NCBI GenBank assembly: GCA_001600495.1
Contig: BCKE01000071.1
Span: 53,008-117,007 of the forward strand
Source of the DNA: Pilasporangium apinafurcum
Lineage: Eukaryota > Oomycota > Peronosporomycetes > Pythiales > Pythiaceae
Length of the DNA stretch: 64,000 nt
Direction: 5' to 3'
This document shows positions 1-64,000 of this stretch, piece by piece; the stretch's first letter is position 1; each line of letters opens with the position of its first letter. Both the position numbers and the translations under genes were made by a program. Below the pieces are notes generated by a model, which worked only from the letters and a program-made list of their open reading frames with translations, made no database searches and was not told where the DNA came from.

Positions 1-2099
1 AGCTCATTGAACGAACGGACGGTTGGGAACGGAATCGAAGCTGGGAGCGGTGCATTCCCTGGTCGCACCGACAGCACAGTGTCGACCCCCGCGGCCGCCG
101 CGGCTTTTGCTTCTTCGATCACATCAGTCACAAAGAGCACGTCCTTGCCGCTATCGACACCCAAGCTCTGTAGCATCTCGAGGTAACTACCTGTTTCCCG
201 CTTGTGACCAATTTTGGTATCGAAATAGACATTCAGGTACTCACGCAAATCACCTTGGTTCGAGTACTTAAAGAGCGCCTTTTGCGCCTGTCGCGAACCA
301 GATGAGTAAATGCCAACTTTCACGCCGGCTTTCTGCATGCGCTTGAGGAAAACGGGCACGTCATCGTACACCAATGATTTTAGTTCGCCACTTTCATATC
401 CTACATCCCAAATATGGCCCTGCAATTGCTTGAGTGCCCCGATTTTTCGATCGGCCGCGATGTTCCAGTGGACATACTCGACGAGCGACTGGATCACCTC
501 CACTTCACTAGCCCCTTGTTTCTCATCCAATACATTCGGTGCCTTCAGTCCATTCGCTAGATCCTCATTTGCTTGCATTTTTAAAGCAAGTACATCAGCC
601 TGTGTGGTAGCTGAGGTCGCCCAAGTATCGCTTAAGAACTTGTGGACGTGGTCCTTGGCGTAAGGGAAGAGCACGTCGTGTACGAAGGTGATGGGTGTCG
701 TTGTGCCTTCAATATCCAGCACCACGTACTTGTGCTGCTCAGCCAGCGATTTTTCGTTCTTCAGCTTCTTGTGGTGCCCATTCACAGTAGAGAAAGTCTC
801 ATTATCACGCAGCCGTTTATAGGACGCACCATCCTCACGTGGGTGTCTAGGAGGGACGTTGTAGTCCAATTTCAGGCGGTGCATCTCAATTGCTACTTCA
901 AAGAGGTAGTGCAGACACTCGCCATGACGCTTGGCAGCCTCCCAGTTTTCCCCCCAGACGTAAATACCATGTCTTCTCACCAGCACTGCGGATGCCTGTG
1001 GGTAATTTTCAATGGCCACACGCAGGGAATCGGCCAGATCAGCTTCATGTGCAGTGTTGTCGATGATCGGAATCACCAGCTCATCGTGGTACCCATATCC
1101 AGCCAATCCTTTAATCATCTCCTGATGCGAAATGCGGAATTCTGATTGTCCATCACACAGCGACGTGATAAGGTTGCACGTGAACCCATGACTGTGTAGC
1201 ACCGCGCCAGCATTGCGCAGACGGTAGGCATGCAAGAACAACGGTGAACAATCCGACAGCTTGGGTAGCTTTCGTCCTGGCTTCTGCTTAGGCGCATCCA
1301 GAATCTCCCCACTAACGTCCAAGAGATAGAGCTCGTCCGGTTCGATCCGTTCTTTCTGCACACTCGACGGCGTCATGTAGATACGATTACCGTAGCGGAT
1401 GCTAATGCTGCCACCAGTGCCGGTGACCCACCCAGCGTCGTAGAATTGGCGACAGAGTTCGCAAATCAGTTCGCGATATTTGTGGTACGTGATAATCTCG
1501 AGCCCATCGGCTGGATTCGCAAAACGCTTGGTTAATTGGCGTTGAGGTTGATTACGCGAATCAGTAGCAACAACTCGCTCGCGCAGCGTAGTAAGCGGTG
1601 ACTCGGATGTTGTATCGATAGCAAATCGACGCGAGACTTGTCCGTTCAAGGTGATGGACAGCCCTGGTTCAAGAACACAGCGAATCCAACTGTCACCTGC
1701 GTCACGCACATCTACCAGCACACGCCCATTCACCACTGAATATGCGATACGTTCAGCCGCTGTGTGTTCTTCATGCAGCGTTGTATCGGTTTTCAGATCG
1801 ACGATGTTGCCATCAAGAGTTAGAGCAGTGGATAGCTCTTCGACTTCGACGCCAAGTTGGTTAAAAATGCAGATACTTGCGCGTTCCACGGGGCTATCGA
1901 GGTAGTGCAGTCGCAGACGATGCGCCAACTGCGCAGCAATAGCGTTCTAGACGCATATAAAAAGAGATATCAATAAAATTCCATATAGAAAGATGGAGTT
2001 ACGTGCCCATACCTCGGTCTTCTTGGTGCCGTTCATGTCAAATCCGGAAATGACCACCACTAGATCAACGTGAATCCATCTGGTCATGATCTTTTTCAT
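1..2099 (-). CDS. Methionine-salvage fusion: degenerate ARD-like domain + MtnB dehydratase + MtnC enolase-phosphatase (3' end cut)
   Basis: Methionine salvage enzyme, cytosolic. Join: exon 1 2013-2099 (29 codons, ATG at 2099), intron 1947-2012 (66 nt, GTATGG donor), exon 2 1946 to the window edge, which cuts the last codons and stop. Three blocks are visible. (1) Residues ~30-170 resemble acireductone dioxygenase (EEHTAAERIAY, VDVRDAGDSWIR), but the second metal His of the HxH pair is missing and the usual YHRF His is replaced (SRRF). (2) Residues ~180-400 are methylthioribulose-1-phosphate dehydratase, with zinc ligands HSH and the later RRHG. (3) From ~435 onward is the HAD enolase-phosphatase, with VLDIEGTTT nucleophile motif and SSGSRQAQ. 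MtnB-MtnC fusion is known from plants; the N-terminal third block looks non-catalytic. Exon 1 is inferred: exon 2 has no ATG before the dehydratase domain. Confidence 0.87.
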
Positions 2100-2336
2100 T
2101 TCAGCCAATAGAATTAATTTACTTATATGTATTCACCAATCACCGATCGCTTCTTGCATGACAAGCATCTTCTATTCGACCAATCATTATGGTTTATAGC
2201 TTTATTATCATTTCATTCCTAAATTTGATTGGATGAAAAACAAACTTAGCTCACCAATAGTTGTGAAGGCGTGATCCAATCTCATAGCTGCCAGACAAGA
2301 GCAAGCGGAAGAGGGAGAATCGTCGAGTAAAGCGAA
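2100..2336. other. Divergent intergenic spacer
   Basis: AT-rich 237 bp between the minus-strand salvage gene and the plus-strand Gag-like gene. It should hold both promoters. I see no further gene and no obvious long terminal repeat edge. Confidence 0.4.
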
Positions 2337-4052
2337 ATGGCGAGCGTGTTTGACGGTACGACCGAGTTTAAACTCTGGCGCACACGTGTTGAGAATGAAT
2401 TGCTTCGTTTCCACTTGCTCGGGTACATTTTCGTAAAAGATTACGACGGGAGTCAAGGATTTCATTACAACAACGAAGCTATTCCGCCAAAATGTGGTGA
2501 TGCGCAAGCGCATATTGTGCTCAAGTCCGAACCAAAACATTATGAGATGAACAAAACCAATATTAAACATCTCGTCAATAGTCAGACTGGTGGGCTGAGT
2601 CGACTGGAAGTGATCGCCGAACGCGCAGAAGCCATGAGCATTCTGCAGCGGTACTTACACCCGGAAGTCGAACGTGCAATCTTGGGGAAAAACATCTACG
2701 ACAGCTGGCAGACACTTTGTGAGATATATGAGAACCGCAGTGGCACGAATATTTACCTAATGCATCGTATGCTGCATATGATGCAACTAGGCGAGAAGAA
2801 GAATGAATCAGCGCTAGAATTTATCACGAGAATGGAGATCATGATGAGCGAATACGCCAAAGTCACGGGCATGGAATTGACCGACCCGTACCGATCGACG
2901 GTGCTTGTAAATTCATTACCTGAGACGTGGGAACCACTCATTAAGATATGGAAGGCATTCAAGCCATACATTCCGTACAAAGAATTGGTTGAGAAAGTGA
3001 TTACTGAGCATACACGAATCATGAACGAAGAGGAAGAGGAACGACGTGCAGCTGACAAAGAGAAAAAAATCGTAGCAATTCTAAAGCCTACAAAATCATC
3101 ATCATTTGCTCTTAAGTCGACCACATCGTCTACCGCAAGCTCAACTAGCAAGAACAAAGATCCACTACCTGCAGCAGCAGCTGCAACAGATCTATCACTA
3201 TCAGTCAAGGATACCACCACCAGCCCAAGTGCGACTTCTATGCCTAGAGCTACTCTCACTTTTTCCTCCAGCGAACAATCTAAACCAACATCCTCATCAA
3301 CACATGAACGACACAAGGAGAAGGAGAAAGCAATGGAGCTTCGCACTACGAGTAGCAGTTGGAAGAAAGACAAAGACAGTGATGTGTCGTCTTTCGAAAA
3401 CACACCAACGTGCTTTTATTGCCTCAAGAAAGGCCACACGCTCCGGAAATGCTGGTATTTGCGGAACGATATCGATGCCGACGCGACCCATCGTCCTAAT
3501 CAGAAATACTCGGCTACCGTCACGAAAATTCGCACACAATGGATGGTTGATCGCATTGATGAGTACATTCGTGAACAAAAAATGCTCTTGGCTCCGTGTA
3601 GTGACAAAGACACTAGCAGCAGCACCTATTCCACCAAGCACAATACTACAAATAGTAGCAGCTATAACCATCCCAATATTCAGTCCAGCAACACCTTTAT
3701 TGACCGCCGACCTTCGCCACGTTACGATCATAGCTTTAGTAATAGTTCCTGCAGCCGTCTACCACCATCATCAAATGATCAGTACGAACATTCTCATCAC
3801 CACTCAGTGAACCATGAGGATGGTAGTCGCTATCGGAAACGCTCAAGGAGCATGGCATTTACGGCTCCAGAAGAACCACCAGCCAAGATCAAGCCCCAAG
3901 ATCCACGGTCACCGAGTATGTACCGTGGCTCCGTGCCACGGCAGAATTCGTATCCACCGCCACCACGGAGATCTCATACATCGTCCTACAAACGTCATTT
4001 CGGAGCAGCAGACCGAGAACCGTCTGAATACATCATCAATTCCAACTGCTGA
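2337..4052 (+). CDS. Stand-alone copia-type Gag-like protein with CCHC zinc knuckle
   Basis: 571 residues, ATG at 2337. Residues ~1-235 look like the copia-type Gag (UBN2) core: FKLWRTRVENELL at the start, then helical segments including YDSWQTLCEIYE and NSLPETWEPLIK. Residues ~235-350 are Ser/Thr-rich and low complexity. A perfect CX2CX4HX4C knuckle (CFYCLKKGHTLRKC) lies at ~361-374, followed by a long Ser/Pro/His/Arg-rich tail. No protease, integrase, reverse transcriptase or RNase H follows: the next 900 bp is non-coding, and then a cellular ABC transporter begins. It is either a domesticated Gag or the intact Gag of a 3'-truncated element. The open frame over 1.7 kb favours domestication, but I cannot test selection here. 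Confidence 0.75.
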   Translation: MASVFDGTTEFKLWRTRVENELLRFHLLGYIFVKDYDGSQGFHYNNEAIPPKCGDAQAHIVLKSEPKHYEMNKTNIKHLVNSQTGGLSRLEVIAERAEAMSILQRYLHPEVERAILGKNIYDSWQTLCEIYENRSGTNIYLMHRMLHMMQLGEKKNESALEFITRMEIMMSEYAKVTGMELTDPYRSTVLVNSLPETWEPLIKIWKAFKPYIPYKELVEKVITEHTRIMNEEEEERRAADKEKKIVAILKPTKSSSFALKSTTSSTASSTSKNKDPLPAAAAATDLSLSVKDTTTSPSATSMPRATLTFSSSEQSKPTSSSTHERHKEKEKAMELRTTSSSWKKDKDSDVSSFENTPTCFYCLKKGHTLRKCWYLRNDIDADATHRPNQKYSATVTKIRTQWMVDRIDEYIREQKMLLAPCSDKDTSSSTYSTKHNTTNSSSYNHPNIQSSNTFIDRRPSPRYDHSFSNSSCSRLPPSSNDQYEHSHHHSVNHEDGSRYRKRSRSMAFTAPEEPPAKIKPQDPRSPSMYRGSVPRQNSYPPPPRRSHTSSYKRHFGAADREPSEYIINSNC

Positions 4053-4972
4053 GTGGAATCTCACTTTCCTGCCATTGCCTATACTAGCTACTGTATTGCA
4101 ACATGGGTACACCTATTTCAATGCTTTATTCTCCCGGATGAACAACTTCGCGCGGTCATGGTAAAATCGGCATTTCGTTTTATCAGTCAAAATAACGGGA
4201 CAAAGGTCAAGTGGATTTTTTTTTCATATCAGTAAGGAAACTGATTCACGTGGAGGGCCGAGATTTATGAAGAGCAAGTTGCAACTTTTCCTGATGAAAA
4301 GTGAAGACCTTTTCAGTTTTCCAAGAAAAAAGCATCGCATTTCTACAATAGAACGATTGAAAGCTCACGAAGATCGCTAGGATGTTCAACTGATTCCTTC
4401 CGCACCTATCTATCTCATGAAGTTTGTCGATCAGCAAGGAATGCCCATGAGGTTTTATTGACCACAATAGACGAAAAGCTGGTAAATGAAATCAGAACCC
4501 GGTCTACTGAACCCATTAGTGAACCCACCCACATCTTTTCTGTGAGACAATGCCACAATCGATAACGTTAAGTACGAATGTACCTACCATTGGGACAATA
4601 AACCTTTTCTAAGAATCTCCCAATCGCAAAAAAAGTCAGTCTTTCTGTCGGATCGGCTGTTTCTTTTCTGGCACGATCATTGGCCAAAAATCCAGTTGAT
4701 CAAGAACCACAACGACTTTACAAAAACCACTGTCTTTTTCTACCAAAAACAAACAAAAATTATTATCGAGGGTAGGGCGACGTACAACAACGACAAACAC
4801 TCTTTTTGTTTTTACCTTGCGTTCAGTATACGTACCTGTACAACTTCGTTCTTCCCCTACACCTATAGCGTTGCTTTGTTCACTTAAGTTCGCATCCCCC
4901 TCTTTTTGCACTTATTTTTTGTTGCTCCCTTGTGCTCAGCCATCAAAGCGCGATAAGAAGGGAAATCGATCG
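4053..4972. other. Non-coding spacer, Gag 3' side and ABC transporter 5' side
   Basis: About 920 bp with no supported gene. The reading frame of the next gene stays open back to 4817, but only from a TTG codon. Pyrimidine-rich stretches around 4850-4925 fit a promoter or 5' UTR. I see no pol remnant in either strand. Confidence 0.45.
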
Positions 4973-7900
4973 ATGAAGAAACAGGTGAAGAGTCCCATCG
5001 ACGATTCCTCCAACCTCATGACAGGCGATAACACAGACTTTGAGCGCGTACCGAACGACAATGGATTCGTCAAGATTGGCGGGCCGCTCACTGAAGCCTC
5101 TGATCCACGGACAATCAAAGGCTCCTCCGGAAACCCAGGGAATGGTAACCGTCTATTTTACTTGCGAGTGATCGACTCCCGGAAATGGCATTATTCGGAA
5201 ACGTTTGCGTTGTTCCTCGACTTCTTTGTTCAAGTGTTAGCGATTTCGTTTTCACCTATGAAAAATTTCAGCACGGAAATTGCCGCGCGCAGCTCGCGAT
5301 ATTTCTCGTCCGGATTGATGTTGTGTTATTTTATCGATATGGTCATTCGTGTGTTGGGGCTGCGGCAAGCGCTTTTCCGGTCGCATTCAAATATTGCAGA
5401 TTTAATTTGCTTGATTATCATGGTTGGACTTATCGGCGGGCGGTATGTGAAACCTGACCTCGAGTATTACTTGTGTCTTGGGTATTTGACGGTCGTTGCG
5501 TTTCGATTGATCTTGAAGCCGCGAGCACGTACATTTTCCAAGAAACTACACAAATTTCGCACGAACGGCGACCATATTCGCGTCTCGATCGAGTCGCTGC
5601 GTGCATCATTGGCCCGTATTCCGGGCATAACAGCGCTCGCTGTAGAAATGATGGAGACGGATCTCGTAATCATTTGTGGGCGAGACGAAGGCGACATGAC
5701 TCGTGACGAGCTCATGAATTTCCTGGAACGCGCACTACATTATCGACCGCATAATTTATCGGCAACAGAATTCTTGTCGCATTTGCGTGACATTGACGCA
5801 TCATCGTCGACGGTAGCCTACGGCATTCTTGATGTGGTGCGCAGTACGATGTGGCACTGGTCGAACCAGAGTGCCGATCTGACGTTCTGTGTGTTCGTGG
5901 TCGCCATTAACGCTGCCATCAGTCCAGCATTGGCGTATTTCACGACCGTGCTATCCGATGCTTTTGATACTAATGATGCTGGGAACCCAGATGAAGAGAT
6001 GCTCAAGCTTGGGATTTTTGGGATTTTGGGACTATGTGTGCCATTTGTACTCGGTGACTACGGTATTGGGTATTTCCAGTCCAAGATGATTTCGAAAGCG
6101 ACGGAGGCACTGCAAAATAATCTCTTGAACATCATTTTGCACCAAGGCACGGATTTTTTTGCAGCGCGCTCGGAGGGTGATCTTAACAACTTGTTTTCTA
6201 GTGATGTCGCGCGTGTGAATGCGCTTTGGCAGGCTGTATTCTGGAATTTGCTCAATCCATTGATGGCTGTGGTTTTTGGGTTTGGATATGCCATGTACAT
6301 GGATTACGGCATTGGGATCATGGCGTTCATGTTTTCGGCCGTGTTGCTCTCTAGTGGGCCTCAGGGTTTTGCAGCTCAACGATCCAAGGAATTTGGTTCT
6401 AAAAACGCGTATGTAGCTGCGGAATTTCAGAATGCTGTTGCATGCCAGAAGGTTGTGCGTGCATATGCTGTCCAGGAGCCCTTAATGACTCGCTTTAAGA
6501 AGACATGTAGTGCTTTGCGAAAAAACCAATTTTCGAAGGATTTCTGGTCCAGTGTGGTACAGATTTACATTGAATCGGCCATGTATATTTTCGTCGCGAT
6601 TATGACAGCCTCGTTGGCTATGAAAGTGTGGCGTGGAGACATTTCATCGGGTGATTTCTTCGGTTTTACAACTTTATTGGCTCGTGTGTCGAATCCTGTT
6701 ACTGTTTTGGGTGGATTCATGCGTGTCGCTATTGGTAATGCGAGTAGTTTGCAGCGCATTGATGATATCATTCTTGGACTTGGACCCACTGGAGCCGGCG
6801 ATGATGAAGATAAAAATTTACCATCATTGCCGAAGATGCAAAAAGAACTCGCTATAGAAAAGCTGGTGTTCAAGTACGACAAGCAGTCGGAAAAGTACAT
6901 TTTGAACGAGCTGAGCGCCAGAATTCCACGTGGTGCGTACACCTGTGTGGTTGGACCGTCGGGTTGTGGGAAGAGTACGTTGCTGGCTTGCTTGATGCAA
7001 TTTCAAGAAGCTGACGGTGGATGTATTCGCCTTGACGGCCACGATATTTTTAATTTCTCCAAGAAATCCTTTATGGACCAAACTGCTGTGGTGTTCCAGG
7101 ACGGCGGTATTTTGAATGGAACCATCTATGATAACATTCGTTATGGCAATACTACTGCGTCCAATGCTGATTGTGAAGAAGCAGCTCGGCTAGCAGAGTG
7201 TCATTTCATTAAAGACTTGAAGGACGGCTTCGAAACTGTCGTTGGACAACATGCGACTTGCAATCTCAGTGGTGGTCAAGCTCAACGTATTTGTTTGGCT
7301 CGCGCGTTGTGCCGTAAACCCAGTTTATTGCTGCTTGATGAAGCTACCAGTGCCTTGGATCCAGAGACGGAAGCGTCGATTGTTTCGACTTTGGAGCGAC
7401 TATCGGGCAAAATGAACATGACGATTATCTCGGTTACGCATCGTCTGTCAACGTCGGTGAACGCAGATCTGATTTTAGTGCTAAGCAAAGGTCAGGTTGC
7501 CGAAGAAGGACGCTATGACGAGCTGGTGCGACGAGGTGGTTTGTTCTACGAAATGGTTCATAAGACTGAAGCCAATGATGATGAAGAGAAGAATAATGAG
7601 CCAAAGAAGAAACTCAGTGTTGCCACTATTCGTCACCCTGGCAATGATACAATTAACGAAAATATTGATGAAAACGCTACCAAACAAGACAGTGCGTTGG
7701 CATTGCAGCAATTTACGAAGAATCTGAGCTCTCGAGTTGTGCACGATGGAGCTGATCCACGGACAGGAGGGACTACGTCCTGGTACCGCTACGGCAATCG
7801 ATTGTCTCATCGCGCACGTAAAACGAGTCAAGGTGATGAAGTGTATGCTGGAAGACGCTCGCAAAACAACAGTGTAGATGCTCAGGCTTGGTTCCCATCG

Positions 7901-7978
7901 TCAGGAGACCGCCATAGTCGCAGTGCTGCTACCTCAGGTGCTGAGGATGAAGGGCGGAACAAATACTTTGTTTTGTAG
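4973..7978 (+). CDS. ABC half-transporter (ABCB-like) with extra N-terminal membrane domain
   Basis: 1001 residues from the first real ATG (4973). The order is: hydrophilic N-terminus; an additional membrane block at ~70-190; a cytosolic linker; the ABC exporter membrane domain (~290-590); and one nucleotide-binding domain. The latter has Walker A GPSGCGKST (~661), Q-loop VFQDGG, signature LSGGQAQR (~764), Walker B LLLLDEAT (~785) and H-loop SVTHRLS (~822). The charged C-terminal tail of ~170 residues is Asn/Ser/Arg-rich. One membrane domain plus one ATPase means it must dimerise. The extra N-terminal membrane domain recalls vacuolar or organellar half-transporters, but I cannot assign substrate or membrane. 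No intron is needed. Confidence 0.88.
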   Translation: MKKQVKSPIDDSSNLMTGDNTDFERVPNDNGFVKIGGPLTEASDPRTIKGSSGNPGNGNRLFYLRVIDSRKWHYSETFALFLDFFVQVLAISFSPMKNFSTEIAARSSRYFSSGLMLCYFIDMVIRVLGLRQALFRSHSNIADLICLIIMVGLIGGRYVKPDLEYYLCLGYLTVVAFRLILKPRARTFSKKLHKFRTNGDHIRVSIESLRASLARIPGITALAVEMMETDLVIICGRDEGDMTRDELMNFLERALHYRPHNLSATEFLSHLRDIDASSSTVAYGILDVVRSTMWHWSNQSADLTFCVFVVAINAAISPALAYFTTVLSDAFDTNDAGNPDEEMLKLGIFGILGLCVPFVLGDYGIGYFQSKMISKATEALQNNLLNIILHQGTDFFAARSEGDLNNLFSSDVARVNALWQAVFWNLLNPLMAVVFGFGYAMYMDYGIGIMAFMFSAVLLSSGPQGFAAQRSKEFGSKNAYVAAEFQNAVACQKVVRAYAVQEPLMTRFKKTCSALRKNQFSKDFWSSVVQIYIESAMYIFVAIMTASLAMKVWRGDISSGDFFGFTTLLARVSNPVTVLGGFMRVAIGNASSLQRIDDIILGLGPTGAGDDEDKNLPSLPKMQKELAIEKLVFKYDKQSEKYILNELSARIPRGAYTCVVGPSGCGKSTLLACLMQFQEADGGCIRLDGHDIFNFSKKSFMDQTAVVFQDGGILNGTIYDNIRYGNTTASNADCEEAARLAECHFIKDLKDGFETVVGQHATCNLSGGQAQRICLARALCRKPSLLLLDEATSALDPETEASIVSTLERLSGKMNMTIISVTHRLSTSVNADLILVLSKGQVAEEGRYDELVRRGGLFYEMVHKTEANDDEEKNNEPKKKLSVATIRHPGNDTINENIDENATKQDSALALQQFTKNLSSRVVHDGADPRTGGTTSWYRYGNRLSHRARKTSQGDEVYAGRRSQNNSVDAQAWFPSSGDRHSRSAATSGAEDEGRNKYFVL

Positions 7979-8327
7979 ATTGTTGCGAACCATCGGAAGC
8001 CCTATGACGCCTTTGCATGCACTACCAAGAGACTACCAAGCATTCATTTGCTTGTTCCTATCACATCATTCAGATGGAGTCCTAGTGCGAGTGTGGATGA
8101 AGTCGATTTTTCGTATTTTTTCTTACATTTGTGCATATTTCCGATTGTTTAGCTCTTGAGCTGTTTTTATCTACACCCCATACCACGGCGAAGACCGACT
8201 CACAAAACAAGTCCACAGCTGCTTTCCATCCGCTGTAATATTACTGCTCACACTCCAAATACTTCTACTTGATTGCTTTTCATTTTTGTTTTCTATCATT
8301 ATCTTTCCACAGACACCACACATATGG
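7979..8327. other. Convergent 3' spacer
   Basis: About 350 bp between the 3' ends of two convergent genes. T-rich, probably the 3' UTRs of both. No gene seen. Confidence 0.4.
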
Positions 8328-10730
8328 CTAAAATCCCAGCGTTGCTCGTCCATAGAATTGCTCGTCCTCCTCAGGCATACTGCTACCTCCTGCTCCTCCG
8401 CGACTATTCTTGTCCGCCGCATCCACTTTACCGACGAGGGCGTCGAGTTGTTTATTGGTAACTAAGTATGCATTCGCAGCCCTCAACGCCTTTACCCACG
8501 CCGCCAATTCCTGCGGGCTCTTGGTGTAGAAGCGCGACTGCTGCGTCTCTGTACTTAATACAAACTCTTTGCCGCGCGTCATATCTTCACAGACGACTTC
8601 AAAACTCTTGTCTGATAGATCAATTTCACCCCGCACGACCGGATCACCACGACGTTTGTAGTACTTAAGGAATCCGTCGGGTGTGATCTCACACCATCGC
8701 TCGCGAGCGCCTCGCATCGTCTTCATGTTCTTGATCAATCCTCGTTCTGCCCATTCCGTGGGACCCTTGTCTAAGAATCCGGTCATGGTTGGTATCTTGT
8801 CGGCCTTAGTCCGTTGTCTGGACAAAGTCTTGCTTGAAGAAGAAGACTTTGGATCGGACGAACGCACTGATGACTTGTCATTTTTCTCTCCTTTGTCGCC
8901 GCCAGCTCGGTCGCCGCTTGATCGTTCCTTATCATAAGTAGATGATCCCTGTGTCTTAAGATTGTGTAATGCATCTTGCGCATGCTTGAGCTCTTCCTTG
9001 ATAGCGTGACGTTTCCGTTGACACTCCTTCGCCAACTGCTGATCACCACTCTGTGCAGCCTTGGACAGTGTTTCCACAACAGATCGTTGTTTCTTCCGCA
9101 ACTCCAAGATTTTCGCTTCTAATGCAGCGATTTCCGGCGATGAAGCATTGGAGCCATTGCCGCTTGTACTTAATGCTGCTTTTGCGGCAGCAGCTGAGCC
9201 GTGCTCGTCGGCTTTCGACTTGCTTGACGACAATGACAGTGACGAGGAAGATGAAGATGACGAAGATACCGTCAGACTTGCCAGGTGTTTATTCAGTTGC
9301 TCCATTTCACGCTGAACTCGGGCGGCTTTGCGTTGCTCTTTATTCAGTTCGTCTTCCATAATGCGATATCGTTTTTTCAGCACCGCCAGTTGCTCTTCAG
9401 GTGGAGCATTGGGGTCAAGTGCCACCAAATCTTCATCCGCCGCTTTGTCTTCTTCCTCACCCTTCTTCTCAACTTTCGCCAATTGACTTTCCAATTCATC
9501 CAGCTGTTGCTGCAGTGTCACCCGCTCTTTTCGCAATCGCTTGTTACCAGCACTCATTTTTGTGATATCTTCTGTGAGTTCGGTGTTACGTTTTGCCAAC
9601 TCGTTGGCTTTTACAAACTCGGGGTTCTCCATGGCATGGATCTCTTGGAGTTTTAAATGCTTGATCATGGTTTCGTATTTGTCTTTATCGTTTTTTAGTC
9701 GCTCGTTTTCCTGACGCAGCTCCATGCGGTGTGTATTCAATGCATCGAATTCGCTCGAGACTGTCTCCCATTTCTTTTTCAGCACCTGCATTGACCGCAT
9801 GAGTTTCTTGTTTTCAATCGTCCACATCTCCGCGTGGAGTTCGCTTGTCACCAGCACGCGCGTGTACTCCTGTTTTTGCTGCAAATACATTGATGATTGA
9901 CCCGTCGGCCCATCTTCCTGTGCTTTCTCCGCTGCTGCGGCTGCATCAGGATTGTCTTCGAGCGTGCCTTTCTCGACATCAGCAAATTTAATTTTCACGG
10001 GTCGACTCGCTTTCTTCAGACGATCGACTACATCTTTGTATGTCATGCCTGCTAGTGACACGTCTTCAATTGCCGTTACTCGCATTCCAATCGTCAGACG
10101 TCTACAATTCAATAATATTATAATCATTAGAGCAATCCATTACAGCCATTTCTCCCTTGGCCAATGAATGGCAAACGTACTGGTGAGGTTTGACGCTCCA
10201 GTTGTAAATTTCCGCGGGTCCTGCTTTCCCGTTAATCTTGGGGAGATCGTCTACTTCGGCCTGGAACTGCTGGTACGGAATCCCATCCATTTGCTTGACC
10301 TCCCGCAGACTCACGCCTAACCGACCCTCACCAAACTCGATTTCGACTTCTGTGACCCACTTGTACTCCTTCTGAATGACTAAATATCCAAGATATGTCA
10401 GTTTATTCGTCATATGAGCCAAAGCTTAGCTCTTCTTTTCACTGAACGTACTCTTTTGACTGTAGGACTTAGGGACCGGCGGCACCCATTGCGTTTTGCC
10501 CTGTGGGGAGATGTAGTAAAAGCGTCCTTTTTGCGACTTGCTTTCTTTCTTCGTCCATCCCGGGGGCAATTTATCTTCTTCATTGGTGTTTTTGTCATCT
10601 TTGTTGTTGTTTTTCACATCCGCCGAACTATTGTGTCTATAACCAATTTCAACGTTGAAAAATGGGAAGAAGGAATTTGATAGTCATCTGGTTGACTAAA
10701 AACGCACCTCCACATGCCTGCAGCCTTCAT
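8328..10730 (-). CDS. WW-PDZ-coiled-coil-PH scaffold protein (four exons)
   Basis: Spliced model: 10708-10730, 10452-10636, 10181-10379 and 8328-10101, giving 726 residues. Introns are 71, 72 and 79 nt. Exon 1 is only 23 nt (ATG 10730). The second intron (donor GTACGT, branch-like CTGAC, acceptor TTTAG) removes an in-frame TAA at 10426-10428 and keeps the frame. Domains: WW (~31-60, LPPGW ... TQWVPP); PDZ split over exons 3 and 4 (GRLGVSL ... GMRVTAIEDVSLAG); long Glu/Lys-rich coiled coil (~205-380); Ser-rich linker; PH (~574-690, TGFLDKGP ... AAWVKAL). All are protein- or lipid-binding modules with no catalytic domain, so this is probably a membrane-associated adaptor. Splice sites are inferred from frame and consensus. 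Confidence 0.85.
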
Positions 10731-11089
10731 TTATATCCACACACACAATCACACACAGCAACGACGACGACGCAAGACAATTCAAACAGGCACGCGCAGC
10801 GTCAGCAGCAGAAGTAGGAGCATTCACCAGCAGCTCCACTGTCAATCTGACTTTCTCAGTAAAAAGTACCTCCCCCTGGTGCGTAACCCTCTTTAAATCG
10901 ATTGATGGCAAAGTGTAACCCCTTTCCAAAATGATATATCGCACTACAAAATTATCATCAAAATAGGGAGAATAGAAAGTATCCATAAGTAAATGTACCC
11001 ATGTTCAAAATACGGTAATTAGAGTAATGAAATATGCCACACACCTTCTCGTGTTGCATGCAGAAGTTTTTATTTCCTAAAAGGTTTCA
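10731..11089. other. Spacer upstream of the WW-PDZ gene
   Basis: About 360 bp. A minus-strand frame (10696-10986) stays open here but overlaps exon 1 and intron 1 of the WW-PDZ gene in another frame, and resembles nothing I know. No other gene seen. Confidence 0.35.
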
Positions 11090-12117
11090 ATGATACCAGA
11101 CGAGATCACAGAAACAAAAATTGGATATCCCATCGTACCTTATGGCAGACTGCAAGGTGAGGGAAAAGCATTTAAAGTGGTGTAAAGGCAAAAGCAAACG
11201 CGTAAGTCTCAGTGAACGTAAGGCACCACGAGAAAGTCGAAGAGTCACAGAGAATGCAACGAGAAGTTCAAGAATCATTTTTTTCACATTTGAAATGCAC
11301 GTCCTAAATTCAGCGCTAGGATCATTTGATCAAGGATTAGTCTTCGTTTTTGCTGGTAGTTGGGCGTTTTGAATGCTGTTGGTTCAAGTACCTGTAAGCA
11401 ATATTTCCGCGTAACATGACCATATCACTGCTACAAACGATTCATAGGCATCACAAGAGTCACTATGTGGTATTGCATGTTGTTGGAGCTATTAATGTGC
11501 TGCTCACTTTCATATCCTATACTGAATTGGTTTTCTCAACGATGTGCTAGGAGCAGTTGGAATCGGATGTACAATACTCTACTGTGGGATATTTCTTGGT
11601 CTCTATCAGCTTCAGCTTCTTCACTACGTTTATTTCTACTTTGCGTTTATGCATCCTTGTATTTCCTCTATATGAACTAGTCTTTGTGGGATATCTTTCA
11701 ATATGACGCAAGAAGCTCCCCAATAGTTTCTGCCATCATTTGGGTCCATTAACGTCTCATGTTCGCTGCTTTGATTCCCACAATGAAGAACAACGTCCGC
11801 TTTTGCGTGAAGCACACGATAGTAGTATTGGCTGTGTATTGTCTTGGTATGGTTCTCACCCTCTAGAAGTTGGCTACAATCAGCACTGGATGGCAGTGTT
11901 GCTTATAGCTGTAGTTGGCTTTTCGTATGCTAGACTGGAATCGTTTCAAGGAGAGCCAATATTGAAGAAATCTCAAGCTAGATATGTGGTATGTTTGAGT
12001 CCAAGAAATGTTATTCCCATCAGTGGTAGTGTTGTCGTGTGAAATCCAACTGGCGATATTACAGCTCATAAAGCATGTCCAGTGTACTATTGTGGAAGCA
12101 GAAACCTGAATAAATAT
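11090..12117 (+). pseudogene. Decayed multi-pass membrane protein gene
   Basis: One frame from ATG 11416 reads as hydrophobic membrane protein (VLHVVGAINVLLTFISYTEL, later LVSISFSFFTTFIST, WMAVLLIAVVGF) but is broken by TAG at 11548-11550 and TGA at 11703-11705, then stops at 12040-12042 with 25 further coherent codons. A possible first exon starts near 11091 (MIPDEITETKIGYPIVPYGR) and ends at a GTGAGG donor. Continuity of hydrophobic composition across the stops, without frameshift, points to a recently dead gene. It does not match the YELV membrane family further right. Parent family unknown to me. Confidence 0.55.
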
Positions 12118-12588
12118 TAACAACAGTGGTGAACCAGAGTAGATATGAGGAGTGAAAAAAATTTGGTGCCGAAGAGCCATTTAATATGTCCCAAACACAA
12201 TCTTCCAGTGTGTGATGTCAAAAATTCCGCTCTGCTGGTCGTCCCTCATCACGTACGCAAATTTCAACACCACCACAGATTATCAGAAGGTCGCTCTCAC
12301 TGGAATAGATAGTTCTCCACAATGATCGACAAACAGCAATAAAGAAAGAACTGGAACATGTGACTGATACAGAATGGCGGGATCCAAAACTGAGCTAAGT
12401 GATCGAATATCACGACATCCACGAATGTACGATTTCGTGTGGAACGGGCGGGTGAATTACATCAACACGTCTTTTTATAGCTGTACACTTGTCAACCCAT
12501 TGATAAGTCATGAGCACGTGTTGAGGTTGACCCACTGTAGCCGAGTTTGAGGTTTGTGCCGGTATGTACAGTGATGTGGGATTTTCAA
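12118..12588. other. Spacer with nothing recognised
   Basis: About 470 bp with no supported open frame, RNA gene or repeat. Confidence 0.35.
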
Positions 12589-13720
12589 TTATGATTCTTC
12601 ATTTAAATAACGAGGAAAAATTTGTGCTGGTTTGTCTGCGCTACTGATGTCGGCCACGAAAAATTCGTCAGCTGTGGTTGGTCCTCGTACTGCACTTCCT
12701 TTGAGCTTTAAAATCTCTTCCGTTAGAATCCGCAATGTTTTTTTGTTGCTAGTTACATATAGTGTATGGTAAGGCCACCAAGTACAATTTACCGGCAATC
12801 GTGAAGATACAAATATTTTTTTCATACCGTTTTGCCATAGTGGATACGTGTTCAAGTTCAGCTTTGAGCTCCAGATTTTCTGCTCTGAGTACTTGATTTT
12901 CCATCACCAGATCCACAAATTTGTTTTCAAAATTATCCTCCACCACGTTTCGATAGTATTCGAACATGTTCCTCACATCCACCAACTGGTTTTCCAACTG
13001 ACTTTGTATGCCTTGAATTTGCTTTTTCTGCTGAATCCACGCTAATTGCTTTTCTTCGTTGCGTAATTTCGATCCACGAACAAATTCCTTCTCCATTTGC
13101 TGCATGACTCCGAGAAATTTTCGCATTTTACGTTCTTGTTCGTCTTGATTACAACGCATATCTTGCTGATACTGAAAAATCTGCTCTTGTAACTGGGTTT
13201 GGTCCTTGGAAAGCTTAGTTGTTATGGATCGATGTTTTTCCAGTTCATTTACAAAGAATTCGATCAGCTGGTCGTGTTCACCTGATAGGTTAGCGCCGAA
13301 TTGCTTATTTTTACGACACTTTTCATGTCGTTGTAATTGCTCTTGAAAGTCTAATCGATTTTCTAGTTTGTCTAGAGATAATAATGCCAGCTCAGGCAGC
13401 GTCAAAACGATATCAAATCAATCAAATCAGTTCGTACCCACTTTTTCTGCTAGTAGTTGCAGTTCAACGAAGATCTTCCCTTCTAAAATGTCGTTAGCCT
13501 CCATACGGAAGCCTTTCTTTTCAAACTTCATATTGTTATTCTTCAGTATTTCCTGTGGTTGACTTATTTCACCCGTTTCTTTCTTCTTAGTTTGAGTCGA
13601 TTTCTTCTTTATCTTGCTAGACGTTTCTTCACATTCGTCACATTGATCTTTACCCTCACGCTGCTCCTGAATGTCACGATCATCAGTCAACGCATCAAGT
13701 TCGAAGAAAGCGTCCCTCAT
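12589..13720 (-). CDS. Coiled-coil protein of unknown function (three exons)
   Basis: Spliced model: 13442-13720, 12828-13390 and 12589-12748, giving 333 residues. Introns are 51 nt (GTGGGT donor) and 79 nt (GTATGA donor). The N-terminus is acidic/Lys-rich. Most of the rest is Gln/Glu/Lys-rich heptad-like helix (LENRLDFQEQLQ, YQQDMRCNQDEQE, MENQVLRAENLELKAELEHV). The C-terminal exon is short (TLRILTEEILKLKG), followed by a polar tail. No enzyme motif, signal peptide or membrane segment. It looks like a cytoskeletal or centrosomal-type coiled coil, but that is only a resemblance in composition. Confidence 0.7.
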
Positions 13721-13868
13721 AGCAGCATAAGAAACTTTGTCTGACGCAACCTTTCATGACCAAACTGCAGAGTCGTTTACCATATTTACAGATGAGAAGC
13801 TGATTTCTACGACAATTACAGCTATACACGGAAATATTTGAAAAATTCCTAAATATTCTGAACAATCA

Positions 13869-16414
13869 TCACCTGAAAGTCAACAACCCCAAAGTTCGAT
13901 CGTGCGACACACTGAACAATGCGTTGTATCGCGGATGCCACGTTGCATGCAGCACTGTTTTCTCTAAAGCCACATAAAACACACAAATATTAATCGTCTT
14001 GGTTGTCAGCATCAAAATTATGGGCAAGCAAACTTACGATGCACTCCAATCGACTGCTGTGGCTGTACCGTCGGGAACGTAGGACCGCGCACGCGAACAT
14101 CCCATATATTCACCATACCCGACTTGCTACCGCAGCTCACATGCAATCCAGCTGGGGACCATCGTGGTACGATGTACTGGCTCATTGACCTCGAGTCCGT
14201 CGATTTGACCCACGATAGATTCATAGTAGAACCATTTCTATCTTTATAGGGCTCGCGCAGATCATGCAATAAAATATTGTGTTCCGATGGTTCCACACTG
14301 CTGACTAGTAGGATATTTGGATTGTGTGGGTGCTCTAGCACGGCATTGATCTTGGAAATGGTCGGTTTTCGTCGTTCAATCACAGTGTAGGGCTGAAACT
14401 TATTCATATCATATCGAATCACGAGACCGTCCAGCCCGCCAGTATAGATGAAGTTGCGTCCTGAGTGCATACATACCGATTTGACTTCACTTTTATGAGC
14501 ACGATGCAATACCTGCCACTTCAAATCCGAACCCTTTTCCCAACTCTCATTCTCCTCCCACATCACAACAGCATGGTCAGACCCAGCCGTCACCAAACCT
14601 CGACTGGTCATAGCATCACCGTATCCTGATGGAATCCATTCGATGGCTGATATGCCTCGAGAATGCAAAGTTGTAGATTTCGACATCAGTCGATCGCGTG
14701 GGATCGGTCTAGGCTTGTCCGTATCTTCTAAAGGCAGTTGATGGAGGCGTACGATGCAAAACTCGCCCATCCCATCCACAGGATCTCGGAACGCCATAGC
14801 CATCCGATTGCCATCAGGACTCCACGAGATACTCTCAGCGCAAGGATTCTCCTTGCGAAATGACGTCGGTGCTAAGCTAATGATCCTAGAAATTTCTTTG
14901 TTTTGTCGAACATAATTCCACAAAATCAAGCCACCATCATCAGAACTGGTGGCAAATACATCAGACTTCATCGGGTTAAATGCTAAGTGACGGCCTTTTC
15001 GTGCACTGCCGTCGGATATCGTTTTCACTCGGTAGTTTACCAGCAATTTTGGAATATCCGATTTGCCGAGGAAATGATCCGGAATCTCACGATTCTTGTG
15101 TAATTCACTTCCATTTTCTGCCAAAAAGTCATCGACAGGAAAAGCTGCATTTCGTTCAGTCCGAGATTTTTTTGTTGATGTTGACTCCGTTGCTGTCTCC
15201 TGCTTGATAATAGTAGGAGGTTCAATGATCACGACATCGTCATCATCGTCGTCGTCATCCTCTTCGTCCACAATGCACGGTCGCTTCGAGACTCGATGTC
15301 GACTTACGGATCGCCGCACATCTTGTCTGCTATCCCTATCACTTGAGGAAGCACTTGCTGAAGCTCTAGAGGGAAGCGAAGAGCCACTACTTTCGCCTCC
15401 AAGAAACTGTTGTTGTAGTTGTTTCCGCTTCTGTAGGCCATCCAACACGATCTCAAGATCTTGTATTTCATATGTCTTCGCTTGAATGCGCTTATTCAGC
15501 TCAGTCAGCTCATCTTGCATCTCTTCTAGCTCTTTATTCGCAGATCGCAATTTTTTCTTTGTGGTTTCAACTTCAAAATCGATTGCTTTTGTAGACGAAG
15601 GGCTGCTATTACTGTCATCATTCGTTTTCTCCTTGGTGAATCTGGATTTTGACTTAAAGTGTTCGTGTTTCTTCTCCTTTTGTCGTTGTGGATTGGATAT
15701 TTCTGGTCTCATGCGTTTCCGACTGACGGAGGGAGATCGCTCCTGTTCATCACTTCGTTCCCAATCACTTCGTGATTCTTTTTTGGTAGTGCGTGGTTTA
15801 CTACTAGCTCTTGGCATGGATTGCGAGCGACCATTATCACGAAATCGAGTGTGTTTGCCAGTGGAAGTCGATGATCTCGCTGTCGTTGAGTCTTTACGTT
15901 CCCATTCTGAAGTTCTTCCCCTTGATTCTGGCTCGTACCGTCGGCTGGCTGTAGTGTTGGCTTCCACCGATCGCGAACGACCACGTGAAAACCAATGCGC
16001 ATCACTTGTACTGCTTCTGTTATTGTGGCTACTATTGCTATTGTTCCGATTGTAGTAACTTGCTTTGTTCGTATTTGTGCTCTCATTGCGCCCTAACACA
16101 AAGAACTCTTGACCTGGTTTGCTGGTCATCGCGCGCGCTCTGGATTTTGATTTCGACCGCGAACGAAAGGAAATCGAGCGATCGTCAGATTTATCCTTAT
16201 TATTATTCGTAGAGGCACTAGCAGAACTAGTAGCAGCTGCTGCTCGTCCAGGCGACAAGTATCGCTTCCGTTTCAGATCGCTTTGTTGGAAATCCGCGTC
16301 TGAAAGTGAAAATTCATGCAGATCCTTATTGCCATCTCTGTTTCTACCGCCACTGTTGTTTTTATTTGGTCTGCGATAATAACCACCATATTCACCACTT
16401 CTGGAGTGCGGCAT
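13869..16414 (-). CDS. RS-rich WD40-repeat protein (two exons)
   Basis: Join: 14038-16414 and 13869-13963 with a 74 nt intron (GTAAGT donor); 823 residues, first ATG at 16414. The N-terminal half is Arg/Ser/Asn/Asp-rich with RS-like stretches (SRSKSKSRAR), followed by a short coiled coil (ELEEMQDELTELNKRIQ) and an Asp run. The C-terminal ~340 residues are a WD40 propeller (FATSSDDGGLILWNYV, TAGSDHAVVMWEE, IYTGGLDGLVIRYD, VSCGSKSGMVNIWDVR). The last blade is completed by exon 2 (TWHPRYNALFSVSHDRTLG). RS region plus propeller suggests a nuclear scaffold, perhaps in RNA processing. No specific orthologue recognised. Confidence 0.85.
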
Positions 16415-16777
16415 CACCGTCTTCCTAGCGTTCTTCTTCTTGCTGTTGTGAAGTCTTACGATTTGTTCAACGCGGCAAAAAACCCAAGAAAATACAGCAT
16501 GGAGAACCACCAATCACAAATTTCAACCAATGAAAACACATAATATATTTATAACGATTATCATTGGATAAAAAATAATGAATTTCTTTTGGCGCCAAAA
16601 GTTACCCTATCGATTGCAAAGGAGTGAAGGTCGTTTCGATTTACAAGGTCAAGACGACGCTGCAGGTGAAGATGGGAATGCGACAAGTTCTCTATGAGAT
16701 CGCGACTACTTAACTGTTCTACATTTTCCTGGGATACTGACGAATAAGTTGGTAAGCGATAAAAGCGTCGGCTTCAT
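16415..16777. other. Spacer between the WD40 gene and the membrane-protein cluster
   Basis: About 360 bp. The part next to the WD40 gene holds ATTGG/CCAAT-type boxes and, on the minus strand, a TTTTCATTGGTTGAAATTT initiator-like stretch. No gene seen. Confidence 0.4.
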
Positions 16778-18421
16778 TCACTTCTTCTCCAATAGATCAG
16801 GTTCGATCCGATTAATCGATGGAAATATTGAAGCGGTTTGCGCTATGGACCGACGAAGCGCTTGCGGAGTCTCGTAAAATACGACACGACCCTGGATCTT
16901 CAGCAGATCATCTTCACCACTTGTGAGTATTCGCCACAAGATTCTAAGAGACCAAAGCAATGTTGTGAACGCACGGCTGAGATAGGACGGTGTGGTGCGA
17001 ATCTTTATGTCATGGCCAAATACAAATAACTCGCACAGCACGCGATCTTGGAGATTGGACGCTTCAGCGAACATGAGCTGTGAACTGAGTGTGGCATGGG
17101 TAATCACCAACCAGAAGACGATAACCAACGCATATCGACGATGAAGTCCGAGTTGCTGTCGCACTTGTGGTGTGAGTGCATCAGAGGTTAATACGCAATG
17201 CATCCATATCCATCCAAGGAGTACACTCCAGCAGCGTTCATCCCAGTAGAGCACGTCACATAGGCAAAAGACGCAAAATGATAGTTGTAGTGAGTGGAAG
17301 ATGAAGTCGAACATTGTCACGATATGGTAGAGCAAGTGGCGCTGGGAGTGGCTGAAGCAAACCGCTTGGAAGAACAGCGTACACACACACGCGAGTCGAT
17401 TCAACAAACGTGGAGCTAGACTGCCGTTAACTTGGTCTTGTGAGAAATGGAGGAACGTGAACGCAACAATGCTCAATGTGACACCTAGAAACCCAGTCAT
17501 TTGTAGTACTATTGGTTTCCAGGAGCTATGGTTTGACGCGAATAGGTGGACGATACTAGGCAACATAACATCATGAACGACAATTGGTTTGACCCACTTG
17601 ATCAGATGCAGCGGTTGCGCGAACGACTCGGGTTGTTTGTGATCATCAGACGGCATTAGTTGCTCAAACGATCCTGAAGTATCCATGAGTTGAAATTTCA
17701 CTGGGCATCGATAGCTGACAAAGTGGATAAGTCGCGGATTGTCATTTCCTGTCTTTTGGAGAGCACGCTTTCGGTATGCTGTTCGAGCCATCAACACCAT
17801 CATTGTTGCGAATGCATTCATGAGAAAGTCGTGCGAGGTCATCGCTCGTCTGTTGGTGCGAAAGAGTTGGAAATTTTGGGCTTCTGGTACAAGGTTCATG
17901 CTGAAGATCACCAGTAGAAATACATGGTACAGCGTTGCAAGCGCGGAAGCACCGGCAAATTGTCCCGCTTCAACTTTAGCATCGGCCCAGATGTTGAGCT
18001 GTACACCATACCAATACGCAGGGATCATGGACCATCGCATATCACCCAAATGTAGACAGAACACGACGCTCGTGACAGCGTTCATGATGGTGAAGAACCA
18101 GAACTCGTACGTGAAGAAGAGGCACTTAAGCAGATCAATCCGCAGCGTGGAGCTGGAGGAGATAAGCATTGGTACCTGCAGTAAAATCTTTACAACCGCG
18201 AGTGGACGGGCATACTTTGTTGGGATCACTAGTGCTGCTGCTCCGATGAAAAATGCGACAGTATACATGATGGTAAAAGGAATGTTGAGGGCGGCATCCA
18301 ACTTTCTGAATGTATGCAAGCCACGACGTGACAGAAGAGTAGACTCTACTGATCGCGTGACATCAATACAAGGCAAAGGATTCACCGCAACGAGTTCGTA
18401 CTGCACTTCACTTCCTTCCAT
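16778..18421 (-). CDS. YELV-family multi-pass membrane protein, copy 1
   Basis: 547 residues from ATG 18421; paralogues begin at the same place. Family hallmarks: YELVAVNPLP at the N-terminus; about ten hydrophobic segments; YEFWFF and HLGDMR in the first half; RTAYRKR before a cytosolic loop; SYRC; FDFIF; WIWMH with DALTP in the second half; and a tail GEDDLLKIQG. No signal peptide and no enzyme or channel motif I recognise. Residues encoded by 17046-17514 are identical, base for base, to copy 2. The divergence either side of that block argues for gene conversion. Function unknown. Confidence 0.8.
   Translation of the reverse strand: MEGSEVQYELVAVNPLPCIDVTRSVESTLLSRRGLHTFRKLDAALNIPFTIMYTVAFFIGAAALVIPTKYARPLAVVKILLQVPMLISSSSTLRIDLLKCLFFTYEFWFFTIMNAVTSVVFCLHLGDMRWSMIPAYWYGVQLNIWADAKVEAGQFAGASALATLYHVFLLVIFSMNLVPEAQNFQLFRTNRRAMTSHDFLMNAFATMMVLMARTAYRKRALQKTGNDNPRLIHFVSYRCPVKFQLMDTSGSFEQLMPSDDHKQPESFAQPLHLIKWVKPIVVHDVMLPSIVHLFASNHSSWKPIVLQMTGFLGVTLSIVAFTFLHFSQDQVNGSLAPRLLNRLACVCTLFFQAVCFSHSQRHLLYHIVTMFDFIFHSLQLSFCVFCLCDVLYWDERCWSVLLGWIWMHCVLTSDALTPQVRQQLGLHRRYALVIVFWLVITHATLSSQLMFAEASNLQDRVLCELFVFGHDIKIRTTPSYLSRAFTTLLWSLRILWRILTSGEDDLLKIQGRVVFYETPQALRRSIAQTASIFPSINRIEPDLLEKK
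17046..17514 (-). repeat. 469 bp perfect inverted repeat, arm 1
   Basis: Read base by base, the reverse complement of 17046-17514 is identical to 20574-21042. It is bounded by single mismatches (positions 17515 and 17045), beyond which divergence rises. It lies entirely inside coding sequence. Confidence 0.93.
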
Positions 18422-18613
18422 GCGCTTCGCAAGGTTTTGCAAATGATAAGAGAGGAAATGGACTCACATATGGCTATATTGCCCGTTAGTATTAACGAGA
18501 ACAAAGGCTAAAAATATCGACATCGCTGACTCAACAGAAATCGGCCAAGTTCGACGTTATCATTGGAGAGGTCGAACATGACCAAGGGAACGCAAATGAT
18601 GACGCCACTTTGT

Positions 18614-19160
18614 CTAAATCAGCGTAGTAGAGAAATTTAGAGTCTGGGCTCTGACAAAACTGCACAGGCCGCATATCATGATCAGATCATATTCGTCGCT
18701 GGCAGCCAAACGCCACCGAATCCACAAACACCACAACAGCAACATCCAATGCGGCTGATGTAAAAAATTCCTATCCGGAATTAGAGTTGATGATATTCCA
18801 TCTTGATCATCCAAAGAACACGGTCTTATTCATTAAAATCGTGAGCGAACAGTAATTTAAGGCTAATTGACGCCTATGCCAGGAAGAAACTTCCAAAGTA
18901 GCTTCAACACGATTAGTGCTTACACAGTGCAGGCATACCCACTGAATTAGCATCTCGATGCTCTGTCTGTCTCAGAAAAGAATGTTGCTGAGACAGGCAT
19001 CATGATATGGCCTAGCACGAGACAAAGATGAAATCAAAAGACACCAGAATCTGTACAGGCAGCTCACAATGGTAGCGTGTCTTCACTACACCCACTTTAT
19101 AATTAGCGAATGGGCCAATGTCGATCTTGATATCAGGTAAGCTTGTCGTCATGATGGGAT
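18614..19160 (-). pseudogene. YELV-family membrane protein remnant
   Basis: Minus-strand fragments match the second half of the family in order but in broken frames. ILVSFDFIFVS matches FDFIF. A stretch ending QWVCLHCVST (18.9-19.0 kb) matches the WIWMHCVLTS segment, with an in-frame stop where the family has Trp. LLWCLWIRWRLAASDEYDL (near 18.7 kb) matches the LLWSLRILWRI ... EDDL tail. It lies between intact copies 1 and 2. Confidence 0.7.
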
Positions 19161-19663
19161 AGTTGGTAGCTTCGATGACTTCTTTGATCAGATACGATGC
19201 TTCCGCTCAATTTAACCGCAGCCAGCCAATATTCTTCCAAGATCATGTACATGCATACTTGGATCACATCTGGATTAAATAATTTCCTATAGCTCGTCTA
19301 CTCACGTACAGGCAAGGAAATAAACCATGTTCTTGCAGGCATTTGGTCCCTATATAGCATACTGGCAGCGAAGCCGTGTTTGACGAATCAAAGTCAGATC
19401 TCCACTGCTTCGATGCTTAGAGAGAACCAGTGCAATCTACACCAGCTGAATCCGTCCAGGTATTTTTGGAATTTGGCGGTGTGTTCTGATGATCATCGAA
19501 AAAATGGTTAATCTGAGATCAACCACTTCTAATGGGACTAGATCAAGAAGCGTTGGGTTTGTATTTTTAAGTTCACGCCTATTAGAGTTAGTTGTCAATT
19601 GAGCGAGCAACCCGACGATGCATGAGCTCGACTTCAACTTGCCAAATTTTACCTGCGTCATCG
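19161..19663. other. Spacer upstream of copy 2
   Basis: About 500 bp, probably the decayed N-terminal half of the neighbouring pseudogene plus the promoter of copy 2. I cannot read further family motifs here. The copy 2 frame is open back to 19592 from a TTG only. Confidence 0.35.
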
Positions 19664-21301
19664 ATGGAAGCAAGAACCGACGTGAATTATGAGCTGGTGG
19701 AAACGCACCCACTGCCCTCTGTGGACGTGACGAGGTCACTTCAGTCGGTGCTGTTGCCCAACTGCAGCATGAAGCGTTATATGCGATGGTATCGCAGATT
19801 GATTATCCCCATGACAATCTTGTACATGATATCCTTTGCCGTTGCTGTGGCCGTGTTGACAATCCCAGCTTCATATACGCGCTCATTGGCAGTTGTCAAG
19901 CTTGGACTTCAAGTCCCTCTCTTGATCTTCGGCACCTTTGAGCTCCGCATCGACCTTCTCAAATGTCTCGCGTCCACTTACGAGTTTTGGTTCTTTTCCA
20001 TCATGAACTTGGTCACATGCTTCGCGTTTTGTCTACATTTGGGTGATATGCGCATGATCATGGTCCTATCACAATGGCATGGCATACAATTGACGATTTG
20101 TGCCGACGCCAAAATCCAGACCAAGCAACTCGTCTTCTCCGTTGTATTAGGGACGGTATATCACATCTTCCTGTTGATCCTCGTGAGTCTCGAGCTAATC
20201 CCAAGCATACATGAGTTCACATTCTTTCACACTCGTTCATGCGCCGTGACCTCATCAGCTTTCCTGATCAATGGATTGGTGACGCTGATCGTGATGCTGG
20301 CTCGAACGGCCTATCGAAAGCGTATGACTCACCACGCAGAAGAGAACGATCCGCGGCTCATTCATTTTGTGAGTTATCGTTGCCTTGTGAGATTTCATGT
20401 ATTTCGAGCAACGGGACCGGATACACATTTGATAGAAACGGAAAAGTTCGACCTAACCGAGTCGCTGGTTCAACCATTGCGTATGGTCCGATGGAGAAGT
20501 CTAATAGCTGCAAATAATGTAATGCTCCCCTGTGTCGCACGGGTTCTCAGCTTCGACCACGGCTCCTGGAAATCAATAGTACTACAAATGACTGGGTTTC
20601 TAGGTGTCACATTGAGCATTGTTGCGTTCACGTTCCTCCATTTCTCACAAGACCAAGTTAACGGCAGTCTAGCTCCACGTTTGTTGAATCGACTCGCGTG
20701 TGTGTGTACGCTGTTCTTCCAAGCGGTTTGCTTCAGCCACTCCCAGCGCCACTTGCTCTACCATATCGTGACAATGTTCGACTTCATCTTCCACTCACTA
20801 CAACTATCATTTTGCGTCTTTTGCCTATGTGACGTGCTCTACTGGGATGAACGCTGCTGGAGTGTACTCCTTGGATGGATATGGATGCATTGCGTATTAA
20901 CCTCTGATGCACTCACACCACAAGTGCGACAGCAACTCGGACTTCATCGTCGATATGCGTTGGTTATCGTCTTCTGGTTGGTGATTACCCATGCCACACT
21001 CAGTTCACAGCTCATGTTCGCTGAAGCGTCCAATCTCCAAGACCGCGTGCTGTGGAGCTTTTCAATGTTTGGCAACAATGTGACGATTCGAACTGGGCCA
21101 GCGTATCTCAGCCGTGCGTTCACAACATTGCTGTGGTCCTTCAAAATCACTTGGCGATTGGTAACGAGTGGCGAAGATGATCTGCTGAAGATCCAGGGAC
21201 AGGTCGTCTTTTTTGGGAACCCATTGGCGCTCCGTCGTCTGACCATCTTACCGTCTGGCAGTCAGGTAGAGCCATTGTCACTTCTGCAGCCAATGCGTTA
21301 A
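19664..21301 (+). CDS. YELV-family multi-pass membrane protein, copy 2
   Basis: 545 residues from ATG 19664; an in-frame ATG at 19622 would add 14 residues, but 19664 matches the start and length of the paralogues. Motifs: YELVETHPLP, YEFWFFSIMN, HLGDMR, RTAYRKR, SYRC, FDFIF, WIWMH, DALTP and GEDDLLKIQG; about ten membrane segments. It is inverted relative to copy 1 and followed 233 bp later by copy 3 in the same direction. Bases 20574-21042 are identical to copy 1, while the N-terminal half is clearly diverged. Confidence 0.8.
   Translation: MEARTDVNYELVETHPLPSVDVTRSLQSVLLPNCSMKRYMRWYRRLIIPMTILYMISFAVAVAVLTIPASYTRSLAVVKLGLQVPLLIFGTFELRIDLLKCLASTYEFWFFSIMNLVTCFAFCLHLGDMRMIMVLSQWHGIQLTICADAKIQTKQLVFSVVLGTVYHIFLLILVSLELIPSIHEFTFFHTRSCAVTSSAFLINGLVTLIVMLARTAYRKRMTHHAEENDPRLIHFVSYRCLVRFHVFRATGPDTHLIETEKFDLTESLVQPLRMVRWRSLIAANNVMLPCVARVLSFDHGSWKSIVLQMTGFLGVTLSIVAFTFLHFSQDQVNGSLAPRLLNRLACVCTLFFQAVCFSHSQRHLLYHIVTMFDFIFHSLQLSFCVFCLCDVLYWDERCWSVLLGWIWMHCVLTSDALTPQVRQQLGLHRRYALVIVFWLVITHATLSSQLMFAEASNLQDRVLWSFSMFGNNVTIRTGPAYLSRAFTTLLWSFKITWRLVTSGEDDLLKIQGQVVFFGNPLALRRLTILPSGSQVEPLSLLQPMR
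20574..21042 (+). repeat. 469 bp perfect inverted repeat, arm 2
   Basis: Partner of 17046-17514 (reverse complement), no mismatch over 469 bases. The arms are separated by about 3.06 kb containing the family pseudogene. Boundary mismatches are at 20573 and 21043. Confidence 0.93.
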
Positions 21302-21534
21302 GCATTTAAATGTAGATTTGAGATCCCACTCATTTGATCTTCGCGATGCCAGTCATGACAGCGGTAGGCCCAACTGTCTCAGTGCTGTTCTGGGAAAAAA
21401 CTCAACGGTCAGAAACGCGTCATAACCTAGTCCTATTTTCAGAAGCCAAAAAAGCACACACCGAATACGCGCTTGATGGCTTGAAGCATTACTATTTGGC
21501 AATCATCAGCACATCGTGGCGATCCCTTAACAGC

Positions 21535-23292
21535 ATGAAAAATGAAGATGATGATGACGTTGAATACGAATTGGTCGAGGTCCATGTCCTCCCAAAAATT
21601 GATATTCGTCGGTCTCTCAAGTCGGTGCTCTTCACGAAACATCAAGCCAAGATACTTAACCGATTCCTCCGCGCCGTGATGCCTCTCTGCATTGTGATAT
21701 ATCCACTAGCTCTTCCTATTGGTGTACTGGTCATGCTCTTACCGCCATCCATCAGCAAGTGGCTGGCGTTTGCGGAACTGCTGTTTGCGTTACCATTGAG
21801 TGTACAGGGTGTATTGAGCCTTCGCGTCGATTTGCTGCGATGTTTAGTTCGCACATACGAATTCTGGTTCTTCTTGATCCTTCACGCGCTAAAATGCGTC
21901 GTCTTTGCTATGTATCTTGGGGATCTCAGGATGATCATACTTATTTCACATTGGATCGGCATCCAACTCAACAATTGCATCGACGCAAATCTCACGGCAG
22001 CGCGGCATCTCGCTAGTATTTCTCCGCTGGCGATTATTTACTACTCTTTCATATTGGTGGCTGTCAGTTTCCGACTCATCCCAGACACTCATGACTTTCT
22101 ACTCATCACTACACCTCGCCGCCATATGCTTGCTAGTGAATTCCTCGGCAACGCCTTCGCGACAATCCTAGTACTGTTACTACGAACAGCGTATCGGAAA
22201 CGATATTATCTGAAATGGACAGCGAGTCATCCCGTTGTCAACCGGTGCGTCAGCTATCGTTGTCGCGTCAAACTCGTCGCCAAAACGAAAATAACAGCAG
22301 AACAACAGAGCGACCAGCGCAGATCGGGACAACGAGGACCGATTTTTGCGTCGGAAATGAAGCTTACTGAGATATCTGAGAGCCAAACGCTTCGTCTGGT
22401 GAAACCAGGATTGTCATACAAAGATAAGCTTGTGCTGGCACCAACCGTACGTCACTGGTTCATCACGACTTCCCGCTGGAAGAGCAGGATTCTCTGCATA
22501 CTTGGTTTCATGGGATTTGTTTTCACTATTCTCAGTATGCTGTGCATTCGATATGTATCATGGAATCACCAGTCGTTGATGGGGGCGCTCTACTGCATTG
22601 CCAGTGCTTTCACGGTCTTATTCTGCCTGGTCTGCTTCTCCTGCTACCAACTTGATCTCTTTCAGCGGCTCGTGTGTTCATTTGACTTTATATTTTTATC
22701 GGTACAACTTTCGATCGCGCACGTATGTATCTGTGACTTTTTGCATTGGGACTTGAGATGCTTTGTGACGTTGTCGGTATGGATTTGGATACACTTGGCA
22801 TTGATGTTGGACGCGCTGACCCCAAAGATGAGGTACATGCTGCATCTCCGACCAATTTATGTTGCTCCAGTGCTTATTTCGTTCATCATCTCGCAATTGC
22901 TGTTTTGTTACGATCTCGCCTTTGGATTCACTGATCCTGGTTCCTCAGGTTCTTCATCGCATACTGATCACGTGCTATGGAGTATATCGCTTTTTGGTCG
23001 AGACACTGCATTTCGCTTTATCCCAATATTCTTTGGACGCGTTGGAACACTCTCACTCTGGTCGGCACGTGTGCTCTGGAAGGTGATGACTCGCTCTAGT
23101 GATGACGACTTGATCATGATCCAGGGCAACGTCGAGTTTTATGTTAACCCACACGCATTCAACATATTCATAAGACATACGCTCATGAAATGGACCACAC
23201 GACGCATTTTACCAGCAGCAGCAATAGCAGAAACGAAGAAGAAAAAAGAAGCCAGCCGCCACGCCTGGATCGACAGAGCTGCCAAGGAATAA
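21535..23292 (+). CDS. YELV-family multi-pass membrane protein, copy 3
   Basis: 585 residues from ATG 21535, the ATG that aligns with the paralogues; the frame is open to 21334 only from a TTG. The N-terminus is acidic (MKNEDDDDVEYELVEVH). Then come YEFWFF, YLGDLR, RTAYRKR, SYRC, FDFIF, WIWIH and SSDDDLIMIQG. It is longer than its relatives at the C-terminus (extra Lys/Arg-rich tail ending AWIDRAAKE) and in the central loop. It is the most diverged of the intact set and shows no conversion tract with copies 1 or 2. Confidence 0.78.
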   Translation: MKNEDDDDVEYELVEVHVLPKIDIRRSLKSVLFTKHQAKILNRFLRAVMPLCIVIYPLALPIGVLVMLLPPSISKWLAFAELLFALPLSVQGVLSLRVDLLRCLVRTYEFWFFLILHALKCVVFAMYLGDLRMIILISHWIGIQLNNCIDANLTAARHLASISPLAIIYYSFILVAVSFRLIPDTHDFLLITTPRRHMLASEFLGNAFATILVLLLRTAYRKRYYLKWTASHPVVNRCVSYRCRVKLVAKTKITAEQQSDQRRSGQRGPIFASEMKLTEISESQTLRLVKPGLSYKDKLVLAPTVRHWFITTSRWKSRILCILGFMGFVFTILSMLCIRYVSWNHQSLMGALYCIASAFTVLFCLVCFSCYQLDLFQRLVCSFDFIFLSVQLSIAHVCICDFLHWDLRCFVTLSVWIWIHLALMLDALTPKMRYMLHLRPIYVAPVLISFIISQLLFCYDLAFGFTDPGSSGSSSHTDHVLWSISLFGRDTAFRFIPIFFGRVGTLSLWSARVLWKVMTRSSDDDLIMIQGNVEFYVNPHAFNIFIRHTLMKWTTRRILPAAAIAETKKKKEASRHAWIDRAAKE

Positions 23293-23765
23293 CATATTTA
23301 CACATTTTGGTGGTCATAGATAGCGACTGAGTGCCGTTTAACAGCTAGAAGGTCGATCGTCCATCCATTCATTAACACCACAGCCTGTGCGAATGCGTTT
23401 CCATGTCATAACAGCCACCGCTGCTTCGTCATCTGCTGAAGCACCCACCTGCCCATCTCCGCCAGTGATAGTAATTTTGTCATCGAACGTAGCTCTTCAT
23501 GACAGCGATGACATCACACCCTAACCTCTCTTTCAAACCCATGGGTTTTCCACTTTATCTTAATTTTTGTAAATAAAATGGGTTTACAATGGTGGTTCGT
23601 CCCTTTGACCCACGTATCTTGCGTTTGAGTGATTACATCAAAAGATCGTCAAGTGAGATGATGGGAATGCAATGGAGCAAGTGGTGGCCAATGGAGGAAA
23701 AAGCTCAACAAGGACAGAAAGTCGTCAGTGGTTCTAAATTTCTAAATTGATCATCTACAATAGCA
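23293..23765. other. Spacer upstream of the first elongase
   Basis: About 470 bp with AT-rich stretches around 23560. No gene or repeat recognised. The elongase core promoter lies at its right edge. Confidence 0.4.
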
Positions 23766-23783
23766 TCTCATTTGCAAATCTTC
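23766..23783 (+). promoter_or_regulatory. Oomycete-type Inr/FPR core promoter of elongase 1
   Basis: TCTCATTTGCAAATCTTC fits the oomycete initiator plus flanking promoter block. It lies about 60-75 nt before the ATG at 23843. The second elongase has almost the same string (TCATTTGCAAA) at the same distance. Confidence 0.6.
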
Positions 23784-23842
23784 ACGCTTTCCATCAACCA
23801 CCCACAACTCAACAGAATTTACAACACACAAACGGAAAAGCA

Positions 23843-24758
23843 ATGGCGACCGAATTGATTCAACGCTATGTGGCCTGGGCGGATGAAACCGAGCAAAAGC
23901 TGTTCGACTGGGTCGACCCGAGCGGCAACTACAAACTTAATCCCATTGCCCATTACCCACTCGCTAATTTTGCCAGCGTCTACGCGATTTGCGTCGGCTA
24001 TTTGGTCTTTGTTATCTTCGGCACGGTGCGTTCACTTTATCCAGTCTATTGAGACTACTAGTCTATTGAAACGATGTCTAACACCTTGTGCTGACGTTTA
24101 ATAGGCGCTGATGAAGATGGGGATTCCACCGCTTAAAGTGAGCGCGTTGCAGTTCATCTACAACCCGCTTCAAGTCATCTGCTGCTCGTACATGTGTCTG
24201 GAAGCAGCCATCCAGGCGTATCGAAACAACTACACTGCTCTACCGTGCAACGCCTTCAATCCCGAGAACCCGGTCATGGGTAACGTACTCTACTTGTTCT
24301 TTTTGTCCAAGATTCTGGATTTGTGCGACACGTTCTTCATCGTTGTTGGCAAAAAGTGGAAACAACTCTCGATCCTGCACGTCTACCACCATTTGACTGT
24401 GCTCTTTGTCTACTACGTCGTCTTCCGCACTGCCATGGACGGTGACACTTACGTTACGGTTGTGTTGAATGGCTTTGTGCACACGATCATGTACACGTAC
24501 TACTTTGTGAGCGCGCATACGCGTGAGATCTGGTGGAAGAAATACCTCACGCGCATCCAGTTGATTCAGTTTATCATGATGAACGTCCAGGGCTACCTAA
24601 CCTACCACCGCCAGTGCGAGGGAATGCCTCCAAAAGTACCGGTGATGTATCTCTTCTACGTGCAATCACTTTTCTGGTTGTTCATGAACTTTTACATCCG
24701 CGCGTACGTGTTTGGCGGCTCCAAGAAGGCGGTGGTCAACAAAACCAAGACACTTTAA
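23843..24758 (+). CDS. Polyunsaturated fatty acid elongase (ELO family)
   Basis: Join: 23843-24025 and 24105-24758 (79 nt intron, phase 0); 278 residues, the usual ELO length. It is the condensing enzyme of C20 PUFA chain elongation in the endoplasmic reticulum, adding two carbons from malonyl-CoA to an acyl-CoA. Visible motifs: KILDLCDT, the HxxHH box HVYHH (~153-157), MYTYYF, and a basic C-terminus (KKAVVNKTKTL) suited to ER retention. Several hydrophobic spans are present. The sequence closely resembles oomycete delta-6/delta-5-type elongases, so the likely substrates are C18-C20 polyenoic acids. Its own core promoter sits upstream. A degenerate paralogue follows 1.0 kb later. Confidence 0.92.
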
Positions 24759-24897
24759 GCCCCGTTACCATCAATGTTGGTGATGCCTGATGGGCTCACT
24801 TTGATGTAAAGAAGTCAAAAGTGTGCTGTTCTTTATAGTTTGTCAATGTCTATATAATAATCAGCCAATGAACAGCAACAATTGAAAAAACAGAATT

Positions 24898-25182
24898 CTA
24901 TTCCTTGTTTATTAAGTATTTGGCTTGATTGCTGGTACAAACAAGCTGGTTGTATGTAGCATCGTCTTGCCAATCGAAGAATTCCCACATAACTCGACAC
25001 CAACCGTCAAGCAGAGATTTGTTTCGAATTCTCCGCAATGAGCTCTTTCCAGCCGCATTCTCCTTTTCAAGAACGAATGCGAAGCAACGATGTCGGGCAT
25101 ATATCACAAAGTCTTCAAGTAGTTGTCGGACAATTATCATGAAGCCCTTCTTCCATCCTTCGGGACTTCGGAGCTGACGACC
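24898..25182 (-). other. Orphan coding-like frame, possible gene fragment
   Basis: A minus-strand frame of ~95 codons (ATG 25140, open to ~25182; stop at 24898) with ordinary protein composition (RQLLEDFVIYARHR, WCRVMWEFFDWQDD). It is bounded upstream by a stop inside the Fanzor-tail repeat. No homologue recognised. It could be the 3' end of a gene cut by the repeat insertion, or chance. Confidence 0.3.
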
Positions 25183-25184
25183 AA

Positions 25185-25330
25185 GTTCTCAGAGTCTAGG
25201 TGGCGAAGATAGCTACTCTGCGGTTGTCTAGTCTTAACTGGCTTTTGCTAGTCAAGTCGAACCGAAAGAAAAAACAGGAGCTCCTCTCTGAGTTACTTAT
25301 ATTTTGGTATCTCATATGATTTCTTGAGGT
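25185..25330 (+). repeat. Fanzor-tail repeat, solo copy B
   Basis: About 140 bp similar (~80% by eye) to the reverse complement of 40170-40310, including GTTGTCTAGTCTTA, GCTTTTGCTA, CCTCTCTGAG and GTATCTCATATGAT in the same order. At 40 kb this segment lies at and beyond the stop codon of a decayed Fanzor-like gene. Here it stands alone, so it is probably a leftover 3' end of a related element. Confidence 0.6.
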
Positions 25331-25477
25331 TGAGGTTTATCCATTATCATTAGCCGCTCACAACTTCATCATTTAAGCAATATAGGATTTCTATATACTA
25401 GGATTTCCTCGGAGTGTTGTAATTTGCGTTAGCTTGCTAGTGTGGAGAACGATCTACGCTTTGATTGCTTGGAAGAA

Positions 25478-25545
25478 ACTCAAAGTAAACAAACAGAGAT
25501 TGTCTCTGAGTTACTAAATGGTAGCTCATATGATCTTTTTTCAAA
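25478..25545 (+). repeat. Fanzor-tail repeat, partial copy C
   Basis: A shorter match to the same repeat, 150 bp after copy B: GTCTCTGAGTTACT followed by GCTCATATGATCT. It is within the non-coding leader of the degenerate elongase. Confidence 0.45.
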
Positions 25546-25730
25546 ATTTATCATATGTTGGATACCAGTGAGGCGACTGGACGCCGTGTTTAGCGGTCTT
25601 TTCAAGGTGACGGATCAACAAAGATCGAGCAGATCCACTTCGATAATTGGCCAAAAAATAATACAATTCACGATTGGTTGCAAATTCAGAAAATGCACTA
25701 AAGATCGCCATGCAATCTTGCGATTCTCTC

Positions 25731-25746
25731 ACTCATTTGCAAACGC
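25731..25746 (+). promoter_or_regulatory. Inr/FPR core promoter of elongase 2
   Basis: ACTCATTTGCAAACGC, about 50-65 nt before the ATG at 25796 and nearly the same as the elongase 1 promoter. It shows that the open frame further upstream (to 25442, GTG) is leader rather than protein. Confidence 0.6.
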
Positions 25747-25795
25747 AAAGTACTACCAACCAGACTGCCATTCATATCCACTTGATCTCCTTTGT

Positions 25796-26939
25796 ATGAT
25801 TGTTATGCTGGTAGAAAACTACTACGAATGGTCCGATGCGTTTGAGGTCGAGATCCTGGACTGGATCGACCCAAGTGGCAACTACCAGCTCAATTTTGTG
25901 ACCAACTATCCACTAACTGATTTTGCCAGTATCTATGCCATCACCATCGGCTACCTGTTCGTTGTTGTCTTAACCACAGTAAGTGCCTGTCTGTCTTGTA
26001 AATTATCGAGATTGAATGCATTGAGTTCATAATACCGAGTGTGTAGGTAGTGATGAAGCTGGGGATCCCACCGCTCAAGACCAATGGGTTGCAGTTGGTC
26101 TACAATTTCAGCCAAGTCATGTGCTGCTCGTACCTCTTCGTTGAGGCTATTGTTCAAGCCTATCACCACGTAAGTAGACAGAAAATGAATATCTCGTCCT
26201 GGTAACATTCTAATTTGAGTTGCTTTTTGTTCTATAGAACTACTCGATACTACCTTGCAATACCTACAATCCAACTGCACCAGTCATGGGCAATCTCGTC
26301 TACCTCTTCTATTTGACCAAAATCTTGGACTTAGGAGACACAATCTTCGTCATTGCCGGCAAAAAATGGGCAGAGCTGACAATCTTTCACGTGTATAACC
26401 ATACAGCTGCGTTGCTGGTCTACTTTGTGATGCTCCGCGTGGCCATGGATGGCGATATCTACTTTGCCATCCTTGTGAACGCAATTGTGCAGACGATAAT
26501 GTACACATACGATTTTTTGAGTGCTCACACGTCCACCATTTGGTGGAAGAAGTACCTGAGAAAACTCCAGATGTTTCAGCTTATCTTACTGAACGGACAA
26601 GGATTCGCCGTTCTTTATCGTGGATGCCTTGGTGAGCCATCAAGAATGCAAATGCTTTACTTCGTCTATCTTCAGTCACTTTTTTGGTTGTTCGTAAAGT
26701 GTTGCTTCCGCGGAAAAGGGGCTAAGCACTACAAGGAGAAGCATATTGATGAGTTTGTGTTATTCAAGACTCACCAGTATGGGGAAGAGGAGGCTGATAT
26801 TCAGGTGCATCCAGTGAACTATTGTGCTAGTCAAAGCGCTTCGGCATATCAATCGCACACCAGCGACATGCTTCGCTGGAGAAACAGCCAAACACTGTCA
26901 TTGGATGAAGGTTTGACACTTTCTCATTCACTTGTTTAG
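25796..26939 (+). CDS. Degenerate ELO-family elongase paralogue (three exons)
   Basis: Join: 25796-25978, 26047-26169 and 26238-26939 (two 68 nt introns); 335 residues. Exon 1 is 183 nt, exactly as in elongase 1; the second intron is absent from it. The fold is retained (WIDPSGNYQLN, KILDLGDTIFVIAGKKW, WWKKYLRKLQM), but the catalytic box reads HVYNH instead of HVYHH, the conserved Tyr after MYTY is Asp (MYTYDF), and DLCDT is DLGDT. The basic ER tail is replaced by a ~75 residue polar extension ending LSHSLV. All exons are open with clean splice sites, so it is probably expressed but catalytically dead, perhaps regulatory, or a very young pseudogene. Confidence 0.82.
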
Positions 26940-27385
26940 GGATGATTACACCAATTATTCATTGAAAGAAAAGGGTCAAGGTGACGCTTTATTCCATACT
27001 CGGTTCCATGTGCTTCATATTTGCATCGTCTCACGATTTGTAATGTAAACAACAAAGACTTCTGTGAATGAGTTTGGATAGCGTATTTTGGTTAAGTACA
27101 TTGGAACCAGTTGCAGATGCTATTCAGCAAGTTTATCCTTGCATGTCTGTTGTGCCTATGTCCAATTCGTCATCCCGAGCATCCAAAGTGCCACATGACT
27201 ACTGGAGAAAGACAATTTTCATCGGACGCTGTTCAGAACTTGAAGTTACAAATAATAGTTTTTGATTGGTTGAAAATATAAAATTCTGATTACTATAAAA
27301 ATGAAATTATTGTACGTGATTGGCTAAAATTGAGACGATTAGCACATCCAATCTGGTACTTTCTTATTTCTGGTTGGCGTGAACA
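26940..27385. other. Spacer between elongase 2 and the SDR gene
   Basis: About 450 bp, no gene supported. The 65-codon open frame at 27068 has no support. Confidence 0.4.
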
Positions 27386-27405
27386 GCTCATTGTGCATTT
27401 TCTTT
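27386..27405 (+). promoter_or_regulatory. Inr/FPR core promoter of the SDR gene
   Basis: GCTCATTGTGCATTTTCTTT is a near-perfect oomycete initiator plus flanking block, ~90 nt before the ATG at 27483. Confidence 0.65.
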
Positions 27406-27482
27406 CGCTGATTGACCAGGAAGGAAGAGAAGGAGGTGCACAAACTGAGTCAGGCCGAACGAGAGAGTGAGAGAACGCGGCC

Positions 27483-28490
27483 ATGCCAGTGTCTTCCCAG
27501 CAATGGGATGAGCGCATGATTCCTCCGCTAAACGGCAAAATCGCAATCGTAACTGGTGCTAATGTCGGCCTGGGCTTTGCAACATCGTTGCCATTGGTAC
27601 GGGCAGGTGCACATGTCGTGCTTGCCTGTCGAAACAAAGAGCGCGGTCGTCAAGCTGAACAGAAGCTGCGTGACTTGCTGGCTCAACAGCCGAGCAACAA
27701 TGTAGATGATGCACCAACTAATCAAGATGACGGTAGTCCGACTGGCTCGGTTGAGTATATGCACTTGGACCTTGGTAGTTTAGCCAGCATCGCTACCTTC
27801 GCTCAGGCATGCAATTCAAAATTCCAGTGTGTGGATATTTTAGTGCTCAATGCCGGTATGAAAGCCGTACATCATTCGACGACGGTGGATGGCTTTGAGG
27901 CGCAATTCGGGATCAATCACTTGGGTCACTTCGCGTTGACCGCACAATTATTCTCGCTGCTTCGAAAGAGCGTCCATGCGCGCGTGATCAGTATCAGTTC
28001 CATCTCCCATTTTGGCTGTGCTATCGATTTCGATAATCTAAACGCTGGACCACCCTCTTATGACGCCATGAAGGCGTATCGCATCTCGAAACTCGCGAAC
28101 TTGCTTTTTTGTTACGAATTGGATCGACGGCTCAAGCAACACAATATCGCAAACGTCGTCTCAGTCGGGTGTCACCCAGGTGTGACAGAAAGCAATTTGC
28201 TACCAAACCTCATGGCAACTTACAACTCTACCATCATCCGCAGCATCATCAAGTTCGTACATTCACTACCATGGGCTCAGTCGAATGGCATGGGGGCGCT
28301 CGACATTCTCTGTGCAGCGACGGATCCCAAAGTCGAAGGGGGCGAGTATATTGGTCCTCATGGGTTTTGGGAGATTTCGGGCTATCCTCGCATCAAAAAG
28401 TCCAGCAAAGAAAGCTACTCGCTCGATGACGCGCAGCGGCTCTGGCAAGCTAGTGAGCAACTTGTTAATGTAGAATTCCCCATTGCTTAA
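27483..28490 (+). CDS. Short-chain dehydrogenase/reductase (retinol dehydrogenase-like)
   Basis: 335 residues, ATG 27483, no intron. NAD(P)-dependent oxidoreductase of the extended-loop SDR type. Visible motifs: the TGxxxGxG nucleotide-binding TGANVGLG (~24), an Arg for NADP preference in ACRNKERG, NAG (NAGMKAV), the catalytic Ser region SISSISH, and catalytic YxxxK as YRISK (~199). The layout resembles retinol dehydrogenase/WWOX-type enzymes acting on lipophilic alcohols or ketones. No membrane anchor is obvious. It stands between the elongases and membrane-protein copy 4. A lipid-related role would fit but is not shown. Confidence 0.88.
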   Translation: MPVSSQQWDERMIPPLNGKIAIVTGANVGLGFATSLPLVRAGAHVVLACRNKERGRQAEQKLRDLLAQQPSNNVDDAPTNQDDGSPTGSVEYMHLDLGSLASIATFAQACNSKFQCVDILVLNAGMKAVHHSTTVDGFEAQFGINHLGHFALTAQLFSLLRKSVHARVISISSISHFGCAIDFDNLNAGPPSYDAMKAYRISKLANLLFCYELDRRLKQHNIANVVSVGCHPGVTESNLLPNLMATYNSTIIRSIIKFVHSLPWAQSNGMGALDILCAATDPKVEGGEYIGPHGFWEISGYPRIKKSSKESYSLDDAQRLWQASEQLVNVEFPIA

Positions 28491-28581
28491 GTTACAAAAT
28501 TGCTTGGCCAGTTAGGTCTTATTGTTGGTCAATAGTGAGATGGTTATTTTCTTATATTCCTACTTCCTTATTACATTGGTG

Positions 28582-30228
28582 TCATGAGGTCTGTGGGGTG
28601 ATACGCACCGCAGATCGAAAAAAGTTTAATTGAAAACTTTGTGTTTTCTCTGCTTTGAGCGCAGTGGGGTTGCCATAGAACTCGACCATGCCCTGAATAT
28701 TGATGAGGTCATCCTCGTTACTCATCACTAGGCGCCAGATGATACGCGCACACCACAATTGTGTCGTGAACGTGCGACTGAGGAACATCGATACGGGGCG
28801 AAGCGATACGGCATGACCAAAGACGGTGAAATACCAAAGCACACGATCTTGGAGATGGATTTCATTCACAAACATGAGCTGCATGGCCAGACCACCCTGG
28901 ACAACAAACAAATAGATCGTAATCCACAGAGCGTTGCGGCGGTGGATGCCGAGTTGATGCCGGAGCTTTGGTGTGAGAGCGTCCAAGGTCAAAATCCAGT
29001 GGATCCAGAGCCAACTGTTCAAGATACTGAAGCTTCGCAAATCCCAGTAAATCACATCGCAAAAACAGATCGCTGAAAGCGTAAACTGCAGCGACAGAAA
29101 CACGAAATCAAATGACGTGACAATGTGATACAGCAGTATTCGATGCAAATGTGCAAATGAAACACCAATATAAACCAGCGAGCACACCGTTGAGACCACC
29201 TGCAACGTCACCAACATGGAATAAGTCACCCATTCCTCGCTCACTTTGTAATGGATGCACGAGAACGCAGCCACGCTTGGAATAAATCCAAGCCAAGCAA
29301 TCAACTGGAAGGTCCATCGATACCATGTTGTCCAATTGGAGGTGAAATAAAGTACCAATGGTATTAGGACATTCGTTACAGCTATAGGTTTCGTCCATTT
29401 AATCATGCGGAGCTGTTGAATGTTTGCGTTATCACTCTGCTTTGTCTGATTCGCATTCTCTACTTTCACTGCGGATGGTCCCTGATCTTGAATCAGCTGG
29501 AACTTGGTACGACAGCGATAGCTCATTAACGTGGCAACGCGCGCGTCATTATTCTTGCGCTTATACATCGCGTGTTTGCGGTATGCCGTGCGAGTTATGA
29601 GCACCAAGATGATCGAGAACGCGTTCATCAAGAAATCTTCTGAAGTCAACGAACGTGCATTGGTCTTGAGCAGATTGAAGCTGTGCGTTTCTGGGATAAG
29701 ATCAAGACCAAATATCACCATTAAGTACACAAAAAAGGATGCCGCAAACGCTGAAATCCCTGCGAAATCCCGGTTCTCCAACCTGGCATCACCGCAAATA
29801 TTTAGCTGGACAGACCACCAGGTGGTGAAGATGGATACAACGCGCATATCACTCAATTGAAGACAAAATACGATGCACGTTGCAAGATTAACGGTCGAAA
29901 AGAACCAGAACTCGTAGGCTGAGCAGAGACATTTGAGTAAATCGCGTCGATAGTTGAGCGACGACAGGATCAAGATTGGCAACTGCATCACCACTTTTAC
30001 GACAGCCAATGGTCCGCCATATTTTATCGGTAAGAGCAGTATAGCGGCTCCTAATGGATAAGAGATGATATAGGCGACTAACGTAGGAATATACGCAACT
30101 TGGCTAGTGTGTTGGAATCTTAACATCCCACGTCTGGTCAAGATGCCACTGTCGAGACCTCTCGTAATATCAATTGACGGCAAAGTATGCGCTGCCACTA
30201 GCTCATACTGCTCATTTATCGATAACAT
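28582..30228 (-). CDS. YELV-family multi-pass membrane protein, copy 4
   Basis: 548 residues from ATG 30228 (MLSINEQYELVAAHTLPS); in-frame ATGs at 30252 and 30276 would add 8 or 16 residues, but 30228 gives the family's usual start and length. Motifs: YEFWFF, LSDMR, RTAYRK, SYRC, FDFVF, WLWIH, DALTP, NEDDLINIQG. About ten membrane segments. It is convergent with the SDR gene (92 bp between stops). A broken tandem copy lies directly upstream. Confidence 0.8.
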   Translation of the reverse strand: MLSINEQYELVAAHTLPSIDITRGLDSGILTRRGMLRFQHTSQVAYIPTLVAYIISYPLGAAILLLPIKYGGPLAVVKVVMQLPILILSSLNYRRDLLKCLCSAYEFWFFSTVNLATCIVFCLQLSDMRVVSIFTTWWSVQLNICGDARLENRDFAGISAFAASFFVYLMVIFGLDLIPETHSFNLLKTNARSLTSEDFLMNAFSIILVLITRTAYRKHAMYKRKNNDARVATLMSYRCRTKFQLIQDQGPSAVKVENANQTKQSDNANIQQLRMIKWTKPIAVTNVLIPLVLYFTSNWTTWYRWTFQLIAWLGFIPSVAAFSCIHYKVSEEWVTYSMLVTLQVVSTVCSLVYIGVSFAHLHRILLYHIVTSFDFVFLSLQFTLSAICFCDVIYWDLRSFSILNSWLWIHWILTLDALTPKLRHQLGIHRRNALWITIYLFVVQGGLAMQLMFVNEIHLQDRVLWYFTVFGHAVSLRPVSMFLSRTFTTQLWCARIIWRLVMSNEDDLINIQGMVEFYGNPTALKAEKTQSFQLNFFRSAVRITPQTS

Positions 30229-30420
30229 CCTTGCATGCCTTGATCGCCGCATTTCGACATGATCACATATATACATACATCTTCAGACTATATTAAGAAC
30301 GCAAGCTATAAATACTGAGGTGGCTGCTTCTTCCAAAATGAAAGCAACAATCATTTGATTGGATTCAAACTATACTCACTTCAGGTGTTTATTGATGAAC
30401 TCGTTCGAACGAGATTCGTC

Positions 30421-31424
30421 TCAAAGACACTGGGATTCACTCGTCGTAACTGATTGTTCGTCTTTGATGACTTGACGTAATCCATTCGAATTATCGTAAA
30501 ACTTAATGCTGTCCTGGATGATGATCAAAATGTGTTTTGCGCTGATCGTGAACCACCAAGTGATGCGCAAACACTCCAACTGCGTCGTGAACACATGAGT
30601 GAGACGCGTGGGCACTGATTGGAATTGCACTTCTTGTCTAAACACGGGCAAACTCCAGAGGACTCGGTCTCGAAGACTTAGTGGATAGGAGAACACGAGC
30701 TGCAAAGAGAGTGCAGTTCACATTGAAGCAAAGCAGATACCAGAAGAGCGTGCCACTAAAGCAAACCCCCATAAAGATGAACTGTATCAATAAAATCATG
30801 ACATGTAAAAACGTAACGGTATGCAGCGACAAGATACGATGGAGGTGCACAACGAAAACACCGAGCTAGAGCAACGTGTAGACCATTGAGACGACTTATA
30901 TGACCAACGCCGTCACATTACGAATGAGTTTTCTGTCCATGGCGAAATGGAGATACCGCATGCGAATCCGATGTCGTGGAACCGGTGGAGTAACATCTGT
31001 TTTGACTGTTGGTGCTGGTCAGAGAAAGATTTGAGAGCGCTAGGAAATACGATGCTTCTAACATTGATAGATTTCTTTCACGGAGCAAGACGTAATTGTT
31101 GCCGCATGCAGACTAGATTTTGATCATAACTACACTTTCGACAGTTGATCCACTTTTGTTGTTATTGCTGTTGTTGTGCCGACGTTGCTACTGTGGTTTG
31201 TATTGAAGTTTGGCGCAGCAACGATAGCTTATAAAGTAAATGATACACGGGTTATTAATGTTGATCTTGTAGCGCATAAGTTTGTGATATTCTATGCGTA
31301 CGAGCAGCACCAACATGGCGTTTACACAAGACAGTGTGTGCACTTCCACGAGTTCATACTGCAGACCATGACCAGTCATGTCTGCGGCATTCGGCTGTAT
31401 TTTAGATGAAGAAAGAGACCACAC
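30421..31424 (-). pseudogene. YELV-family membrane protein pseudogene with internal deletion
   Basis: The C-terminal third is readable (LRDRVLWSLPVFRQ ... VFTTQLECLRITWWF ... FYDNSNGLRQ), but the DDL tail has become KHILIIIQ. A second frame (30638-30850) carries HLHRILSLHTVTFLH. At the other end, QYELVEVHTL is followed almost at once by LLVRIEYHKL and FISYRCCAK, so several hundred bases encoding the first membrane block are deleted. Closest to neighbouring copy 4. Confidence 0.8.
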
Positions 31425-31986
31425 GCGCGGGATAGCGGGTAAAATGCGAAAAAAGACATTTGGGCTACAATATCTATTAAAGCATTATGGCTAGAAACTA
31501 TTCACCAAGAATACTGTCACGAGAGTTTGGGTGAGTGTTACATGTTTCTTACACACAATGAAGTGGCAAGGCAGTCATATCTCCGACGACTAATCATTCG
31601 GACTTTGATTGAATGCATCTTAAGCAATGCATGGTTAGTGTTAAGATTTTAGTCTTCACTGCCTTGAAGTAGTATGTTGTTCTGTTTGTTATGATCAACC
31701 TTACATACATGAGTTGGGATCCTTACATATGTATACTAGTACTATACTACAAAAGGCGCATCCCACTCTCGTTTCGACAGTACGAACGCGCTACCTCGGT
31801 TTATGAATGTGGGTGCATGGAGTGACGTAGATCCAGCAGGAAACACGTGATAGGTGTTGCACAAATTTTCTTTGTGAAGCAATGTACAAGAGTGTTGGTT
31901 GGAATTTATTTCTTGACCTACACTCGCTCTTACCGCACACACCAACATGGTTGTCATCTTGTGCTTGCAGTGTTCTATGGCAAAAC
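31425..31986. other. Spacer before the small-protein array
   Basis: About 560 bp, no gene supported. AT-rich, with the small-gene promoter at its right edge. Confidence 0.4.
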
Positions 31987-32004
31987 TCATTCTCCAATCT
32001 TTCC
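31987..32004 (+). promoter_or_regulatory. Inr/FPR promoter of small gene 1
   Basis: TCATTCTCCAATCTTTCC, about 45-60 nt before ATG 32047. The first ten bases match the promoter of small gene 7. Confidence 0.6.
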
Positions 32005-32046
32005 TTTCGTATTAAAACCAGTTCAAGAACCCAAGCACATACAGCA

Positions 32047-32331
32047 ATGATCAGCAACACCACAAACTTCTATAAGAATCTGTACTTCCCGCAAGCCAAG
32101 TCTCTCATCGAGAACGCTAACAAGCAACAAGAAGAGATGAACATCAGTAATGCCACTGTCAAAGCTGCTACATCTTTACGAGCTATCAATAAAAAACAAA
32201 TCTCCTTATCAGTTGATGCAAATAAACGTGACGAGCTCCAGAGGCGTCAGACAGAAAAGAAGGATTCGAGCTAGAAACCCTTGGCGTTTGCTCTGCAACC
32301 ATACTATCGAGTGCAAGGCAGACTACGTTAG
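32047..32331 (+). pseudogene. Small-protein array copy 1, broken by a Trp-to-stop change
   Basis: The frame opens with MISNTTNFYKNLYFPQAKSL and stops at TAG 32272-32274, exactly where copy 2 has Trp (KKDSRWK versus KKDSS-stop-K). Beyond the stop the same frame continues with the family C-terminus (LAFALQPYY, then GRL) to a second TAG at 32329-32331. A full-length product would be about 94 codons. It is either a recent nonsense pseudogene or a 75-residue truncated product. Confidence 0.65.
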
Positions 32332-33240
32332 ATCAACATGCCAGAAATAGAGCGCTAAAGCGTTTTTATTTATCAAGTCTATGTTAACTACAGCAGAGAA
32401 CAACATGAGCGACCAAATCTGTGTAGTATGATGCCTTGAACACAAAGGTGCAGTTGGATGTAGAGAATAGATCGTTCTTGACACCTTATTCAATCATACA
32501 ATCATAATATCAATCAATGGTTGTCTAAAAAGAAACTAAGAAATGGCTTGGGTGTTTTCTTCACAACGTTTACAGTCAAATTACTGTTAACTGTCGCTAT
32601 AAGCGCAATACAGTCGCAAAAAATATCTCGTGACACGACTCAATGAATACGAGAAGGCAACCTGAGCGCATGAAGGCACAATTGCGAGCAGATAAAGCGA
32701 AATATACAGTAAGTTACCAAGAACCCAATGGATTGTCTGCAACAATGAAGACATTTTGCCGTATTTCCTTTTCTCTATAGGGCGGAACATGGGTTTGTAC
32801 AACGTTGGACGCCTCTGTAAGTGGATATTGGTGGCTGAGAGACGAAGAACCAGCCCATACTTCCCCAACTTCGCTGACTGCACAAAACTGCAATAGAAAT
32901 CTCTGAATATCATACCACCATTCTTAACTGCAACGACCTACACTCAACTGACCCTTGATGCTCTCTACCACTTAGCAGCCAGCTACTATGCACCACCCAC
33001 AACACCTTCTTGAAGCTTTCTTTCTGGTCAAAAATCATTGCGTCAGACCAACAGTGATTGGTAGAAGGTGTGGTAGCCTCAGAGTGTTGGTTGAAGACAG
33101 CTTTGAAAGACTATCTGCAATGATTGGCTACAGATACGTTAAAGTACTTTCTCACCAACATTCTCGGTTCACATGCATTCCTACAGCTGCGACTGATCAT
33201 TTGGGATGTCGGTGTCGAAATGGTAAATTTTTGTGTCTGG
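32332..33240. other. Array spacer 1-2
   Basis: About 900 bp, no gene supported. It contains ACCAACATTC followed by CACATGCATTCCTA (33153-33184), a motif pair seen again near other array members. Confidence 0.4.
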
Positions 33241-33258
33241 TTCATTGCTCAATTTGCG
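33241..33258 (+). promoter_or_regulatory. Inr/FPR promoter of small gene 2
   Basis: TTCATTGCTCAATTTGCG, 40-57 nt before ATG 33298. Confidence 0.6.
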
Positions 33259-33297
33259 TTCAAAGCCCCATATCCACACAAAACACAACGGCAACGA

Positions 33298-33566
33298 TGA
33301 ACAATTCGGTAGCTCACTTCTGCAGAAACCAACACTTTCAACAAGCGACGCTCATCGTCAAGAAAGCCAACAAGCAGGACGAAGAGAGAATGACGAGAGT
33401 TACCAAGCCAGTCCCAGTTACACAAGTGGTTGATTGCAAGAAAACTCATCTCACTAGTGCAATTGAAAGCAAGGAGTGCCTGTCCTATAAGAATGAGAAG
33501 AAGGACTCGCGATGGAAACGGTTAGCATTCGCTCTTCAGCCTTACTTCAAGGGCCCCAGAAAATAA
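33298..33566 (+). CDS. Small basic protein, array copy 2
   Basis: 89 residues. Family pattern: a short polar start (MNNSVAHF), an amphipathic QA-x-L-x-VKKA helix (FQQATLIVKKANKQ), a variable polar middle, then a conserved end WKRLAFALQPYFKG. Strongly basic; no signal peptide, membrane segment or Cys pattern. The promoter block is 40 nt upstream. Function unknown; I do not recognise the family. Confidence 0.65.
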
Positions 33567-35241
33567 AATTTCGTTGAAGAACGAGTGCAGAAGACGATAA
33601 TTATTGTGCTGGTTCCTCGAATAGAAGAGATGACTGCACAGCATGCAAATACCAATACGTTTAATTCCGCCTCCTACGGCGTAGCATGTTTTTATACCGA
33701 TTAAATACATATGTCCAATCAGTTGAATGATTCTTCCTAGTCGATTGTGGTCAAATCGATAATTTTATTTTTGTACACATAGTACAGCATTACCAGTGCT
33801 CCAGTAGAAACCAAGATTTAAGCTTGATATTAGTCATGTACATCTTTGCAGCGATGGTCGTTAACACAATGGGGACAGATGTCTTAGTGGCACTTGTAGC
33901 ATCTGGATGAACTGCAAAGTCTATTGGCAGTACCAATTATTTTCACACCGATCTACCAAGAGCGTGTGCTTAGTAGATTGGTCCACGAATATTTGCGTGT
34001 TAAAGTGCTGGCCCAATCAATAACAGTTTGAATACATCCAAGCCATCAATGCCTAGTTTTTGTACGGAAAGGTGTCCACTTCAGAAAGCATTGTACCGGT
34101 AAACCATCATTCTCCTCAAAGTTGCACATGCATTCCTGTGCATCAGCAACCTAGCACCCACTAGGAAATTTACAACAAACTTGCGTACTCTATCGGCATC
34201 CACTTTGCTTACGATCATAAAAGAGCGCATGCGACACCCTCATTGTCTTCTTGTGGCGTGCGCAGAGCTGTACATTCGCTACCCGTTCGTCAACCCACAA
34301 ACGTATACGAGTTTCTCACCAAAAGAGCAACGAGGGACTAGTCCCGCATAGCATGTGTCCCAAGAACAAAAAATAATTGCACGATGCGATCTAACGAAAA
34401 GAACGCTTATTCCCAATGATACCACGGTTCACACCCATTGGTGACCAACATTCCCATGATTTTGGCATCGTTTGCGCTTACGTATTATCCTCATCACAAA
34501 ACAAAGGTTGATGCTGTATCTTCTCATGCACAGCAATTCTATCATTTGTAGTTACATGAGATATGCGAACAGCATCACGTATGTGGGACCAACATGGACC
34601 ACATTAGCAAAGGAGCGGGAAGCTAAAGATGACTGATGGTGCTAGTATGGACATGCCGGTCTCTGACACCTACCAGCAAGCAAAACTTGGCAGCCACGAT
34701 GTATCTTTCGACAGTGAGTAGCTATAACATCTACCAACACTCTGTGGCATTCCACATGCACTCCAACCCCAGTATTTAAAAATTCTTGTAGTCAACAGAT
34801 GATGTACTCACATACGTGTGTCGCTATGATCCATTGGCTTGCCTTTGTGGTATCATGGTAAGAAAATTCAGCAAGAAAGACACCCCGAAGGCGTTCTAGT
34901 AAGATAGAGATGGAATCAAAGAAGGCAGCCACACGAAATATATTCTTTCATGTGAATGTTCCTGTGATTGGGAACGCTAGCAGGCCACGATCCCAACTAT
35001 ATAGGTACATCTAGAGTCACTGGTTGTTCGTATGACACTTTTATGGCCCGTCGTTGTTATTCGTTGTTTTTACATTTATCCTAGCAAACATTAGAAAGGA
35101 GAAAAAAGGATGGATGCTTTCATCAGCGTGCAAAAACACTTTGTGATAACGAACGCCATGTTGTACCATCATTCACGACCTGCATTCATCTACTCCATCT
35201 AGCGAGCTCACATAATGGGACTGTGGGGCATAACGAGCTTC
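33567..35241. other. Array spacer 2-3, the longest
   Basis: About 1.7 kb with no intact gene. A 30-codon frame at ~34628-34720 contains DTYQQAKLG, which could be the remnant of a lost array member. CACATGCATTCCT recurs at 34125-34137. Otherwise nothing recognised. Confidence 0.4.
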
Positions 35242-35259
35242 TCCATTCGCTCACAATCG
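35242..35259 (+). promoter_or_regulatory. Possible Inr promoter of small gene 3
   Basis: TCCATTCGCTCACAATCG, 55-72 nt before ATG 35314; a weaker fit to the initiator than its neighbours. Confidence 0.4.
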
Positions 35260-35313
35260 AATAATCCTCGCCCTTGAAAATAGCATACCACGCACGCTTT
35301 TCTTGAAGCAACC

Positions 35314-35586
35314 ATGAACAACGCTGGCAGCTTTTACACGAATCTACACGCAAACCAGGCGCGTGAGTATGTGAAGAAGCATAACCGCCAACAGCAACAA
35401 CATGCTCAAGACAAGTCAAGTTTGCTGAAGCCACTGGCGTCTGCTGTCAGTGCCGAAAGGAAGCCGTCACCTGCGGATGCTGCGCATCAACAAAGTGAAC
35501 ACAACAGCAGTGGTAAGGTGAATCAGCTTGCGTACACTTTGCGTCCTCCAAGCAAGTTGTTGAGCCCATCAGATTGTTCAAGTTAA
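35314..35586 (+). CDS. Small basic protein, array copy 3
   Basis: 90 residues. The start MNNAGSFYTNLHANQA matches copies 1 and 2; the helix reads REYVKKHNRQQQQ. The middle is Ser/Ala/Gln-rich. The usual LAFALQP end appears only as LAYTLRP, and the C-terminus is different (SDCSS). The most diverged recognisable member together with copy 7. Confidence 0.6.
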   Translation: MNNAGSFYTNLHANQAREYVKKHNRQQQQHAQDKSSLLKPLASAVSAERKPSPADAAHQQSEHNSSGKVNQLAYTLRPPSKLLSPSDCSS

Positions 35587-36881
35587 TCGCCGCAATGAAA
35601 TTTGGCGTGGAGAGATAAAACTCTCTAGAATGGAATGAAGCAGAATGTGAAATCATTGAAGCTTAAATGCAGTTATCAATTATATCTGCATGTACCTGCA
35701 CTTATACGTAGCTCTTAACCCATCAATGGTGATCGCAGAGACAAAGGATGCGTGAAATGTAATGTCGATAGTAGACAATATATTGGCAATCCCTACATAA
35801 TAACTGAATAAAAACGATCTTCTTGTGCCCAAAAGCAGCATATTCTCATCTCGATGCGTAATATTGACGAAGAAACTATCCATTTTAATACAAGAGAAGG
35901 CACGAAAAAGGCTCGCTAGCATTGAATTGTTAACATATTAAGCATCCGAACATCTATGACTCGGTTAATCCATCTAGCAATGAAATATAATTCACATCAT
36001 TCTTTGAGTAAGCGGTTGTACCGCATTATGTTGACGATAGAATGGCTACATACTGCTGACAACCCGTGATTCAATAAGTCCAGCAGGGTTCGTATATTCG
36101 TTCCAGCCGTGGGGATTTGTGGTACATGCGCGAAGTGATAGAACATCAATCAACTAGATGTGCATAGCATTGATGACAATGGGCTCAGAAGTACCCAGTG
36201 AAGCTGTGTTGTCGAGTATGCGGTGATACAGACGGTCAAGCTGTGAAGAAAACTCCATAATAAGAAAAGTTGTCCCATTTATCACCGTGAATCCATTTGA
36301 AACCAACATTCGTGGTTGCACATACACTCCTGCACCATGAAACAGTAAAGAATCCATTTTACAATATGTGATATGAACGCAGACTGTTGAAGTGGAAACT
36401 GTTGCTCATCTTGGTGTAATTTACAGTACTAACAAAAATATGCATGTGGCTGAAGAGAAGCGTTTTTCTCTTCTTTCCCTTCCGACAATTATATCCATCG
36501 CAGAATCCACTTGAACCTCTATATTCGGTGTTACATCATATTATCATCTCTTTTTCTTTGGCTTTTGCGTGAAGTTGCGAGGCTCACCAGCGTGTCTGCG
36601 GTAAATATATGGAACATGTCCATCCTTTGTAAGCTCTTGTGGTCCAAGTGATAATGTTAGCACATTGTGGTACCGGCACCATCGCTCGCTTCAGAGAGCA
36701 AAGCATCAATTGTCAGAATGTAGGTCGTAATGGTAACGAATGAACGTCTCGGCAAATTACCGTCATTGATACAGGGAGCATTCTTTGCACGCAATAATGC
36801 CCGACAATAAAGCGCATCGAGTTCTTCACAATTCAAGTTACTCGATCACAAGCAACACCAGCAATATCAAGGTTAACCACG
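35587..36881. other. Array spacer 3-4
   Basis: About 1.3 kb, no gene supported. ACCAACATTC with CACATACACTCCTGC (36302-36333) repeats the motif pair seen upstream of copy 2. CACAATTCAA at 36827-36836 is shared with the copy 6 leader. Confidence 0.4.
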
Positions 36882-37136
36882 ATGAACCAATCCACCAATC
36901 TGCACTTCCAGCAAGCGACTTTGTACGTCAAGAGAGCCAAGACGCAGTACGAACATGCCCAGTCCAGGCTCGATAAATCAACGTGTCTAGTTGACTCAAA
37001 GATACAATACGAGCACAATGACAAAAAGCAAAGTGGCGAGTTGAGGGATCAGCAGCAAGGTGGCGAATGGAAGACATTGGCGCTCAGTTTGCAGCCACAT
37101 TTTCGAACCTCCGGTCCTAGTGGTCGATTGAGTTAA
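36882..37136 (+). CDS. Small basic protein, array copy 4
   Basis: 84 residues: MNQSTNLHFQQATLYVKRAK, then a charged Gln/Asp-rich middle, then WKTLALSLQPHFR and SGPSGRLS at the end. It keeps the Trp that is a stop in copy 1. CLVDSK in the middle is shared with copy 6 (CLIDSK). Confidence 0.65.
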   Translation: MNQSTNLHFQQATLYVKRAKTQYEHAQSRLDKSTCLVDSKIQYEHNDKKQSGELRDQQQGGEWKTLALSLQPHFRTSGPSGRLS

Positions 37137-37390
37137 GATATAGCAGCATTTGGATAAACTGGTTAGGAAATAACAACAGAACTTATGGAAGCACGAAACG
37201 ACAAATAAATCAATGAGATTGCATAGGAAACTTATGTTCGTTCTTCCTTGATTACGCGCGTCAGACTCCAAGCTACACACATCATCGTTACTATAGATGT
37301 AAATTCCATGGACATATGGAATCGCTGGTAAAACATCATTGCGACCACCATTTTTCCTACACTCATCCCAAATAGTTCCCATCATATACA

Positions 37391-37408
37391 CACATCTCGA
37401 GATGTGTC
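37391..37408. repeat. 18 bp perfect palindrome
   Basis: ACACATCTCGAGATGTGT reads the same on both strands. Its half-site recurs in the hairpin 90 bp downstream. Confidence 0.85.
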
Positions 37409-37495
37409 GGCGGTAAGCGTGCTAACTGTGTTTGTCACATGCCATGTACCCTGTCGGTCATTTTGTGCTGACTGTTCATTAGATCGTGGCAAAAC

Positions 37496-37547
37496 AGATG
37501 TGTGTATGCATTGGGCGGGGGCAAAGAAAGAACACATACACACATCT
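37496..37547. repeat. Hairpin with 13 bp stem and 26 nt loop
   Basis: AGATGTGTGTATG at 37496-37508 is the exact reverse complement of CATACACACATCT at 37535-37547. Confidence 0.85.
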
Positions 37548-37816
37548 TTGAACTTTAAGGGCCATCTACACACATCCATATCTGCTGAAATGGCGCAATC
37601 ATTTATGTATCTTAACCTGCTAAATTATTTGATGTTATATTAAAATATGGTGATACCATATGCATTTACATACATAAAGTATTATTAAATACTTGTTTTG
37701 TAAAAATGCATGTCAACTATTGCAAACAGCAAGACCAGATCTGCCGAGATACGATTCATTCTAAAACTGCGTTTTATCAATGGACAACGTAGTCCCGAGT
37801 GGAGCGACATTGGTGA

Positions 37817-37836
37817 TCATTTCCCAATTTTCCCCG
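37817..37836 (+). promoter_or_regulatory. Inr/FPR promoter of small gene 5
   Basis: TCATTTCCCAATTTTCCCCG, 23-42 nt before ATG 37859; close match to the copy 7 promoter (TCATTCTCCAATTTTCCTCG). Confidence 0.65.
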
Positions 37837-37858
37837 TTCAAGATCAAATCACAGAGCC

Positions 37859-38119
37859 ATGAAAAATGATGTGCGACTTCTGCATTTGCAACAAGCAGTT
37901 CTCACAGCAAAGAAGGCAATTCAGCAGCAAGCCAACCAGACAAGCGATTTTGTAGACAAGAACGTCTCCGCAAGTACTAAGTCGATCTACTACAAAAAAA
38001 TCATGGCTAAGCAAGAAGAACAAGCAATCGGTGACCAAGAATTGGATGCAGCAAAGCGGAAACAACTTGTCCGTAGCTTACAACCGCATTTTAAAGGGCA
38101 TGTTGGTCGATTGTGTTAA
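37859..38119 (+). CDS. Small basic protein, array copy 5
   Basis: 86 residues. MKNDVRLLHLQQAVLTAKKA gives the family helix, the middle is Ala/Gln/Lys-rich, and the end is LVRSLQPHFKG then VGRLC. No Trp before the C-terminal block (RKQLVRSLQP). Confidence 0.62.
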   Translation: MKNDVRLLHLQQAVLTAKKAIQQQANQTSDFVDKNVSASTKSIYYKKIMAKQEEQAIGDQELDAAKRKQLVRSLQPHFKGHVGRLC

Positions 38120-38938
38120 TTCACTTATAATTTGTTTCGTAAAGTTTATTGAGTTGTTAAAGTGCAAGATATTTCCCCCAAATAGCAATGCGAAGTTAAG
38201 ACACAAATGAAATACAGTTCTCTGCGCTGTGCTCATATTGAATGATGATACACATCTTTACGAGTCAAACGATGATAGCTATTTCAAGCAAGATATTACC
38301 ATTGTAAACATGTTTCCATAATTTTTCTCTTTTTCATAATTTTGCGGTGCGATCTTTACCACAACATAGATAGCGGGATTATCAAAGAGGTAAAGGACAA
38401 ACCACAGGATTTTGTGGTTTTGTACCCAATGACTATTTCTGTGAAGTGATCGACCCAAGAAAGTAGTACCTACACTCTTGCTCATACACATGCATTCCTA
38501 CTGTGATGGGCACTGAAGAAGCAAGTCAACGCCAACGAAATCCACTTGGTGCGTCGGTGTTACTTTCGGCGGTGCGCTTTCACATGCTCTTTCTGTGCTT
38601 CGAACTGTTTATCGCAATTTGGGTTCACTACCGAGACAAGCTACGTCTAAACTCAGACTCAAGATGCCAATCGTTCTTTTCTAGTTCTCATGGTGTCATT
38701 GCGCGATGACAGAACGTTGGTGCGATGGCTGTGTTGGGGATGTTGATGGTCAAACTCCTTACTAGAATGCATGCTTGCATGCGGAAATGTTACGAATGAT
38801 TGTCACATTGAAATACCATCACTGGGGCGCGCATTTCCGATGACAAACATCCGCGAGTACAGGCACAGGATAACTAGTGTCACAATTCAAATTACGTGCT
38901 TTCAAGCAACGCGGAACAACGATACCACTTAACCAACG
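38120..38938. other. Array spacer 5-6
   Basis: About 820 bp, no gene supported. ACACATGCATTCCTACTG at 38487-38504 repeats the motif upstream of copy 2. The leader of copy 6 has TCACAATTCAA around 38880. Confidence 0.4.
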
Positions 38939-39190
38939 ATGGACCATTCGACCAGTCATCACTTCCAGCAAGCGGCTCTGTACATCAAGAATGCGAGCAA
39001 ACGAGATCTGACTCCATCCAGTCAAACCAAGCCAGTATGTCTCATTGACTCCAAGCAATTGTTTATACATAATAACAGTAAGCGAACAAACAAACAACGT
39101 GATCACATGAGTGATGTTCAGCAAAAGACCTTGGCGTTCGCTTTGCAGACACCCTTTCGAGCTCCTGGTCCAGCTGGTCGCTTGGGTTGA
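38939..39190 (+). CDS. Small basic protein, array copy 6
   Basis: 83 residues: MDHSTSHHFQQAALYIKNAS, middle with CLIDSK, end KTLAFALQTPFR and GPAGRLG. The end is closest to copy 4 (GPSGRLS), suggesting these two share a recent ancestor. Confidence 0.65.
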   Translation: MDHSTSHHFQQAALYIKNASKRDLTPSSQTKPVCLIDSKQLFIHNNSKRTNKQRDHMSDVQQKTLAFALQTPFRAPGPAGRLG

Positions 39191-39768
39191 TACAAATTTC
39201 AACTTCACAATCATTCGAGAACGCTTCAGCTAGATGATCAGTAGTGAATTCGGTACGAATATATGCATTCTAGTTCTTCTAATTGACGGCTGATATCCAC
39301 TCCGTCCATCTTTAATAATTACACTCATCAACTTTTCTCCACCATGGTCACACACTTAAGTACAATTTGGTTGATAACGAAGTTCTCTGATGCCTCGCTG
39401 GCTGTGCTTATCATGCATGAAATGGATGACTGTGTACTGTCTATAGTGACATCGAATCGTGTGATGAGTGGAGTAGATGGATGCAAAGTAGACAGAACAG
39501 TCGCACATACACACTCATACAACATGGCCTTGAAGTGGCAATACACTCATCCGATCTGTGTCTAAACCTATTAATACCAAAACACGAGTATTATATAAGC
39601 GAAACGCCATAATAAATTTTTTGAAAGCACATCCAAATATGAGACAACTATTCATTTAACCTTGTTTTGTGAATTCCATCGAATGATGGTCATGTCGGAA
39701 AATGTTGGCAGCGAACCGACATTCTTTTTGACTCATAAAATGCTGGCTTATCGCACAGACATTTGTTT
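39191..39768. other. Array spacer 6-7
   Basis: About 580 bp, no gene supported. Confidence 0.4.
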
Positions 39769-39788
39769 TCATTCTCCAATTTTCCTCG
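39769..39788 (+). promoter_or_regulatory. Inr/FPR promoter of small gene 7
   Basis: TCATTCTCCAATTTTCCTCG, 45-64 nt before ATG 39833. Confidence 0.65.
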
Positions 39789-39832
39789 TCCACACCACTA
39801 CAACTTGAAACCAAGCGATTCTAAGAAGCACC

Positions 39833-40099
39833 ATGAACTGCGGCGGTAACTTTCTGCACGAAAAACAAGCAATTCTCCTCGTGAAAAAGACGACCAAGGA
39901 GCAGTACCAGGCTCAACATACCAAGGAACAGTGTCAGCCTCAACATGCCAAGGTCAGCATCGTAAAGTCTCTCGCAGCATCAGCACCGGCTCGTTTGAAA
40001 CTCGGTGGAACAAAATATCCACTCTCAAGCAACAAACTCGAACAACCGTTGACCAAAGAAAACATCATAACGGCACTTCATAATCGTCATGTTGTTTGA
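39833..40099 (+). CDS. Small basic protein, array copy 7
   Basis: 88 residues. Start MNCGGNFLHEKQAILLVKKT fits the family. An internal near-repeat follows (QYQAQHTKEQCQPQHAK), and the C-terminus lacks the LAFALQP/GRL block (ends LHNRHVV). Membership rests on the N-terminal helix, position and promoter. Confidence 0.55.
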   Translation: MNCGGNFLHEKQAILLVKKTTKEQYQAQHTKEQCQPQHAKVSIVKSLAASAPARLKLGGTKYPLSSNKLEQPLTKENIITALHNRHVV

Positions 40100-40169
40100 A
40101 AGCTTTAGTATTTACCATCAACAACTCCGTAATACCAATGTTTTTTTTATTATTATCCTTGATTTATGC

Positions 40170-40310
40170 ACTTTATGAGATCATATGAGATACGAAAGTA
40201 CCTCAGAGAGGACCTCCTTTATTTGCTTGAGTCCGAATTGAGTAGCAAAAGCTAGCTAAGACTAGACAACAGCAAAGTAGGTATATCCGACACTTGGACT
40301 CGATGAGTCC
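40170..40310 (-). repeat. Fanzor-tail repeat, copy A
   Basis: The minus-strand sequence running from the last codons of Fanzor relic B past its TAG (40252-40254), through GCTTTTGCTACTC and CCTCTCTGAGGTAC to CTCATATGAT. Copies B and C are at 25.2-25.5 kb. In OMEGA systems the guide RNA is made from the nuclease gene's 3' end; this segment has that position. Confidence 0.55.
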
Positions 40311-40510
40311 AGAAAAGTAGATACTCATTCTTGAGAATGATGTTTCTAGCAGCGCTGACATTTCTATCAAGGACGAACTTGTAGTGAGGGCACTGAAAAA
40401 CTTTCTGGCACTTCATTTTGCGGTTGATTATCCCACATTTGAGAACAGGTCTTTATTGTATAGTTTTCCTCACGCTTGTATGTGTGCGGTTTGCCTTTCT
40501 TTCGCACCGA
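40252..40510 (-). pseudogene. Fanzor/TnpB-like nuclease C-terminus, relic B (frameshifted)
   Basis: Reading the minus strand: NYTIKTCSQ, then a one-base shift, then CGIINRKMKCQKVFQCPHY and FVLDRNVSAARNI. This is the classic TnpB/Fanzor2 end: CxxC, CPxx(C) zinc finger, then the RuvC-III Asp in DRxxxAARNI. Defects: one extra base between TCSQ and CG, and the last zinc Cys changed to Tyr (CPHY). Only the last ~70 codons are present; no RuvC-I or II seen. Confidence 0.75.
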
Positions 40511-40727
40511 TACTAGCGTGCCACGCTTTTCGGACAGTCACTTTGACTTAGTCATCACCTGGATAGAGGTCAAGAAAAGTTGTATAATTCTAATGGAGTT
40601 CCTTGACTAGGTTACTCCAACTCGCTTCGCGAGTTGTGCCTACCAACTGGCTACACCTAGAATATGGGGTGTACCGTGTGAGCAGGTTCAAGTCCGAAGA
40701 CCTCGAGCTCACGCTTTTTTTGCGCTT

Positions 40728-41215
40728 CTACGACTCACTTGATTCTCGTTGCAAGTACTCTGGTCTTGCTCGATTGTTGAAAAGTTCTGTCGTCACGCGT
40801 ATAATATTCAGTGAAGCGTTCACGTCGCGGTCCCAAAACGTCTTGCATTCACTGGNTTCACAGTGCAAAACGGATCGAGATTCAATTGTGCCATCGGGAA
40901 CGCCGTTGACCATTTTCGGGAAGACTACCTTCGAAAGTTCAGCGTGACAGTGGAAACATCGCTTGCTTGTACGAAACTCGTCAACGGAACGAACGATAGC
41001 GCGCTTTGCCAGTTCCTTCTTGAGCGTTTTGACGCCATGGTGGGGAATTGTCGAATGACATACCAGTGAAAAAATTTCCCATACTGGTTGCAAAGAGACA
41101 CTTACAGTTGGTTATACTGAAAATAAGATTTCGAGGTAAGTCGTTTGTCAGGTTTTCTAGTCAGTATGACAGATTTGGCCAGGCGGACAAAATGGAATCT
41201 CATACGTTTTCCGCA
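40728..41215 (-). pseudogene. Fanzor-like nuclease C-terminus, relic A
   Basis: Minus strand. HHGVKTLKKELAKRA, then VDEFRTSKRCFHCH (zinc CxxC preceded by the DEFRTS motif), then LHC ... CKTFWDRDVNASLNI with the RuvC-III Asp; stop at 40728. Upstream (to ~41215) a broken frame reads RLTSKSYFQYNQL followed by TAA, consistent with the preceding helical part. It is of a different subtype from relic B (long insert between the Cys pairs, WDRDVNA). One base at 40856 is N. Confidence 0.75.
40856..40856. other. Ambiguous base (N)
   Basis: A single undetermined base inside Fanzor relic A, within a zinc-finger codon neighbourhood. It does not by itself break the frame. Confidence 0.95.
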
Positions 41216-41675
41216 CGGACGGACAGCTTGCGAAAATAAGATGAAAGATGCCTTTGAAGTAGTTGAGGTTTGTATGTCACTATCGGATTATTGCCACTAA
41301 GTCACTAAACAAAAACAATTTCGAAAGTGTCATAACGTGTTGATACGAGTCATAACGCTCTTTTTTCTTCACGACTCTTCAATCTACGATTGACGTCGAC
41401 CGTATCATCAAGCGAGTTCGCTTAGCCGCATTTCCCTTCGGCATCCGCAAAAGAAATCAACCGCACACTCGAAAAACGAGGACGACGCTGGCGCGAAGCG
41501 ACACGATTCCACCACCGATAACTTGCGTTCTAGCCCACTTCCGCCGCATTATCGACCATTATTGCATTCGCGATCGTCTCTACTATCGATTGATACTCGC
41601 CACGCAGTCATATTCGCTCTAGATCACTCGCAAATTGAAGTTCTTATCGGTCACCTTCATCGAAGAGTACAAAAA
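41216..41675. other. Spacer upstream of the S41-like gene
   Basis: About 460 bp. The S41 frame is open back to 41523 but only from a TTG. Promoter expected here; none assigned. Confidence 0.35.
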
Positions 41676-43158
41676 ATGCAGTTGTTTCCATCAGGAGGTG
41701 GATTCTTGGGACTCTCGTCGTCTACTATCCTGGAAATATTGATTCTTTGGCCACTAGAAATTTACGAATCGATTGCGATCCAGCCAGTCAGTTTTCTACG
41801 CCGTCATATGCCGACATTAGGTGGAACACTCGTGGTACTGATGACGTTGCAAGGCATCCTCCTACGGCTCTTTCTAGAGATGTTGCATGCAATTTTCGCG
41901 CGCGTGACATATTCACGGGACCCGGAGCTGAATTTCAGAACATTTTGGCTTGGCATGCGCGATCGGTACGCATTTTTAAATCAGCGACAGGTTGATTGGC
42001 AGTTTGTACACCAATTATTTGGCGACACAATTCAGTCGACAACCAGCGAAGAAGACTTGTGGATCGCGTTACAGGAAAGTATTGCGCTTTGTGACGACCC
42101 ATCGCTGTCGGTCTCTCGTGGTGGTAGTAATAATAGTAATTCATCAACGGTTGCGCGTGGACGGAAACTCTTGACAGCGGCTGCAATCAAGTACCAGCAA
42201 CAATCGCTGCATATTATCGAGAAGAACCATCTGACGGCTGGTGGACGCCACGTTGGTAACAATTTTGTCTGTGGAATCCTGAACGCACAAACGAGTCCCG
42301 GTTGGCGGATTGGCTACATTTGCTTGACCTCTATGGAAGGATTTGTGGATTTCCCACTACCTCGTGTTGATACACTCATGCCATCGTGGAACCAAGATGC
42401 TTTAGCAATGCGCTCTGAAACCAGCAAAAGCAAAGTGATTGTGCCGGAAATTTACGATCTCGAGTCGATGCGGTGGGCTCTGGAAGCAATTCTTAAGAGT
42501 CTCGGCGAGATTGATGCCTTGATTCTTGACCTTCGCTTCAACCAAGGCGGAGGTTCTGCAGCATCAGCCTTATCAATTGCGTCTTTTTTTGCGAATTCTA
42601 AGAAAGCGATGCTGGGGTTTACCACGGACGAGCGACTTCCAGGTGGTGACATTCACCGCTTTTCAAAACAGAAGAAATACTTTATCCCAACATCATCGTC
42701 TCGATCGTCTCGATATCAGGGACCAATGGTGGTGTTACAAAGCCAATACACACGCGGGTGAGTCAAATCTATTAGTATGATAATTGTAGGAATGGTGCTG
42801 ATCTGTGTTTGGCTGTTTGGTTTGTAGCACGGCTGAGCTTTTGTGTCTTTCGTTGATGAAGCGACCGCGTACCTGCCGCATAGGTACGACGACAGCCGGA
42901 AGCTTGTCGTCGACGCGCAAACTCCGGCTGCCAAACTATTGGACGGTCGAAATTCCTTATCAACGGTGTTTCAGTGCCGACGGTAAGTTGTACGAAAATG
43001 TGGGCATCCCTCCCACAAAAGAAGTTGTCGATATGGAAGACCTGGCACTGAATCAATCAGACCATACTGATCCGTCTTCACCTGGATCAACAAAAGACAA
43101 TGCCTCGGTGTTCGACCCATGTGTGAAGAAAGCCATTGAGCACATTATGAATGTGTAG
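41676..43158 (+). CDS. S41 (tail-specific/IRBP-like) peptidase-family membrane protein, probably inactive
   Basis: Join: 41676-42757 and 42828-43158 (70 nt intron, GTGAGT donor); 470 residues. A hydrophobic anchor at ~45-75 (GGTLVVLMTLQGILLRLF) is followed by the S41 fold: FWLGMRDRYAFL near the start, and ALILDLRFNQGGG (~282), the strand-turn signature of the family. The active-site region after the intron reads YTRGTAELLC where active S41 proteases have T-x-S-x-x-E, so the nucleophilic Ser appears to be Gly. The end (DGKLYENVGIPPTKEV) fits the family's DG ... GIxPD block. A poly-Ser/Asn insert lies at ~150. Likely a membrane-anchored pseudoprotease; the alignment at the active site is by eye. 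Confidence 0.75.
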
Positions 43159-43470
43159 AAGACGATGGCTCATATTGACACTTCACAGATGTGAAATCCC
43201 CTGGTTAGTCTCGTTACATTTTTTTTATAGTGTTTCTTTTTTTTTGCGAGAAGGGTACTCGTTATTTAATATATACTTGTTGCTGGTGAGTATGTGCATC
43301 GCGCCTGCTGTTATTGCTGCCGTGTTGGCGGTCTCTTATTAATACTCATGCTATTGGTGACTAGTGGGTGATCCAGCGCTCGAGTAAAGGTAATGATACA
43401 TTTGATCATGCAGGCGAATGCGGTTTTGAGACGATATGGGCGTGCCATCGAGATGAACTACAAAAAGACA
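43159..43470. other. Convergent 3' spacer
   Basis: About 310 bp between the stops of the S41-like and CARM1 genes; T-rich stretches fit 3' UTRs. No gene. Confidence 0.4.
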
Positions 43471-44759
43471 TCAAGAGTAAAGAGCAAAAGTACAGAATCG
43501 TCCGTCGTCGTTAGATGTGTCTGTACCTGTGAGGTCGATATCGTAGCTGAATTTCTTATTTCCGACGAAATGGAGATTGCCGCTAATCGTCTGCGATGCG
43601 TTTACCGCGATGGGCGTGGGCAACAGCAATCGACATTGGTACCAATGCGTGCCTGGCTCGTCCGGGGCAGTACTCAACACCACACGTGACGTCGAGCCGA
43701 TAAAATCCACCGTGAACCAGCACCCAAGGCCATGCATGATCGCTGAAGCAATAAAGACAAGTGGTGGTCAACGGTAATGATGAAAAATGATGACAAGGAG
43801 TACGTACCTGTTCGATCGATGCGAAAGTGGAACGGAATGTCAAACGTATACAGCTCGTCGGTCGATATGTCTTTGAAATCGAGCACATGCGTCACGGGAA
43901 CACTGGAAATGAGCATGCTGGAGGGAAAATATCCAACTACCGGCTGCGAGAAATGATTTTCCATTGCTCGCTCTCGCATGCCGGAGAGATTAACGCCGTA
44001 AAAATCACTTTGCTGCCAGAAAGCGACCTTTGCCATCTGTTCGCGATAGATATTCTCGTCGGAAAACGGCGAGATGAACATTGTACCAATAGACGGGAAC
44101 ATTCGGAAAGGCGCATCGGGACGTCGCCATTTCTTGCCAGCAGCGACATACGTCTCGAGCATGCGTTCATGCACCAAGAAGAACCCCATAGGCTCGGAAA
44201 CTACGATATCGACGTATTCTGGCAACTCCACATTCTCCATCTTCCCCTTAATCACGATAATTCGATCACTTAAACCATTCTGAGCGACGATTTTGCGCGC
44301 ACAATCGGCCATACCACTTAATTCGACGGCGTAGACACGCTTGGCACCAGCTTTGATCGCGAAAAATGCCAATATCCCCGATCCAGTACCGACATCCAGG
44401 ACGATTTTCCCTTCGAAATCCGTCGGATTCTCCAGCATGGCGCGTTCATAAGTGCTAGTTCGAATATGGTCCTGCAGCATGTTCTGTTGATGTAATAACA
44501 TGCCATAATACTGTGAGAACGGGTTCTCATCGTCATCATCTTTATCCTCGTGTTTCTCAGCTTGTCCGGTCACTTCCACGTCGTTTTCAGAGCGAGTAGT
44601 GAGAGTTGAGTGCGGAGATACGTGTAATACTTGTGGATGCGTGAGTTCTTGTTGCTTTTGGCCGAAATGCGTCCATCTCGCGGTTTCTTCCGCAACTCCA
44701 TGCGCACTGTCACCACCATTTCCGCTCTCCATCTTCGCCCAAACAACACTGGGGAGCAT
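43471..44759 (-). CDS. CARM1: Histone-arginine methyltransferase, CARM1/PRMT4 type
   Basis: Join: 43808-44759 and 43471-43742 (65 nt intron, GTACGT donor); 407 residues. Type I PRMT: transfers methyl from S-adenosylmethionine to arginine in histone H3 and other nuclear proteins. Visible: SQYYGMLLHQQNMLQDH (N-terminal helix with the YF-like motif), SAM-binding VLDVGTGSGILAFFA (~118), the double-E loop SEPMGFFLVHERMLE (~185), and the THW loop THWYQCR (~346) built across the intron. FIGSTSRVVLSTAP matches the CARM1 beta-barrel. The acidic N-terminus (DKDDDDE) is not conserved in animals. CARM1 is the closest family member by motif spacing. Confidence 0.92.
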
Positions 44760-44939
44760 TTGAAAGATACGCGTGAGTTCTTATTGGTCAAAATTTGTAT
44801 TATTTATTAGCCAATCGATATCGTTTGTTGGATTTCGTTAATTAACCGGTAATATTACTGATTCTTTGCAGACAGGACAGTTATGGCTACATTTCATTTC
44901 GGTAGTCGTTCGAAGCTCTGCCTGGTGCAAGTTTCTGCA

Positions 44940-47900
44940 TCATTTCAACTGCAAACTTTCACCTATGAGCAGCGTGACAATCCGCTTGTTATAGTTGTCA
45001 TTGTTCGCGGCCCTCTCCACGTATTCCTGAACGAAACACTGATCTCGAAGCCGTACAGATACACCTTTCGCCTGTGTAGGAGCCACTAGTACCTGTTTGT
45101 ACACGGCAACATCCATTCGCTTCTCAATTTGCTGCTTGAGTTCCAGCACAGTAGACTTTCGGCTGATTTGAATCGGCATGGGTGTATCCATGCAGCGCTT
45201 GAGCTTAGGGTTACTGAGCCCCACGATTTGGCTTTGCAGACATTTGATCCACACCACAATGCAATCTCCGGCTTGTCCATCCTCATTTTGCTCTCCACGT
45301 TGTGCATCATCGTCGTTCCCATCATCCTCATCAGAAAAATGCGTGGATTCTACTCTATCCCGCCTACGCTGAAGTTCCTGCTGATCTCTGACCGCCAACA
45401 GCAGCTTCTGATCTAACAATTGTTGCTCCAAAATAGCAATCCGCTGGCGTTGACGCAGCAGCTCCTGGTCTCGCTCAGGATCCCGATGGCGTTTAATAAA
45501 TTCTTCTTTTGCGGTAACAGCGCGAGCATCTACTTTATCAGCCCACTGTTTTGCTTGATGTACTCGACGTGGGCCAGTGCTTGGCGGTTTCTGCTTTTGA
45601 GTTATTGATGATTGTTTGGCGTGAGAATGAATTTCATTTTTAAGCTGCACAGCAACAACCTCTTCCATCTTCTCGCTCTGTTTATTTCGCGCTAATTGTG
45701 GTGCAGTCAGTTGCTGTTGTCGTTGCTGATATATTACCAATAGATATTGCAGTAATGGAGCGACGGGGTCAGTGCATTTTGTGACCGAATGTGAAGTTGC
45801 AAGTGCTGGAGACAACGTTCGATGGCGACCAAAGTGATTAATTGCGTGCAGAAACGCCTGGCCATCAATTGTTGGTGTTAACCGTGTACTGCAGTTTAAT
45901 TCTCCGTTTTTTTCGACTTTTTTTACTCGGAACCGCTTGATCAGTGCAGCACGTTCAGCCTTAGAACAAGACATGGGGAATGATTTGATCATCCGTTCAA
46001 ATTGCTTTGCATCCACATGAAAGGCCAGTCTGTCTGAGTTACTTTTATTGGACATGTCTTTGGCTTGTATAGCCAAAAGACGTTGCGTTAAATACTTGTT
46101 GACGTTTCGAGTTGTGCCCTTCCACTTTGCCCCCAGTCTTCGGCATCTTCTTTCATTGTCTTCGGCGTCTAAGTCACTATCCGTGTCACCGCCAATTCCC
46201 ACCATCTCCATGGCCAACACCTCTTTTGTTTCCCGTAAACCATCAATGAGTTTCTTGATGACATTCTCGCAAATTTGCTCCTCCGGCGGCTTGACCGCAT
46301 TTATCGCTGATTGCATTGCCTCTACACAACCGCTTTCAATGATTGCCCTAAACACTCGATTGCGAATCGGATTCTGCTTGAGTCCAAGCTCTTGCAAAGT
46401 CCGTTTATTCGGTGAATCATGACTCGAGTAAGCGGCAAACGCGTGCCATCCACTTGGGATTACCGTTAGGTTGTTGCCTGTGAAGTTCAGTACTTTCAGA
46501 TTCTCCAACTTCACGAGCTCTACAGGGACATTTTCAAGTTGATTCTCCTGAAGTTCGAGTTTCTCTAACAATGTACAGCTCAAAATCGATAAAGGAAGTT
46601 GCTTGAGTCTATTGTTATGCAATTTGCATACAACCAGGTGTGAAAATGACGTGAAAAAGGTTGTCGGCAATTCTTGAATCGCATTGTGCTGTAGATGCAA
46701 CTCTCGACACTGTGAAAGCAATGGTAGCTCCGGTACAGACCGGATTCGATTGAAGCTTGCATCTACTGTGAAAATGGATAGTGCACATAGTGAGCCATTT
46801 ACGTTGTGTTCTGAAAACGCTGGCAAGATACGAAGCTTATTATGATTCAGTCGTACATGTTGGATGGCCTTTGTTAGTGGATATACCATGAATTCACTCG
46901 CGAGCAGGTTATTCGACAGTGTCAACTCCTCCAAGTACTCCATTTCGGCAATTGAGGCTGGTAAGCGCTCTAATTTGTTGTAATGAAGTCGCAAGCAACG
47001 CAGCGATGCCTTCATCACCATCCCAAACTCCTCAGGAAGACTAGAGAGATGGTTTTGACACAGATCCAGTATCTCCAGTTTGCATTTGTTGTCATTCTCC
47101 CATTGCTTCAGTAATGATGCAGATATAGATCGCAGTTGATTATTGGCGAGATTGAGTATCTGGAGGTTGTATAGAGCTGTCAATTCCGTTGGGAATATTA
47201 CAAAGCGATTGTGGCTAAGATCAACTTCTTTTAGTGCCGCTAGACGATTCCAACTTTTTACTGTCCCTTTAAAGCTTTTTTCGCTGAGAAAATTGGCGGA
47301 AAGCATGAGCTTCTGCAATTTTTCGAGCATTGAGAGCTCCGACGGCAGCGTATGAAGACGATTATCACTCAGATCAAGCTCTTCCAGTTGCGGTAGCGCA
47401 GCTACAAAACCTGGAAATTCATTAAGTGATTGGCTGGAAAGATTAAGTCTGTGAAGTAGCTGTAATGAAAAGATCAACTGGTTCGCTACAGTTGTTTCTG
47501 ATTGAATCCATTGGTAAATGTGGGGATTATCGATCTTCAGCACATGTACTTGCTGTAACTCGGCTTGATATTCTGCGGTTCTAGAATCAACATTCGCCAG
47601 TGCTTTGTGGATTTTCGTAATCAACTCATTCTTCCTTGTGATGAGTGTGAGTTGTTGGCAACGCACGTGGTAGTGCGTCATTAGCTCGTTCAGATCCTCA
47701 GTCGCTCCGTCTTCGGCATCTGTTGCATTGATAAACATCGGTTTAAACTGCCACATCCGCATCAAATACGTTATTAATTCCGCGTCTTCAAGTATATATT
47801 CATCGCTTTTCTGACGATGAAAATGCAGAAAATCACTTAACGTTGTCATCCGTTCGCCACCAGGTACATCAACACTGTCAACACCTGGTTGCTCGTCCAA

Positions 47901-48836
47901 CCAGCGGCGGATCTGCTGGAATTCTTCATTGGAACACTGGCAGCCTGCCAGACTTTCCTTCGCCAACGCCATCAGTTTGTACGACCGCACAGCATCCGGG
48001 GGTGGACGAAACCCTTCACCGTGTTTCACATCGGCGATTTGTTCGAAAAGGTTCCTCAGCAACCTCTCACGTGGTGCTGGTAGCATTGAAATCGTCTGTG
48101 CAAAGTCCAAAATCCCAATTTCGTCTGGACAGTGTGGGTCGAGGCAATGCTGGATGAGCAATGGGAAGTGTGAAAGCAATATTGGCTCGCTATGGCCGTT
48201 CTCATCATCGATAGATGCGAGGTTCATATTGATTTCGTTGAACATAGTTATGAATTGCTCCTTGTTTATCGTCTCCGCCTCTATGTCCAGCAATTTGCGC
48301 AAAAAACGATGGAAACGTTGGCCATGCAATCGCAGTTGCAGTCGAAATTTGGCGATTTCTGTATATAAATCCACGAGGTAGCTCGCGAATTGCTTGTCAC
48401 CCAGGATTTCAGCTAAACACCGCAGTTTGGGATCGACGAGAAACTCGTTAGCATCATACTTGAGCCGTGTGCGATGGTGGGTGTCAATGCTTTTGATCTT
48501 TGATTCACTCGCTTGGACTTCTCGTGTGAGATCATCAAGTGCAGCATGTAATTTTGTGGCAGTGACGGTGAGTGTCATCCATTTTTCAAGGGCATTCGAT
48601 GATGAAGGTCGGGGCTGTCGAATCATTGATGCTTTATATCGTGTATTGATGGTTTGAGCGGATTGAGGTCGACGGCGATAGGATGGAGAAACACTACTTT
48701 GCTGCTCTTCGATGGTGATTGATGTAGGCTGAAGCAAGGAATCATAGAACTTGCGTAGAGTATTTACAGCAGAAATTTCGGCTTGCGATTTGCCGTCATG
48801 GCTACCCACCCAACCATTCAGACGAATTCCTGCCAT
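44940..48836 (-). CDS. Large leucine-rich-repeat protein with C-terminal ubiquitin-like domain
   Basis: 1298 residues, no intron; ATG 48836 is the first in the frame. The N-terminal ~460 residues are helical with EF-hand-like/armadillo-like character and no clear motif. LRRs occupy ~465-805 (LPQLEELDLSDNRLHTLP, LEVLNLANNQL-type units). A helical region, then a coiled coil (RQRQRIAILEQQLLDQKLLL), then a terminal ubiquitin-like fold (~1215-1298, STVLELKQQIEKRMDVAVYK) follow. No kinase or GTPase domain. Its ATG lies 160 bp from that of the divergent RCC1 gene, so the two share a promoter region. Role unknown; LRR plus Ubl suggests a scaffold. Confidence 0.82.
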   Translation of the reverse strand: MAGIRLNGWVGSHDGKSQAEISAVNTLRKFYDSLLQPTSITIEEQQSSVSPSYRRRPQSAQTINTRYKASMIRQPRPSSSNALEKWMTLTVTATKLHAALDDLTREVQASESKIKSIDTHHRTRLKYDANEFLVDPKLRCLAEILGDKQFASYLVDLYTEIAKFRLQLRLHGQRFHRFLRKLLDIEAETINKEQFITMFNEINMNLASIDDENGHSEPILLSHFPLLIQHCLDPHCPDEIGILDFAQTISMLPAPRERLLRNLFEQIADVKHGEGFRPPPDAVRSYKLMALAKESLAGCQCSNEEFQQIRRWLDEQPGVDSVDVPGGERMTTLSDFLHFHRQKSDEYILEDAELITYLMRMWQFKPMFINATDAEDGATEDLNELMTHYHVRCQQLTLITRKNELITKIHKALANVDSRTAEYQAELQQVHVLKIDNPHIYQWIQSETTVANQLIFSLQLLHRLNLSSQSLNEFPGFVAALPQLEELDLSDNRLHTLPSELSMLEKLQKLMLSANFLSEKSFKGTVKSWNRLAALKEVDLSHNRFVIFPTELTALYNLQILNLANNQLRSISASLLKQWENDNKCKLEILDLCQNHLSSLPEEFGMVMKASLRCLRLHYNKLERLPASIAEMEYLEELTLSNNLLASEFMVYPLTKAIQHVRLNHNKLRILPAFSEHNVNGSLCALSIFTVDASFNRIRSVPELPLLSQCRELHLQHNAIQELPTTFFTSFSHLVVCKLHNNRLKQLPLSILSCTLLEKLELQENQLENVPVELVKLENLKVLNFTGNNLTVIPSGWHAFAAYSSHDSPNKRTLQELGLKQNPIRNRVFRAIIESGCVEAMQSAINAVKPPEEQICENVIKKLIDGLRETKEVLAMEMVGIGGDTDSDLDAEDNERRCRRLGAKWKGTTRNVNKYLTQRLLAIQAKDMSNKSNSDRLAFHVDAKQFERMIKSFPMSCSKAERAALIKRFRVKKVEKNGELNCSTRLTPTIDGQAFLHAINHFGRHRTLSPALATSHSVTKCTDPVAPLLQYLLVIYQQRQQQLTAPQLARNKQSEKMEEVVAVQLKNEIHSHAKQSSITQKQKPPSTGPRRVHQAKQWADKVDARAVTAKEEFIKRHRDPERDQELLRQRQRIAILEQQLLDQKLLLAVRDQQELQRRRDRVESTHFSDEDDGNDDDAQRGEQNEDGQAGDCIVVWIKCLQSQIVGLSNPKLKRCMDTPMPIQISRKSTVLELKQQIEKRMDVAVYKQVLVAPTQAKGVSVRLRDQCFVQEYVERAANNDNYNKRIVTLLIGESLQLK

Positions 48837-48918
48837 CACCAACGTCTTGCCCGTGTTTCTCTTTCGCGGGTAGCTATTGGAACACTCTGCTTGTGCAAAC
48901 TTAAATTTAGCCCGCAAG

Positions 48919-48935
48919 TCTCATTGGAATTTGCC
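48919..48935 (+). promoter_or_regulatory. Inr/FPR promoter in a bidirectional 160 bp spacer
   Basis: TCTCATTGGAATTTGCC, ~62-78 nt before the RCC1 gene ATG (48997), within the short spacer shared with the divergent LRR gene (ATG 48836). Confidence 0.5.
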
Positions 48936-48996
48936 ATTCTAATACACTCATCGTGTCTTTTCAAGATCGCGATCTTGCTTGAGTAAATTGGGAGTA

Positions 48997-51900
48997 ATGG
49001 GCGCCGAGCATTCGCGCCCAGTAGTTGCCGCTTCAACTTGCTCTCCACTCACATGGCGCTCGTTGCACTGCGGCGCTCTTCATTACTCCAACATAGACAT
49101 CGCTCTATGGCCGCACTTAGTGCCATTCACGCAGTGGTTCACTGCTCAAGACGCACGGGTTTTAGCTGAGAAACTCCGCACACGCACTAAACCAAACATG
49201 CTGACATTCCAGGAATTCGTGCTTTGGCTCAATGCGCCGCATAATAAGGCCGATGTTGTGCTGCATCAGCCGTCGATACCCATTCGCAACGACATAATGA
49301 CACCAATTGGCATTGCTGCTAACCCAAGTGCAAGAAATCCACAGGAAGAAGCATCGACATTGATGCTCGAAATGGTGTTGGAGCATATCTTCCATACGTT
49401 TACACCACCAGGAGCAAAACTCTACGCGCTGGAGTTCCTAGCAGCGATGGTGGTGGTATCCCGAGCGATTTGGAAGTTTGAGGACAAGCTACAATTGCTA
49501 CTCGAGTTGTTCCATAATCGAGCAGCAACAGCTACATCGAAAATCACCACTGATAATGATGCTGATACTAGTCGGCGATTCAAAGAAACGGACGTCGCGC
49601 ATCTCTTTCTCTGTGTGATGAAAGGCGTGAGTAAAGCAACTATCGGTATCACCCAATTGTGGCACCAACATGGACTAGAAATTGCACCACTCGCCAAGAA
49701 ATTTGCACGCGAGTGTGTGGAACAAACAGTGGCTGCGGAACAACCACAGCAGCGCCAGATAGCCATTAAGCGGGACATTATACTAACTGAAGCTAAAATT
49801 CGCTATTATATTGCTCAGAAACCGAGTTTAACGCAGTTTTTGCGTTTTTTTGCGGGTGAAGAGCTCCGGAATCCAGGCACATTCGCACCTCTCCACTTGC
49901 CAGGCTCGGGAATAACGCTTCATGAACGCTATCGATGTGCCGTTGATCAGCAAACGCACTTGTATGAGTCGCTTCTACAAAACTATGTGACGTTTGAGGG
50001 ACGCCACGAGAGACGAGCGGTCAGTGCAGCGGTGTTAATCCAGTCTACGTGGCGCAGACGCTGTTCAAAATCTGTATTGGCGAAACATCGCAAGGACCGA
50101 ATGACGAAGCGCCATTTCTCGGCTCTGACCTTGCAGAACTTTGTCAGACAGCGTCGATTCGCTAAAGTGCTAGAGGAGCATGCAGCGATAGAGCGAGAGT
50201 CTCTGAATGGTGGCATGCTTATTGCTGGCTCTGGTCCATGTATCCCTCAGAAGAGCAGTAAACATAAAGGTCATCGGCAGACAGACAATCAGATAGCACT
50301 ACTGCATTTGATCGATATGTTCAAGCTCTCGAACGTGAAAATCGCAGCGGTTACCTTGTCTCGCACGAGTGCTTTAGCTTTAGAAGCGGACAAACAGACC
50401 ATATGGGCATGGGGAAAATGCATCCCTCTAGTTTACGATGATATGGGAACTTCATCATCCATCAATCATTCGAGTCAGAATACTCAGAAAACAGCAAGGA
50501 TGCGTCTGCTTCAGCATGTTCCAACTCGCTTAGCATATCGTTTCCCGTCACAGTCACCTGTGAAACAACTTGCGTGTGGATTACGTCATGCCCTCGCACT
50601 TACAGAGGATGGTATGGTCCACTCATGGGGTTTTAACGACCACGGTCAACTCGGCCATGGGCCTGCCGCCACGTTTGCAGCCCGAATGGCCATGAACAGC
50701 GCAAACACTAAAGCCTATGAATTATATTATGACGAACGGGATGGCCGTGAGACCGAGTTCCTCGCGCAACCGACTCACTTGTTTTATTTCCTTGGCTGTC
50801 CTGCGCAACAGGCTGAGCCGATTCGCGTCCAGCAAATTTGCTGTGGAGATTACTACTGTATGGCACTGAGTGAAGATGGCGATGTATTCACATGGGGGGA
50901 GGCTTCTGAAGGTCAATTAGGCCATGGAGACATGCATCCTGCTTACCAAGTAGCGTTTGTAGATTCACAGATGCTCAATTCTGCATACACATTTCTCTCA
51001 CAGCCTGAACCAGTGCTGGCATTGAGCGAAGACCGAATTATCCAGGTTGCCTGCCGGAAGAACCACTCGGTGGCGTTGACGAGTGATTCGAAGTTGTTTG
51101 AGTGGGGGAACTGGGGTAAACGGATAGGAAAAGACAGTGAACATGCGTTCCACCCGGTCGAGAATAAAATGACGAGAGCACTGAGACTGAGACACGTAAG
51201 TGTAGGGGACCATCATATGCTGGGTGAAGGCAGTAGCGTCTGGTTGACATTGGCGCCTTCACCATCAGTATCAGCTGAACAGAACGATGAGATCGGGTGT
51301 GCTGAACCTGGTACTGTAGAGCAGGAGGAAAAAATAAGCTTTTATTTGGCGTGTGCTACCCACAGCTGCTTATTGGAGACGATTGAACAACAATTTTGTA
51401 GTGATAAGCGCGTGTGGACATGCTGTATCATCGATTTCGACGCCGACGATCTAGAAGAAGGCGAAGACGAAGAAAGTGAAAGACAGATGCAACACGAGAA
51501 TGACGATTCAATCCAGTCGCTTTGGAAGAAGCGTGTTGTTCGATTTGCGCTGGATGTGGATGCAATTGATCTCTTTGACAGGAAAATGCGCCACTTGCGG
51601 CGGCTGGCTGCTGATCCACTCAGCAGCATCAAGTTTCGATACGAGAAACTGCTCAACACGTGGCTGCATGACCATGTAGACGAGCGATTAGTAATGTTTC
51701 CATGTGGAAAGCCTGCAGGTTTTTATGTGCAATTCCTCTTATCACCGCGTGCATCATTGTCTGGAGATTCTAGTCCAATAGAAACACGCACTGATGATTC
51801 GAGAGATGAGGTTGAAGAAGCAATACTCTCAACAGGGGATGCTGATCCATCGATTGCCGAGTTCTTTGTCTATGGATCCAATACACCAGCGACGCAACTC

Positions 51901-53280
51901 GTCACGAAATGTGGCTTTGCGACGCATATCTACCATCCAGCAATACATAGCAAACAGCAAAGCGCTCACAAAATTCGTCGATCCAAGAAGAAATCTCCCT
52001 CGGAATCTGTCATTACAGAAGAAAACAGCCTCTACCTCTTGGAGTTCAATGAAACTTGTCTTAACGGCTTGGAGATTCCAGAAATTGGAGATGATAATGA
52101 TGTGAACGTAGAAATAGAATGGAGCGCAGCAGTTGTGAATGAGCTGGCTCTCCAGATACTGGCTGCCCAGGAGGCAGGCGTATTGGCAGTACTGGTCGTA
52201 CTAGATTTGTTTAATAGCGACCCGTTTGAGTTGACGTTTGCACTAGATTCAGGCATTTACATCCCAGTGTTTATGGTCAAGAAGCACGCTTTGGCTATGC
52301 GAACTAGTAGCAATCAGGAGAGTCGAATGCGATTTGAGGAAGTTGTGGAGCAACTACACAGTATTTCCCCTTCTTCACCTACCTTAGTAGCAGCTCCAAG
52401 ATCATCTTCACTACTATTTTTTGCTCGTTGTTTCCGCCGAGCTGAGACGCTTTCTGCTCGCATTGATTGTGCCTTTGCGAATGGCGCTTCCGGTGTCATT
52501 CTCACACAAGAAGAGGAAGGCGATGCGAATGATGAAGAAGTTGACGCTTCTAGTCATGCAGAAGCAACATTACAGGCTCTTCTCCACTCTTCTCAATGTG
52601 AAAATACATGGAATAATCGATTCGTGGCCGTTGTATCCTATGATGCGGGCGAGAAGCTACATGCAGCAAGCCACATAGCGTTGTGTCCGACATTTATGCC
52701 GCTACTCAGCCACGATGGGTCCCATTACGAGCATTTAGTAGACGTGCAGTTAACCATTCGCGCTGGTGGCACAACCTACGCGTGGGGAAACGGCGAAAAC
52801 GGTCGACTGGGCTTTGGAAGTGACAGTTCACTGTTTCAAGACGGATATGAAGCACTGACCGACGCGGCGTATCGCTTTGTGAGCGAACCAACACGAATCC
52901 CAGTACTTGCAGGTCGGGAACTCAAGCAATTGGTGTGTGGCAGTGCGCATTCACTTGCGGTCACAACGGATGGAAGCGTGTTTTCGTGGGGGAAAGGTGT
53001 GCATGGCGAACTCGCCCAGCAGGCTCAAACACAAAAGCACGAGAGGAATAAGAAAAAGATGAGTCTGCGATTGAGCGATATTTACAACAAGAACTCCTAT
53101 ACTGATCGGTGGTCGCCACATCTAGTGGAAGGGCTTCGTTATATGAATATCGTACAAGCAGATGCGAACGACAAGTGCTCAGCATTTTTGACCGAGATTG
53201 TCTCACCGACATTACACGAACAACGTCGAAAGGAGATTGCACAGTTGAAGGCCGTGGTGAGAAAGAGTTTACTTCACTAA
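48997..53280 (+). CDS. Large RCC1-repeat protein with IQ motifs and PA-like domain, possibly myristoylated
   Basis: 1427 residues, no intron. It begins MGAEHSRP, which fits N-myristoylation. Residues ~50-300 are helical, EF-hand-domain-like. IQ motifs (~341-385: VLIQSTWRRRC, TLQNFVRQRRF) should bind calmodulin-type proteins. RCC1 blades come in two groups: ~448-711 (HALALTEDGMVHSWGFNDHG, YYCMALSEDGDVFTWGEA) and ~1251-1338 (TTYAWGNGENGRLGFG, HSLAVTTDGSVFSWGKG). Between them is a Glu/Asp-rich region and a PA-like segment (~1035-1100: LQILAAQEAGVLAVLVVLDL ... IPVFMVKKHA). The propeller is thus interrupted by ~540 residues. Possibly a membrane-tethered calcium-responsive scaffold; exchange-factor activity cannot be inferred. 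Confidence 0.83.
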   Translation: MGAEHSRPVVAASTCSPLTWRSLHCGALHYSNIDIALWPHLVPFTQWFTAQDARVLAEKLRTRTKPNMLTFQEFVLWLNAPHNKADVVLHQPSIPIRNDIMTPIGIAANPSARNPQEEASTLMLEMVLEHIFHTFTPPGAKLYALEFLAAMVVVSRAIWKFEDKLQLLLELFHNRAATATSKITTDNDADTSRRFKETDVAHLFLCVMKGVSKATIGITQLWHQHGLEIAPLAKKFARECVEQTVAAEQPQQRQIAIKRDIILTEAKIRYYIAQKPSLTQFLRFFAGEELRNPGTFAPLHLPGSGITLHERYRCAVDQQTHLYESLLQNYVTFEGRHERRAVSAAVLIQSTWRRRCSKSVLAKHRKDRMTKRHFSALTLQNFVRQRRFAKVLEEHAAIERESLNGGMLIAGSGPCIPQKSSKHKGHRQTDNQIALLHLIDMFKLSNVKIAAVTLSRTSALALEADKQTIWAWGKCIPLVYDDMGTSSSINHSSQNTQKTARMRLLQHVPTRLAYRFPSQSPVKQLACGLRHALALTEDGMVHSWGFNDHGQLGHGPAATFAARMAMNSANTKAYELYYDERDGRETEFLAQPTHLFYFLGCPAQQAEPIRVQQICCGDYYCMALSEDGDVFTWGEASEGQLGHGDMHPAYQVAFVDSQMLNSAYTFLSQPEPVLALSEDRIIQVACRKNHSVALTSDSKLFEWGNWGKRIGKDSEHAFHPVENKMTRALRLRHVSVGDHHMLGEGSSVWLTLAPSPSVSAEQNDEIGCAEPGTVEQEEKISFYLACATHSCLLETIEQQFCSDKRVWTCCIIDFDADDLEEGEDEESERQMQHENDDSIQSLWKKRVVRFALDVDAIDLFDRKMRHLRRLAADPLSSIKFRYEKLLNTWLHDHVDERLVMFPCGKPAGFYVQFLLSPRASLSGDSSPIETRTDDSRDEVEEAILSTGDADPSIAEFFVYGSNTPATQLVTKCGFATHIYHPAIHSKQQSAHKIRRSKKKSPSESVITEENSLYLLEFNETCLNGLEIPEIGDDNDVNVEIEWSAAVVNELALQILAAQEAGVLAVLVVLDLFNSDPFELTFALDSGIYIPVFMVKKHALAMRTSSNQESRMRFEEVVEQLHSISPSSPTLVAAPRSSSLLFFARCFRRAETLSARIDCAFANGASGVILTQEEEGDANDEEVDASSHAEATLQALLHSSQCENTWNNRFVAVVSYDAGEKLHAASHIALCPTFMPLLSHDGSHYEHLVDVQLTIRAGGTTYAWGNGENGRLGFGSDSSLFQDGYEALTDAAYRFVSEPTRIPVLAGRELKQLVCGSAHSLAVTTDGSVFSWGKGVHGELAQQAQTQKHERNKKKMSLRLSDIYNKNSYTDRWSPHLVEGLRYMNIVQADANDKCSAFLTEIVSPTLHEQRRKEIAQLKAVVRKSLLH

Positions 53281-53330
53281 ATCCCTAAATATCACGCGAT
53301 CCACCCTGTAAAGCTGTGCAAACTCTGAAT

Positions 53331-54099
53331 CTACTGCAGTAGCCCACGTAGTTGATGTACGAGCTGCAGACTTCGTGTCGCCAAGTCCAGCGTCACTTTA
53401 GTCTCGTTTCCACGCGTAGATGACTGTGAACCTTGATAAACAAGACGCTTTCCATCGTCGCTGTCATTGTTTCTGCTGTACTTCGCCGACATCGGTAGTG
53501 TTTGAAAGCTGCTGGTTTCAGGACTTACCATAGTTGGTAATATATGATGGTTAAGTTTCTCCTGGTCTGATGGTGGCTCCTTTCCCTTGGTTAAGTCCAA
53601 AAGTTTGACATTTTGCAGCTCATACTTCACCCATAACAAGGATGGCTGGAAAATAAAGATAGAAAGACTCGCCAGGTGTTGAAAATCAACTGGAGATTGC
53701 AACTACATGAAATATACACAAGGAATGAGCGTCACGCCTTGACACACAATCCAATGTTCCTTGCTACTGGACCTTGTCAAATGGAATTACATGCCACTTT
53801 TGGGCCTCGTCCTCGCAATACAAGTACTGCATGAGCGTATACTCGTCCAAGAGCACGCTGGAAGTACCATCATGTCGTATTTGTACGAGCCTTAGCGTTG
53901 CAGCATAAAAGTTACGAAAGACGAGATGCGTCGGTTGAAGGTGCATGGATGGAGTTGGACTGGGAGGAAAGGAGATCGTGAAACAGCCACCACGTCGGTC
54001 TTCATAATAGGATCGATGGTGCGCCTCATACATGGACGGCATGGACTGAAAATGCTCTTTCAGCGTCTGTAACCGGCCCACACGAATCGGAATCTCCAT
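53331..54099 (-). CDS. NICN1: Nicolin-1 homologue (tubulin polyglutamylase complex subunit)
   Basis: Join: 53773-54099 and 53331-53702 (70 nt intron, phase 0); 232 residues, near the length of human nicolin-1. Matching elements in order: LVFRNFYAATLRLVQIR (family ITFKNYYTAFLSIRV), LDEYTLMQ, then FQPSLLWVKYELQNVKLLD (family RQPSPLWLSFTVEELQIY). Nicolin-1 is a non-catalytic subunit of the tubulin polyglutamylase complex, so a flagellar/microtubule role fits a zoosporic organism. The frame opens upstream from GTG; ATG 54099 is the first real start. It is convergent with the RCC1 gene (50 bp between stops). Confidence 0.6.
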
Positions 54100-55760
54100 C
54101 ACACCCTTTTTGAAGTCAAGATCACGTGTCGTTTCGAGACACACTAGTTTTTCTACTTTCCATTTAGGATTTATTAAATAAACCTGGCAGTTGTCTATTG
54201 TCGAGTACAGTACACCTGTGGAGGTTAGCTATCCAACGGCACATCTCGTTTCATGCGCTGATCACAAGCGTTTCGATTGCTGTTGGTAGCATAGTACAAC
54301 ACCTGATTCCGTTAGGTGAGAAAGCTTGACATGATCATAGAAAGAAAGAAGGACCCAAAGAAGTCAAACAGTGACCATTTAATGGCACTCAGCCAATGAA
54401 ATCGCTGTATTTAGAGAAAATGCTCCCACTACACGTCATTTCTTCCCACGGATGGTGTTGGCAGTGTAGCCCCCGTTTTGAAACAACAGTGGTGACAATG
54501 CACAATTCCGAGCAGTTTTTGCTGTATTATGAAAAAGCAATGAATCGAGATTATCGTGGTAGTTTCTCAGTTGGCTAAGACGCGATCGATCAATTCTGCA
54601 CTAGCACACAACCTGAAGAAAGTGTTTATGTGGAATGTCATGAACGAAAGCTAACGGTAACGTTTCCAAAGTAAGTTTCGACGGATGGGAGAAACAGATC
54701 GATTTTTTCTGAATAAGAATCTGAACATAGGTCTGGAGACAATAACACCATTAAAAGTTCAAAGAAATCCTCGACGAATTCTACATCCCCGTTATTCTGA
54801 GGGTGAGAAGGATGGATTCTTTCAAGCGACTACTGTTTACTAGTTGGGAGAGAGCGGCTTTGTTTTCTGTTTTTTCCTCTCTCTTCTTTAATCTCTTTTT
54901 ATCATACGTCTTCCACCAACACTGCCACAAACTTCTCCAATGAATTTCCCTTCTCTTACTGTAATTGAATCTAAAGATCAAGAGTACACAGCTTACACGA
55001 GTAAAAACTGTAACATGAGCACAACTGTAACATTTTCATGGTTGCTCGTTCATTGTATTGGGTCACCATCATCGAGGCGTCTCGAGAAAAAAAAAGAGAG
55101 AGCGAGAAGCCGAAGAACTAAATGACACGGCGAGCATCACTGTGTACATCGCTCTTACTAAATTGATGGCCGCAACTTCTGGTTGGTGAGCGGATGGATC
55201 CTGGCAGAAAAAAAAGAGCTGCACTTGTGCATGCGTCTTTTCAGACAAGTCACAAATACCCAAAGCACTCAGAAAGAAATAAAAACTGGTAATCCTCGGA
55301 ACGTAAATTACGGAAGCATTTTCGTAATTTACATGGAGTGTACCGGTAATGAGTAATTTACTTAGAAGCAAACTTGGGCTGAGTGAGATGCACCTCTCAC
55401 TCTTTCATTAGAGCGAGAAGAGAGAAGAGCAGGACTCGTACGCGTCGCTATTATACGTCTTCCTTCCTTTCTTTTTCTTCCGATTATTTCCGCGTTTGGC
55501 TTCTTCCCTCTTATTGTCTACACGCTTCATAACTTGTTGCGTGCTCAGTGTGTTGCCTACAACCAAAGGTTAGTGTTCTTATAACTCATTATAGCTTCTT
55601 GCCTTGTGAGCGTAGCTGCTCATCATCTTGGGATTTATGTGCTTATAATGACGCAGACGGAAGAAGACATTACTTCGCTTTAAGCGTTTTGATCTGCTCT
55701 AGTTGCCCAATATACTTCAACACACATAATCAATACCTGCTGGTAATTTGACATTCTCTA
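54100..55760. other. Gene-poor spacer
   Basis: 1.66 kb without a supported gene; only short open frames. Contains homopurine stretches near 55090-55110 and pyrimidine-rich leader-like sequence at 55440-55760, probably the promoter and 5' UTR of the next gene. Confidence 0.4.
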
Positions 55761-56516
55761 ATGAATGGAGGGCTTGACCAGCATGAAGAGGTCGAGTGTG
55801 GGGTGGACGAAGAATTAATGTTTGAATTTGACCAAGATTTCTCTCGAGGTTCGGTGTCTTCCTCATATGATGCCAATTCGCGGCCAGGCAATCCAGTAGC
55901 GTCGCTTCTGCAATCTGATGACGACGAAGAAGAAGATAAAGAAGAATTTGCACCGACAGCGTTTTCATCTCGACCAGTAACATTAGTGTCACCTCCTCCA
56001 TCAACATCATCAAGTAACGGCCTCTTCTTTGATGGAAGCACTAGCGAACGACATCCCGAACCATTGGATTTCAATGGTCGCCGTAAGCGGAAAGCCCGTG
56101 ATGATGGTGGTGCGTTTGGTTCTGGTCGAGTTCGGCCACAAGTCAAACGTGCCAAGTCTTTCTGTTTTGGGGACGCCCGACCCCCACGAACACCCTCACC
56201 TTCCGTGTATGGACCTGGTTCGTCACTCAGTCAAGATGCAGCGCTGCAAGAGTTCAATCGGACTCGTATTCGAAGCGAGTCAATCAATATTCCGACGGAA
56301 ACGCACACGAGACCGCGTAGACCGGCTTCCAGCAACGGTGCATCCTCCTCCAATGGATGTGCTGGGTCAGGGTCGTCGTCATCTTCATGGAATGCCTCGT
56401 CGTCATTTGAATACTTTTGTCGACGCAGTTTGGATGTATCGTCACCCTTGCGGCTTCGCTTCCGTGATCTTATGGTTGGCTCCGTTGGGAGGGTGGATAC
56501 TTACAAGTGCGATTGA
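55761..56516 (+). CDS. Acidic, Ser-rich protein with nuclear-localisation-like cluster
   Basis: 251 residues, ATG 55761, no intron. Acidic N-terminus (DDDEEEDKEEF at ~53), a basic cluster RRKRKARDD (~107) typical of nuclear import, a Pro/Ser block (PPRTPSPSVYGPGSS), long Ser/Asn runs, and an ordered-looking end (FRDLMVGSVGRVDTYKCD). Mostly disordered by composition. No domain recognised. The SP motifs could be phosphorylation sites. Confidence 0.6.
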   Translation: MNGGLDQHEEVECGVDEELMFEFDQDFSRGSVSSSYDANSRPGNPVASLLQSDDDEEEDKEEFAPTAFSSRPVTLVSPPPSTSSSNGLFFDGSTSERHPEPLDFNGRRKRKARDDGGAFGSGRVRPQVKRAKSFCFGDARPPRTPSPSVYGPGSSLSQDAALQEFNRTRIRSESINIPTETHTRPRRPASSNGASSSNGCAGSGSSSSSWNASSSFEYFCRRSLDVSSPLRLRFRDLMVGSVGRVDTYKCD

Positions 56517-56649
56517 ATCAAGACCAACGTAGACAAATTGTTGCAAACCAAGCCATTATCCAGTATTCTACAAAAACAAAACACATACAATATGATCAAG
56601 GATGGAGAAGAGGAGCTCGAATCTTCACACCATTGAGATTTTTCTTTAT

Positions 56650-59600
56650 CTAGATGATAGTTCGTCGAGTGCCCACGGACATCTGCCTGTGAACGATAAA
56701 TGTGCTATTTAGTTGCATGAGTAAAACAGACAAAAAAATATTAACACGTGAAGTCAGCCGTCAAGCACAAAAAAGCTACGGAAGTCTAATAACGTCAATG
56801 TATTTGTATTTTGAAACCAAATAACACGCAACCAACCTAAGGGCGTCATTACAAAAAGCGGAGCTTCATGTTATTGCAACATGAGTTGTTCTCATCGCCT
56901 CTAACTCATAAAGTTACTGTGAAAAATTCATACAAGAGTGTTTAGCAAACCTACAGAGGCATAGATGCAGCACAACCGTCTGAAGTTGCAGGTACTTACA
57001 TTTAGCAGGCGTTGGAGCTCTGCAAGACACTCTTCGACGGCTTGTGAGCTGACTGAATTTGCTTTTCCAGCGACAAAGATATTGACATGAACAGCCAGCA
57101 ATTCCTTGGTCTCATTCGATGCACGTAGCGCCTGTAATAATCAAGCGAAGTAAAAGGTCACCATGATTTGTCTAAACACGAAGCAAGAGAGACTTCACTT
57201 ACAAGAGTGCCAATTGTAACCATTGCTCTGAGAATTGTATTGTCACCCAGTTCGTCAACTGAGTAAGGTCCATTCAGAAGTTCAGCAGCCATCGAGCCGA
57301 TGGCAATGACATCTTCATTTGATAATGCCCCGGGTTGTTCGATCTGCACTCTTGCGAAACTACAAAACACAAATGCAGCATTAATAAAGCCTAGACTAAT
57401 ATATGGAAAGGTATCAGCCTGTTGATTACTCACTTCAGCAGTATCGTAGCGACACTCAAAGCGATGGTTTTGTGGTGGTACTCTCGAAAATGCGATAATT
57501 CCTCTAACACCTATCAGAATAGCAGCGGACATAAAAGTTAGCAAAATCTACTCATCAAACAGCGTCACTTACTGGAACGAAATGTCTCGTGCCTTGTCTT
57601 TGTGATCAAGTACTGCTTTTCTTGTTCTCCCATGCAAGAACATGTTTGCCAATACTCGCAAAGCCAACATTCGGGTTGCCATGGGGATGGATTCGCCATC
57701 ATTCAATGTCGTCCGCTGCAACCCAATGCATAGCACGTCAGCAGGCAATGAGTCAACAGCGGTATCTCCAAGTGCGCTCGCACCCTGTGGGTGAATCAGC
57801 ACTAATCGAAGTAAATCCAAAGCTGGAAAAACAAATTCAGGTGGCCACGTCGAGATTACGGTCTTCAAAGCATTGATCTCAAAAGTTGTAAAAGAACTGG
57901 AATGATAGTACGCAGTCTCTTGCACGACTCGGACGACTTCGTCCAAAGAAATCAATTCTCTATCGGTCAGGGGCGTTACTGTTGTACTTGAGAGCTTTTC
58001 GTTGAATTGACGAATCGTTGTCATTAATTTCCCAATTTTTGTTGTCTCAAATGTGTTGTAACCGGCCTGCAATATGAAAAGGTTATGAAGGCAACGATGA
58101 ATGGAAAATCGTGATCATAATGCAATCACGTACCACAGGAAAATATTTGTAGACAGCTGCGTTACTTGAATCGGGTGTGATCGCAGTTCCTGCTGATGCA
58201 GATTCGACATTTACACTTTCGTTGTTTCCGAGTACTGGAGGATGGTATTCACTTGCACGTTGAGTGATGTAGTCTGCAATTTCTTTCAGGTATGCCTGGT
58301 CAAGCATGTGTTTGTTGATAAACTCCTGAGCGACCATAAATGGATTCTGACCCTGATTGTATCCAATCTCTAATTTTCGAATCCCACCACCACCTGGAGT
58401 CTCGATTTCGACTGGAATGACCATATCATATGCCTCACCGTCGACCACACCTCCGCTTCCGGTACCAGTTACTTCACCGATCTAGTTAGTAGAAGAACAA
58501 ATATGATTCTGACGTTATTCATACGTAATTGACAGTCTTTTAGTATACAGTGCGTGTACTTACATCCACCCATGTTCTCGATGGACCGCTCCATTGACAC
58601 GCAAACGCCTTATTTCCACGTCGAAACATTTGAATTTGTCCATCAGATTTGCCGACTACTTGAATTCGGCGGTCATAATCTGGAAGTTTCTCGATTTCCA
58701 CGCCACTTGGTCCTCGTTGCTTAACCAATCGCGCTTCTTCAACTGCGTGCTGGAAACTCGCGACTGCTTCAGGTGCCACTCTTTTCGTGTCAGTAGTGAA
58801 AACACGTGCGATCTTATCATCGCAACCAGTAATGAAATCGCCGTTGGGTAGCGCTGTAACACACCATAATCCACCGGGATGCTCAATCGATTGCACCAGT
58901 GTGCCATCAGCTGTCCACACACAGGCCGTACAATCTTCGCTGGCCGATACGATACGCCCATCGGATAAGACGGTGACACCCAACACAAACCCAGGCTTCC
59001 CTTCTGCATTTAAAGGATGTGCCATCGACGCCACTATTTGGCCGTCAAGTGACCGCACCTTGATGAATCTGCAGATAAAACATTCGAAAGATTAAAAAGA
59101 ACGGTTAATACCATAGCACAAACTGCTAGCAATAAGCTGATAGCGCTATACCCGTCATTAGAGCACGACACGAAGCCAATGTCTGGCAATAGCGCCAACT
59201 GTCGAATCGGTCCTTGATGATCCGCCACGGTTTTGGTCAAACTAAAGTTGGTCCAAAACCGCAACTGGAAGTCCACAACTGTATTTCCTACCTGACGACC
59301 TGTGGATCCAGTGACAATAGTTCCATCGGGTAGATCAAGCACACAGACGCCATTTTCATGTCCAGACAGGACATGAATATTCTGTTTCGTCCGGAGATCC
59401 CAGACACGCGCTGTACCGTCCCAACTACCAGAAAGCAAGTATTTGCCGCAATGTGAGATCGCCAATGAGGTCACTCCACCCTCATGGCCACGTAAAATTG
59501 CAATGCATTCGCCCTCGAGGTTGAATATACGAATGGCTTTGTCCATACTGCCCGTGACTAACCCGCCATCTGGACACTCGGGAACCAGTTGTGGCGGAAG

Positions 59601-59899
59601 GGACGTTACGGCGGTGACCCAATGTTCATGTGCATAGATTGTGGCAGAGTCCAGCGAAATATACGCCGAAGTGGGCGACTCTGGGTCTCGAATCCATAGT
59701 TTGACGACGGAATCCATCGCGCCGGTGGCGATGATATCGTTGTTCAACAAGCTAATGGATCGTATCTACAGCTCATTTACAGCATAAAAGGAGTCAGTAT
59801 GGAAGAATAAGAAAGTAAGAAGCATAAAAGATGTTGTCTCACCGCTCCCTCGTGACCCATGAGCTCAAAGCTCACTTGGTAGTCCGCATTCGCAGTCAT
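56650..59899 (-). CDS. PLAA: PLAA/Ufd3-Doa1 homologue (WD40-PFU-PUL ubiquitin-binding Cdc48 cofactor), nine exons
   Basis: Exons (minus): 59843-59899, 59152-59765, 58564-59068, 58134-58481, a PUL exon from 58066, 57434-57510, 57203-57359, 57000-57131 and a likely last exon 56650-56682. The WD40 propeller begins GHEGA/IRSIS across intron 1 (GHEGGVTSLAISHCGKYLLS, SGSWDGTARVWD). The PFU domain (AYDMVIPVEIETPGGG ... QEFINKHML) binds ubiquitin; the PUL domain (HHKTIALSVATILL, ILRAMVTIGTL) binds Cdc48/p97. It feeds ubiquitin homeostasis and vesicle sorting. Oddity: after the PUL exon ending near 57573, the strong GTAAGT donor and the only good acceptor leave the frame one base off; an upstream GTACTT donor would keep it. 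The last exon is also uncertain (317 nt intron). Confidence 0.87.
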
Positions 59900-61196
59900 C
59901 TTCCGCGTCTTCGTTCTTGTTCTGATCGATCTTCAATTTGACACTTGATACCTCAGAAGGAGATCTTGTGTTAAGGTGATCTACGATACCCTCGACCATC
60001 ATTCTAGAGAGCAGATGTCACTATTTCAAAAATAATGTCACTATCACCATGCGTTTTTTTGGGCAAAGTCTATTCGCCACTAGGACAGTGTTCTTGTTCT
60101 GGGTAAATGCAGATGGTAATTATCATTTGCCCAGATCCACGTGAGGAAAGTCATTGTTTTGCAGGGCCGTTGACATGAGGTTGGTCACGTCCAACGAGCA
60201 GTAGGAAAGAAAATTAGACTATCTCGACGGATTGGGTCAAAAGAAGCTGTTTGAGAAGGTTGGTCTCTGCTGAAACGGGACGCAGCTGTGCTCAAAACAG
60301 ACGTCTGGTAAGGCATCACAAATGAGCAACAGAACGATTCCGCGTAAGTGCCACGCTGTATCCATCGCAGTAATAATCCCACAGTCTTCCCACCTAAGCC
60401 TAATATGTTTTTGCCCACACCTGCATTCACTTTCACCCCAACAGAAGCTCAATCCTAACTAAGCCCTGCCTTGATGCTTGAGCTATCCTACTCATAATCT
60501 GTGTATTCCCTCTGCTCTCTCTCTTCACAAGCCTCAAATTGACAACATGGAATATAGCACTTGAAGTGGGGATTATGTGACCACATTCTGCTTGTGCAGA
60601 TGGTTGTCAAAGGCTGTAGACGTGACTGATTGACGAGTTAGTACAGTACGTTACTTAGTGTCACCGATCGATCACTTTACTGGCCTACAATTATTGACTT
60701 GATGCTGTGAGCCAGTGGATCCAAATGGAACTGCATGAGAATGGACGGTCCGAACGGTGACCGTTTCGGCAACAAAGATTCGTCTGTGAGTCAGAGCTTG
60801 CCAGATTTTCGAATAGCCAAATTTGGGGCCAACTAAGAGATGTTTTTTGCGTACAAAAATCGTTTAAAAGCGAGTTGCCGAGTAAAATGTAGCGAAGACA
60901 GCTAAAAGTCAGTAGCATAGCACGACCAATACAGGACTAACTGAACAAGATCAAAGCTGTATGTGTGGAACTGGAGATTCCCTACTTCCGTCTTTGTGTG
61001 GTGATGGGCTCTATAATGATGCAACCCTCCATCACGATTGATGTGCCACCATGTCATGATCTGCATCAAGTAATCAGTCTTGACTAGGATAAAGAACATC
61101 CTGACTTGCTCTGTTTATGGCTCAAGACTTGTTTTTGATGGAACCGCTTGTTTGCTCACATACGAAGTACATTCACGGCCAGCATTATCGGACGGC
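59900..61196. other. Spacer between PLAA and the secreted protein
   Basis: About 1.3 kb with no supported gene, RNA or repeat. The secreted-protein frame is open back to 61080 only from a non-ATG codon. Promoter expected near its right end. Confidence 0.4.
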
Positions 61197-63197
61197 ATGA
61201 TCTTCCCACGTATCCACGCCGTTGTTGCGGCTGTTCTTCTCTCATGCTGCTGGGCACCAGAAGCCGCAGCGGAATGCCTGTCGTTGACCAGCACTGCATC
61301 TTCTTGGGATGCTGTTACCATCTGCAACGATTTCTACGCGGGTTTTGTCAATTCCGGCGCCAGAATCGCCGAGGGCGCTTCGTCCGTCAAAGTAACATCC
61401 ACTGCTGTGAGTGTATCGTCCTATGAAGAATGTGCAACCAATTGCTTCAACAAGGAACACTGTCAGTGGTTCAAGGTTGTGAGCAACACCGACGGGTCCA
61501 GCAAGAAATGCACATACTATCAACATCTAGCGCTCACTGAAGCGACAACCTCCACAACATCAACGACTACTGTCACCAAGTTCGGCTTCATCATGACTGG
61601 AGATACTGACTTCCTCAACCAAAATGTGCGCGACAGCTCTGCTATCACGCAGCTCGGCGGCTACTACTTCTACCAAGATACGGACGCATCAGGTGACGCC
61701 ATCTCCATGTTTGTGGGGAGTGCGACTGCCAAGTGTGCGGGTACACCATTGACGCTCTACCGAGCGTTTGCTTTGAACTACCAGAGCGCGACGATGCTCG
61801 CAAACGTCGCCTCAGGCAAGACAATCAATTCAATGGACGCCAAGTTTTCACTGGCTGCGTTCGTGAACGCCACTAAACTGGGCACGGACTTTGCCATCCA
61901 AGTACCCACTGATGCTGTTGATATCAATTCCACGGGCAATGTCTACAGGACAGGACAATCAGGCACAACCTACACATACAAACTGGACAAGTACGGCCGC
62001 ACGACCTCCGTCAGTGGGCGCATGAGCTACACGAACGTCTTGACGAAACCCGGGCGGCTCAGTGAAAATACTGCGGGCACAAGTATTCGTGACCAGTACT
62101 GTGTTCCTACTTACCAGTCACGGTTCAATTCGATTCAAAATTTGCCTGACGCTACGCGCAATGGCTTAGCATTTCAGGCAGGACACATCTTTGGGTGCCA
62201 GTTTACAAACCCAAACGGTTTTTTCAACTTTGTGCCTCAGGCTGCGAATTCGAATACCAACAATGGCTGCTGGTACAATACTGAACTGGCGACGAGCATG
62301 CTGCTTAAAATGGGCTGCGTAGGTGATATGCGGGCGAAATTGACGTATTTTGATACTCCAGGTGTGATCGATACGAGCTCGTATACTGGTGCACTACTCA
62401 ATTCTAGCACTGCGGCTTCAATCTACACGACCACAAACACCAACAGCTCGGTGTTATTCCATCGCCCCTGTGGCTACTTCTACCGTCCAGTCAAGATGTC
62501 GCTAGATTTTACGATTACAGGAGCTAATTCGACTACCAGCCACTGTAACTTACCGCTTAATACCATCCTCAGCAACGGCGGCAAGTTCTTCAACGTCTCT
62601 GCCACTACGGCTACTATTACAATCAATCGCGCTTTTGGTAATTGGATGTACGATTCGCCGAGTTTCTCTCGACTGCGTGGTATGGCCGTAGCTGATCTGA
62701 GAGCTAATCAGTGCTACGCTGAAACCGGTAGTCTTGCACCAAAGATGGTATTTACGGATGGCTTTGAACGTGTCTTCTTGAAGGTCAAATCCAATTCAAC
62801 AGCCAGTACTGGAGCTGCCACGTGTATCTCAACCAGCACAACTGGAGTGTTGCAGATTGGAGCCTGTTCAACCACATCAAACTACCATCGCTGGACGTCG
62901 GTTGTAGGCTCAAGCACTACCAGTGTTCTGACCAGCACAGCATCCTGTATTAGTGTTTCTGGTGCCTCTGGTTCGTGTGTACAGCCTGAATTCCGGTACC
63001 TGAATGCAATCATCACATTCAGCGGCTCCACTGCCAACATCACGACTGCTGATCAACTGGTGGATGGCTATGTGTATGTGGGAACCAAGTGTCTGGTCGT
63101 GAATGGGTCAACTTTGACGTTAGAGACGGCAGGTTGCACTACCCTGCAAGCGACGTACGTGCTCGACACGACCGCTATCGATGACGATGACGCATAG
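61197..63197 (+). CDS. Secreted protein: PAN/apple-like, non-specific nuclease-like core, trefoil-like tail
   Basis: 666 residues from ATG 61197, no intron. Signal peptide ~1-25 (VVAAVLLSCCW, cleaved near AAAE). A Cys-rich PAN/apple-like module follows (~74-100: EECATNCFNKEHCQWFK), then a Thr-rich linker. The core resembles bacterial-type DNA/RNA non-specific endonucleases: YKLDKYGRTTSVSGRM, then QAGHIFGCQF (~325, in place of the D/GGH-L-G motif), NFVPQAANSNTNNGCW, and LLKMGCVGDMRAKLTY. The tail (~535-655) has repeated C-x-x-V/S ... W blocks like a ricin-type beta-trefoil, ending acidic (DDDDA). Many N-x-S/T sites. Whether the nuclease centre is active is unclear. Probably extracellular, for nutrition, adhesion or host contact. 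Confidence 0.75.
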   Translation: MIFPRIHAVVAAVLLSCCWAPEAAAECLSLTSTASSWDAVTICNDFYAGFVNSGARIAEGASSVKVTSTAVSVSSYEECATNCFNKEHCQWFKVVSNTDGSSKKCTYYQHLALTEATTSTTSTTTVTKFGFIMTGDTDFLNQNVRDSSAITQLGGYYFYQDTDASGDAISMFVGSATAKCAGTPLTLYRAFALNYQSATMLANVASGKTINSMDAKFSLAAFVNATKLGTDFAIQVPTDAVDINSTGNVYRTGQSGTTYTYKLDKYGRTTSVSGRMSYTNVLTKPGRLSENTAGTSIRDQYCVPTYQSRFNSIQNLPDATRNGLAFQAGHIFGCQFTNPNGFFNFVPQAANSNTNNGCWYNTELATSMLLKMGCVGDMRAKLTYFDTPGVIDTSSYTGALLNSSTAASIYTTTNTNSSVLFHRPCGYFYRPVKMSLDFTITGANSTTSHCNLPLNTILSNGGKFFNVSATTATITINRAFGNWMYDSPSFSRLRGMAVADLRANQCYAETGSLAPKMVFTDGFERVFLKVKSNSTASTGAATCISTSTTGVLQIGACSTTSNYHRWTSVVGSSTTSVLTSTASCISVSGASGSCVQPEFRYLNAIITFSGSTANITTADQLVDGYVYVGTKCLVVNGSTLTLETAGCTTLQATYVLDTTAIDDDDA

Positions 63198-64000
63198 ACA
63201 GCATCGATAAAATGGCAATCGCTCAGCTGCGTTGATGTAAGGCTTGAGGATCAGCGGCTGTGAATACAGCACATGATTGGTCACTCTTCATCCAAGAAAG
63301 AGTAACTACAGCTTAATGAAAATAAATTTTTCAGCCTTCATAATTCTTCCTCTTTAGTATTCACGTTCTAGTGTTCGATGACTTCAGTTTTCGAGATCAT
63401 CAAGCGCTTTTCTCACGTGGCGGTCAGAAAATTGCTTGATGGGTGTACAGTCGCCACTCAGATGACTGTCTTCACTCACTTGTATCCAGATCTCTCAGGA
63501 AACTCTGCTCACTCACTTGGACACGAACATAAAACTTTGGTACCCAGCACCACTCCCAAACACGCTATTCGGTAAACCACCTTCGTCACTTCATCGCTGA
63601 TTCCAAACTGAGCTGCTAGCGGTACATCTTCCTTCTGCCACCCCGTGTTCCTGTTTCACCCTGGTGTTGTCGTCGGTAGCTGGTCACCTCACTCTACCTA
63701 TCGCTGCTATTCACCCAGTTTGTGGGTTGATATTTAACAAGCAATCCGCGAGTCAAGGGCGCCGGATTTCTGGGGGCTTCCTTGACCCAAAAGATCCGCA
63801 AATATTTCTTTGAGGGTGCAATCTTGGTGCAAGAAAGTCGCTTACATTTGGTGGCGGATAATGCAAACAGTGTTCAAATAGACTTAGTGGTTGTTGAGCA
63901 ACAAGCATCCAAACATATGTACCTTGCTTCGGATTTGCATTGATTTAGCATGTTGGTCATTGCTTTTAGTTAAAAAATCGGGTATTAATTAGCATTTGTC
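63198..64000. other. Right-edge non-coding region
   Basis: About 800 bp without a supported gene. AAAATAAATTTTTC at ~63320 may belong to the 3' UTR of the secreted-protein gene. The stretch at 63720-63900 has a faint retrotransposon-leader look (TTACATTTGGTGGCGGA) that I could not confirm. Confidence 0.35.

What the first reader, a model, noticed from the sequence alone, without database searches (positions are those of the whole stretch)
31987..40099. Tandem array of seven small basic proteins, unrecognised family
Seven plus-strand frames of 75-90 codons, spaced 0.9-2.0 kb, share an N-terminal pattern (MN..., then QA-x-L-x-VKKA) and mostly a C-terminal pattern (LAFALQP-x-F, then GRL near the end) with a freely varying middle. 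At least five have an oomycete Inr/FPR core promoter 25-65 nt upstream, so they look like separate transcription units. No signal peptide, membrane span or known motif. Conserved ends, a variable centre, tandem birth and one freshly broken copy suggest rapid turnover under some selection.
Basis: partly seen in the sequence, partly recalled or inferred. Interest (0 to 1): 0.82.

Follow-up and report, generated by a model that had tools for sequence, protein, structure and literature searches.

The report
Seven-copy orphan small basic gene array
Seven neighbouring copies of a short, positively charged protein gene, kept by natural selection but matching no family we could search, form what looks like an unnamed family of small cell-internal proteins in an apparent water mould.

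Summary
Seven plus-strand frames (75-90 codons, pI 9.5-10.2) are homologous and account for all seven ATG frames of 74 or more codons on that strand of 31400-40200. Left out in turn, six beat all 2000 shuffles against a profile of the rest; c7 is matched by one. They are coding: synonymous exceed replacement changes in 7 of 7 pairs tested with DNA-level alignment, and are near saturation. So the array is old and under purifying selection. Four copies (c1, c2, c5, c7) have a strong INR+FPR-like promoter 28-50 nt before the ATG; c3, c4 and c6 do not exceed background. Copy 1 has a stop before a still recognisable C-terminal block; c7 lacks that block. In the 36.5 Mb genome a consensus query found six of the seven copies and nothing else. 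Pfam, PDB, GTDB and IMG/VR searches found no relative; eukaryote proteomes could not be searched. AlphaFold2 gives a confident N-terminal helix and no global fold. Best guess: a lineage-restricted family of intracellular, largely disordered adaptor-like proteins.

The parts
31985..32000 (+). INR+FPR-like core promoter of copy 1, 46 nt before the ATG
   Evidence: 13 of 15 consensus positions; none of 20000 local + strand background stretches reaches 13; not matched by YCAYTYYNNMWTTTNC at up to one mismatch
32047..32274 (+). copy 1 (c1), 75 aa plus TAG
   Evidence: leave-one-out profile above 2000 of 2000 shuffles
32275..32331 (+). C-terminal block of copy 1, in frame after the stop (recognisable, described only)
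   Evidence: C-block profile built without c1, E 2.4e-4; matches that contain one TAG
33240..33255 (+). INR+FPR-like core promoter of copy 2, 41 nt before the ATG
   Evidence: 13 of 15; one mismatch to YCAYTYYNNMWTTTNC at 33242
33297..33566 (+). copy 2 (c2), 89 aa
35314..35586 (+). copy 3 (c3), 90 aa, degraded C-terminal block
36882..37136 (+). copy 4 (c4), 84 aa
   Evidence: structure model
37815..37830 (+). INR+FPR core promoter of copy 5, 28 nt before the ATG
   Evidence: 14 of 15; exact YCAYTYYNNMWTTTNC at 37817
37859..38119 (+). copy 5 (c5), 86 aa
38939..39190 (+). copy 6 (c6), 83 aa, closest to copy 4
39767..39782 (+). INR+FPR core promoter of copy 7, 50 nt before the ATG
   Evidence: 13 of 15; exact YCAYTYYNNMWTTTNC at 39769
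39833..40099 (+). copy 7 (c7), 88 aa, N-terminal block only, most weakly attached member
   Evidence: 1 of 2000 shuffles scores as high; N-block profile, which includes c7, E 2.8e-10
33170..33181 (+). candidate shared upstream element CACATGCATTCC, 127 nt before c2; further exact or near sites at 34125, 34753, 36319, 38487
   Evidence: three exact sites in the window, all in the array on +; weak statistics; suggestive only

Best explanation
A lineage-restricted tandem family of small, basic, intracellular proteins. Shown: homology of the copies, protein-level constraint, a conserved N-terminal block and C-terminal block with a spacer of variable length, and oomycete-type core promoters at four copies. 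Inferred: each protein is mostly disordered alone and works as an adaptor or inhibitor, with its N-terminal helix (H-F-Q-Q-A-x-L-x-V-K-K-A) and its C-terminal element (K-x-L-A-x-x-L-Q-P-x-F ... G-R-L) docking on one or two partner proteins and folding on binding. Copies are separately transcribed, probably at particular life stages, which would make the array a set of partly redundant or stage-divided versions of one regulator. The stop in copy 1 and the missing C-terminal block in copy 7 would be ordinary birth-and-death decay. 'Lineage-restricted' is itself inferred, since eukaryote genomes could not be searched.
For: Homology. pS above pN in 7 of 7 pairs tested (of 21 possible; none with c7), bootstrap P(pN>=pS) 0-0.0055, with DNA-guided alignment. 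At E up to 0.01, DNA similarity between copies covers only coding ends (for c1 including the stretch after its stop) plus 56-59 nt upstream in c4/c6. INR+FPR at c1, c2, c5, c7; [quoted passage not shown] AlphaFold2 on c4: helices 3-32 and 51-70, mean pLDDT 88 at residues 11-20, 50-52 at 31-60, pTM 0.26. No membrane span.
Against: No RNA, partner or localisation data. The model has only 7 aligned sequences, so low confidence may reflect lack of depth, not disorder. Three of seven promoters are not above background. In 7 of 21 pairs another frame, mostly -2, scored higher than the coding frame in protein comparison. In protein-guided comparison of 21 pairs pS equals pN for c1-c4, and pN exceeds pS in the N-block of c1-c4 and in the middle of c1-c2, c2-c7 and c5-c7. 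Amphipathicity of the N-block exceeds shuffles at the 5% level in only 2 of 7 copies (c1, c3).
Confidence: 0.4

Rival explanations
1. Nuclear or nucleic-acid-binding small basic proteins (chromatin or RNA associated) rather than protein adaptors.
For: pI 9.46-10.22, K+R 11-19 against D+E 5-8 in 75-90 residues, 6-11 glutamines.
Against: No Pfam DNA- or RNA-binding match above a cut-off; the one weak match, to a tRNA-synthetase anticodon-binding family (FDX-ACB), is E 0.079 for c5 only. The conserved C-terminal element is largely hydrophobic and aromatic; most basic residues of the middle are not conserved in position across the seven.
Confidence: 0.2
2. Mitochondrial (or other organelle) small proteins, the N-terminal helix being a targeting sequence.
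For: N-terminal predicted helix; no acidic residue in the first 27 residues of c2 and the first 23 of c4 (sequences).
Against: First acidic residue at 22, 18, 4, 2 and 10 in c1, c3, c5, c6 and c7 (sequences); mostly lysine rather than arginine; a targeting sequence is usually poorly conserved (recalled), here it is the most conserved part. No targeting predictor was run.
Confidence: 0.13
3. Non-classically secreted effector-like or antimicrobial small proteins.
For: Small, cationic, tandem, no relatives found; INR+FPR promoters are also linked to functions related to plant infection (PMC3599244, passage).
Against: No hydrophobic signal-peptide core, 0-3 cysteines per copy (counted), purifying selection over whole frames.
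Confidence: 0.12
4. A dying family: former genes with residual open frames and no present function.
For: Stop in c1, C-block not found in c7 and degraded in c3, promoters at c3, c4, c6 no better than background.
Against: Six of seven copies are open end to end, although the seven pairs aligned (none with c7) share only 45-62% of bases; pN below pS in 7 of 7 of these pairs, including those with c1 and c3.
Confidence: 0.1

Closest known systems
Tandem, stage-expressed small gene families of oomycetes (e.g. the Phytophthora NIF cluster; recalled, NifC and NifS are mentioned in passages of PMC3597505)
   Same: Tandem copies with their own promoters (recalled for NIF), plausible stage regulation
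   Different: NIF proteins are recognisable phosphatase-type regulators (recalled); this family has no Pfam match above a cut-off
Small secreted cysteine-rich oomycete families such as SCR74 (recalled; papers seen only as a listing and abstract starts)
   Same: Small, multi-copy, apparently lineage-restricted
   Different: Here no signal-peptide-like core, 0-3 cysteines, purifying selection
MIT-domain helix 1 (recalled resemblance of Q-A-x-L-x-V-K-K-A)
   Same: Helix pattern only, from recall
   Different: No Pfam MIT match listed at E up to 10 (HMMER's filters drop most matches above about 0.1), no compact fold in the model

Membership tests
Oomycete INR+FPR core promoter (PMC3599244) | YCAYTYY, 2 nt, MWTTTNC on the sense strand within about 125 nt of the start codon | tested here: met
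   Exact at c5 and c7, one mismatch at c2. c1 is not matched by this pattern at one mismatch but has 13 of 15 positions of the older 16-nt consensus (recalled). Not met at c3, c4, c6.
Any curated Pfam-A family | Match above the gathering score | tested here: not met
   Seven copies scanned and six copies plus the consensus rescanned at E up to 10: only FDX-ACB, E 0.079, 13.8 bits against a cut-off of 31.1, for c5
Known structure | Profile match to PDB sequences | tested here: not met
   7-copy profile: 3 matches, best E 0.14; 4-copy profile: 0 at E up to 10
Small cysteine-rich secreted effector families | Signal peptide and many cysteines | tested here: not met
   Highest 19-residue hydropathy 0.76; 0-3 cysteines (counted); no signal-peptide predictor run
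MIT domain | Three-helix MIT profile | tested here: not met
   No MIT match listed; two helices, no compact fold, in a low-confidence model
Lineage-restricted orphan gene family | No homologue in other eukaryotes | not testable with these tools
   Only prokaryote, viral, plasmid and PDB collections and the own genome were searched

The most novel reading that the evidence does not exclude
An undescribed oomycete-specific class of intrinsically disordered two-motif regulators, kept as a single tandem array whose members divide life stages between them and dock on a conserved partner through the QAxLxVKKA helix and the LAxxLQPxF...GRL tail.
Probability: 0.3. Interest if true: 0.55.

Novelty: new member of a known kind. 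Interest (0 to 1): 0.36.

Why it matters
Small intracellular proteins of under 100 residues are easily missed in annotation. A constrained, seven-copy family with two clear motifs and recognisable promoters gives a concrete set of targets for expression and partner tests. It would not by itself overturn anything: orphan tandem families are common (general knowledge).

Tried and rejected
Paralogues elsewhere: each of the seven copies was searched as a single protein in the own genome. Every match below E 0.05 is in the array. The weak ones outside (C17 E 0.07, C5 0.15, C11 0.42, C60 2.8, C26 2.9) are not taken as family: the first four loci were scored with two family profiles, best E 0.23; C26 was not checked. 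These single-protein searches are not sensitive: c3 and c7 find only themselves. The consensus query found six of seven (not c7) and nothing else. A first DNA pattern search for the start of the frames gave 18 matches, none in the array, and was not used.

Extra dead copies in the spacers: N-block and C-block profiles over six frames of 31000-41000 gave, below E 1, only the known copies and the block after the c1 stop. Shared upstream element CACATGCATTCC: three exact sites, all in the array, but the count at up to 2 mismatches in the window is at chance (11 found, 8.9 expected), and the best 14-mer and 18-mer are only slightly above 15 shuffles (18-mer 79 against at most 76); the best 22-mer is the c7 core promoter (90 against at most 87). 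Parts of the element were not found in the main text of PMC3597505; its motif table is a supplement that I did not see. Duplication of a c4-c5 pair into c6-c7: considered; for it, c4 and c6 are the closest pair and a 35-nt stretch upstream of c5 and c7 is 80% alike, but that stretch is the core promoter, there is no c5-c7 match at E up to 0.01 in DNA, and none of the four inner branches of the protein tree is well supported. Fold search: not run, the model (pLDDT 62.3, pTM 0.26) is too weak. Peptide motif strings in the paper library: 0 papers. General paper searches on oomycete small tandem or orphan families: 1 and 5 papers listed, none taken further. Species: not identified; two PF00174 loci, one in an 864-aa frame that I read as nitrate reductase from recall, argue against Albugo and downy mildews (their loss of nitrate reductase is recalled); a '136 contigs' paper search listed two papers that did not help.

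Full report
What is there. Seven frames on the + strand between 32047 and 40099 (c1-c7) encode related proteins of 75-90 residues. They account for all seven ATG-started frames of at least 74 codons on that strand between 31400 and 40200 (for c1 and c2 the longest ATG frames start further upstream, at 31882 and 32988; the homologous part starts at 32047 and 33297); the other strand has five such frames, none of them among the matches to the family profile. BLASTP among the seven gives E below 0.001 for 10 of 21 pairs: 3e-22 for c4-c6, 3e-13 for c2-c4, 4e-11 for c2-c6, 1.6e-8 for c4-c5, 2e-7 for c1-c2, 5e-7 for c3-c4, 1e-4 for c3-c7 among them; c1-c7, c5-c6 and c6-c7 are not listed at E up to 1 (database of seven). 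A profile of the other six scores each left-out copy above all 2000 shuffles for c1-c6; for c7 one shuffle scores as high, and in the window's six frames c7 (E 0.038) barely exceeds the best unrelated frame (E 0.049). c7 therefore belongs mainly by its N-terminal block, strand, size, promoter and place.

Anatomy. The N-terminal block (H-F-Q-Q-A-x-L-x-V-K-K-A) is in all seven; only M1 and the Q-A pair are invariant. The C-terminal block (K-x-L-A-x-x-L-Q-P-x-F ... G-R-L) is in c2 (without GRL), c4, c5, c6, degraded in c3, not found in c7, and in c1 found only after a TAG. The middle varies in length. A weaker conserved patch, V-D-S-K-like, lies in the middle of c2, c4, c5, c6. The proteins are basic (pI 9.46-10.22) and hydrophilic, with no membrane span.

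Are they genes? Codons were compared after DNA-level alignment, which does not favour the protein reading, in seven of the 21 pairs: pS 0.59-1.06 against pN 0.33-0.44, bootstrap P(pN>=pS) between 0 and 0.0055. Protein-guided comparison of all 21 pairs gives pS above pN over the whole frame in 20 and equality in one (c1-c4, 0.53 and 0.53); by region pN exceeds pS in the N-block of c1-c4 (0.42 against 0.39) and in the middle of c1-c2, c2-c7 and c5-c7. In protein comparison frame by frame, the coding frame scores highest in 14 of 21 pairs; in the other seven another frame, mostly -2, is higher: c1 with c4, c5, c6 and c7, c4-c5, c4-c7 and c5-c7. Nucleotide similarity between copies, at E up to 0.01, is confined to the ends of the frames (for c1 running past its stop) and, for c4/c6, 56-59 nt upstream. 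Taken together this is purifying selection on proteins that diverged long ago.

Promoters. Against the recalled 16-nt oomycete consensus, c1, c2 and c7 match 13 and c5 14 of 15 positions, ending 46, 41, 50 and 28 nt before the ATG; none of 20000 local + strand background stretches reached 13. c3, c4 and c6 score 9, 9 and 10, no better than background. Across the whole window 0.2% of 5000 + strand stretches reached 14 and 0.12% of 5000 on the other strand reached 13. With the published definitions INR YCAYTYY and FPR MWTTTNC two bases apart (PMC3599244, passages), the window's only two exact matches are the sites of c5 and c7, and c2 has one mismatch; c1 is not matched at one mismatch. The total of ten matches at up to one mismatch is not above chance (8 of 100 shuffles reach ten), so the position is the evidence, not the count. 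That paper ties INR+FPR to developmentally regulated, more strongly expressed genes and to functions related to plant infection in Phytophthora infestans.

Relatives. In the whole 36.5 Mb genome a consensus query finds c1-c6 and nothing else, c7 being missed. Pfam gives no match above a cut-off. The PDB sequence search gives nothing below E 0.14. GTDB species contigs (44 pattern hits, 0 confirmed), IMG/VR (54 pattern hits, 0 confirmed) and plasmids with c4 alone give nothing. None of these is a collection of eukaryote genomes, so 'no homologues anywhere' is not shown. A paper search for six motif strings gave 0 papers; that does not show that the family is unpublished.

Structure. AlphaFold2 on c4 with seven aligned sequences: mean pLDDT 62.3, pTM 0.26; helix 3-32 with mean pLDDT 88 at residues 11-20; helix 51-70; block means of 50-52 at residues 31-60, 65 at 61-70, 59 at 71-80 and 47 at the end. 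This fits a conserved helix and a flexible remainder but, with so shallow an alignment, does not prove disorder.

How it most likely works. Shown: coding, constrained, tandem, with a recognisable promoter of its own in four cases, two conserved elements. Inferred: the two elements are docking surfaces for partner proteins, with a spacer free in sequence; the copies are stage-divided or redundant versions. Probability (my judgement): real protein-coding family about 0.95; adaptor-like, partner-dependent mechanism about 0.4. Rivals are nucleic-acid binding, organelle targeting, unconventional export, and decay.

Verdict.

Noticed in passing
window 40728-41093 (-): Relic with a Cas12f1-like TNB domain (TnpB/Fanzor type; Pfam E 1e-9) at the 3' flank of the array. 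The genome search with that family scored 150 of 852 candidates, all 150 above the cut-off, some in frames of 500-740 codons or more: the genome is rich in such elements.
   Followed up: partly
window 40252-40416 (-): By eye, a second short fragment with a similar cysteine-pair and D-R-N-V-S-A-A-R-N-I pattern next to the first relic (frame); no family search was run on it.
   Followed up: no
window 16778-18463 (-), 19592-21301 (+), 21322-23292 (+), 28582-30282 (-), degraded 30421-31424 (-): A repeated family of about 560-660-residue proteins, by eye multi-span membrane proteins, without a Pfam match at E 0.01 in the three copies scanned, and by eye a decayed copy directly before the array.
   Followed up: partly
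window 33170, 34125, 34753, 36319, 38487 (+): Repeated CACATGCATTCC-like element in the spacers of the array; two of the five sites lie in the c2-c3 gap.
   Followed up: partly
window 2331-4052 (+): Frame of 573 codons that looks by eye like a retrotransposon gag with a zinc knuckle.
   Followed up: no
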